From: a virus
Reading direction: 5' to 3' (one strand)
Length of the DNA stretch: 37,169 bases
Virus record (IMG/VR): IMGVR_UViG_3300021964_000007
Coordinates: 1 to 37,169 of that record
In this document: positions 1 through 37,169 of the stretch, one piece after another
Numbering within the stretch: position 1 is the stretch's first letter
Layout of the letters: the number at the start of each line of letters is the position of its first letter
Notes under the pieces: model-generated
What the model was told of the DNA's origin: nothing
What the model saw: the letters and a program-made list of their open reading frames with translations, nothing else
Databases searched by the model: none
Position numbers and translations under genes: made by a program

Positions 1-127
1 ACATCTGCTGATTGTGCAAACTGTAAATCAAATACTTGTGCTGATGTATATGGTGTTGCAATTTCGTAAACCTTTGCTGCAGTACCACCTGATGTATATG
101 TAGTATAGTTAGTAGAATCTACACCTG
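1..127. repeat. terminal overlap, left copy (contig circularity)
   Basis: Bases 1-127 are identical to 37043-37169. The repeat lies inside one open gene, the tail nozzle gene, and joining the ends keeps that gene in frame. This is what a circular assembly trimmed to one k-mer of overlap looks like. A physical direct terminal repeat is less likely because it would cut a structural gene. Confidence 0.95.
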
Positions 128-599
128 TAAGTTCAAAAGTTGTTGATGTTACATTACCAATAGTAAACCTTCTACCATTAACTTCTGTCATACCACCTAC
201 GCTGTTTATCCAAATATCGTCTCCATTAGAATATCCATGTGATGTTGATGTTGTTACAACTGCTGGATTTGCTTTTGTTATTCCTGTAATAGTTTTATCT
301 GCCTCTGTTATTTGTCCTTGGTCTTTAAAAAATCTTATATAATTATTTCCAAATTCTAATATGTATGCTTGTTCGTCATTAAATTCAAAAGGTATAAGTC
401 TTGTAGTCGCAGACGAATCTTTTACTTCACAAATAAATCTAGAGCCATATCTTCTTGTAGCTCCACCTTGCGGAAAAACAGTCATGTTTTCTAGTGTTTC
501 TACACCATTAGAATATTTTTTAAAATCTACTTGACCTGCTAACTTAGGACTTAGTTCCCCTGCAGTAAAATTTGTTTGTATTGGATGTACTCTAGCCAT
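1..599 (-). CDS. tail tubular protein B-like (tail nozzle), N-terminal part
   Basis: This is the N-terminal 200 codons of the nozzle gene, which continues at 37042-35455 across the contig join. The ATG at 599-597 overlaps the stop of the upstream adaptor gene (TAATG), so translation is probably coupled. The protein begins MARVHPIQTNFTAGELSP, the typical start of T7 gp12-like/BPP-1-type tail tubular B proteins, followed by a region with QGGATRRYGSRF. The last codons here read QSADV and are followed directly by MYIVHP at 37041, giving a full product of about 728 residues. Such proteins form the hexameric nozzle of short tails. The end at base 1 is a contig artefact, not a truncation. Confidence 0.9.
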   Translation of the reverse strand, partial: MARVHPIQTNFTAGELSPKLAGQVDFKKYSNGVETLENMTVFPQGGATRRYGSRFICEVKDSSATTRLIPFEFNDEQAYILEFGNNYIRFFKDQGQITEADKTITGITKANPAVVTTSTSHGYSNGDDIWINSVGGMTEVNGRRFTIGNVTSTTFELTGVDSTNYTTYTSGGTAAKVYEIATPYTSAQVFDLQFAQSAD

Positions 600-1177
600 T
601 ATTTCCTGAAGTCAGTAAATGTATCTGAAACCAGGTCGTCCATAAAACTTTCTTGCCCATCAATAGCCCTAGCTTCTTTAAGCTTTCTTATATACAATAC
701 TTCCATTTGCTCCTGTAATTTTGCACTATTTGTTACTGGATAGGCTAAATCTGCAGCTAAACGAGCTGTTAATGTATCTACAAATAAAGCATCAAATAGT
801 GTTGGGTCTGTTATTTGTGCAATATACAAAATTCTAGCTGGACTTTCATCTGTTAATAATACTCTTCCTTGTCCTTCTAAGTGTTCTATTTTATAAATGT
901 AATCTTGATACTCCATTTGTAATACTCTTAAACATAATGGACTTGTTGGTAATGCATATTGATAAGAATATTCAAATGCTGGTGTATCTGAAAGTTGAGC
1001 TAATGTTGCTCTTGTTATTGCAAAGTTCCAAGGATGCGCTCTTAAAACTAAATCTCTTGCTGGTGCATAAAATGCATTACATAATCTAGCTCTTTCTGTA
1101 TCATCTGTAAGCGAAGTTATAGGGTCATCTCCTAATCTTCTTAAAGCATTTGCACATATTGAAACTTCTGTTGCCAT
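599..1177 (-). CDS. tail tubular protein A-like (head-tail adaptor)
   Basis: A 192-residue protein with the pattern of T7 gp11-like tail tubular A proteins. It has an N-terminal ICANALRRLGDDPI segment, then an RDLVLRAHPWNFA motif, a beta-rich middle, and a C-terminal helical part (LFVDTLTARLAADLAYP). These adaptors form the ring between the portal and the nozzle. The next gene downstream on the same strand is the nozzle, joined by a TAATG overlap, the usual order in podoviruses. Upstream lies the capsid cement gene. Family call is by recognition of the sequence pattern and gene order. Confidence 0.88.
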   Translation of the reverse strand: MATEVSICANALRRLGDDPITSLTDDTERARLCNAFYAPARDLVLRAHPWNFAITRATLAQLSDTPAFEYSYQYALPTSPLCLRVLQMEYQDYIYKIEHLEGQGRVLLTDESPARILYIAQITDPTLFDALFVDTLTARLAADLAYPVTNSAKLQEQMEVLYIRKLKEARAIDGQESFMDDLVSDTFTDFRK

Positions 1178-1221
1178 AATATCCTCAGAGGGTAGCCGAA
1201 ACTACCCCCTTATTGTTGTTT

Positions 1222-1731
1222 TTAGTCTACAACATATGTAACGATAACTGATACATCACCAGCTGCTGCTGTTGCTGCTACGTTAGAAATAGTTAAAGCT
1301 ATTCTTAAAACCCCACCTGGGTCAGATGATAAACCACCATCTTCCCATGCAAAGTTAGAAACTGCATTAACATTTCTAGCTTCGAAAGCAACTTCAGCGC
1401 CACCTGTTTCTGCAGCTTGTAAAGTTGTTATAGCTGTTGCATAACAATCTTCATCAAGAACAGTACCATTCTCATAATATAGACCTACGTTGGCTGCCAA
1501 TGTTGGTGAACCATTAGAATCTAAATCGTCATTGAATAGTTTGATTGATAATACTTTTGCATTAGATGGAATTTGTACCATCATTAATACATCATCATTA
1601 TCAATGTCGCCTGTTCCAGCTGCTATCGTTCCACTTGCTACACGCATCCTGCCCTCTAAACTTCCTGTTTCTAGGAGTTCTCTAGGCGATGCGTCTAAAG
1701 CTGTAATTTCTACTGATTTAGCTGTTGCCAT
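1222..1731 (-). CDS. probable capsid cement/decoration protein (Bbp16-like position)
   Basis: A 169-residue protein, rich in Ala, Val, Thr and Asp, with a predicted beta-strand pattern and no membrane segment. It directly follows the major capsid gene (15-bp gap, with a GGAGGAAAG-type ribosome site in front). In Bordetella phage BPP-1 the same position holds the jellyroll cement protein that decorates the capsid, and the capsid gene here is of the BPP-1 type. The cement role rests on position and on the beta-rich, small, soluble character, not on a recognised motif. A tail or head-fibre role is possible. Confidence 0.6.
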   Translation of the reverse strand: MATAKSVEITALDASPRELLETGSLEGRMRVASGTIAAGTGDIDNDDVLMMVQIPSNAKVLSIKLFNDDLDSNGSPTLAANVGLYYENGTVLDEDCYATAITTLQAAETGGAEVAFEARNVNAVSNFAWEDGGLSSDPGGVLRIALTISNVAATAAAGDVSVIVTYVVD

Positions 1732-1746
1732 TTTTCTTTCCTCCTA

Positions 1747-2610
1747 TTAACTCTCAGTACATTCAATCTCAACAACTTTTTCGTCTTCGATACGAGTTGC
1801 ACCGATAGTCATTGACAAGAATACCTGTGTTGCATAATTTTTGTCTGCTCTTTCAGATATTTTTGTATTAATATCTTGGCCTAGAGCAAGCCCTATTGCT
1901 GATTGACAGAAAGCTAAACATAATCTATTGCTAGAAGCATTTGCATCTAATCTTTCTGTTCTAATGAAATTGAATCCCATATAAGTGTCAATCTCACCTT
2001 GTACTAGAGCTTTGATACTTGCATAGTCACCAGAAGTAATTTTTTCTAAAGCCAATAAATCAGATAATTGTTGTGAAGTAACAACTATATATCTAGGCTC
2101 TTCTGGGTCTACATCAGCAGCATCTAAGATTTCTTTTGCTTCTATAAGTTTTTCAAGTGTCATACCTGCAGAAGCATGCACAATTTTTTGTGCAGATGGT
2201 AAAGCTACTGTTGTACCACCACTAACACCACCAAAAGCGTTTCCGCTAGCAGCATCAATGATTGCATCATCCATTGCTCTTCCCATTGCCCAAGCTCCAG
2301 CTTGTGCATATTCTGATTGTGGAGAAATTAACATTCTGATTTTATCTTCATTGTCAATTAAATCTGCCCAATCGTAATCATCCATAGTAACTCGTCTTCT
2401 AGAGTGTGGTGTGTCTACTCTTGGAGTGTCACTATGTCTGGATGTTCTTTTTAGCGCAGCAGTTGAGCCAATTCTTTCAAAGTAATGCGATTTTCCGACA
2501 ACTGTTTCTGTACGGACTGCATTTCTAAGTCTTGAACCTTTTTGCTGTGCCAAATGAAATACATTGCTTTTGTATTGTTCAACAAAAGCTGTAGTTATTT
2601 GTGTTGACAT
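1747..2610 (-). CDS. major capsid protein (BPP-1 Bbp17-type)
   Basis: A 287-residue protein forming the icosahedral shell. It starts MSTQITTAFVEQYKSNVFHL and carries an early Arg/His-rich segment (RTSRHSDTP...HSRRRVTMDDYDWADLID), which I recognise from the phage capsid family typified by BPP-1 (an HK97-like fold with permuted topology). The downstream half has the expected receptor-like stretch PRYIVVTSQQLSDLL. It follows the scaffold gene and precedes the cement gene. The AAAGGAGG ribosome site lies 7-8 bases before the ATG. A separate upstream promoter (2732-2740) may boost its expression relative to the rest of the operon. Confidence 0.9.
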   Translation of the reverse strand: MSTQITTAFVEQYKSNVFHLAQQKGSRLRNAVRTETVVGKSHYFERIGSTAALKRTSRHSDTPRVDTPHSRRRVTMDDYDWADLIDNEDKIRMLISPQSEYAQAGAWAMGRAMDDAIIDAASGNAFGGVSGGTTVALPSAQKIVHASAGMTLEKLIEAKEILDAADVDPEEPRYIVVTSQQLSDLLALEKITSGDYASIKALVQGEIDTYMGFNFIRTERLDANASSNRLCLAFCQSAIGLALGQDINTKISERADKNYATQVFLSMTIGATRIEDEKVVEIECTES

Positions 2611-2731
2611 AACCTGTCCTCCTTTAAAAAAATAATGATGTTGCGGTTTTTATCCATAACGGGAAACCTAATTTTTAACGCCATCATGGCCACCACATCT
2701 GTTATCCTAACGGGCAGATTTTGGTATTTTA

Positions 2732-2740
2732 ATTATAGCA
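2732..2740 (-). promoter_or_regulatory. extended -10 promoter before the capsid gene
   Basis: The minus strand reads TGCTATAAT, a perfect extended -10 element, just after the end of the scaffold gene. The matching -35 region is poor (TATGGA at 17 bp). The predicted leader is about 115 nt, contains a GCCATGATGGC palindrome and two CCCGTTA copies, and ends in the strong AAAGGAGG ribosome site of the capsid gene. Role as an internal late promoter is inference. Confidence 0.55.
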
Positions 2741-2748
2741 CAAGATAA

Positions 2749-3588
2749 TTATTTTCCATAGACTTTTTCGTGCAATTGCCTCATTCTTTCTATTGCACTT
2801 CTATGGTCTTTGTGTCCAGCATTAAAATATGGATTACTTGGGTCTTGCATAATAGATTCTATTTCTGCTTTTGCATCCAATACTGATACAGCAATATTGT
2901 TGTTAGATGTGTTTTGTGCCATATCTTCTGTAACCTCTGAGCCAATGTTTGCAAGCATTTTTATAAATGCAGGATTATTTCCTAATTCTCCATTTACAGC
3001 TTCTTGCACTTCTTCATTGCCATATACTTGTAATGCTCTATGTGCTGCTCTTAAATTTTTATCGTACTCCACACCCCATTCTTTTTGAAGTGTAGTTTGT
3101 GCTTCTTCTCTACCAGAGTTTAATTCTGCAGCTTGATATTGTGCTGCATTTTCTATGTTGTTTACTTGATAGTCTATCAAAGCATTTACCTGCTCGTTGT
3201 TCAGACCTATCTTGTGTGCAACTTCTTTAAACTCCGTTACTTGATTTTCTTCAAAAAACTGTGAATGAGTTTCTGGTATTTGCACTTCATACCCACTAGC
3301 TTCTTCTGGTCGTCCTAGCTTAGTGTATAACTCTGCTTTCTCCTCATCATTTTTTGGTATAGGTATTCTACTACCTAATACTTTTTGTTGATGCACAACA
3401 GTTTTTGCAAGAGATTCAACATCTTTAAAATTTGCGAGTGTTGGGTCGCTTTGTAATTCTTGTGGCAAAGATGATTTCCAATCAGTTGCTGTTTGATTAT
3501 CACTTATGCCAGACCCTAAAACAGAATCTCCTGACACTTCTGTTTGTGGGTTGTCTGCCACTTCTGTGGTCATTGTTTCGTCAGCCAT
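2749..3588 (-). CDS. capsid scaffolding protein
   Basis: A 279-residue acidic, helix-rich protein with low hydrophobicity, lying between portal and capsid genes where podoviruses encode the scaffold. The N-terminus is disordered and acidic. A WKSSLPQELQSDPTLANFKD segment around residues 37-56 and a KLGRPEEASGYEV segment around residues 90-102 are typical of phage scaffold proteins. The C-terminus has a basic helix (ERMRQLHEKVYGK), which in known scaffolds binds the capsid shell. The gene overlaps the preceding Bbp19-like gene by 8 bases. No protease domain is visible, so capsid maturation by this protein is not suggested. Confidence 0.88.
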   Translation of the reverse strand: MADETMTTEVADNPQTEVSGDSVLGSGISDNQTATDWKSSLPQELQSDPTLANFKDVESLAKTVVHQQKVLGSRIPIPKNDEEKAELYTKLGRPEEASGYEVQIPETHSQFFEENQVTEFKEVAHKIGLNNEQVNALIDYQVNNIENAAQYQAAELNSGREEAQTTLQKEWGVEYDKNLRAAHRALQVYGNEEVQEAVNGELGNNPAFIKMLANIGSEVTEDMAQNTSNNNIAVSVLDAKAEIESIMQDPSNPYFNAGHKDHRSAIERMRQLHEKVYGK

Positions 3589-3790
3589 TATTATTATCCT
3601 CCTTTAAAAGATTTAGTATTCTGACTATTACTGCTCTTTGCCCTTCCTTAAAAGCAGTTTCATAAGGGTCTTTACTAAAAGAACTCCTATGATAATAAGC
3701 TGAAAGTAAATCAGCTAAAACTCGCTCACCTTCTTTTGTACCGAAGGTAATCATGTAATCTTTTTTTTGTTGTTTTAAAGTATCGTCCAT
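3581..3790 (-). CDS. Bbp19-like small head-region protein
   Basis: A 69-residue protein with the pattern GxxVLADLL...YHRSSFSKDPYETAFKEGQRAV near residues 17-53. I recognise this from the Bbp19-type phage family found between portal and scaffold genes in BPP-1-like phages. Biochemical role is unknown. It is coupled to the portal gene by a TAATG overlap and overlaps the scaffold gene by 8 bases, so it is made with the head proteins. Two helices are predicted by eye. No cysteine or membrane segment is present. Confidence 0.75.
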   Translation of the reverse strand: MDDTLKQQKKDYMITFGTKEGERVLADLLSAYYHRSSFSKDPYETAFKEGQRAVIVRILNLLKEDNNNG

Positions 3791-5448
3791 TATTCAGGTA
3801 ATACGTCCGCTTGCATTATTTCTTCCATGTTAGGATTTTGTGTTGCTTCGTTCATAGCTTGTGCATTTGTTTTTGCAGTTTGTGCTTGTTGCGCTTGCAT
3901 CATAGCTTCTGCTTGTGCTTGTTGTGCTGCTGCTCTTTCTTGTCTAATTTCTTCTACTTCGTCTTCGCTTCTTAATACAGTTTTAGGTACACCTAATAAA
4001 TTAGCTCTAGTTCTAATTGCTACATCATGATTTATATTATCCATTATTGCAGGGTCTACTTGTCCTATATTCATAGCTAATTGATACAATCTTTCTACTG
4101 CTACTGCTTCTTCCATACGCTGTGACCTTGCTAGTGGCCCTACAAAATCTACATCTATTTGTTGGTCTTGTATTATTTCAGGTGCAGGTAAAAAACCTCC
4201 TCCTCTAAGCATAATACCAAAAACTCTTTCTATAAGTGGATTTAAAAACTCTGACTGGAATCTACCGAGTGTAGGACCTAATAGTCTTTGCATAAGTTCG
4301 TATCTTACTTGTACTTCTGTAGCTGTCATTTGTGGTCCTTCTTGTAATTGTAGTTGGTCAGAATAATATGCTTGTCTAATAGCTTGTCTAAGTTGGTTTT
4401 CTTTCATATCTGTTAATTGAAAATTAGAACCTATTTGTAGAGGCACGACTGCTTCTCTATCTCTTACAACAGTTATACCACCAGGTGTCATTCTTACTTT
4501 GCCTATAACACCATCATCACCAACAAGTAATGGTGGGTCAATAGCTTTTGACCATGCTTTTAGTCCTAGCTCTACAGCTTTGTTTAATGTTTTTATATCT
4601 GGTAATGCATTGAAAGATGGAGAACGACCATATGTTTCTCCAGTAGCTTTAGCCCATCTAGGTACAAGATATGGAAATTCATTATAGCCACCAGTTCTTA
4701 CAATCATTTTATCTTGTTCGCAGATATGACATGAATGAAAAGGTAGCTTAGTGTTTGATTTGCCAAACATTCTTTCATAGTCTTCTAATGGTTCTACTGC
4801 ATGAATAAAATCAAATTCTTTATCTGGTTTTTCTTTTGATGCCTTTATTACTTTTTCGCCTAAGTTATCTTCGCCAAACTCTTGCACTGCTTGTCGAGCT
4901 GATAATTTATATCTTCTATATAATGTGTCTACATAACCATCTACATTTTCTTGTATGTAATATTCTGAAATGTGTAAAGTTCTAAAATGTATAAGACTTT
5001 CTTGAAAACCTTTTGAACCTTCTTCTATAAATAATGCTGCTGTTCCTATAGAACATATATCTAAATATGCTTCGTGTACTTCTGAATTAAAATTAGTTTC
5101 GTTAAAGACGTCATACATTCTTTTAGCAGAATCTTCTAACCACATTTGCACATCTCTTTCGTCATTTAAAAAAGTATCTCTTAATCTAATATGAAACCAT
5201 TGCAAAGATGGTGATGTTAGAGTTCCCTGCAAACTTGCTGCTAACAAATTGTTTGCAGTTATGGCTGTAGAATCAAACAAGACCTCAGTTCTTTTTTCAC
5301 CAGGTGAACGAACAAAAGTAACATCTGCTTTACGTGGCATAACATAGTCTAATATTTCTTGCCACTGGTCTTCCCAGTTACCTCTGTCACCCTCCATACG
5401 AGCTATAGCTGATTTGTAATGTTTAAACTTATCCATAGAATCCGCCAA
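3790..5448 (-). CDS. portal (head-to-tail connector) protein, T7 gp8-type
   Basis: A 552-residue portal that forms the dodecameric DNA channel at the unique capsid vertex. The N-terminal KSAIARMEGDRGNWEDQWQ and YVMPRKADV segments, and the later QMTATEVQVRYELMQRLLGP stretch, are typical of the T7-type head-tail connecting protein family. The C-terminal tail (from about residue 500) is a Gln/Ala-rich coiled region, EEIRQERAAAQQAQAEAM onward. It overlaps the preceding small gene by 20 bases and is coupled to the Bbp19-like gene by TAATG. Length is normal for the family. Confidence 0.93.
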   Translation of the reverse strand: MADSMDKFKHYKSAIARMEGDRGNWEDQWQEILDYVMPRKADVTFVRSPGEKRTEVLFDSTAITANNLLAASLQGTLTSPSLQWFHIRLRDTFLNDERDVQMWLEDSAKRMYDVFNETNFNSEVHEAYLDICSIGTAALFIEEGSKGFQESLIHFRTLHISEYYIQENVDGYVDTLYRRYKLSARQAVQEFGEDNLGEKVIKASKEKPDKEFDFIHAVEPLEDYERMFGKSNTKLPFHSCHICEQDKMIVRTGGYNEFPYLVPRWAKATGETYGRSPSFNALPDIKTLNKAVELGLKAWSKAIDPPLLVGDDGVIGKVRMTPGGITVVRDREAVVPLQIGSNFQLTDMKENQLRQAIRQAYYSDQLQLQEGPQMTATEVQVRYELMQRLLGPTLGRFQSEFLNPLIERVFGIMLRGGGFLPAPEIIQDQQIDVDFVGPLARSQRMEEAVAVERLYQLAMNIGQVDPAIMDNINHDVAIRTRANLLGVPKTVLRSEDEVEEIRQERAAAQQAQAEAMMQAQQAQTAKTNAQAMNEATQNPNMEEIMQADVLPE

Positions 5449-5656
5449 GCAAACTTTTAGAAGTTGTTGCTTCTTCTGTTAAACCCATGCCAGATGTTTT
5501 TATTAAGCTACCCATACCCATAGCTCTGCTTTTTCTAAACTTTGCTTGTTGTGCATCTAACTCTGCTTGTTTTCTAGCAGTTTCTCTTGCCTCAGCTCCG
5601 AAGTCAGGCATTTTAGGTTTTGGTGCGCCCATGATTAAATCTTTTACGCCACCCAT
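5429..5656 (-). CDS. small protein before the portal, C-terminal TTSKSLLGG motif
   Basis: A 75-residue protein of unknown function. The N-terminus is MGGVKDLIMGAPKPKMPDF, the middle is a charged Ala/Glu/Gln-rich helix (residues about 20-45), and the C-terminus ends ATTSKSLLGGFYG. The C-terminal nonapeptide closely matches the end of the protein at 6069-6323 (ATTSKTLLGG), two genes upstream. It overlaps both neighbours, the GNAT gene by 13 bases and the portal gene by 20, so a head or connector role is likely but unproven. Confidence 0.8.
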   Translation of the reverse strand: MGGVKDLIMGAPKPKMPDFGAEARETARKQAELDAQQAKFRKSRAMGMGSLIKTSGMGLTEEATTSKSLLGGFYG

Positions 5657-6069
5657 TTACAGTCCTCCTTTTGCATACCATACAAAATAATATCTTTAAG
5701 TTTATCATGTTTTTTTACAAAATTCTTTAAATATCCTTCTTTTTTAAAACCAACGCCCTCAATTAGTCTTTGACTTCTTTTTTTGTCTGCATAGCAAGTA
5801 GCAGTTACTCGTTGACATTTTGCTTGATTAAATACATAATCAAACATTAATTTTATATATTTTCTTTTAACGTGTTTAGGTGAATCAGAAGCTATATGAA
5901 CATAAATGTTATTACCATCGTAGTTGCAAAAAAGTATAACTCCTACTATGTTATCCCAGTCATCTAAGAAACCAATTGTAGTATATTCCTCAGTTTCTAT
6001 TTCTGCTCTAGGTTGTAACCATTCATAAAATTTTTTACTCCATGCTTGGTCTAATATTGGTCTAATCAT
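5644..6069 (-). CDS. GNAT-like acetyltransferase protein (T7 gp13-like)
   Basis: A 141-residue protein with a GNAT fold pattern: a central strand GVILFCNYDGNNIYVHIAS, an A-site helix near YIKLMFDYVFNQ, a strand with VTATCYADKKRSQRLIEGVGFKKEG (acetyl-CoA-side SQRL...GF) and a C-terminal strand. The Q/RxxGxG/A loop is not clear, so catalysis is uncertain. T7 gp13 and many podoviruses carry a similar protein in the virion or assembly module. It is coupled to its upstream neighbour by TAATG. Possible roles are assembly factor or protein acetylation. The fold call is moderate, the role is inference. Confidence 0.65.
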   Translation of the reverse strand: MIRPILDQAWSKKFYEWLQPRAEIETEEYTTIGFLDDWDNIVGVILFCNYDGNNIYVHIASDSPKHVKRKYIKLMFDYVFNQAKCQRVTATCYADKKRSQRLIEGVGFKKEGYLKNFVKKHDKLKDIILYGMQKEDCKWVA

Positions 6070-6323
6070 TATCCGCCTAATAAAGTTTTGCTAGTTGTTG
6101 CTGTATCTTCTACACCCTGTGTGCCTGTTAACAAAGTAGAACCTTGTCCATACTGTGACGCAAGTCTTTTTTGTGCTGAAACATCTGGTTGTTTCATAAC
6201 CTCTTTTGGGTCTGGTGGTGTCATTTTTTTTGCTGACTTTTTACCAAAACCAAAAACATCGCTTAATGTTTTACCTGCAACAGAACCTATTATGCTAGTA
6301 AGAACAGATGCTGGACTTCCCAT
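6069..6323 (-). CDS. small protein, C-terminal TTSKTLLGG motif
   Basis: An 84-residue protein of unknown function. It has a Gly/Ser/Ala-rich N-terminus (MGSPASVLTSIIGSVAG), a Lys/Pro stretch (KKSAKKMTPPDPKEV) and a C-terminus ending ATTSKTLLGG. That end is shared with the protein at 5429-5656. The first helix (residues about 5-25) is amphipathic. The start ATG overlaps the stop of the basic 52-residue gene, and its own stop overlaps the GNAT gene start, both as TAATG. Confidence 0.78.
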   Translation of the reverse strand: MGSPASVLTSIIGSVAGKTLSDVFGFGKKSAKKMTPPDPKEVMKQPDVSAQKRLASQYGQGSTLLTGTQGVEDTATTSKTLLGG

Positions 6324-6481
6324 TATGCCCTCCTCGTTTTTTTAGCAGTCTTTGCTGCTCTTTTAAAATTAGCTGCAGTTGGTGCGCCTTTAGCTCCAGG
6401 CTTCCTCATTTTCTCACCACTACCAGCTTGTATTCTTTTACGTTTTTTATGTATGTTTGCATACAATCCTGGTTTAGCCAT
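6323..6481 (-). CDS. small basic protein (MAKPGLYANIHKKRKRI type)
   Basis: A 52-residue, strongly basic protein. It begins MAKPGLYANIHKKRKRIQAG and continues with SGEKMRKPGAKGAPT, a pattern I recognise from small proteins in many marine and cyanophage head modules. It ends in an Ala/Lys/Arg tail. Function is unknown; DNA or capsid binding is suggested by charge alone. It is joined to both neighbours by TAATG overlaps, which supports the reading despite its small size. Confidence 0.8.
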   Translation of the reverse strand: MAKPGLYANIHKKRKRIQAGSGEKMRKPGAKGAPTAANFKRAAKTAKKTRRA

Positions 6482-6657
6482 TATGCTTTGCTCCTTTTAT
6501 TTTTTTTAGCTGCAGCAATAATGTCACCTCTTGTTACTTTTTTTTTATTACCATACATACCTGCTAATTTTGAAGTACCTTTTTTAGCACCAGCCATCTT
6601 TGTTTTTTTTGGTGGCCTGCCTTTTTTACTTCCATATGTTCCTTTTCCCATTGGCAT
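6481..6657 (-). CDS. small lysine-rich protein
   Basis: A 58-residue protein starting MPMGKGTYGSKKGRPPKKTK and ending in KKNKRSKA. It is dominated by Lys, Gly and Ala, and GRPPKK resembles an AT-hook-like DNA minor-groove contact. The upstream AAAGGAGAGT ribosome site fits the first ATG (6657). It sits between two other basic small genes next to the terminase. DNA binding is inference. The reading is supported by the tight TAATG junction with the next gene. Confidence 0.78.
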   Translation of the reverse strand: MPMGKGTYGSKKGRPPKKTKMAGAKKGTSKLAGMYGNKKKVTRGDIIAAAKKNKRSKA

Positions 6658-6671
6658 AATAATACTCTCCT

Positions 6672-6941
6672 TTATGCTTTTTTATTTGCATTAGCAAATT
6701 TTTTTGCGGCTGCTTTACTACCAAAACCCCACTTTCTTAATGCTAATGCTAATCTTGTTGGTTTACCTTTCTTGTCTTTCATTGCTCCAGCCATACCCCC
6801 AAACCTAGCAGCAAAACTAATACGTCTAGGATTCTTACCTTTGCTAACTGCTGGTTTTAAATTAGAGCCATCTTTTCTTTTAAAGTATTTTCTGCCTGCT
6901 GGTGTAAGACCACCTGATTCGCTTTTATGTTCTTTTCTCAT
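6672..6941 (-). CDS. basic small phage protein (DUF6321-like)
   Basis: An 89-residue basic protein with GGLTPAGRKYFKRKDGSNLKP, then RRISFAARFGGMAGAMKDKKGKPTR, then LALRKWGF. This series resembles the DUF6321-type phage family, though the usual CxR cysteines are replaced by FAAR here. It is linked to the large terminase gene by an ATGA overlap. Function is unknown. It may bind DNA near the packaging motor, by charge and position. Confidence 0.75.
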   Translation of the reverse strand: MRKEHKSESGGLTPAGRKYFKRKDGSNLKPAVSKGKNPRRISFAARFGGMAGAMKDKKGKPTRLALALRKWGFGSKAAAKKFANANKKA

Positions 6942-8356
6942 GTGAATATACTAAACTCTGTTTCTGCTTCTATGTATTGTGGTTCAAAATTTTTAAGTCT
7001 TGCATGACGCAAAGACATAACACAATATCTCATTGCAGATATAACATCATCATTTATTGGAACTATCTTTCCGTCTTTACGATGATACATTCGCAATTCT
7101 TGTAATAGTTTATCTTGATTTCTAAAAATTTTCAATCGTTTTGTCTGCATACGAGTATACATTTCTTGTATACCAGCTTCTACTGAGTTACCACCTGTGC
7201 CTTCTCGTTGACCTCTTGATGGTGGATTAGAAAAATGATTACGTGTCATGTAAACACCTTCTGCTCTGTACTGCTCTGTAAGTGATTTACCAGAACCTTT
7301 ATCAGCTTGTCTACCATCCATAGGCCAGATTACAGGAATCCAAGTACCTCTTGCTTTAATTGCACTTGCGTGCATTGGTACAGCTTCTTGTCGCATAGCA
7401 TAAGTATCGTAAATATACACAATGTCCGCATCTCTATCCCATGCCAACCATACTGCAGCTGTCGGATGATTCCAACCAAAATCTATACCACATAATCTTG
7501 GCCAGTAAGTTGGTATTTCTATTGGGTCACATACTACATCATCTTCTGCTATAGGGAATACAAGACCAGAACCTAATTGTGGTATACCTTGTTCTCTCAT
7601 CTTTCTTTCGTGTGGTGGCAATGCAGAAAGTATCTGCTCTCTTACCTCTGGTGTCATATGCGGTGCATCATCCCATCCAGCTTGTAGTAAAGATTGACCA
7701 GGTCTAAGGTCGTTAACAAACTGTGCCACTGTTTCTGTCATACCAGATTCTGGTGTAAAGGTCATATATACCATGCCACCTCTGTCTGCAGTCCTTGTTA
7801 GTGCTTGAGAATAGATAGCAGCTGGTGGTTCTTCATCTAGCCATACAACATCTACAGCTTCTCCCATCCATTTTTCTCTACCCATCTCATATGCTTTAAA
7901 TGCTAACCTTGACCACCCCCCAGTTACGTGTTTAACAACCAAAGAATTATGTGCATTTGGCACACCTGGTTTTCTGGTAGTTTCTCCTATGTCTTGTAGC
8001 GGTATAGAGCCAGTTCCTTTAGCAGAGGGGTCATCTGGTTGCCCTACTAGCTCTTTTTGGCAGATATCTCTGGTAGTTTCGTTAGATGCACCACCTGCCC
8101 AGGCTCTGATTGGTTTAGTAAACTTACGACCCTCCCACCATTCTGGGTACTTACCAGTTAAATGGTAGGCCATTTCCATTGCACCACAAAAAGACTTACC
8201 TATTCTGTTACCAGCCATAAGTAATCTCTGAGATGCTACTGTATTATGGAACTTAATTTGGTATTCATACGGCTCATAGTGCTTTAATCTGTTAGTAAGC
8301 TTCCTATGCTCTAATTCTTTAGCAATTTCTACAGCCCTTTCCAGCGCATCACTCAT
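6938..8356 (-). CDS. terL: terminase large subunit (packaging ATPase/nuclease)
   Basis: A 472-residue packaging motor. The N-terminal ATPase shows a Walker A variant, AGNRIGKS (about residues 49-56), and a Walker B ending, VDVVWLDEEPP. The C-terminal nuclease domain shows GIDFGWNHPTAAVW (first acidic residue) and VIWPMDGRQAD, with a later acidic site in the VISAMRY helix region. Length and motif spacing match T7/P22-type large terminases. It follows the small subunit with 11 bp between and overlaps the next gene by 4 bases. It would translocate DNA into proheads through the portal. Confidence 0.95.
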   Translation of the reverse strand: MSDALERAVEIAKELEHRKLTNRLKHYEPYEYQIKFHNTVASQRLLMAGNRIGKSFCGAMEMAYHLTGKYPEWWEGRKFTKPIRAWAGGASNETTRDICQKELVGQPDDPSAKGTGSIPLQDIGETTRKPGVPNAHNSLVVKHVTGGWSRLAFKAYEMGREKWMGEAVDVVWLDEEPPAAIYSQALTRTADRGGMVYMTFTPESGMTETVAQFVNDLRPGQSLLQAGWDDAPHMTPEVREQILSALPPHERKMREQGIPQLGSGLVFPIAEDDVVCDPIEIPTYWPRLCGIDFGWNHPTAAVWLAWDRDADIVYIYDTYAMRQEAVPMHASAIKARGTWIPVIWPMDGRQADKGSGKSLTEQYRAEGVYMTRNHFSNPPSRGQREGTGGNSVEAGIQEMYTRMQTKRLKIFRNQDKLLQELRMYHRKDGKIVPINDDVISAMRYCVMSLRHARLKNFEPQYIEAETEFSIFT

Positions 8357-8367
8357 AAATCTTAACC

Positions 8368-8781
8368 TTAGTTAATATCTTCATCTTTTACTGCAGCTAG
8401 TTGCAAAGAACCCATTATATTTCTAAGTTCTGCTTGCAATTCCTCGTCAGTTTTTCTACCAGTTACATCTTCAATCTTAGTTGTAGTCTGATATCCAGTT
8501 CTATCCAAGATAGAATTGATTGCACCAAGCTTTGTACTTGCGTTAACTGCTGGGTCTACTACTAATTGTTGCAATTTTTCTATCGCAACTGGTACTGCAC
8601 CATTTAAAAGCTTTCTAGTAGCATCCTCAATCTCTGCAGAAAGCTTATTTTTAAGCTCATATCCCTGCTGTTGAGCCGTTGCTGGAGAGTAACCTGCCTT
8701 AATTGCAGCCTCTGTAGCATTACCTTTTTCGCTAAAGTGCCTAACGAACTCTTTTTGCTTGTCTGTCAATAGTTTTCTCAT
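8368..8781 (-). CDS. terS: terminase small subunit
   Basis: A 137-residue protein starting MRKLLTDKQKEFVRHF, followed by GNATEAAIKAGYSPATA, the DNA-binding helix-turn-helix of Terminase_2-type small subunits. The C-terminal part is helical and would form the ring. It recognises the packaging start site and feeds the large subunit encoded next. No Shine-Dalgarno sequence precedes the ATG at 8781, and a promoter-like pair ends only about 10 bp upstream, so the message may be nearly leaderless. Confidence 0.92.
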   Translation of the reverse strand: MRKLLTDKQKEFVRHFSEKGNATEAAIKAGYSPATAQQQGYELKNKLSAEIEDATRKLLNGAVPVAIEKLQQLVVDPAVNASTKLGAINSILDRTGYQTTTKIEDVTGRKTDEELQAELRNIMGSLQLAAVKDEDIN

Positions 8782-8790
8782 ATACTTTAT

Positions 8791-8818
8791 AGTCTAAACT
8801 AAAGTATCTTGCTGTCAA
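8791..8818 (-). promoter_or_regulatory. promoter just before terS, possible leaderless start
   Basis: On the minus strand TTGACA (8818-8813) is followed after 16 bp by TAGACT (8796-8791), with an alternative TATAAA (8791-8786) at a longer distance. The terS ATG at 8781 has no ribosome site. A start about 7 bp below the -10 would place the 5' end at or next to the ATG. A GTTAATAT octamer sits at 8825-8832. Confidence 0.5.
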
Positions 8819-9035
8819 TAACAGGTTAATATTCCCATTTTTCCCTCCGCTGTGTGGAGTAATCCATGTTGTATATCACAGGAATATTTTTTGGGGGGGA
8901 CGGCTCTGATGGTAGGAAGTGATGTGTGTGTGTGGGTGTGAAAGGGTTTTTGAGGTGGTATTTTTGTATACCTTATATAGTATGATAGTGCATTTTAAAG
9001 CTAGATTCTTTAAAGGTTAAAGCTCCGGCAATATG
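8819..9035. other. non-coding region upstream of terminase, G- and GT-rich
   Basis: No convincing gene. The stretch holds a hairpin CTCCGCTGTGTGGAG near 8847-8861, a run of seven G after T-run at about 8889-8901, and a GT-rich tract around 8921-8940, all unusual in this AT-rich genome. TATGATAGT occurs at 8981-8989 and again at 9032-9040. Packaging (cos/pac) signals commonly lie beside terS, so this is a candidate, by position only. Confidence 0.5.
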
Positions 9036-9078
9036 ATAGTAGCAAGTCGGTAATGTAATGTCAAGACTTCTTAAAGCT
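8995..9078. repeat. three TTAAAGCT repeats
   Basis: TTAAAGCT occurs at 8995-9002, 9017-9024 and 9071-9078, with a related TTTAAAG at 9010-9016 and again inside the next small gene near 9133. They flank the minus-strand promoter at 9036-9064. They could be operator or packaging-protein binding sites. Chance recurrence in AT-rich DNA cannot be excluded. Confidence 0.45.
9036..9064 (-). promoter_or_regulatory. sigma-70-like promoter of the late operon
   Basis: Minus strand: TTGACA (9064-9059), 17-bp spacer, TACTAT (9041-9036). It is a consensus -35 with a fair -10. It would drive terS and the late genes from about 250 bp upstream. One TATGATAGT repeat overlaps the -10. Confidence 0.6.
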
Positions 9079-9084
9079 CAAATC

Positions 9085-9249
9085 TTACACACCTGCTAAT
9101 TGATTTGTCAATCTTGTTTTCTCAGCTCTTAGATTCTTTAAAGCTTTTGGACTGGAAGCTCTTGGAGTATCTAAGTGCTTTTGAATAACTTTACTAACAA
9201 ACTTTAATCTTTCGGTTGCAAACCAAATATCTACATCTGTCATCTTCAT
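9085..9249 (-). CDS. small hypothetical protein upstream of terminase
   Basis: A 54-residue protein with start MKMTDVDIWFATERLKF, followed by a basic helical part (KALKNLRAEKTRL). I chose the ATG at 9249 because GGAGG lies 8 bases upstream; an earlier in-frame ATG at 9270 has no such site. Predicted to be two helices, soluble. Function unknown. It is the first leftward gene after the divergent early control region, so it may be made early. Confidence 0.65.
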   Translation of the reverse strand: MKMTDVDIWFATERLKFVSKVIQKHLDTPRASSPKALKNLRAEKTRLTNQLAGV

Positions 9250-9453
9250 ATTCTTTACCTCCATTATCATGTTAACATATGTTAATATCTATGTAAATAG
9301 TATATTTTTAGTAAGTAGTTACTGTTTAATTACTAGTATATATTTAGTTAATAGTATCTTTTAAATACTGGTTTATTTTAAGTAAATAGTTGACTTAGGT
9401 TAATAGATTTGTTAATATAAATATGAGTAAAAAAAATAAGGGAGGTAGAAGAT
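9250..9453. promoter_or_regulatory. divergent early control region with palindrome and octamer sites
   Basis: A very AT-rich 204-bp region between a leftward and a rightward gene. It holds the 14-bp palindrome TTAACATATGTTAA (9272-9285) and octamers GTTAATAT at 9281-9288 and 9411-9418, with relatives GTTAATAGT at 9347-9355 and GTTAATAG at 9399-9406. The same octamer occurs in the other promoter regions. Likely operators for a phage regulator, by inference. Confidence 0.5.
9390..9418 (+). promoter_or_regulatory. rightward early promoter
   Basis: TTGACT (9390-9395), 17-bp spacer, TAATAT (9413-9418), about 35 bp before the first early gene with its AAGGGAGG ribosome site. Two GTTAATA-type octamers overlap the spacer and the -10, so a bound repressor would block it. 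Confidence 0.65.
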
Positions 9454-9672
9454 ATGCCTAGACCAATAGACTTAGGAATTGAAGCAATCGGAGCAATTGA
9501 ATTCGACAATTATGTTCGTGTTCAATATTCTGGTCTTTATAATATGCATTCGCAAGAAGCTCGTGAAGATGCTGAATTATCAAAAGATGAGCATTTTACT
9601 ATTATAAAACATTATGCAGAATTAGCCGAACAGTATTCTGATACGATTGAATTTTATGAAAATGAATATTAG
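9454..9672 (+). CDS. early hypothetical protein, acidic
   Basis: A 72-residue acidic protein with many Glu and Asp and a Tyr-rich tail ending YENEY. GGGAGG lies 8 bases upstream of the ATG. It is the first gene of the rightward early cluster, about 35 bp below a good promoter. No recognised domain. Early, small, acidic phage proteins often bind host enzymes or defence proteins, but nothing in the sequence shows which. Its stop codon lies inside the 5' arm of the RNA element at 9669-9743. Confidence 0.75.
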   Translation: MPRPIDLGIEAIGAIEFDNYVRVQYSGLYNMHSQEAREDAELSKDEHFTIIKHYAELAEQYSDTIEFYENEY

Positions 9673-9743
9673 CAGTTAGCCTCCGTAAATGCTAAGTTAA
9701 CTGCTGTCCAGACCTTAGCAAGTCTTAAAACTGCTAATTTTTT
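9669..9743 (+). terminator. intrinsic terminator with alternative folds (attenuator candidate)
   Basis: The terminator stem pairs TTAGC plus AGT (9715-9723, one bulged A) with ACTGCTAA (9730-9737), loop CTTAAA, followed by six T (9738-9743). An upstream hairpin pairs AGCAGTTA (9671-9678) with TAACTGCT (9698-9705). TTAGCAGTT (9669-9677) is also the exact reverse complement of AACTGCTAA (9729-9737), so it could instead open the terminator. The element sits directly before the next ribosome site. Confidence 0.65.
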
Positions 9744-9757
9744 AAGGGAGGATTACA

Positions 9758-9994
9758 ATGGTTAAAAAACAACTATCAAACAAAATCAACACAGTCATAG
9801 CCGACAACATTGATGACATTTCGGTCAATGATTTAAGTATGATTGTTTACTACCATCATTATTATAATCAAAAAGATTTTATTGATACAGATTTCACAGA
9901 TTTATGCAGAAAAAGAATTAACGAAATTCTAAAAGATTATAATTTACAGATATTTAATATAGCCAATGTTATGGAGGAAGTTGGTAATGTCTAA
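9758..9994 (+). CDS. early hypothetical protein
   Basis: A 78-residue protein of unknown function. AAGGGAGG lies directly upstream of its ATG and just after the T-run of the attenuator-like element. The middle is Tyr/His-rich (MIVYYHHYYNQKDFIDTDF) and the whole looks helical. It overlaps the next gene by 8 bases. No recognised domain or membrane segment. Confidence 0.72.
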   Translation: MVKKQLSNKINTVIADNIDDISVNDLSMIVYYHHYYNQKDFIDTDFTDLCRKRINEILKDYNLQIFNIANVMEEVGNV

Positions 9995-10196
9995 AGAATT
10001 AAAAGCAATTATAAAAGTTAATTTTCAAGAAAGTTCTATGATATCAAATGCTTTGTTGCAATTTGAAAATTCTATTAAAACTAAATACACACCTAGCCCA
10101 GACCATATTCAAGCGATACAAAAGTTAAGAAAATATGTTCACAGGGTTAATGAAAAACTTTACAATAAATTAAGGGAGGAAGATAATGAGCGATAA
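9987..10196 (+). CDS. early hypothetical helical protein
   Basis: A 69-residue protein starting MSKELKAIIKV. The ATG at 9987 is preferred over one at 9966 because GGAGG precedes it and it overlaps the previous stop by 8 bases. It has a charged helix with a basic patch (KLRKYVHRVNEKL) and an acidic end. Function unknown. It overlaps the next gene by 11 bases. Confidence 0.68.
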   Translation: MSKELKAIIKVNFQESSMISNALLQFENSIKTKYTPSPDHIQAIQKLRKYVHRVNEKLYNKLREEDNER

Positions 10197-10374
10197 TATT
10201 GAATGGTCTATGTCTATGAAGTTTTATAGTAGAACAAGCGAAAACGGATTAGATAAAGACTTTTATGTTTTTGAAGGCGAAATATTAGATGAGAATACTT
10301 TACAAGCAGTAAAGGAAGCAGTCTTAAAAGCCATGATGAATAGAGAAAAAGAAAAAAAAGAGAGAGGTTATTAA
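10186..10374 (+). CDS. early hypothetical protein
   Basis: A 62-residue protein, MSDNIEWSMSMKFYSRTSENG onward, with a short beta-like front and a helical C-terminus rich in Lys/Glu. AGGGAGGAAG precedes its ATG. It overlaps the previous gene by 11 bases and the next ATG begins 1 base after its stop. Unknown function. Confidence 0.7.
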   Translation: MSDNIEWSMSMKFYSRTSENGLDKDFYVFEGEILDENTLQAVKEAVLKAMMNREKEKKERGY

Positions 10375-10375
10375 T

Positions 10376-10546
10376 ATGAGTAATCATTGGACAGAAGCTT
10401 GGTTAGAGCAACGAGCTGAGTACTATGTTGAGCAAGGATTAGATTTTAAAGATGCTTGTATTCAAGCTAGGGAAGACCTTTTTATGGAGGATGATGATTC
10501 ATGGAGAGAGTACGATATTGATGAGGGGGATTTAGATGATGAGTAA
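10376..10546 (+). CDS. early very acidic hypothetical protein
   Basis: A 56-residue protein with a long acidic C-terminus (EDDDSWREYDIDEGDLDDE). It starts MSNHWTEAWLEQRAEYY, and an AGAGAGG ribosome site lies upstream. It overlaps the next gene by up to 11 bases. The charge pattern recalls DNA-mimic proteins, but no family is recognised, so that is only a hint. Confidence 0.65.
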   Translation: MSNHWTEAWLEQRAEYYVEQGLDFKDACIQAREDLFMEDDDSWREYDIDEGDLDDE

Positions 10547-10772
10547 AATATTTGTAGAAGATACTTGGGGGATAATTGAAACGAATTTAAAGGGTTATAA
10601 AGATTTAGACTTTAATCTATATACCGAAGATAATGAAGTATATATAACCTTTTATGGCAATAAAAATCAAAAGGTAAATATAAACGACTGTAAAGGACAT
10701 TATAAGCTAGTAAAGATACATGGTGGCTCAGATGATTTTGAAGAGCCATTAGATTACATGGAGGGAAGGTAA
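10539..10772 (+). CDS. early hypothetical protein
   Basis: A 77-residue protein with alternating strand-like hydrophobic residues (NEVYITFYGN, VKIHGGSDD), probably a small beta fold. Two adjacent ATG codons (10536 and 10539) are possible. GAGGGGGA lies upstream of both. It meets the next gene in a TAATG junction at 10772. Function unknown. Confidence 0.7.
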   Translation: MSKIFVEDTWGIIETNLKGYKDLDFNLYTEDNEVYITFYGNKNQKVNINDCKGHYKLVKIHGGSDDFEEPLDYMEGR

Positions 10773-11050
10773 TGAGTATTAAAGAAATAAAAGAAGATGT
10801 TCGTTTAGAGCTACAAGAAATGGATATTGAGCAAATCCTTAGCGAGCTTAAAACCTTTAAACTAAAAGAGCATACTGAAGAATGGGTTATTGATTGGCTC
10901 ATGGAATATTTATTAGATGAGGTAAATAGGACGGAACTTACAGAAGGCATATGCGAAACTAATGATGACTTTATTATGTTTGGCAGAAAAGAATTTGCTG
11001 AATGTGTATTAAGTAGATTGAAAATAGATTTCGGAGTGGAGGTAATGTGA
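10772..11050 (+). CDS. early acidic helical hypothetical protein
   Basis: A 92-residue acidic protein, MSIKEIKEDVRLELQEMD onward, that looks mostly helical. It starts at a TAATG overlap with the preceding gene, with GGAGG 4-6 bases upstream of the ATG. No recognised domain. It belongs to the same rightward unit and is followed by two further small genes. Confidence 0.72.
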   Translation: MSIKEIKEDVRLELQEMDIEQILSELKTFKLKEHTEEWVIDWLMEYLLDEVNRTELTEGICETNDDFIMFGRKEFAECVLSRLKIDFGVEVM

Positions 11051-11073
11051 GATATCCATTGGAGGTTTATGCT

Positions 11074-11211
11074 GTGAAAAAGAAATCTAGAATCTTTGAT
11101 ACGACTACACCACTTTCTTGGAAGAAATATTTTACATTAATAGTAGTTATAGGTTTAGCAAATGCTGTTATAATGTTTATATTGGAGGTGTTTGGAATTA
11201 ATGTGCGATAA
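11074..11211 (+). CDS. small single-pass membrane protein (GTG start)
   Basis: A 45-residue protein beginning at a GTG with GGAGG exactly 8 bases upstream. It has a basic front (KKKSRIF), then one membrane helix FTLIVVIGLANAVIMFIL, and a short tail. Inferred orientation is basic end in the cytoplasm. It overlaps the next gene by 11 bases. Function unknown; membrane-acting early proteins can affect superinfection or host physiology. Confidence 0.55.
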   Translation: MKKKSRIFDTTTPLSWKKYFTLIVVIGLANAVIMFILEVFGINVR

Positions 11212-11329
11212 ATGTTTTGCTTTGTATGAGAAATTTGAGCAGATGTATTTAGCATTAGGTTTTAGTGATACATTTGCTAAGCTTGAAGCTATTGCCCATG
11301 TTGCTCTTTCTCAGAACGATAATAAGTAA
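11201..11329 (+). CDS. small early hypothetical protein
   Basis: A 42-residue protein starting MCDKCFALYEKFEQ. A CxxC pair lies at residues 2-5. A weakly spaced GGAGG lies about 12 bases upstream. It is the last rightward gene before the convergent replication operon, and its 3' end overlaps the ATP-cone gene on the other strand by 41 bp, so one of the two ends is less certain. Function unknown. Confidence 0.5.
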   Translation: MCDKCFALYEKFEQMYLALGFSDTFAKLEAIAHVALSQNDNK

Positions 11330-11534
11330 TAGTATTTTTTATTATATCTTGTATGTTTTGGTAAGTTGGATAAAACTCTTCAAACCTATTGTCTATACTT
11401 ACCTCAACATTCTTTACAAGTTGCCAACTAACATTAACATCTTTTATTTTATTATAAATCTTTTTAAATATTATCTCTTTATCATATGGAGCTAAAGAGC
11501 CATCTTTCTGTACTACTACTAAATCATATTTCAT
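11289..11534 (-). CDS. stand-alone ATP-cone-like protein
   Basis: An 81-residue protein, MKYDLVVVQKDGSLAPYDKE, then IIFKKIYNKIKDV, and VSIDNRFEEFYPTYQNIQDIIKNTITYY. This is the pattern of an ATP-cone: VxKxDGS...F/YD then helices then a T...IQDIV-like segment. ATP-cones regulate ribonucleotide reductase and NrdR. No reductase is found here. The start at 11534 has GAGG 6 bases upstream and overlaps the HNH gene by 11 bases. Binding of ATP/dATP is by family only. Confidence 0.6.
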   Translation of the reverse strand: MKYDLVVVQKDGSLAPYDKEIIFKKIYNKIKDVNVSWQLVKNVEVSIDNRFEEFYPTYQNIQDIIKNTITYYRSEKEQHGQ

Positions 11535-11841
11535 TGCAATCCTCACATAAACCACCACAACATTCAGCTAATTTTAAAACTTCTTTGAGCAACTCTCGCT
11601 GTGTTCCCCACTTTGCTTCAAATTCTTTTTTGCTGTGATGAAAAGCTTCTTTCCCTAATCTATGATGAGCAACACACAAAGGAATAACTTCAAAGTGACT
11701 AGACCTTTTGCCCATGCCAGTCATATCTCTTATGTGATGTAACTCAGCATCTACAAACATATGACCTTGTTTCCTGCATATAATACACCCAAGTCGAGCA
11801 ATCTTGTCCATGTGTTTTTTCTCTTTGACTGTGTGCTTCAT
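11524..11841 (-). CDS. HNH nuclease, P1 Ref-like
   Basis: A 105-residue protein with GCIICRKQGH (zinc CxxC), AELHHIRDMTGMGKRSSH and VIPLCVAHHRLGKEAFHHS, then a helix with KKEFEAKWGTQRELL. This is the Ref-type HNH pattern: in phage P1, Ref is a RecA-dependent nuclease. The C-terminal CCGGLCEDC adds a second Cys cluster. No phage recombinase was recognised, so it would act with host RecA if the analogy holds. It overlaps the ATP-cone gene. Confidence 0.75.
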   Translation of the reverse strand: MKHTVKEKKHMDKIARLGCIICRKQGHMFVDAELHHIRDMTGMGKRSSHFEVIPLCVAHHRLGKEAFHHSKKEFEAKWGTQRELLKEVLKLAECCGGLCEDCNEI

Positions 11842-11869
11842 AGGGGAAATATTATTGTAACACAGATGA

Positions 11870-12220
11870 CTAAATGTTGTAAGCTTTTTTCTCTTGATTT
11901 TGGTTAAAAGATTGTACTTTAATTAACTCTAAGTTTATTTCTACACATCTCTTTTGCCATTTTAACTCAGCTTCAATCTGTGTAGCATCTGCAAGTGCTT
12001 TAATATGTGCTGTATATCGCTCATCTGCATATGCATGAGCTTCTTGTTGAGCTACACTATTTGGTTTGCCAGTTGGTCCGAGTTGATATTCTTTCATAAG
12101 ACTAGCTCTTAATATCTTTTTACTTTCTTCAAGTTGCACAAGATTCTTTAAAGCAACACTATGCTCATGACCTAACTTTCTAAGCTTGTTAATCTCAAAC
12201 TCTTTATGTACTTCGTTCAT
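11870..12220 (-). CDS. coiled-coil hypothetical protein in replication operon
   Basis: A 116-residue helical protein starting MNEVHKEFEINKLRKLG. ATG at 12220 is chosen because GGAGG lies 5 bases upstream. The sequence is rich in Leu/Lys/Glu with long charged helices, a pattern of a coiled coil. It overlaps the helicase gene end by 17 bases. Position in the replication unit suggests a helper of helicase or recombination, but no family is recognised. Confidence 0.68.
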   Translation of the reverse strand: MNEVHKEFEINKLRKLGHEHSVALKNLVQLEESKKILRASLMKEYQLGPTGKPNSVAQQEAHAYADERYTAHIKALADATQIEAELKWQKRCVEINLELIKVQSFNQNQEKKAYNI

Positions 12221-13727
12221 TGTTACCTCCAATCATATTTTGTATTTTAATTTTAGATTTGTGTCGTTTTATATTGTGATGTTTTATATACCCTTCAACA
12301 TCTTTTGTTGGTCTTACAGGCAGTATATTTTTTTTAAAATTAGGAAAGTGTTTAAATTTATTTTTAAACAAATGACTTGCCCATCCATCAAGATAGCCTC
12401 TTTGTCTTGCATAGAAAAGTAATCCTGCATAAAAAGTTTCTTTGTCTGCAACTGTTGGCTCGTTCTTTTTTTTCTTTAACTCAACAAGTCTGCCTTGTGC
12501 AATCAACAACTCAGTGTCTTTTTTAGTAGGTTTAGAGCCACAATTAGGACATTCTGGGCTGTCTGCAGTAGGTTTATATACAAAATCACATTGCACACAG
12601 GTAAATGGTTGTTTTTCTATTGGTTGTGGTTCTTTTCTTTCTTTACTAACATTAGTCGTTACATCTAATGTCCATTGAGGTGGCTCATCAGGAAAGCCAT
12701 GTTCATAAACAGCACCACTATGGTCTATAATTAATGTATCTTTCTTGCCATCATCTGGTCTAAGACTTCTACCTACCATCTGCAGATACAACCCATAACT
12801 TTTAGTAGGTCTTGCTAATATAACACAGGATATTTTAGGTTCATCCCATCCTTCTGTTAATACTTGACAGTTAGCTAAGACCTTAATCCTACCATCTTTT
12901 ATCATAGCTAATTGTCTTTCTCTTTCTATTTCTGGCATTTTACCATCTATGTGACCAGCAGGTATGCCACTGTCATTAAACATCTTAGCTATTTTTTTAC
13001 TATGGTTTATTGATGTAGCAAATGCAACAGTAGGTCTGTCTTGACCATACATTATCCAATGGTTTACAATGTCACCTATTAGTTTAGGTGTGTTCATTCT
13101 TTTGTCTAGCCTACCTTTTTCATAATCACCTGCTAATACTTTTAGTCCTTTTAAATCTGGCATTGTTGGTGCATAGATTCTACTAGGAACAAGATAGCCT
13201 TCTTCTGTCAAATCTTTTATATTGCTGCACTCTATAAGACCTTGATAGATATCACCTAATCCTTTACCATCTGCTCTACATGGTGTTGCAGTTAGACCTA
13301 TGACATGAGCTTCTGGATATTCTTCTATCATTTTTTGAAAAGTAAATGATGCAGACCTGTGTGCTTCATCAAAAATAATCAAATCTGCATCTGGTCTATC
13401 AAAATCAAAATTATCTTTTCTTGCAGTATAAGTTTGTATTGATACAACTTGCACATCAGCATCTGGTGTAGCTGCTTTGTCTGCCATTATGACACCATGT
13501 CTAACACCAAAATTAAAAAGCTTGTTACTACATTGCATAATTAATTCTCTTCTATGTGCAACAAAGACACACTTCTTACCATTCTCTATTACTTTGCGAA
13601 TAATATCTGCAGCAATCACAGTTTTACCAGAACCTGTTGGTGCAACTAACAGAACCTTTTTTCTTTTGGTAAATGATTCTCTTATATCATCTATTACTTT
13701 TGTTTGATAAGGACGTAACTGGTGCAT
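12204..13727 (-). CDS. DEAD/DEAH superfamily 2 DNA helicase
   Basis: A 507-residue helicase starting MHQLRPYQ. Motifs: Q-like LRPYQ, Walker A APTGSGKT (residues 29-36), DEAH box (LIIFDEAHRS), motif III LTATP, and motif VI QMVGRSLRP. A zinc ribbon follows at the C-terminus (CVQC...CPNC). The organisation is that of RecG/UvsW/SSL2-like phage helicases. Start 13727 has GGAG 6 bases upstream; an upstream in-frame ATG (13799) lies deep in the primase gene and is rejected. It would unwind DNA during replication or repair. It overlaps the primase gene by 41 bp. Confidence 0.9.
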   Translation of the reverse strand: MHQLRPYQTKVIDDIRESFTKRKKVLLVAPTGSGKTVIAADIIRKVIENGKKCVFVAHRRELIMQCSNKLFNFGVRHGVIMADKAATPDADVQVVSIQTYTARKDNFDFDRPDADLIIFDEAHRSASFTFQKMIEEYPEAHVIGLTATPCRADGKGLGDIYQGLIECSNIKDLTEEGYLVPSRIYAPTMPDLKGLKVLAGDYEKGRLDKRMNTPKLIGDIVNHWIMYGQDRPTVAFATSINHSKKIAKMFNDSGIPAGHIDGKMPEIERERQLAMIKDGRIKVLANCQVLTEGWDEPKISCVILARPTKSYGLYLQMVGRSLRPDDGKKDTLIIDHSGAVYEHGFPDEPPQWTLDVTTNVSKERKEPQPIEKQPFTCVQCDFVYKPTADSPECPNCGSKPTKKDTELLIAQGRLVELKKKKNEPTVADKETFYAGLLFYARQRGYLDGWASHLFKNKFKHFPNFKKNILPVRPTKDVEGYIKHHNIKRHKSKIKIQNMIGGNNERST

Positions 13728-14550
13728 ATCTACTCCATATATCGTTAAGTTGAAATATAGCTTCTTTAGGATTTTCTGGTGGATTACAAGCTCTTGCAAA
13801 CTCTAATGCCTCACCTCTTGCATACTCGTATGATTCACCACGAAGTCTTATGCCTATCAACATTCTAATTAATCGTTCATGCCTGTCGCCTTCTGATGCT
13901 CCATAGTTTGTACTGCCACTATATTTAGATTCATAACTTGTAAAATTTATTACTTTTGGTTTAGGTCTTTGTAATTTTAAACCATTTTTTATTTCTTCTT
14001 TGGTGTATGGTTTTATCTTATAAGTGCTAACAATTTTTATTGGATAAGGTTTGTTCTTGTTGTGAAAAAATCCAGCAACTCTCATCACTCTAGGTAAATC
14101 TTTTACTTTTTCATCCCCCCCAAATTTTTCTGCTAGTGCTTGTTGGTAAAGTGTAAAACTTTCCAGTGGCATATCTGACACTAACCAATAACAATGATAT
14201 TTATCTGGACTTGTGTTCACTATTAAGTGAGGGAGTAAAGTAAACTTTTCAGGTAAGGGAGAACCATCAAGGTCTACAAATACCGCCCTCACTTTTTTTA
14301 TGTGCTTTGTTGTTCTACCTAGGAGGTCTGTCTCATTGACAGTAAAGAACACACCTGCACCCTGTTTATTTAAATCAGCTAACTCATGGAAGTGTTGCTT
14401 TATTGTTCCATGTAGTTGTTTTATAACTTTTTTATTTTTACCTTTGTCACAAAAAGTTTGAAATGTATGTTCTGGTCCAAACATTTCTAAGAACTCGTAG
14501 TAGGTAGAGCAATTAGTGTAATAGGGTACTCCATTAAAACTATTACTCAT
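13687..14550 (-). CDS. RepB-type primase (AEP superfamily)
   Basis: A 287-residue protein matching phage/plasmid RepB_primase. It has a conserved acidic pair VFVDLDGSPLP (D93, D95), a KYHCYWLV His motif (H119) and LPRVMRVAGFFHNKNKP further along. These are the catalytic landmarks of the archaeo-eukaryotic primase fold. It would lay RNA primers at the origin. It overlaps the DUF1376 gene by 8 bp and the helicase gene by 41 bp, forming a compact primase-helicase unit. No polymerase domain is attached. Confidence 0.85.
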   Translation of the reverse strand: MSNSFNGVPYYTNCSTYYEFLEMFGPEHTFQTFCDKGKNKKVIKQLHGTIKQHFHELADLNKQGAGVFFTVNETDLLGRTTKHIKKVRAVFVDLDGSPLPEKFTLLPHLIVNTSPDKYHCYWLVSDMPLESFTLYQQALAEKFGGDEKVKDLPRVMRVAGFFHNKNKPYPIKIVSTYKIKPYTKEEIKNGLKLQRPKPKVINFTSYESKYSGSTNYGASEGDRHERLIRMLIGIRLRGESYEYARGEALEFARACNPPENPKEAIFQLNDIWSRYAPVTSLSNKSNR

Positions 14551-14905
14551 TGCTCCACCTTGCTATTGCACCCTTCTTGCCTGCTTTTGATTTTGCTTTT
14601 CTATATTTTTTTTGCACACTTCTTTCCTCATCTGCTTGTATGCAACGAAGATAGCCATTATCTTCTATAAACATTGGTGCTATCTTAGGCCACATTTTTT
14701 TTATTTTATCTAAACTACAATTACACATTCTTGCAAGGACTTCATAATCAAATTTTATTTGGTAACCTCTCCAGCAATGACACAACAATAAAATGTATGC
14801 ACCCTGTTCTTCTAACGACATCGTTAGCCTTAGAGGTTCACTAATCCAATCAGCAGCATAGAATTGAAAAGCTGGTGATTGCTCATGCTTTGTACTCTTT
14901 CTCAT
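14543..14905 (-). CDS. DUF1376 (YdaU-like) replication-associated protein
   Basis: A 120-residue protein with SPAFQFYAADWISEPLRLTMSLEEQGAYILLLCHCW, the hallmark of DUF1376/YdaU. Proteins of this family lie near phage replication genes and resemble initiator-type winged helix domains. The C-terminal basic segment (KKYRKAKSKAGKKGAIARW) may contact DNA. It is the first gene of the leftward replication operon, beneath a good promoter (14935-14962), with AAGGGAG before its ATG. An initiator role at the nearby origin is inference. Confidence 0.85.
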   Translation of the reverse strand: MRKSTKHEQSPAFQFYAADWISEPLRLTMSLEEQGAYILLLCHCWRGYQIKFDYEVLARMCNCSLDKIKKMWPKIAPMFIEDNGYLRCIQADEERSVQKKYRKAKSKAGKKGAIARWSNE

Positions 14906-14934
14906 TAGTTCTCCCTTAATTAAGTATTGTTAAT

Positions 14935-14962
14935 ATAATACCAAAGTTAATATGCTTGTCAA
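14935..14962 (-). promoter_or_regulatory. promoter of the leftward replication operon
   Basis: Minus strand: TTGACA (14962-14957), 16-bp spacer, TATTAT (14940-14935). GTTAATAT octamers occur at 14929-14936 and 14946-14953 and overlap the -10 and spacer, so a bound regulator would block it. The transcript begins about 25 bp before the DUF1376 ATG. Confidence 0.7.
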
Positions 14963-15007
14963 ATACACTATACTACTAAGGTATATATATCTTGTAAGAA
15001 GATGTAA

Positions 15008-15031
15008 ACGAAGACGAAGACGAAGACGAAG
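15008..15031. repeat. four tandem ACGAAG hexamers
   Basis: ACGAAG repeats exactly four times without gaps, next to an AT-rich tract (TATATATATC) on the left and a palindrome on the right. No gene is read through it with any support. It is part of the candidate origin. Confidence 0.85.
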
Positions 15032-15038
15032 AGCTATA

Positions 15039-15055
15039 TTTTGCCATTGGCAAAA
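15039..15055. repeat. 17-bp perfect palindrome
   Basis: TTTTGCCA and TGGCAAAA are arms around a single central T. The arms are perfectly complementary. It could be a protein-binding site or a hairpin at the origin. It lies between the hexamer array and the 11-bp repeats. Confidence 0.85.
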
Positions 15056-15059
15056 GTAT

Positions 15060-15092
15060 GGCACTGCTATGGCACTGTTATAGCACTGCTAT
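15060..15092. repeat. three adjacent 11-bp repeats (iteron-like)
   Basis: GGCACTGCTAT (15060-15070), GGCACTGTTAT (15071-15081) and AGCACTGCTAT (15082-15092) are tandem with 1-2 mismatches. An 11-bp spacing places each copy on the same helix face, as for a bound initiator. The last copy merges into an extended -10 element. Confidence 0.85.
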
Positions 15093-15095
15093 AAT
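15087..15095 (+). promoter_or_regulatory. rightward extended -10 promoter at the origin
   Basis: TGCTATAAT is a perfect extended -10. The -35 hexamer is poor (CTATGG at 17 bp). Transcription would start near 15102 and run into the hairpin terminator at 15135-15197. Overlap with the 11-bp repeats suggests control by the same protein. Confidence 0.5.
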
Positions 15096-15101
15096 ATGTG
15101 T

Positions 15102-15197
15102 CATACGATTAGCTAGTGTTTATGCAGGTTAGAGGCGGAGAGCTTAGTGTAAAGGTTTTTATTGAGCTTATAATGCTCTCCGCTTTAATTTTTTTTT
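15102..15197 (+). ncRNA. candidate small RNA of about 95 nt
   Basis: Bounded by an extended -10 promoter (15087-15095) and an intrinsic terminator (15135-15197), with no gene reading inside. It ends antisense to the last codons of the HTH regulator gene. It could regulate that gene, or act as a replication primer at the origin. No homologue is recognised. Confidence 0.4.
15135..15197 (+). terminator. intrinsic terminator, rightward
   Basis: Perfect 9-bp stem GCGGAGAGC (15135-15143) with GCTCTCCGC (15175-15183), 31-nt loop, followed by TTTAATTTTTTTTT (15184-15197). The T-run exists only for rightward transcription; leftward reading leads into TCTAACC. The T-run encodes the terminal Lys-Lys-Asn codons and stop of the opposite-strand HTH gene. 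Confidence 0.7.
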
Positions 15198-15403
15198 GAA
15201 ATTTCGAAATTTAAATCAGGTCTAATATAATCAATGGCATAGTCACCTAACATAGCTATTTGATATGCTCTAAGTGCGGGTACTACTTCCCATTTAGATA
15301 CTGCTGGATGAGATATATTCAATAATTTTGATAAATTTCGTCCACCATATTTTGCCACTATTTCGTTTCGTCTTTGTTTTGCAAGTTCGTACTTTTCTTC
15401 CAT
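15185..15403 (-). CDS. YdaS/Cro-like helix-turn-helix regulator
   Basis: A 72-residue protein with helix-turn-helix around residues 22-42 (GGRNLSKLLNISHPAVSKWE) and the YdaS-like ending VPALRAYQIAMLGDYAIDYIRPDL. YdaS/Cro-type proteins bind operator DNA as dimers. It lies between two operons and beside divergent promoters. Its own promoter places the start of the message at about the ATG and no ribosome site is present, implying leaderless translation. It likely controls the GTTAATAT/TTAACAT sites. No integrase or second repressor gene is seen. Confidence 0.85.
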   Translation of the reverse strand: MEEKYELAKQRRNEIVAKYGGRNLSKLLNISHPAVSKWEVVPALRAYQIAMLGDYAIDYIRPDLNFEISKKN

Positions 15404-15409
15404 GTAGAT

Positions 15410-15437
15410 ACTATACCTGTAGCTTAACTATTGTCAA
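15410..15437 (-). promoter_or_regulatory. promoter of the HTH regulator, leaderless
   Basis: Minus strand: TTGACA (15437-15432), 16-bp spacer, TATAGT (15415-15410). The ATG at 15403 begins only 6 bp after the -10, so transcription would start at or next to it. This resembles lambda PRM/cI. Confidence 0.72.
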
Positions 15438-15442
15438 CTTAC

Positions 15443-15471
15443 TTGACTTAACATATATTCACAGTTAACAT
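15443..15471 (+). promoter_or_regulatory. rightward promoter of the SSB-nuclease operon
   Basis: TTGACT (15443-15448), 17-bp spacer, TAACAT (15466-15471), about 30 bp before the SSB-like ATG. TTAACATAT (15448-15456) and GTTAACAT (15464-15471) overlap it as possible operators. AAAGGAG is the ribosome site of the next gene. Confidence 0.6.
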
Positions 15472-15500
15472 TACTTAATCAAATATAAAAGGAGTAAATT

Positions 15501-16097
15501 ATGGCAGGATTAATTGCTACTGCAGGTGAAACTAAATCTAGTTCATTTAAAGAATTAGACCCAGGTTTGTACTCTGCAAGATGTATTAGGGTTATAGACC
15601 TTGGTACACAAAAGAATGAATATCAAGGAAATGTTAAATGGCAAAGACAAGTCCTTGTAGTGTGGGAAGTACCATCACAATTACATGAGGGAACACCTAT
15701 GACTATTAGTAAGTTTTATACACTAAGCTTGTTTGAAAAAGCAAAGTTAGCACAAGACTTAACATCTTGGAGAGGTAAACCATTTACTGAAACTGAGAAG
15801 CAAGGTTTTGATATATCAAAATTGCTAGGTGTAGGATGTACTCTAAATGTAATACAAAACGAAAGAGGTAAAATAGTTGTGCATAACATTATGCCGCTTA
15901 ACGATACGATAGAAGAACAATTTCATCCATCAATGTTCTTTTCTGTAGATGAATATTTAAATGGCAATGAAGATGTTTTTGATGAATTGTCAGATGGTAT
16001 TAGAAATATTGTTTTAAGAGCGCAAGAGTTACAAGATAGAAGTCCAGATAGGGGAGATGGTGGCAATGGTGCAGCGGAAGAGGTAGTGCCATTTTAA
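15501..16097 (+). CDS. SSB-like single-stranded DNA-binding protein
   Basis: A 198-residue protein with an OB-like beta-rich core (PGLYSARCIRVIDLGTQKNE, KWQRQVLVVWEVP, GCTLNVIQNERGKIV). The C-terminus is disordered and ends AAEEVVPF, an acidic tip with terminal Pro-Phe as in bacterial SSB, which uses it to recruit replication proteins. It is first in its operon with AAAGGAG before the ATG. SSB identity is inferred from the tip, the fold pattern and position before a nuclease. Confidence 0.7.
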   Translation: MAGLIATAGETKSSSFKELDPGLYSARCIRVIDLGTQKNEYQGNVKWQRQVLVVWEVPSQLHEGTPMTISKFYTLSLFEKAKLAQDLTSWRGKPFTETEKQGFDISKLLGVGCTLNVIQNERGKIVVHNIMPLNDTIEEQFHPSMFFSVDEYLNGNEDVFDELSDGIRNIVLRAQELQDRSPDRGDGGNGAAEEVVPF

Positions 16098-16171
16098 TTG
16101 TCGACCCTATTATAGAAGAAGTCGCTATAGAAACAGACGGCCGTAGAGTTAGACAGTATGGAGATAAATAT

Positions 16172-17083
16172 ATGAACTTAACAAACAAATCTAACTTGCC
16201 AGAAGTTATTATGCAAGCAGTGCAAAATGATTCTTATACGAGTAGTGAAAGTGATATAAGTGTTACAAGCTTAATAAAACCTGCTCGTATTCGTGCATTA
16301 GAAAAACAACACAAAGAATATATAGAGCAAGATGTGTCTGACTTAATTTTTACTTTGCTTGGCCAATCAGTTCATTCTGTAATAGAAAGAGCCGTAACTG
16401 AAAACGATATTGCAGAAATGAGATTGTTTTACGAAGGCCCAGAAACTAACGATTGGACTATGAGTGGTCAATTTGATTATCTTACAGGCAAAGGTGAGCT
16501 TATTGATTTTAAAGTTACATCAGCTTGGACTGCATTAGATGCTTTGCAAAATGGTAAAACAGAATGGGAACAGCAACTAAACATTTTAGATTTTTTATGC
16601 TATCATAACCCGAAGTTATTGCAAAACAAAAAAAACAAACTTATAGAAGTGCAATCATTGTCTATCATGGCTATACTAAGAGATTGGTCTAAGCTACGAG
16701 TTATGCAGTCAGATAACTACCCTAGACAACAGGTTGTAATGATACCTATAAGAAGGTGGACACATGAAGAACAAGCATTATTTATTAAAGAAAGAATCAA
16801 AATACATCAAGAAGCTGCAAAAGCTGAAGAATATCCTCTTTGCACACCACAAGAAAGATGGCGCAAAGAAGATTCATTTGCAATAATGAAAACTAATCGT
16901 AAGTCTGCACTGCGTGTATTACCTACGAGAGAACAAGCTAATCAATATCTAAAAGATAAAGGTTTGCAAGACAGTAAAGAAATTACTATAATACATAGAA
17001 AAGGAGAGGATGTACGATGTCAAAACTATTGTCCTGTTAGTCAGTTCTGTAGTTATTACATGGATACTAAGACAGCATTTTAA
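16172..17083 (+). CDS. PD-(D/E)XK nuclease, Cas4/RecB-like
   Basis: A 303-residue nuclease. The core reads SGQFDYLTGKGELIDFKVTS, with D102 and the D112-x-K114 pair as metal and catalytic residues; H68 lies in GQSVHSVIER, and WEQQLNILDFL is a RecB-type Q motif. The C-terminus carries Cys283, Cys287 and Cys293, three of the four ligands of a Cas4/AddB-type iron-sulfur cluster; the usual N-terminal cysteine is not evident. It may process DNA ends during recombination. GGAG lies 8 bases before the ATG. It overlaps the MazG-region reading frame. Confidence 0.85.
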   Translation: MNLTNKSNLPEVIMQAVQNDSYTSSESDISVTSLIKPARIRALEKQHKEYIEQDVSDLIFTLLGQSVHSVIERAVTENDIAEMRLFYEGPETNDWTMSGQFDYLTGKGELIDFKVTSAWTALDALQNGKTEWEQQLNILDFLCYHNPKLLQNKKNKLIEVQSLSIMAILRDWSKLRVMQSDNYPRQQVVMIPIRRWTHEEQALFIKERIKIHQEAAKAEEYPLCTPQERWRKEDSFAIMKTNRKSALRVLPTREQANQYLKDKGLQDSKEITIIHRKGEDVRCQNYCPVSQFCSYYMDTKTAF

Positions 17084-17150
17084 AGAAGATTGGTCGGTAG
17101 TGCCACTCTCGTTTGCTTTCTTCGTTGCCAATCTTATATTATATTGTAAC

Positions 17151-17387
17151 ATGAAAGATGAAAAAATAACCAGGCCTTTTGTAGCAACCAAAGACAGAAT
17201 GGTGCGTAAACTTTTGCAACGAATGTCAGAAAGGTCAAATGAAGGACTGATAAAATATAAAATAGAGATGGACCATGCTAAAAAACCATTTAACGAATGG
17301 GTTGATGATGTCCAAGAAGAGTTATGGGATGCAATCGTTTACTTAGAAAAAGTAAGAGCAGTGTTGAAAAAAGCAAAGATTATATAA
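17151..17387 (+). CDS. MazG-like nucleotide pyrophosphohydrolase
   Basis: A 78-residue protein starting MKDEKITRPFVATKDRMV with a RMSERSNEGLIKYKIEMDHAKKP segment and EEWD-type EELWDAIVYLEK, the metal site (EExxD) of MazG-like proteins. It would degrade nucleotides or alarmone-like NTPs. An upstream in-frame ATG at 17010 with AAGGAG would add 47 residues containing two hydrophobic stretches, but its first 74 bp overlap the nuclease gene. I favour 17151 because the family normally begins there, although no ribosome site is visible before it. Confidence 0.65.
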   Translation: MKDEKITRPFVATKDRMVRKLLQRMSERSNEGLIKYKIEMDHAKKPFNEWVDDVQEELWDAIVYLEKVRAVLKKAKII

Positions 17388-17587
17388 AAGCATATAATCC
17401 AAAATATAAAATTAAAAATTATGTGCAAGAAGCACCAGTTGGTTCTGTTGTAGAAATAGATGGATATGAATATTATTATTGTCCAACTTGCAAAGGACCA
17501 CTAAAAGTTATTTTGCATAACAACCAAGAATATGTTTATTGTACTAACGAATGTTTTGAAAACGATTACGACAAGCCTGTTGATTAA
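17324..17587 (+). CDS. zinc-ribbon-like small protein
   Basis: An 87-residue protein with YYCPTCKGPL and VYCTNECFEND, two C-x2/3-C knuckles that would hold one zinc. The rest is Lys/Tyr-rich and the N-terminus overlaps the MazG-like gene by 64 bases in another frame. The ATG at 17324 has only a weak AAGAG upstream; a GTG at 17423 would remove the overlap. The zinc region is the reliable part. Function unknown. Confidence 0.6.
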   Translation: MGCNRLLRKSKSSVEKSKDYIKAYNPKYKIKNYVQEAPVGSVVEIDGYEYYYCPTCKGPLKVILHNNQEYVYCTNECFENDYDKPVD

Positions 17588-17615
17588 TGTGGATAACTTA
17601 TGTTATTATTAAAGT

Positions 17616-18314
17616 GTGTATAAAAGAATACTAGTCATCAGTGACTTACATATTCCGTATCACCATAAAGATGCTTTTGCATTTCTTAAAGAAATTAAAA
17701 AACAATTTAAGCCAGATTTTATTGTTAACATTGGCGACCTATTAGATTTTCATGCTATGTCTATGCACGACCATGACCCTGACTTGCCTAGTCCTGGTGA
17801 TGAACTTGCTAAAGCAAAAGAGTATGTGCATGAATTGGAAAACATTTTTCCAAAAGTAATAGAAGTAGAATCTAATCATAGTTCTATGGTATATCGTAGG
17901 GCATTGAAATCTGGTATGAGTCGTATGTTTCTTAGAACTTATGGTGAGTTTTTAGGTACAAAGAAATGGACTTGGCAAGATGATTTAACTATTACTTTAC
18001 CTAACAAACAAAGGTGTTTCTTTACACATGGCAGGGCAGCAGATGTCTTAAAGGTATCACAAACTATGGGAATGAATGCAGTACAAGGACACTATCACAC
18101 TAAATTTTTAATATCATGGTGGGCAAACCCTGACAATTTATTTTGGGGTATGAGTGTAGGATGTCTTATAAATCAAAAAAGCCTAGCATTTGCCTATGCT
18201 AAAAATTTTAAAACTAGATTCATACTAGGCTGTGGTATGATTATAGATGGAATACCTAAACTGTTTCCTATGGTTCTTGATAATAAAGGAAACTGGATAG
18301 GCAAGTTAGTTTAA
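17616..18314 (+). CDS. calcineurin-like metallophosphoesterase
   Basis: A 232-residue metallophosphoesterase beginning at a GTG. Metal-ligand motifs in order: SDLHIPYHH (D10, H12), NIGDLLDFH, ESNHSS (GNHD/E variant), FFTHGR and QGHYHT. These are the five blocks of the family, which hydrolyses phosphate esters with two metal ions. Phage versions process DNA ends, nucleotides or cyclic nucleotides; the substrate cannot be read here. It is the last gene of the rightward operon and its stop overlaps that of the opposing late operon by 2 bp. Confidence 0.85.
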   Translation: MYKRILVISDLHIPYHHKDAFAFLKEIKKQFKPDFIVNIGDLLDFHAMSMHDHDPDLPSPGDELAKAKEYVHELENIFPKVIEVESNHSSMVYRRALKSGMSRMFLRTYGEFLGTKKWTWQDDLTITLPNKQRCFFTHGRAADVLKVSQTMGMNAVQGHYHTKFLISWWANPDNLFWGMSVGCLINQKSLAFAYAKNFKTRFILGCGMIIDGIPKLFPMVLDNKGNWIGKLV

Positions 18315-18505
18315 ATCCAATATAGTAAATAAGAATAAGCTCCAAAAATTGCAACTACATATAGTTTTTGGATAACAGAAAAACCTTTCCATGCTGCTTT
18401 CACAGATTTCCAGAAATGTTTTTTAAGTGCATCTCCAATAACTTCTGCTGCATCTTCAGAAAATTCTTTTAACTCTTCTTTAATCTTCTCTTTATCTAAA
18501 GCCAT
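18311..18505 (-). CDS. small C-terminal membrane protein
   Basis: A 64-residue protein with a charged amphipathic N-terminus (DKEKIKEELKEFSED), a basic stretch (KKHFWKSVKAAWKGF) and a C-terminal membrane helix (VIQKLYVVAIFGAYSYLLYWI). GGAGG lies just before the ATG. It is the last gene of the late operon. Tail-anchored architecture with a basic cytoplasmic side suggests a lysis helper or holin-like protein, not certain. Confidence 0.65.
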   Translation of the reverse strand: MALDKEKIKEELKEFSEDAAEVIGDALKKHFWKSVKAAWKGFSVIQKLYVVAIFGAYSYLLYWI

Positions 18506-18514
18506 GATACCTCC

Positions 18515-18757
18515 TTAATTTTTTAGTGGGTTTTGTATTGTAATCTTGAATTCATTAAGGCTAGATTCTAATACTGCTACTCTTTTTTCTAACACAGCTA
18601 TTTCTTTCTGCATACTTTTAACAGTTTTAGTATTAGTAGATTGTTCTAGTTCGTCAAGTCTATTATTAAATACACCCCAGGCATAAAATCCTCCACCTAT
18701 AGTAGTCACGATACCTACAAGGGCTATGTATTTTTTAAGTGTTTCCATTATATCCAT
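18515..18757 (-). CDS. small membrane protein with coiled coil (lysis candidate)
   Basis: An 80-residue protein with a membrane helix (IALVGIVTTIGGGFYAWGVF, about residues 11-30) followed by a Lys/Glu-rich coiled coil (QSTNTKTVKSMQKEIAVLEKRVAVLESSL). The architecture resembles inner-membrane spanins or coiled-coil lysis helpers. A TGATG junction links it to the upstream secreted gene. A METLKK start three codons later is also possible. Role is inference. Confidence 0.65.
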   Translation of the reverse strand: MDIMETLKKYIALVGIVTTIGGGFYAWGVFNNRLDELEQSTNTKTVKSMQKEIAVLEKRVAVLESSLNEFKITIQNPLKN

Positions 18758-20028
18758 CAGTAACCTCTTAGCTGTCTTAATTCTCTTTCAGCCATTTGTC
18801 TTTTTATTGTAGCATCTCTAAGTTTTTCCTGATACTTTCTTACAGGGTCATTCATAGATATAGCTACAAATTTTGTACTATCATTATAAATCTTTTTACT
18901 GTACTCATCAAGTGTCCTAAAATCCTCATAAGTATTACCTTCATATATCTTTCTATTGTCTGTGTAGCTTTTATTGTAGCTAGACAAATCAACTTGTTGT
19001 GCCTCTATTAGTTGCGCACCCATTATATTTGTAGCTGCAAGTTGTTTGTCTATAGCTTTTATTTTAACTGCTACCTGTGTCTGCACATCTTGGACATCTA
19101 CTGCCACTTGCTCGTTACTAGATGGTTCACTCTCAAGTTGCTGTCCATCTGTCGCCACAAAGGTTTCTTCAGTTTGTTTAGGTTCGTCTTCCATGACCTC
19201 CTCCAAGGTGTCATCTTGTATTGCGACTGTGCTATCAATCTCTTTATCCTCTTGTTCCTTTGGCTCTTCAACAATTTCTGGTCCTCCAAATGCTTGTAAG
19301 ATTTCTACTTCCTCAAACTCTTTGTCAAATTCTTCTGTAGTTTCTTCTAATATAAACATTTCTGTGTCCTCTTTCAAGAACATAAAATCATCTAATTTAA
19401 ATTCTTCTACAACATAATCCATCTTGTATTCTTCCTCCAATGTATCTTTCCACTTTGTGTCTAACTCTATGGGTTCTGGTTTTGTAAAGTTTTCATAATA
19501 GCTTACTGTAAGGCTAGGATTTTTCAAATCAGCAGCATTGTGATATGGACTACCAGTTGATTCGTTAAACTCAAACCTAGCTGTTATTTTGTAGTCTTGC
19601 TGACTGTTTCCACCCACAATAATAGTATCAGTATAAGTATCATAAGTACAACCATTATAATTAATGCAGTCTCCAGAGATTTGTCTTTGCTGAGTAATAC
19701 TAATCCCATTGTCATTTACCAATGTTTGTTTCATTATAACATTCTGTTCTGTTGTATTCCAAAACCAAATGTCAGCTCCTAATGTAGAACTGAATCCACC
19801 ATTGATTTCTTCTTTTGTTAAATAGTCATTAAGGTTTATAGATGATTCCACATACTTGCCATCTATACCAGCAATTGTGTCATCACCATGTCTACTTGTT
19901 TGATTTGTTCCTGTCCAAGAACCATCTGTAAAGTTCGGACTTAGTAAGTTGTCTGTTGTCTGGTCGTATGCTTGAACTGCCCATGCTATCAAGAATAGTA
20001 TTAAGGACAAGTATAAACATTTAATCAT
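18757..20028 (-). CDS. secreted acidic protein of unknown function
   Basis: About 423 residues, starting MIKCLY at 20028, with a Sec signal peptide (LSLILFLIAWAVQA, cleavage after VQA). The mature front has a beta-rich domain with Cys residues (GDCINYNGCTYD). From about residue 195 to 310 it is very acidic and Glu/Asp/Thr-rich, then a charged coiled region with a C-terminal RQLRGY. It follows another secreted gene. No domain is recognised. A spanin-like, surface or superinfection-blocking role is possible. Confidence 0.7.
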   Translation of the reverse strand: MIKCLYLSLILFLIAWAVQAYDQTTDNLLSPNFTDGSWTGTNQTSRHGDDTIAGIDGKYVESSINLNDYLTKEEINGGFSSTLGADIWFWNTTEQNVIMKQTLVNDNGISITQQRQISGDCINYNGCTYDTYTDTIIVGGNSQQDYKITARFEFNESTGSPYHNAADLKNPSLTVSYYENFTKPEPIELDTKWKDTLEEEYKMDYVVEEFKLDDFMFLKEDTEMFILEETTEEFDKEFEEVEILQAFGGPEIVEEPKEQEDKEIDSTVAIQDDTLEEVMEDEPKQTEETFVATDGQQLESEPSSNEQVAVDVQDVQTQVAVKIKAIDKQLAATNIMGAQLIEAQQVDLSSYNKSYTDNRKIYEGNTYEDFRTLDEYSKKIYNDSTKFVAISMNDPVRKYQEKLRDATIKRQMAERELRQLRGY

Positions 20029-20668
20029 CATCTCCATACAAGTCGTATTGTGTGTCTATAGGAACAAATTGTTTTTTGTTATCTATAGCTGCTCTCCTTT
20101 TTAATTTTTCTACATACTTATCATAGTCTGGTCTCTCTATATCATACTTCTTCCATTGTGCTTTAGCTGCCTCTGCTATTTGGCCTTCAAACGGGCAAGG
20201 AGTTCCAGCGTGTTCCATAGCACTAAACACTCTATCGTCCTGACAGAGAATTGCGATTGATGCAACTCGCATATTAAAATCGTATAAGAGCTTTGATAGT
20301 TTCATCCTTTCACAATTCTCGTCAGTTACATATGTACCACCAGCTACCCCAAATCCTGTTACTTGCACACCACCACTAACTCCTACTACACATAGGTCTT
20401 GTGAATAAGAACTCATTGAAGGTGCTATTGCAGAGCCTACAGGTATTTTCTGAGTTTCTGTAGAATTGGTAGTCGTGTTAGTAGTTGTATTACTTTGACC
20501 ACCGCTATATGAATTAGTAGTAGTGGAAGTATAACCACCAGAAATGGAAGTATTAGAACCACTTGTATTAGTTTGTGTAGAAGTGCTGTTATCATCTGCA
20601 TGAGCTATCCACCCGTACAACCAGGCACACGTACCCAGTATAATTAAAATTATTGACAGTATTCTCAT
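20021..20668 (-). CDS. secreted Ser/Thr/Asn-rich protein of unknown function
   Basis: A 215-residue protein with a signal peptide (MRILSIILIILGTCAWLYGWIAHA, cleavage after AHA). A Ser/Thr/Asn/Gly-rich linker follows to about residue 70. The folded part then has four Cys (LCVVG, NCERM, ILCQDD, TPCPFEG), enough for two disulfides, and ends in a charged helix. It overlaps the next secreted gene by 8 bp. Function unknown; periplasmic location is inferred from the signal peptide. Confidence 0.7.
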   Translation of the reverse strand: MRILSIILIILGTCAWLYGWIAHADDNSTSTQTNTSGSNTSISGGYTSTTTNSYSGGQSNTTTNTTTNSTETQKIPVGSAIAPSMSSYSQDLCVVGVSGGVQVTGFGVAGGTYVTDENCERMKLSKLLYDFNMRVASIAILCQDDRVFSAMEHAGTPCPFEGQIAEAAKAQWKKYDIERPDYDKYVEKLKRRAAIDNKKQFVPIDTQYDLYGDDD

Positions 20669-21042
20669 TTCTTGCCAAACATACCTGCTGCTGGTTTAAG
20701 TCCATATATAGCTCCGAAGATACCTATGAGTAACCATTGATACCATTGTGGTAATCCGTTAAAATATGCAAAGAATAAATCTAGTTTACCTTTCATATCT
20801 GCATCCCCAAAAAATACTGCATATGCCAGTACCAAGATTGGTAGTGATACAATCACGAGAACAAACTCGTCTTTCCATCCATTATTATTATCTGCTCTTA
20901 CTTGTGCTTGATATTCTATTTCACCTTGTGCCATGCGATACATATGGTTTCTTTCTGCCATAGCTTCAAAGCGTTTTGTTTCTTGTCTTTGTTGAAAAAC
21001 ATTTACTGCTGTAGATATTACACTTCCGAATATTCCAAACAT
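20665..21042 (-). CDS. holin-like membrane protein
   Basis: A 125-residue protein. An amphipathic N-terminus (FGIFGSVISTAVNVF) precedes a charged middle, then two membrane helices, EFVLVIVSLPILVLAYAVFFG and YQWLLIGIFGAIYGLKP. Size and topology fit a GTA/3TM-type phage holin, which makes pores to release the phage. It sits between coiled membrane genes and secreted genes, a plausible lysis module. TAATG overlap with the upstream gene. No endolysin gene is adjacent. Confidence 0.6.
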   Translation of the reverse strand: MFGIFGSVISTAVNVFQQRQETKRFEAMAERNHMYRMAQGEIEYQAQVRADNNNGWKDEFVLVIVSLPILVLAYAVFFGDADMKGKLDLFFAYFNGLPQWYQWLLIGIFGAIYGLKPAAGMFGKK

Positions 21043-21251
21043 TATAAACCTCTCAACATTAATTCTCTAATTACAATAATCATTTGTGTACCTGCAATAA
21101 CGGCTACAGTCCATAAAACTTTTTTAATTGCTGCTACATCATTCTCTATATGTTTTAAATGATTTTTCTCTATGGTTTCTATCGACTTCTGTATAAGACG
21201 CATATCACCTTTGATACGCTCCATCTCTACAGTAAGCTCGTTATTGGACAT
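21042..21251 (-). CDS. coiled-coil membrane protein, XhlA-like architecture
   Basis: About 69 residues: MSNNELTVEMERIKGDM, a coiled coil (IQKSIETIEKNHLKHIENDVAAIKK) and a C-terminal membrane helix (VLWTVAVIAGTQMIIVI). This is the layout of XhlA-type lysis-associated proteins. I prefer 21251 (or 21254) as start because an earlier ATG (21293) gives an odd extension and overlap of 53 bp. It is coupled to the holin-like gene by TAATG. Confidence 0.62.
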   Translation of the reverse strand: MSNNELTVEMERIKGDMRLIQKSIETIEKNHLKHIENDVAAIKKVLWTVAVIAGTQMIIVIRELMLRGL

Positions 21252-21423
21252 CATATTTGGCATCACATTCCTCACAAACATCTTCACAATCACAATCAGG
21301 ATATTCTACTTCTTCACCTTCTATGTCTTCTTCTGGCTCAGTTATGCGTAATGCATCTTCTATTTCTAACAAACGAGTTTCTATGTCTTCTAATCTTTCT
21401 AATATATTATCGATAACACTCAT
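21241..21423 (-). CDS. small acidic protein with CxC-x3-CxxC cluster
   Basis: A 60-residue protein with a charged coiled front (NILERLEDIETRLLEIED) and an acidic tail with four Cys, PDCDCEDVCEEC. The Cys pattern could bind a metal. Coupled to its upstream neighbour by TAATG and overlapping the next by about 11-14 bases. Function unknown; no membrane segment. Confidence 0.65.
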   Translation of the reverse strand: MSVIDNILERLEDIETRLLEIEDALRITEPEEDIEGEEVEYPDCDCEDVCEECDAKYDVQ

Positions 21424-21962
21424 TAGTTTGTTCTCCTGTATATATAAAATTCATATTCTCCACTAGTATATAGTGTACCTGTATCTGTAAAACCAAGCGA
21501 GTTTTTACACCATGCTTGTACTAAAGTGTTGGATTTAGGTGGCTCACACAGGGTTATAGGGATATTCCAACTATCTCTAAACCAGTTCATAAGGTTAATA
21601 GTAGCTGTTGTATGTGCTGTGCCAGAGTTATCCCCTGTTACACATCCTATAGACACTGCGTCTACATCTAATGTATATCCTGTTCCTTTAAAATTTTCAC
21701 CAGCTCTGTGTATACTGTAATGCCATACCATAGGTATAGTTGAATCATATACAACTGTTAAATTGTTACACTCATCGGCAGCTTTAAGTCCAGGAAAATA
21801 ACTAACTGTTTTAAATAAATCATAAGCTGTTTGTGCTTCGTCTGTTGTAATATGGTGTGGGTCTGCATCATTCATACAAGTATGATTTTCTGGACAAGTT
21901 TCCATGTCACAATTAATAACTCTTTGTATTATTCCATTTTCAGTTACTGCACATTTTCTCAT
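21423..21962 (-). CDS. hypothetical tail-region protein
   Basis: A 179-residue protein starting MRKCAVTENG, chosen because its ATG forms TAATG with the upstream stop. It is Cys-containing (eight or more) with a beta-rich look, and includes ADPHHITTDEAQ and SIHRAGENFKG. It lies beside the tail fibre and glycine-rich proteins, so a tail or receptor-binding role is plausible, but no domain is recognised. Confidence 0.7.
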   Translation of the reverse strand: MRKCAVTENGIIQRVINCDMETCPENHTCMNDADPHHITTDEAQTAYDLFKTVSYFPGLKAADECNNLTVVYDSTIPMVWHYSIHRAGENFKGTGYTLDVDAVSIGCVTGDNSGTAHTTATINLMNWFRDSWNIPITLCEPPKSNTLVQAWCKNSLGFTDTGTLYTSGEYEFYIYRRTN

Positions 21963-22663
21963 TAATTCCACTCCACATAAACAAATCCACCTTCACCAGG
22001 TGTACCATCAGGTGAGCCATTACCACCAGAACCACCAGCTCCACCTGAACCTATGGTTACTGTATAACTTGCGCCATCTCCTTCAAAGGCAGAGAAAGTT
22101 TTTTTGGCAAAGCCACCGCCGCCGCCACCTGCGCCACCAGCTGGTGCTGAACCAGTACCTGCTCCACCTGCTCCCCCACCACCTCGTGATGAGTTATAAC
22201 CAGTTTCACCTGTACCACCTGGGTCGCCACCTGCTCCAGGAGCATAAGTAGGTATTCCAGCTAAACCATCGCCACCAGCAGAACCAGTAGTGTTTGTATC
22301 TCCACCACTTGCAGTTCCACCTGCACCACCAGGAGCAGCACCCCCAGTTGCACCTGTACCAGCACCACCACCATTACCTTGTATAGTTGTAATGCCAGAT
22401 TTAGCTACACTTGATGCCGTTCCTGCAAAGCCATCATTACCATCAGCTGGAAATTTAATATCACCATACCTACCTTCTCCACCACCCCCACCTGCTCCGT
22501 ATACACGGAAGATAAGGTTGTTGTAGTAGACACCAGTTTGTAGTGTGAATGTTCCGTTAGCTGTAAATGATTGGTTTCCAGGTGTTACATTTGGTATACC
22601 TGCAGCTGCTCGTTGGCCAAAGCCACTTGCACTTGCTGAGCCTATTGAACCTATTATTGGCAT
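21962..22663 (-). CDS. glycine-rich tail-associated protein
   Basis: A 233-residue protein dominated by Gly clusters (GAGGGGG, GAGGDPGG, GGAGGGGG). The N-terminus, after an Ala/Gly-rich start, has a beta segment (GNQSFTANGTFTLQTG), the C-terminus ends GEGGFVYVEWN. Gly-rich folded domains of this sort occur at the tips of phage tail fibres and bind receptors. It follows the tail fibre gene with TAATG coupling, supporting a tip or adhesin role. Confidence 0.75.
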   Translation of the reverse strand: MPIIGSIGSASASGFGQRAAAGIPNVTPGNQSFTANGTFTLQTGVYYNNLIFRVYGAGGGGGEGRYGDIKFPADGNDGFAGTASSVAKSGITTIQGNGGGAGTGATGGAAPGGAGGTASGGDTNTTGSAGGDGLAGIPTYAPGAGGDPGGTGETGYNSSRGGGGAGGAGTGSAPAGGAGGGGGGFAKKTFSAFEGDGASYTVTIGSGGAGGSGGNGSPDGTPGEGGFVYVEWN

Positions 22664-24633
22664 TATGCGTATTGTGTTTGAGCTGCCAAGGCAGTAAACG
22701 TAGCACTCCCTGTTTTAATTATTGAATATGTATAAGCATCTATACTGTTAGTATTGCCACCACTAGGTGCTGAACCACCTTGCCATTCTGGTGTAACACC
22801 ACTACCATCTATTTGAAAAGTATTGTTATAGTATGCTGTACCACCATTGGTGACTAAAAATACGACAGTAATAACATCTCCTGTATCCATAATACTATCA
22901 AGACTTGTACTACCATCTCCTCTTACATTTACTGTAAAGTTGCCAGATGCGTTTGTTGTGTAATATAAAATTGATTGTGTTTTTACATCATAATTTATTG
23001 TGCCAGTTGCTGCAGTAGCTGATACTGTCGCAGTTTCTTGCACGTGTTTTGTAATTGTGGCTGAATCTATTGTCTTGTTTGTTAGAGTATCAGTTGTTGC
23101 TCTACCGACTAATGTGTCTGTAGCTGTTGGTAAAGTTACTGTACCTGTGTTTGAAATAGAAGATATAACAGGTGTTGTAAGTGTCTTGTTTGTAAGTGTT
23201 TGTGTGCCATCATTTAATGTTACATTTGAACTAAGTCTTGCATCAGCTAGTGTACCTGTTGTAATATCACTTGCACTTGTTGCAGTGGGTGCTACGGCTG
23301 CCCATGAAGAGCCGCCATACACTTTCATTTCATTCGATGAACTATTAAAATATAATGCACCTGTAACCAGAGCATCGCCATCATTATCTAGTGTTGGGTC
23401 AGAAGTTTTACTTCCTAAATATCTATCATCAAAGTTATCATAACTTGCTGCTGCATTTGTTTCACTAGTCGCTGCATTAGTAGCAGAAGTAGCGGCATTA
23501 GTAGCAGAAGTCGCTGCATTGGTTTCAGAAGTCCCAGCATTTGTCGCACTTGTAGCTGCAGCTGTCGCACTATTAGAGGCATTAGTTGCACTAGTTGCTG
23601 CTGCTGTCGCTGAGTTGGCAGCATTTGTTTCTGATGTTGCTGCTGCTGTAGCTGAATTACTTGCATTAGTTGCTGATGTTCCAGCATTAGTTTCACTTGT
23701 AGCAGCATTAGTTGCTGATGTTGATGCTTCTGATGCCTTAGTTGTAGCTGTCGTTGCACTACTTGCAGCAGAAGTCGCACTTGATGCTGCTGCAGTTGCA
23801 CTAGATGCTGCATTTGTTGCGCTTGTACCTGCGTTTGTTTCTGATGTAGCTGCGTTGGTTTCTGAAGTTGAGGCATTTGAAGCAGATGTTGCAGCGTTTG
23901 TAGCTGAGGTTGCTGCTGCTGAGGCAGAACTAGCTGCGTTTGTAGCACTTGTTGCTGCACTTACAGCATCTATTAATAATTCAAAATGGTCTGTATCTGT
24001 TAAAGAATCTCCTACAACTGCATCTGCTACACAAATATATACATTATTAAGTTGTCCTGCTGTTGTAGATTTAATTATATCTCTTTGCACATAGGCCTCT
24101 GTTATAACAGTAGTATCTGTACCTTTATATGTGCCTAATTCTTGTGTTACTGATATCTCACCACTTGTATCAAAGGCAAGAATTTTACTTGCTCTATCAC
24201 TTGCAGATGTGGTAAAGTCGGTAGAGGTCATAGTATTTGTTCTGGAAATTTTTATGCTTCTATCTATTTGTTCTTGAAGTTCTTGTGCTATTGATAGGTT
24301 TTTATCAAATGCACCTTCTACAGAATCTGCTGTAAACGGGTCGTTTTCTACTAAGTCAAGTGTTTGTGTTTGAGTTGTAGACCTTCTAATAACTACTGTT
24401 TCAGTAGCTGTAGGTATATTTCCTGCAGTAAATACTACATTACCCCCTGATGCTTCTCCTGCACCAGTTACTGTATAATGTGTCGTAAGTGTTTTAACAG
24501 TTTCTGTACCTGCTGCAGACCTTATAATAACTTCTAAATCTGCATCTGCAGATATTTTAAAAGCATACGCAAAGGTAGTTTGACTGCCATCTCCACTGTA
24601 ACTATTTTTAATAATTGTTGTTGCTACTGCCAT
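22663..24633 (-). CDS. tail fibre protein, T7-type N-terminus
   Basis: A 656-residue fibre. The N-terminus (residues 1-140) matches the T7-tail-fibre anchor pattern (NSYSGDGSQTTFAYAFKI, TTHYTVTG, VVIRRSTTQTQTLDLV, PFTADSVEGAFDKNLSI). Residues 226-400 are heptads of the type SATNAAT/SETNAGT, a trimeric shaft. A GALYFNSSSNEMKVY module and repeats of LTNKT follow, as in many phage fibres. The next gene is the glycine-rich protein. Confidence 0.88.
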   Translation of the reverse strand: MAVATTIIKNSYSGDGSQTTFAYAFKISADADLEVIIRSAAGTETVKTLTTHYTVTGAGEASGGNVVFTAGNIPTATETVVIRRSTTQTQTLDLVENDPFTADSVEGAFDKNLSIAQELQEQIDRSIKISRTNTMTSTDFTTSASDRASKILAFDTSGEISVTQELGTYKGTDTTVITEAYVQRDIIKSTTAGQLNNVYICVADAVVGDSLTDTDHFELLIDAVSAATSATNAASSASAAATSATNAATSASNASTSETNAATSETNAGTSATNAASSATAAASSATSAASSATTATTKASEASTSATNAATSETNAGTSATNASNSATAAATSETNAANSATAAATSATNASNSATAAATSATNAGTSETNAATSATNAATSATNAATSETNAAASYDNFDDRYLGSKTSDPTLDNDGDALVTGALYFNSSSNEMKVYGGSSWAAVAPTATSASDITTGTLADARLSSNVTLNDGTQTLTNKTLTTPVISSISNTGTVTLPTATDTLVGRATTDTLTNKTIDSATITKHVQETATVSATAATGTINYDVKTQSILYYTTNASGNFTVNVRGDGSTSLDSIMDTGDVITVVFLVTNGGTAYYNNTFQIDGSGVTPEWQGGSAPSGGNTNSIDAYTYSIIKTGSATFTALAAQTQYA

Positions 24634-24659
24634 TGTTATTCTCCATTATTATATCACAT

Positions 24660-27600
24660 TTATCTTAAACTTTCTGGTATAAACTCATATTCCTCTTCTT
24701 TAGGTTTTGTAGTTTCTTTATTAGTATTTAGTTCTTTTTCTGCCTTTTCACGTTCTTTTTCTTTACTATAGTCCATATTATATCCTTTATTAGATTCTAT
24801 TATTCTTTCTAAAAAATACCTTCTTTTAGCTTTACTTTGGGCATTATAATATTTGTCTAAGAAATATGTGTAATTACCATTGTTATATAAACTATTTTTA
24901 ATCATAATTCTAAAGTTTGTATTGTTTTTGTTTTGTAGTAAATATACATCTAATTCGTTAGCTTCCTCTTCTGTTAAATCATTTCCAGAATATAACTTAT
25001 CTAACAATATTCTTTCATTTGCTCTATCTAAAGCTTTTGAATTATCATAATTTTTAATATCAGTTGATGCTTCTCTTTCTCCCATAACATTTCCTACTCT
25101 TAGAAATCTATTGATACCAGTCACTCTTCCAAAAATACTTTCTGTATATTTAGACACAGCACCTTCTGGTTTATCTTTTGTTTCGCCTATATCAGCTTTA
25201 AATGTTAACATTGTTGATGAAACATATTTGTTCCAAAAACTAGCAAGAGCTTGTTTGTAATATTCTTTATGAACTCTTCCTAAATCTAAAGGACCAACTA
25301 TAGATGCAAAAGGTCTATACTCACTTATATTTGGTTGAAACGCATTTTCTGATTTCATTCCTTTTATAACATCAGGGTCAATCATGCCTATACCATTAAA
25401 AGGATTTTCTATTTGGTCTTGCAGAACTATACTAATTAAATCACCAACCATTTCATATGCACCAGATTCTGATGGTACATTTCTTGTTACAACGTTTTTA
25501 AAATCTGTTCCACTTTCTGATGTAAGCCAATCTGAGTCACCTCTTGTAATAGGGGTATCTCTTTTTACACCCACAGCATCTTGTAAAGGAGCTAAAATAC
25601 TGTATCTTGCTTCTTTAATAACTGGAGAAATTAGATTTCTTAAAATTTCTGATTGAACAGAAACTGATGGTGATTTTCTAAAAGTAAAATATATAGGTCT
25701 ATATGCATTAAATCCTAACGCTGCTGTTTCAGTTGTATTTACTTGCTCTTTTCCAATAGGTACAATCCAATAAAATATATCATCGTATTTTTTAACAGCT
25801 TTCATCATTTTTTCTACTTCTTCGCCCATAAAACCAAATAGTCCAAGCGCTCTTAGTAATTCAAATGTTGCTGCATATTTCCAAGTTGCTTGCCAAAAAT
25901 TTCTTTTGTACCATTTTTGTCTAGGGTCTTCTTGCCTAGACCTTTTTTCACTTTTACCTACTGCATAAAAACCAGCTACTGTAGCTCTATAAAAAAGAAA
26001 CGGTATTTCTAATAGAGGATTTCCTCCCTGTGTAAAATCAACAATTTGTCGTCTTACTAGTTGTGCTATTTGTCTTTGTGATTGATTTAACTTGCCTGCT
26101 TGTTTTTGATTTATTTTATAACGAGCCACCGCATTTCTAGTTACAAACTCTGTTGCTTTACCAATTTGACTTAAAACATTCCATGCTGCAGTAAACTGTT
26201 GTGCAGAACGAGTAACAGGGTCTTTGATAAAATCTACATAATCTTTAGGGTCTTTTGTTAAATCTTCTATATCTTTAACAACTTCTTTAGGTAATGCATC
26301 TGTATAAGTTTGTGCAAAATTACTTCTATCTTTTCTAGCAAGAACAACAGCAGATTGATACATCCATTTACTTATTGCATCTAAATTTTCTTGTTTAGCA
26401 TAAAGATATCTAGATTGTTTTATTGATTCTACCATTGCAGTAACAAGACTATATCCAAAAGATACATCTCGTCCAAAAACAGTCATTAATCTTTTTTGGT
26501 CAGGTGGCAACCCATCTTTCCATTTTTTTATTGATAAATTTACTAATTTAACATCTGTATTTTGTAACACAGTTCCTACGTCCATCATTATGTTTGTCCA
26601 CCAAAACGCAGGGTTTGCACCTGTATAACCTTGTTTTACTAAACTAACACTGCTTAACACAAATTTGGAAATTAATTTAAGTTCAATAGGGTCTAATGAC
26701 ATAAATTCATTTACCCAACGATATTCAGGTCTAGAATATCCTGCTCTATCTATTTCATTTGTTTCTACTGTTATTGTTCTTCTACCAATACGTATTTTAC
26801 GTGATACTCTAGGTAGCATTGGCGCTCCTTCTAATACATAACCTTTTTTTTCCATTTCTTTTCTATTTTTTATTTCTGCTCTTGGATTAAAGTCTTCATA
26901 GCTAATTCTAATTTCTGGCCTTACAATTCCAAATTGTTTCTTTGAATAAAAACCTATAGGCACTCTTTTTCTTTTAGGAGCTTTTTTATATTTTTCGTAA
27001 AACTCAGCTAGTTCTTCATTTTTTTCTGCAACTAATTCAACATATTCTTCCTTAGTTAATTCCTCTCTTGTTATTACATCAACTATTTTGCGAACATCTC
27101 CACTGCCTTTACCAGAATAAATTGCATACCTACTCATTCCAGATACTACAAATCTTTTAGTTTGCTCTACTACTTTTCCTTTATATTCTACTGGCACTGC
27201 TGATGGTCGAGCTAATTTTTCTTTAAATAATTTTTTAGAAAATTTTCGTACAAACTCTATGTGTTCACGTGTGTTTTTAGGATTGTGTTCATTATATTCT
27301 TTTAATTCTTCTTTTGTAAGACCACTAGTATCAAAAGGTATAGTCATGCTATGCCATGAATCATAATATTGAAACACATCTGCATATTGTATAAAAAATC
27401 CTGCTGTGTTATCTAATGCTTTCCACATATCTATATCTTCTTTGTAATTTATAGAAGATGTAGGAATACGTTCTGACATATATTCTCCATCAATAGGTTT
27501 TCCTATCATTGAAAGAAGTGCTTGATTACGTTTTTCTCTTGCACCAATAACAGATAATTTTTGTACTGTTGCAAAAACAGGGTCTAAAGGTGTATTAAAA

Positions 27601-30600
27601 AAACCTTCGTGAAAAGCTGTGTCAAGTTTACTACCACCAAAACTTCCAGTATAATCATGACCAGCTATTGCATCATATATTTTATCTACTGGTTTTAATG
27701 TAGCATAAAATTTTATAGGTGCTTTTTCTATAAACATATCATATTGTTCTCTAGTTATAGATTCAGTTGCACCATGACTAAAAGCATTTCTCATAAATTC
27801 ACGATTTTGTGTATAAAAAACTTCCGCAATCTTATTTAATTCTGGATAGTTTTCATCAAAATGTGTTTTCAAATCTTCTATAGTTCTAAATTGATTTATA
27901 TATTTTTCTAAACCTTTTAAAACATTTAATTTTTCTTTAGCTTGTTGTAATTCATATTCTGCATCTTCTTTATTTTCGAGAGCTTCTACTTGTTCTTGAG
28001 CTTTTTCTAAGTTTACAAAATATTCATCTTCTGATATTAACTTATAAGGAGATTCAATATCTTTTTCTCCAGTTTTTTTAAGAGAGTGTAATCTGTTAGC
28101 TATTATAAGGACAGAAAAATAATCATAGGGTTTACCTTTTTCTGCAAGATATTCTTTTGCAGGATTAACTACATTGTTTAACGTGTCCATTTGATATGCT
28201 TCGGCAGTTGACCCAAACATTTTGTAATCATCTATTTTAGCCTGTACTCTTTCTGCTTCACTAAGTCCTACATAACGACCAGTAGGTTTTCCTGTTGGTG
28301 AAAGTTCAGTATTTTTCCAACTTGCTATACCATTTGTTAAAGATGGTCTATAACTATCTGTTCTTGCATTTATGTAAGCTTCTTTTGATACAAAAATTTG
28401 TTTTGCTAAATCTATAAAATTGTTGCTTAATGGGTCTAATATTAATGATTTTGTTCTTTTGCTAAGTCTTGATATAGCATTGTCAGATTCTTTTTTAATA
28501 TCGTCAGCCATAAATTTAATAGCAGCATCTGCTCTAGCATTAGTTCCTGCATTTAATTGATTTAATATTTCTGTATAAATCTTTTTAAAAGCTGGTCGTT
28601 CGTCCATAAAATTATGGAATAATTCTAGAGCATTAGGCGCTCTATCTTTAACAAGTTCTGGATGTGCTAAAAGTGCGCTCATAAAGTCAGCATACATTTC
28701 TGCACTATTACGTCTATATGATAACTCTTCAGCGTCAAACGCATTTAAATATTTTTCATAATTAGTTAGATTTGCTGTTGTCTCTGCTCCTGGTGCTGCT
28801 GCAATCTTTTTTTTGACTTTCTCTATTTCTTTTGCAATTTCTTTTTCATTCATTTTAATTATTTTCATAAAAGATTCTTTAGTTACTTTTACATATCCCA
28901 TTTTCGAACGAGTAATGTTTGTAAACATAGTAACAGGTCTTATAATTAAACTTATATCTGCAATTTCATTTGTAATTTGTTCTAATGTAACCATTCCTCT
29001 GCGATTCATTTCTCTTTGCACAGCTTCTGCAAATCTTTTTTTAGCTTGTGCTGCAAAATCAGGTTTTGTTATTTCTACATCATTTATTAAATCAACTATT
29101 ACTTTTAAATCATCATGTATAATGCCTTTCATTGCTTGTTTAATAATTTCTTTTTTTAATGCTTCATCAGCTCTTGCTATTTTGTCATATAATTCAGGTG
29201 GTAAAAAATCTCTTGCATTAGTTTTATTCCAAACAGATAAAATGTCTTTTGGTGTAATTTGAAGACCCATAGCATCAATTTCTTTTTGCCATTCTTTTTC
29301 AGCTATTTTTGCATCTGCTAGTGCTTCTTCATATAATGCATCTAAAATTGTTTTATCTAATACTCCTTTTATTTCTCCAGTTTTTTTGTTAATAGCATTA
29401 TATATAAAACCTTTTGCTTTTGTTAAATTACCAATAATATTTCCTGTACCAAAAAGTTTGTATAAAGCATCAGCATCCATTCTTTCTATTGCTTTAAATC
29501 CTTCTTCCCATTTAGCTGCTCTATTTCTAAATTCTTCTACTGTAAAATCAAACGGCAAATCAATAGCTTTTGCTCCTCCGAAAGTTGTTTCAACTCCATA
29601 AGCTTTGATAAACTCCCCCCAACTTTCGTACCCATAACTACTTGGTGTAAAACCATCTGCATTTCCTTGTTCCATGTGACCTATTTCGTGAAAAGCTGTA
29701 ATAGCTTGACTTATAGTGTAAGCAAAACCAGGCAATTGTTTTCCAATAAATCCACCTATCTTTTCAGTTGACTCTCCAGTGCCAAATTTTAAAGCACTTA
29801 CATGTTTTATAGGACTTATGTTTACAGTGTTATCAGTAGGGTCATAATGACCATAAGACCCAGTTGGTATGTTTTGTATTTTTTTACCAGTAACAGCTAA
29901 AACTATCATAGATGCATCTATATAGTCTAACCCTGTTTTTTGATTATATATAGAATTTACTGTTTTTTCATCAAATACTGATTCAATTAAAACATGAGGT
30001 TCATGTGGTGTTCCACCATTTTTTAAACCTGTATCTTTAATAATTATAGCTTCATCATCTCTTTTATATTCTTTTTTAGCTTTTTCTATTAATTGTGCAT
30101 AACGTGCTACATTTAAAGGTTTTACACTAGCTAGAACCTTACCATCTTTGTCTATAAAAATTAAACGACCAATTTCTTGCACATCTGTACTATACATAAA
30201 CTCTCTTACATCATTTAAATCCATTCCTCTTTTAGGATGAAATACCATAGATGGTTTGTCATACTCCTCATCACCTTTTAAATTTTTAGGATTTGACAAT
30301 ATTTTGTATAATTTTGACGGCAATCCAACATACATATCTGCTGTTTTAAAAATAGCAATTGAACCTGTGTCAACATTTAAATTTAATTCTTGAAACTGAT
30401 TTTTTTTTGAATTAAAAATATTTGATATTACCTGGTTGTGTTGGTCAATAGTTGTTTCAAAGCTTGTACCAAATACTTTTGTTTTATCGTATTCAGTATC
30501 TTGTTTCCAATATTTTAAATTTTTTTCAACATCAGGTACAGGCATAATTCCTGATTCTGCAATATACTCATTAAATTCTGGATAATCTTTTGCTAGCAAT

Positions 30601-32903
30601 AAAACTGTGTCAGTCGTAGTTCCATAATGTCTTACTACTTCTTCTAATGCATTTTTTACAAACGATAAAGAATAATTTCGTTGTAAATTAGGTCTTTCAT
30701 TATTAAATGACAATTTTTCTGTGTCTGTTTGATTTATCTTATATTCACGTGGTTCAGATTCTAGTATGTTTTCATACTTTTGTTTTTCTTCATTATATCT
30801 AAGATTTGAATCTACATTATCTTTCAAAACATTTTCTGCTAATTCAATATTTTTTGCACCAGAAGGACTTTCAGTTTCTAACAAGATTGTTCCGTTTTGT
30901 TCTTTTTCGTTTACAACTTTACTATTGCCTGTAATTTCTTCATTAATTTTAAATTTTTTAGGAATTATTACATTTACACCTTTCTTAAGTTTCATGTATA
31001 AATCAAAAGTATTTTCACCAGCAACAGTAGCTGGGTCTTTATATCCAGTTTTTAAGAAATCATTTGCAAGTGTTCCTTCTTTAAAATGGTCATCTCTTAT
31101 TTTATTTGTTTCAAACATTGATTTAAAATTACGAAATGCATATTTAGAAAGACCTACAGCACCAACAAATGCACTTGCAGAAAGATAATTGTCTTGAAAA
31201 TTAAATTCACCTGTATGGTAATAATCTAAAACAGACATACCTGTTCCTAATCCAAATATAGAACCTGCAGCTTCTGTTTTTCCTAAAGCTCCACCCCACA
31301 TTAAAAAATTATTTTTGTTGTAATTTTTTGCTATTTGATTTGCTAACAATTGACTATTGGCTCGTCTAAACATTATTGCACTACCTGCAGTTACTGAACC
31401 TAAAACTGCTGAATCCATATATACTTGCAATGCTTCATTAGACCACAAATAATCATTTAATTGTTCTAAGTTGTTTATTTTTTGACCATCTCTAAGAGCA
31501 GCAAGTATTGGTTGGTGCATAAGTTCTGGTCCTACAAAACTACCAGCTCCACCTATAATTGATTGAATTAAAGGCATTTTTGTAAAACTTGTGCCTGCAG
31601 CAAAAAGTCTGCCGAATCCAGAATATGTTGGATAATTAAGTCCGAAAGTAACAAGTTCATGCATAAAAGAATTAAAACCATTGCTACGACTTTGATGAAT
31701 TGAATCAGCAACAGCAATTCTATTCATTGCTTCATCTTTACTCATATAGCCAAAATGAAATCTTGCATAATCTATGCCTCTTCCAATGTAACTATGATTT
31801 AAACTACCATTTCCTAAGATAGCATTATAACCTTGGCCACCAAAAAAGTTTTTAACTCTATCTGCATAAGGCTCTAAAAAAGTATTTTGTACTGAATAAT
31901 CAGTATCACTAAAATATGGTAAATCAAAACCAACAGGTACTACGTTATCGTTTTGTTCTAATAGTTTTGCAAATTCTTCAACTTTTTGTTTATTGTCATT
32001 TACATAAATTCTGTAATAATCTAACATGACTTCTTTGTTACCTTTAGCTATTCCTAATCTCATTTTGGCAGGCACACTATTATATATTGCTGTTTGCAAT
32101 TCTATTTCTTGAGCTGGACTTAATCTTGTTGGATTATTGTGTTTTAATGCATCTAACACCCAAAATGGAACAGGGTCATTATCTCTATCATATTGTCTTT
32201 GCAACAAAGTTAATGCACCACGAAAACTATTAGGTGCAGTAATTTCATTTTTTGTATCATATCCGAAAGCTCCACCTCTATTTTTATCTGCATCATATTT
32301 CATAGTAGTGTTGCTTTCATTAGAAGCTATACGGCTAAGTAGATAGTGCAAATTATCTTTGTTTTCTTGTGTAAAATCAGGGTATCGTGAAAACAAATAA
32401 TCATAAACAGGTTTACCTATATCATAATCATATAAGCCAATATTATTTGTTCCTAAATAATCTGCTATATTTGTGCCGTCAGGATTTATTAAATTTTGTT
32501 GTAACAAATCTGGGGTTTTAAAGGGTTTTTGTTTTTGTAAATTTAGCAAACCATCTGTAGCTAATTTAGTAAAATTCTTATCATTTGTATAAAGCTTTTC
32601 GTAATAATTATTAAATGATTTTGCTTTTTCGTCTATTAATTGTGACAATATTTCAGGATTGTTTTTGCTATTTTCGTATTCATTTTTTGTAAGATTAAAT
32701 TTATTATCAAAAGCAAACATTAAAGAAGGTATAAGTTCTTTATCTCTAGGATAAACACCATCATAAACATTTATATCATGTTCACTAAATCCTTGTTTTT
32801 TTAAAAGAGTATTACGGTTTCCTATAATACTATCTACTGTTTTTACATCGTAACCAGCTTGCATCAATTCTGTTCTTGTAGGTATAGTGTTATTCAACGC
32901 CAT
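24660..32903 (-). CDS. giant ejection protein with lytic-transglycosylase-like and HExxH regions
   Basis: About 2747 residues, 22% of the genome. Start at ATG 32903 rather than GTG 32924, which is poorly supported. Landmarks: near residue 195 a transglycosylase-like RIASNES...GGAFGYD (putative catalytic Glu); near 1072 an AFHEIGHMEQG zinc-protease motif; hydrophobic/Gly-rich segments around residues 410-560; and near 2095 NPAFWWTN with later FYRATVAGF, as in LPD38-type large polyvalent phage proteins. It replaces T7 gp16, which digests peptidoglycan and conducts DNA. The protease role is inference. It follows the gp15-like gene. Confidence 0.82.
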   Translation of the reverse strand: MALNNTIPTRTELMQAGYDVKTVDSIIGNRNTLLKKQGFSEHDINVYDGVYPRDKELIPSLMFAFDNKFNLTKNEYENSKNNPEILSQLIDEKAKSFNNYYEKLYTNDKNFTKLATDGLLNLQKQKPFKTPDLLQQNLINPDGTNIADYLGTNNIGLYDYDIGKPVYDYLFSRYPDFTQENKDNLHYLLSRIASNESNTTMKYDADKNRGGAFGYDTKNEITAPNSFRGALTLLQRQYDRDNDPVPFWVLDALKHNNPTRLSPAQEIELQTAIYNSVPAKMRLGIAKGNKEVMLDYYRIYVNDNKQKVEEFAKLLEQNDNVVPVGFDLPYFSDTDYSVQNTFLEPYADRVKNFFGGQGYNAILGNGSLNHSYIGRGIDYARFHFGYMSKDEAMNRIAVADSIHQSRSNGFNSFMHELVTFGLNYPTYSGFGRLFAAGTSFTKMPLIQSIIGGAGSFVGPELMHQPILAALRDGQKINNLEQLNDYLWSNEALQVYMDSAVLGSVTAGSAIMFRRANSQLLANQIAKNYNKNNFLMWGGALGKTEAAGSIFGLGTGMSVLDYYHTGEFNFQDNYLSASAFVGAVGLSKYAFRNFKSMFETNKIRDDHFKEGTLANDFLKTGYKDPATVAGENTFDLYMKLKKGVNVIIPKKFKINEEITGNSKVVNEKEQNGTILLETESPSGAKNIELAENVLKDNVDSNLRYNEEKQKYENILESEPREYKINQTDTEKLSFNNERPNLQRNYSLSFVKNALEEVVRHYGTTTDTVLLLAKDYPEFNEYIAESGIMPVPDVEKNLKYWKQDTEYDKTKVFGTSFETTIDQHNQVISNIFNSKKNQFQELNLNVDTGSIAIFKTADMYVGLPSKLYKILSNPKNLKGDEEYDKPSMVFHPKRGMDLNDVREFMYSTDVQEIGRLIFIDKDGKVLASVKPLNVARYAQLIEKAKKEYKRDDEAIIIKDTGLKNGGTPHEPHVLIESVFDEKTVNSIYNQKTGLDYIDASMIVLAVTGKKIQNIPTGSYGHYDPTDNTVNISPIKHVSALKFGTGESTEKIGGFIGKQLPGFAYTISQAITAFHEIGHMEQGNADGFTPSSYGYESWGEFIKAYGVETTFGGAKAIDLPFDFTVEEFRNRAAKWEEGFKAIERMDADALYKLFGTGNIIGNLTKAKGFIYNAINKKTGEIKGVLDKTILDALYEEALADAKIAEKEWQKEIDAMGLQITPKDILSVWNKTNARDFLPPELYDKIARADEALKKEIIKQAMKGIIHDDLKVIVDLINDVEITKPDFAAQAKKRFAEAVQREMNRRGMVTLEQITNEIADISLIIRPVTMFTNITRSKMGYVKVTKESFMKIIKMNEKEIAKEIEKVKKKIAAAPGAETTANLTNYEKYLNAFDAEELSYRRNSAEMYADFMSALLAHPELVKDRAPNALELFHNFMDERPAFKKIYTEILNQLNAGTNARADAAIKFMADDIKKESDNAISRLSKRTKSLILDPLSNNFIDLAKQIFVSKEAYINARTDSYRPSLTNGIASWKNTELSPTGKPTGRYVGLSEAERVQAKIDDYKMFGSTAEAYQMDTLNNVVNPAKEYLAEKGKPYDYFSVLIIANRLHSLKKTGEKDIESPYKLISEDEYFVNLEKAQEQVEALENKEDAEYELQQAKEKLNVLKGLEKYINQFRTIEDLKTHFDENYPELNKIAEVFYTQNREFMRNAFSHGATESITREQYDMFIEKAPIKFYATLKPVDKIYDAIAGHDYTGSFGGSKLDTAFHEGFFNTPLDPVFATVQKLSVIGAREKRNQALLSMIGKPIDGEYMSERIPTSSINYKEDIDMWKALDNTAGFFIQYADVFQYYDSWHSMTIPFDTSGLTKEELKEYNEHNPKNTREHIEFVRKFSKKLFKEKLARPSAVPVEYKGKVVEQTKRFVVSGMSRYAIYSGKGSGDVRKIVDVITREELTKEEYVELVAEKNEELAEFYEKYKKAPKRKRVPIGFYSKKQFGIVRPEIRISYEDFNPRAEIKNRKEMEKKGYVLEGAPMLPRVSRKIRIGRRTITVETNEIDRAGYSRPEYRWVNEFMSLDPIELKLISKFVLSSVSLVKQGYTGANPAFWWTNIMMDVGTVLQNTDVKLVNLSIKKWKDGLPPDQKRLMTVFGRDVSFGYSLVTAMVESIKQSRYLYAKQENLDAISKWMYQSAVVLARKDRSNFAQTYTDALPKEVVKDIEDLTKDPKDYVDFIKDPVTRSAQQFTAAWNVLSQIGKATEFVTRNAVARYKINQKQAGKLNQSQRQIAQLVRRQIVDFTQGGNPLLEIPFLFYRATVAGFYAVGKSEKRSRQEDPRQKWYKRNFWQATWKYAATFELLRALGLFGFMGEEVEKMMKAVKKYDDIFYWIVPIGKEQVNTTETAALGFNAYRPIYFTFRKSPSVSVQSEILRNLISPVIKEARYSILAPLQDAVGVKRDTPITRGDSDWLTSESGTDFKNVVTRNVPSESGAYEMVGDLISIVLQDQIENPFNGIGMIDPDVIKGMKSENAFQPNISEYRPFASIVGPLDLGRVHKEYYKQALASFWNKYVSSTMLTFKADIGETKDKPEGAVSKYTESIFGRVTGINRFLRVGNVMGEREASTDIKNYDNSKALDRANERILLDKLYSGNDLTEEEANELDVYLLQNKNNTNFRIMIKNSLYNNGNYTYFLDKYYNAQSKAKRRYFLERIIESNKGYNMDYSKEKEREKAEKELNTNKETTKPKEEEYEFIPESLR

Positions 32904-34992
32904 ATTTTTCTTTATCCTGTTCACTCATTTTATTTTTGTGTATATTTATAGCTTCTTTTTTTACGTCTGTAACTCTATCACTTTTATCTTCTTCTTGTTT
33001 TTGTATTGGTTTTTGACCAGGTACTTTATAAATTTCTGTTGCAACAGCTTTAACATTTGCATCATCAAAACCTAAAGCTTGACCTAATTTTGTAAATTCT
33101 TTAGGAGTTAAATTTAATCTTGCATTTTTAGCCAATTTGTATAAGTCTTGTCTTTTACTATATTCAACAATAGATTCATATACAGGATATTCTACAATTG
33201 TTCCATCAGGTTGTGTTTGCTGACTAGTTCCTATTGTCCTTCTTTCTCTCCATTGGTTATCAAACTCAGTATTTGCAATATCAAGTTTTTTAGAAAAATA
33301 ATATCCAAGAGCTTGCGCATCTGAAAGATATGCAGGATTTCCATTTACTACTACTAAGTTTTGATTTTGTGTTAGTTCGTTTTTAATATCTTGGACAATG
33401 TTAGCTCTGCTTTTAGCATTGTCAACTCCTTTAGTATATGCATCACTTTTAACAAAATTTACAATATCTTTTACTAAATTTCCTGTGCTTTCACCACCTA
33501 CGTTTAATTTGTTAGAAAGAATTTCATCCATAGTAAATCCTTGTTTCATTCCTGCTTCTATTGTTTCTAAATAAATTTGTATAGCATCTCCTGCTTTTTG
33601 ATTATATTTAGAACTCATAGATTCTTTCATGCTTTCTAATGCAATTAGTCTAGATTGGCCTTGCATTTTTGAAGTAGTTATTACATCAATCATTTCTTGT
33701 GAACCATTTAATTCAGTTAATAAAATTTTTAAATTGTTTTTAAGAACAACATCGTTTATCGTTTTATCTAAAAGTTCTTTTTTGCTTTTACCAGCAGAAA
33801 TTATTTCTGTTGCATGTGCTTTTGTAAGCATATCCATATCTACATAATCTAAAACTTTATCGTGAAAATAATCATCGTATAAACCTTGATTTGCAGAATC
33901 TAACAATAATCTATAAAGTTTTATTGACCTTTCAGTTTCTGCAACTTCATTTTTAACAAGCTTATCATATTTAGCTCTCTCTTCTAAAGGCAAGTCATTC
34001 ATTGCATCATCAATTTCTTGACTAATTCTTTTCATATCGTCATATGATTCTGCTTTGTCGTATTGGTCTATCAAATCAGGAATAATTTTTTTTGCCTGAT
34101 TTACTTTAAATTTTCCTTGTTTTTCAGTAGCTTTATTGTAAGCATCTAATTCTTCTGTGATATCGTCTATCATATTTTTAACAACAGGATTGTCTGGTGA
34201 TAATTTTTCTTTTGTATCTAATGTTGTTATACCATTAGTTTCTAATTCTTCTATCATTTTTAACAAACTTATTCCTTCATCCATTCTATCGTTGATAAGA
34301 GATTCAGAAACATTTTCTAGCTTTAATTCTTCTCGCATTTTTGTTTTTATGTTTAAACTTAATAATGCTTTATTAGCTTCATATCTATTATTTTCTAGCA
34401 ATTTATCAAATTCTTCTGCTGACAAACTGTTTTTCATAGCATTTAAATCAATAATAAAACTTTGAAAGTCAGCATTAATACCACCTGCTGTTGATTTTTC
34501 ATTATATCTTTTTCTATAACTAGGTACAGTTTCATTTATAAATAAATCTTTATTTTTTGTTTGTTGCAATGATGATGTAATATCTCTTATTTCATCATAT
34601 ACTAAACGTGATTCCCACATTAATTCACCTTGCACTTCTGCCATTGTTTGTGAGTGATATTTTTTTGTAGAATCTTTTAAAAACTTATTTACTCTTTTTT
34701 CATATATTCCTTGATATTCATTTGGATTTAAAGTTCCTAAAGTTTTAGCTTTTAAATCCTCTTTATATTGGTCATTTAAATTATAAAATTCTGTTTTTGC
34801 TTGTAATTTTTCACCATCTATTCTAACTCTATTTTGCTTGCTAAGTTTTATATTATATTGTTGTCCTAAGACATCAGCTATTTTTTGACCAAGTTGTCCT
34901 ATGCCTGCAGTAAATGCTCCAGGGTCACCTGATTGTATACCTATACCACTTTGTATTGGTAAGTATTGTTTCTGTAATTTAGGTACTTTCAT
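32890..34992 (-). CDS. internal virion/ejection protein, T7 gp15-like
   Basis: A 700-residue, helix-rich, Lys/Asp/Glu/Asn-rich protein. The front (MKVPKLQKQYLPIQSG, ITAGIGQLGQKIADV-type) and the middle coiled regions fit the second core protein of T7-like phages (gp15), which forms the ejection tube. It lies between the gp14-like and giant genes in the usual order 14-15-16. Its 3' end overlaps the giant gene. No enzyme motif is visible. Confidence 0.8.
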   Translation of the reverse strand: MKVPKLQKQYLPIQSGIGIQSGDPGAFTAGIGQLGQKIADVLGQQYNIKLSKQNRVRIDGEKLQAKTEFYNLNDQYKEDLKAKTLGTLNPNEYQGIYEKRVNKFLKDSTKKYHSQTMAEVQGELMWESRLVYDEIRDITSSLQQTKNKDLFINETVPSYRKRYNEKSTAGGINADFQSFIIDLNAMKNSLSAEEFDKLLENNRYEANKALLSLNIKTKMREELKLENVSESLINDRMDEGISLLKMIEELETNGITTLDTKEKLSPDNPVVKNMIDDITEELDAYNKATEKQGKFKVNQAKKIIPDLIDQYDKAESYDDMKRISQEIDDAMNDLPLEERAKYDKLVKNEVAETERSIKLYRLLLDSANQGLYDDYFHDKVLDYVDMDMLTKAHATEIISAGKSKKELLDKTINDVVLKNNLKILLTELNGSQEMIDVITTSKMQGQSRLIALESMKESMSSKYNQKAGDAIQIYLETIEAGMKQGFTMDEILSNKLNVGGESTGNLVKDIVNFVKSDAYTKGVDNAKSRANIVQDIKNELTQNQNLVVVNGNPAYLSDAQALGYYFSKKLDIANTEFDNQWRERRTIGTSQQTQPDGTIVEYPVYESIVEYSKRQDLYKLAKNARLNLTPKEFTKLGQALGFDDANVKAVATEIYKVPGQKPIQKQEEDKSDRVTDVKKEAINIHKNKMSEQDKEKYGVE

Positions 34993-35421
34993 TTAATCTA
35001 ATAATCCTTTTTCTGCTAAATCTTTTTGTTGTCTAAATTGCTGGTAAGACATAATTGAATTTGTTACATTCATTGCTCCACCATAAATCGCATTTTGTTG
35101 TGCTGTAAATTTTTGAAGGCCTACTCCTGCATTTGCAAACACTGCTCTTTTAGTTATTGCTGCTATGTTTTCACGTAAAATTTTAGAGTTTTCATTTTCA
35201 ATGTAGAGTTCTGAGCCAGTTCCTGTTACACCTCTAACTCCTAGACTTGCTTGTCTTCTTTGTGATAATGCTAATGCACTTGCTATCTGTGCTTGTTTTT
35301 CTAGTTCTGCATTGTATTGGTTTTGTTTTTCTATAAATCTAGCATTTGTCTTTGCTGTATTATAGCTTTGATACATTCCTAGTAATGAAAAGCCTGCAGA
35401 TACACCTGTGGCTATGAGCAT
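34993..35421 (-). CDS. internal virion protein, T7 gp14-like
   Basis: A 142-residue protein from the ATG at 35421: LIATGVSAGFSLLGMYQSY hydrophobic front, then a long Gln/Ala/Asn coiled helix and a helical end. This is the pattern of the first T7-type core protein. GGAGG sits before an upstream ATC-ATA pair, and the in-frame residues there are DPATA, a common family beginning, so a non-ATG start (ATA at 35439) may be used. Stop is directly followed by the next ATG. Confidence 0.8.
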   Translation of the reverse strand: MLIATGVSAGFSLLGMYQSYNTAKTNARFIEKQNQYNAELEKQAQIASALALSQRRQASLGVRGVTGTGSELYIENENSKILRENIAAITKRAVFANAGVGLQKFTAQQNAIYGGAMNVTNSIMSYQQFRQQKDLAEKGLLD

Positions 35422-35454
35422 CGCTGTTGCTGGGTCTATGATAACACCTCCATA

Positions 35455-37169
35455 CTAATCACTAGTTACTAATGTGCCTGTTATACTTAATACAGTTAAA
35501 GGCAAGGGTTGAGTTTGTTGTATTGTTATTTGTCCTTCTCTATCCCATCCAAGATTAGTAACTCTTTTATCTCCTGTAAATGCTGGTATTGGCTCACCCA
35601 TTTCATCTGCTGATGTTCTAAAAGGTAATTGGTCGCCATTAATTGTTACACCAACACTATTTAATAATCGCACGCTAACTTCATTATACCTTTTTTTTCG
35701 GCCTTGTGCAGTACCTGCTTGTGAACCAGCCTCTGGTTTCATTGTTTTTATTGTAGAAGTAAATCCTAAACCTATCTCTATAGTTTTAGAACCAAAGCTG
35801 CTAGGCAAACTTACAGTGATTGCTCCATTGGTTACAGTCTGTGTAGGATAAACTGCATCATCTATAAGTATTTGCACTGTTTCACCTTCTAGATGGTCTA
35901 GTCCTGTTACACTTGTAGACGAACCTGTAACTGTTCCTGACAAAGCAGAATCTTGATTTAGTGTACTGTCTAAATATTCTACATATTGTTTTGTAGCACT
36001 GTTTATTGTACGACTTACTATTAAATATGTTTCTTGCTCGTCTGCTTCTGCAATAGTAGAAACTGATTTAACTGCTGCACTTGTACCACCTAAAGTGTGT
36101 TTGTGCCATGCAACAATGTCTTGTGTTCTTAAATATGTCATACCAAGTAAAACACCATCGTTTCTAACTGCCCAATAAATAGAATCAGGTTCTTGTGCAT
36201 AGTCTACATCTACGATGCCACCTTCTGTTATATGTTCTGAAAGCAGTGTTAAATCTGGTGCTACATATGCATCGTCACCAAAATTATATCCTAATTCTCT
36301 AAGCTTACGTTTTTGTCTTTGCACAAACAACACAGTGTTTCCGATTTGCACAGGTTGTGTTGTATGTGTTCCATATGTTGTTTGTTGTGTGATATTTACA
36401 TTTCCAGGTTTTAAAGGTTCACCTGTTGGTCTACCTACAATAAATTCACCACCAGCAGTTCCTATAATTAAATCACGTGCTGGTGCTAAAAACCTTATTA
36501 CATTGACTTTGTTCGCTGCAATTGTATAAACAAATGCTTTTGCATCAGAACTATCACCTACATCAAAATTGTCAAAAAAACCAGATTCAGATGCAAATAT
36601 AGTTTGTGGAAATGATGTTGTTCCACCATAAATTAATCGTTGTTCAAAAAAAGTAACAGCTTTTGGAAATCCTGTTGTATCTGAAAAAGTTCCTAGTTGC
36701 CAATCTGCTGATGCTGTTGCTGAACCCATATCTACAAGTATTTCTATAGTAATATTTAATGTATCTGTAACAGCTGTTATTACACCATGACCATCTACAA
36801 ATCTAAGTAATCTACCAACATCAGTTGATTGAAAACCATCTCCATCATTAATACCAGTTGTAGCTGATGCAACGACTGCAACTCCTGTGCCAACTGTATG
36901 TGATGCTGGGTTCAATGTTGTTGTTGTAGTATTGGTATCTAAGTATGGTCCTTTTTCAAAAACTACATCTGCAAGTGTCCAAGATGTATGTCCTGTTCTT
37001 GATAACTTTTCTGGCTCATGTGAAGGATGTACTATATACATAACATCTGCTGATTGTGCAAACTGTAAATCAAATACTTGTGCTGATGTATATGGTGTTG
37101 CAATTTCGTAAACCTTTGCTGCAGTACCACCTGATGTATATGTAGTATAGTTAGTAGAATCTACACCTG
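35455..37169 (-). CDS. tail tubular protein B-like (tail nozzle), main part
   Basis: The body of the nozzle gene. The right edge carries a repeat of the first 127 bases, and the reading continues in frame at bases 1-599. The first Met inside this segment (37041) is internal, following codons QSADV. Features: AKAFVYTIAANKVNVIRFL, NVITFL-type motif with RDLIIGTAGGEF, VYPTQTV and a beta-rich C-terminus ending VTSD. Family and length (728) match T7 gp12-like nozzle proteins. The stop TAG is 12 codons before the gp14-like ATG in the same frame. Confidence 0.9.
   Translation of the reverse strand, partial: GVDSTNYTTYTSGGTAAKVYEIATPYTSAQVFDLQFAQSADVMYIVHPSHEPEKLSRTGHTSWTLADVVFEKGPYLDTNTTTTTLNPASHTVGTGVAVVASATTGINDGDGFQSTDVGRLLRFVDGHGVITAVTDTLNITIEILVDMGSATASADWQLGTFSDTTGFPKAVTFFEQRLIYGGTTSFPQTIFASESGFFDNFDVGDSSDAKAFVYTIAANKVNVIRFLAPARDLIIGTAGGEFIVGRPTGEPLKPGNVNITQQTTYGTHTTQPVQIGNTVLFVQRQKRKLRELGYNFGDDAYVAPDLTLLSEHITEGGIVDVDYAQEPDSIYWAVRNDGVLLGMTYLRTQDIVAWHKHTLGGTSAAVKSVSTIAEADEQETYLIVSRTINSATKQYVEYLDSTLNQDSALSGTVTGSSTSVTGLDHLEGETVQILIDDAVYPTQTVTNGAITVSLPSSFGSKTIEIGLGFTSTIKTMKPEAGSQAGTAQGRKKRYNEVSVRLLNSVGVTINGDQLPFRTSADEMGEPIPAFTGDKRVTNLGWDREGQITIQQTQPLPLTVLSITGTLVTSD
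37043..37169. repeat. terminal overlap, right copy
   Basis: Exact duplicate of bases 1-127. Together with the left copy it shows the contig closes on itself. Unique length is 37,042 bases. Confidence 0.95.

What the first reader, a model, noticed from the sequence alone, without database searches (positions are those of the whole stretch)
14970..15100. Candidate replication origin with hexamer array, palindrome and iteron-like repeats
Seen: four ACGAAG hexamers (15008-15031), a 17-bp palindrome (15039-15055), three adjacent 11-bp repeats (15060-15092), beside an AT-rich stretch TATATATATC. Known: origins of plasmids and phages often use iterons plus an AT-rich unwinding zone, and DUF1376 and RepB primase genes lie directly to the left. 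Inference: this is where the phage initiator, possibly the DUF1376 protein, starts replication.
Basis: partly seen in the sequence, partly recalled or inferred. Interest (0 to 1): 0.7.

Follow-up and report, generated by a model that had tools for sequence, protein, structure and literature searches.

The report
Conserved pelagiphage replication origin with hexamer array
Between a Cro-like gene and the replication genes, a group of marine phages related to a Pelagibacter phage carries a fixed set of repeats that looks like a replication origin, including an unusual six-base tandem array whose letters change between lineages while the six-base rhythm and one-strand bias usually stay.

Summary
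Comparison with IMG/VR relatives shows they are one conserved composite element, always between a P22-Cro-like gene and the DUF1376 / RepB'-type primase / helicase operon. 118 of 119 unique intergenic regions have it. A blind scan of IMG/VR for an array pattern gave 74 hits: 70 lie at this locus and 4 are coding-sequence matches. Array length changes mostly in steps of 6. One clade uses a different hexamer (ATACNN) with the same period; another has GTAA repeats. A Cro operator, a Cro-leader/rut site and a peptide are disfavoured. Best reading: the phage's iteron-type origin. The DUF1376 winged-helix protein is the likely iteron binder, and the array is the likely strand-specific opening or loading element, analogous to DnaA-trios. 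Origin function and binding are inferred; nothing was tested experimentally.

The parts
15185..15403 (-). Cro-like repressor gene, 72 aa
   Evidence: PF14549 P22_Cro E 1.8e-11; same gene upstream of the element in relatives
15135..15183 (.). hairpin (9-bp perfect stem GCGGAGAGC) at the 3' end of cro; several relatives have a terminator-like hairpin in this place
   Evidence: (I4), folding z about -3, sequences
15083..15093 (-). iteron 1, TATAGCAGTGC, itself semi-palindromic
15072..15082 (-). iteron 2, TATAACAGTGC
15061..15071 (-). iteron 3, CATAGCAGTGC
15050..15060 (-). iteron 4, CATACTTTTGC, left half of the palindrome in operon sense
15039..15049 (-). inverted half-iteron CAATGGCAAAA; with iteron 4 it makes the 17-bp palindrome 15039-15055
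   Evidence: positions -13 and -12 nearly invariant in 118 sequences
15032..15038 (-). spacer TATAGCT, TATCCC in many relatives; distance to the array nearly fixed
14996..15031 (-). period-6 array CTTCGT x4, TTACAT, CTTCTT; consensus in relatives (CTNCAN)n, about 3% G on this strand
14987..14994 (-). CAAGATAT, conserved right-hand end (CAAGATAG in most relatives)
14935..14962 (-). sigma-70-like promoter TTGACA-N16-TATTAT of the replication operon, beside GTTAA half-sites
14543..14905 (-). DUF1376 winged-helix protein, 120 aa, proposed initiator
   Evidence: PF07120, at its cut-off; PHROG primosomal protein; AF2 model and fold matches
13687..14550 (-). RepB'-type AEP primase, 287 aa
   Evidence: PF16793; RSF1010 RepB' 3H20 by profile E 0.0045 and by Foldseek E 3e-9
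12204..13799 (-). SF2-type DNA helicase
   Evidence: phrog_16 E 3e-109

Best explanation
The element at 14987-15093 is the phage's replication origin. SHOWN by sequence: 11-bp iterons capped by an inverted half-copy, a nearly fixed spacer, a strand-asymmetric period-6 array and a CAAGAT end, conserved between cro and the replication operon. INFERRED: a phage initiator, most likely the DUF1376 winged-helix protein made by the first gene of the operon, binds the iterons side by side on one face of the helix (11 bp is about one turn), orients a complex towards the array, and helps open it. INFERRED, less sure: one strand of the array is then held in unit steps (3 or 6 nt), as DnaA holds DnaA-trios, so that the helicase and RepB'-type primase are loaded on a defined strand. 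The promoter right after the array lets transcription feed initiator synthesis and perhaps helps opening.
For: 118 of 119 unique cro-to-DUF1376 intergenic regions carry array plus CAAGAT. In 46 representatives (<85% identity) the array matches itself at lag 6 in 78% of positions against 17-25% at lags not a multiple of 3; the iteron region matches at lag 11 in 48%. Two or more TGYYA copies in 11-bp register in 40 of 46; three or more in 20 of 46 against 0 of 920 shuffles. Palindrome-to-CAAGAT distance is the same modulo 6 in 74 of 90 measurable regions. A scan of IMG/VR with one array pattern: 70 of 74 hits lie after cro, with DUF1376 following wherever the contig is long enough; 4 are coding matches. 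No array match elsewhere in 0.89 Mb of strand-bases of 80 loci. Genes downstream: DUF1376 winged helix, whose best fold matches are plasmid RepA_N initiator domains (Z 6.6-7.0) and which also matches DnaD NTD (Z 5.8), and a RepB' primase relative. RepA_N iterons are also semi-palindromic direct repeats (PMC7145576).
Against: No binding, opening or replication data exist. Winged helices are common and Z is below 8. All loci were found through shared genes or shared DNA patterns, so some conservation is common descent. The array is not easier to melt than its flanks; the weakest DNA lies 30-60 nt beyond it. One clade has GTAA repeats instead. Two other DUF1376 phages showed no comparable iterons. 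GC skew gives no independent support.
Confidence: 0.8

Rival explanations
1. Operator region: the palindrome and repeats are binding sites of the Cro-like repressor that control the replication operon.
For: A Cro-like gene is adjacent, and 17 bp is a common operator length (own knowledge). A promoter follows the array in all 46 representatives.
Against: TGCYAT occurs at 55 per kb in the iterons but 3.0 per kb at the cro promoter, whereas GTTAA half-sites are at 14 and 25 per kb at the cro and replication promoters and 3.8 per kb in the iterons. So a shared operator, if Cro's, is GTTAA. An operator does not explain the period-6 array or its fixed position.
Confidence: 0.07
2. RNA element in the Cro leader or read-through transcript: a C-rich, G-poor rut/antitermination site.
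For: The array is G-depleted (3%) and C-rich (37%) on the operon strand, as Rho sites are (own knowledge); terminator-like hairpins often lie just upstream.
Against: In L023, L237, L273 and L053 an ORF of 138-160 aa on the opposite strand lies between cro and the element. Iterons are DNA-type repeats in helical phase. The strict 6-nt step is not expected of a rut site.
Confidence: 0.05
3. Transcription-control platform of the replication operon (activator binding 11-bp direct repeats, as OmpR-family proteins do) rather than an origin.
For: 11-bp direct repeats and a downstream promoter in all 46 representatives.
Against: In class B no TTGACA-like promoter is visible in the roughly 30 nt between CAAGAT and DUF1376, yet the element is intact. 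The distance from CAAGAT to the promoter varies. An activator does not account for the array.
Confidence: 0.08
4. Packaging (pac/cos) site with tandem repeats.
For: Tandem hexamers occur in the P1 pac site (own knowledge).
Against: The terminase genes, identified here from their sequence by eye only, lie at 6938-8781, over 6 kb away, while the element is tied to cro and the replication genes in all loci.
Confidence: 0.03
5. Small peptide: the array encodes a Ser/Thr/Pro-rich peptide starting at the palindrome's ATG (MAK...).
For: An ATG at the palindrome in 25 of 46 representatives, open past the array in 22; annotated as the start of a gene in Baldr (L026:2798).
Against: Absent in 21 of 46; in that frame the variable array positions 3 and 6 are first codon positions.
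Confidence: 0.02

Closest known systems
DnaA-box + DnaA-trio unwinding module of bacterial oriC (B. subtilis) and the DnaD recognition element (PMC10201434, PMC10316083)
   Same: double-stranded binding sites at a fixed distance from a strand-asymmetric repeating element with 3-nt periodicity
   Different: 11-bp iterons instead of DnaA boxes; the unit is 6 nt (CTN CAN) and not the trio consensus; its sequence changed between lineages; no DnaA or other AAA+ initiator was identified among the genes examined
RSF1010 oriV with RepB' primase and RepC iterons
   Same: iterons beside a RepB'-type primase and a helicase; 3H20 is the top Foldseek match of the primase model
   Different: iterons are 11 bp; no conserved ssi hairpin; no RepC homologue identified among the genes examined; DUF1376 replaces it
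RepA_N initiators and iterons (pSK41, pTZ2162, PLE RepA; PMC5703833, PMC7145576)
   Same: winged-helix domain and semi-palindromic direct iterons
   Different: iterons outside the initiator gene (in pSK41 they are inside it); fold match only, no sequence match
Lambdoid early region cro - replication genes (own knowledge)
   Same: Cro-like gene, then an origin-linked initiator, then other replication genes
   Different: origin lies between cro and the initiator gene, not inside the initiator gene; primase instead of a helicase loader
V. cholerae ori2: RctB with ATCA repeats of the single-stranded DUE (PMC10316083)
   Same: non-AAA+ initiator with short repeats held as single strands
   Different: different unit, different initiator family

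Membership tests
iteron-type replication origin | several direct repeats in fixed register | tested here: met
   lag-11 match 48%; >=3 in-register TGYYA copies in 20 of 46 representatives, 0 of 920 shuffles
iteron-type replication origin | adjacent to the initiator/replication genes | tested here: met
   element lies between cro and the DUF1376/primase/helicase operon in 70 of 74 blind pattern hits; the other 4 are coding matches
iteron-type replication origin | AT-rich opening region beside the iterons | tested here: inconclusive
   array not weaker than flanks; weakest DNA 30-60 nt beyond it, in the promoter
iteron-type replication origin | initiator binds iterons and the fragment replicates | not testable with these tools
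   needs experiments
DnaA-trio element | repeated 3'-[G/A]A[T/A]-5' trinucleotides | tested here: not met
   array is CTN CAN, or ATACNN in one clade; only alternate triplets resemble it
DnaA-trio element | DnaA boxes at fixed distance | tested here: not met
   flanking sites are TGCYAT iterons; TATCCCC in many is not conserved in the rest
RSF1010-type origin | RepB'-family primase | tested here: met
   PF16793; 3H20/3H25 by profile and fold; D93, D95, H119, D151 invariant in 30 proteins
RSF1010-type origin | ssi hairpin start sites | tested here: not met
   the palindrome is a hairpin candidate in the window, but its right arm is changed to GCGATT in 21 of 118 sequences
RepA_N initiators | RepA_N winged-helix fold | tested here: inconclusive
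   top fold matches, Z 6.6-7.0, but Z below 8 and no sequence match
Cro operator | site shared with the repressor's own promoter | tested here: not met
   TGCYAT not enriched at cro promoters; GTTAA is

The most novel reading that the evidence does not exclude
The array is a new class of origin element: a strand-specific six-nucleotide tandem track, read in unit steps as single-stranded DNA by a phage winged-helix initiator or RepB'-type primase without an AAA+ initiator, in which period and strand bias matter more than the letters, so lineages can swap the unit (CTNCAN to ATACNN).
Probability: 0.35. Interest if true: 0.78.

Novelty: new variant of a known kind. Interest (0 to 1): 0.6.

Why it matters
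Related phages are common in marine viral contigs, one cultured relative infects Pelagibacter, and no description of their origin was found in the literature searched. If right, the locus can be picked out by pattern in metagenomes and gives a compact, testable system for a general question: how an initiator without ATPase passes from binding double-stranded iterons to holding one strand.

Tried and rejected
GC skew as an origin marker: turns coincide with gene orientation. Rfam: two matches, both below the gathering score. Relatives in 84,980 bacterial and archaeal genomes: one weak partial DUF1376 match, so no host or prophage comparison. Iterons in other DUF1376 phages (Acetobacter phiAX1, Rhizobium RHph_TM3_3_3): only short two- or three-copy repeats. 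The 16-base palindrome pattern alone is not specific: 65 of 120 hits were counted as away from cro/DUF1376 and lacking the CTNCAN array (seven of these proved to be class B loci). Literature searches for pelagiphage origins, DUF1376 replication, hexamer repeats and EXVC032P gave nothing direct. DUF1376 sequence profile against the PDB: no credible match. Simple slippage as the source of the array: would give identical units, whereas variation is confined to positions 3 and 6 in class A and mainly 5 and 6 in class B (inference; the class A unit counts were taken with a pattern that fixes the other positions).

Full report
WHAT IS THERE. The window is an IMG/VR virus record of 37,169 bp with a 127-bp terminal direct repeat. 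Read on the minus strand, the sense of the replication operon, the order is: cro-like gene (15403 to 15185); a hairpin; iterons TATAGCAGTGC, TATAACAGTGC, CATAGCAGTGC, CATACTTTTGC (15093 to 15050); an inverted half-copy CAATGGCAAAA (15049 to 15039); TATAGCT; CTTCGT x4, TTACAT, CTTCTT (15031 to 14996); CAAGATAT; a promoter TTGACA-N16-TATTAT (14962 to 14935); DUF1376, primase, helicase. The 17-bp palindrome is therefore the meeting of the last iteron with an inverted copy. Shuffling supports the period-6 and period-11 repeats; the palindrome alone would be unremarkable.

RELATIVES. The closest cultured phage is Pelagibacter phage EXVC032P Baldr (primase 58%, DUF1376 64% identity). Relatives were collected from IMG/VR by primase, DUF1376 and DNA patterns. 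Of 119 unique cro-to-DUF1376 regions, 118 hold the array with CAAGAT. Among 46 representatives below 85% identity the array self-matches at lag 6 in 78% of positions, and the iteron region at lag 11 in 48%; the array strand has about 3% G and 37% C; a promoter scoring at least 9 of 12 begins within 150 nt after it in all 46. At least two TGYYA copies in an 11-bp register occur in 40 of 46 and three or more in 20 of 46, against 38 of 920 and 0 of 920 shuffles. Unit counts range from 2 to 8, mostly 7; with a pattern that fixes C1, T2 and C4, position 5 is nearly always A and position 6 is almost never G. The palindrome-to-CAAGAT distance is equal modulo 6 in 74 of 90 measurable regions, so the array grows and shrinks by whole units.

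SPECIFICITY OF PLACE. A scan of all IMG/VR for TATCCCCTTCANCTNCANCTNCA returned 74 stretches. Seventy lie a few hundred bases after cro, with DUF1376 following wherever the contig runs on; the other four are coding sequence, three of them copies of one gene. In 80 DUF1376 loci no array match was found anywhere else (0.89 Mb of strand-bases). In some phages genes are inserted between cro and the element, with an ORF of 138-160 aa on the opposite strand, or between the element and DUF1376, so the element is a unit of its own and not part of a leader.

TWO OTHER ARRAY TYPES. Seven loci keep the iterons, palindrome, spacing and CAAGAT but carry ATACNN units with the same period 6 and hardly any G. 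Two have GTAA repeats. On a DUF1376 tree both types are single clades inside the common type (short alignment, but the tree's strongly supported branches force two changes). So the letters were replaced at least once while period, strand bias and place were kept. This is the most unusual observation.

PROTEINS. The DUF1376 model is a winged helix (mean pLDDT 81). Best PDB matches are N-terminal domains of plasmid RepA_N initiators (4pql, 5kbj, 4pt7, 4pta; Z 6.6-7.0), with DnaD NTD at 5.8; winged helices are common, so this is suggestive only. The primase is related to RSF1010 RepB' by profile and fold and keeps D93, D95, H119 and D151, the residues expected of an AEP active site.

HOW IT MIGHT WORK. 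Shown: anatomy, conservation, place. Inferred: DUF1376 binds the iterons along one face of the helix and points the complex at the array; the array or the weaker DNA just beyond it opens; one array strand is held in steps; helicase and primase enter. The array is not weaker than its surroundings by nearest-neighbour energy, which argues against a plain AT-rich unwinding zone and for recognition of a strand pattern. Known parallels are DnaA-trios and the DnaD element opposite them (PMC10201434), and RctB with ATCA repeats (PMC10316083).

ALTERNATIVES. Cro operator: disfavoured by motif distribution. Cro-leader RNA element: disfavoured by the opposite-strand inserts. Activator platform: possible in part. 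Packaging site: wrong place. Peptide: the ATG at the palindrome is absent in 21 of 46 representatives and the variable array positions would be first codon positions; in Baldr the annotated gene start at L026:2798 is probably an over-call of this kind (inference).

LIMITS. No experiment is available. All loci belong to one gene family, and literature coverage is restricted to open papers.

Noticed in passing
window 1-127 and 37043-37169: 127-bp identical ends, consistent with an assembled circular or circularly permuted genome.
   Followed up: no
window 9270-9453: AT-rich imperfect repeats (periods 18 and 35) between opposed genes, with GTTAAC/GTTAATA sites and TTGACTTAGGTTAATAG, like the GTTAA-bearing promoters of cro and the replication operon; a possible third Cro-controlled promoter or packaging-linked region near terminase.
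   Followed up: partly
L251, L275 (contigs of L006, L005): Primase and helicase genes lie in the opposite orientation and reversed order behind DUF1376, as if that cassette was inverted, while the origin element stays in place.
   Followed up: no
L086/L363, L366: In this lineage the hexamer array is replaced by GTAA/GAAA repeats on a C-poor strand, with many GCAATGCGAT-type iterons.
   Followed up: partly
L026:2798-3169 (Baldr EXVC031PHodr_035): The annotated gene start is the ATG inside the origin palindrome, so the annotated N-terminus would be the array read as protein; the true start is probably downstream.
   Followed up: partly
window 24660-32924: A single 2754-aa open frame on the minus strand, with smaller frames following; function not examined.
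   Followed up: no
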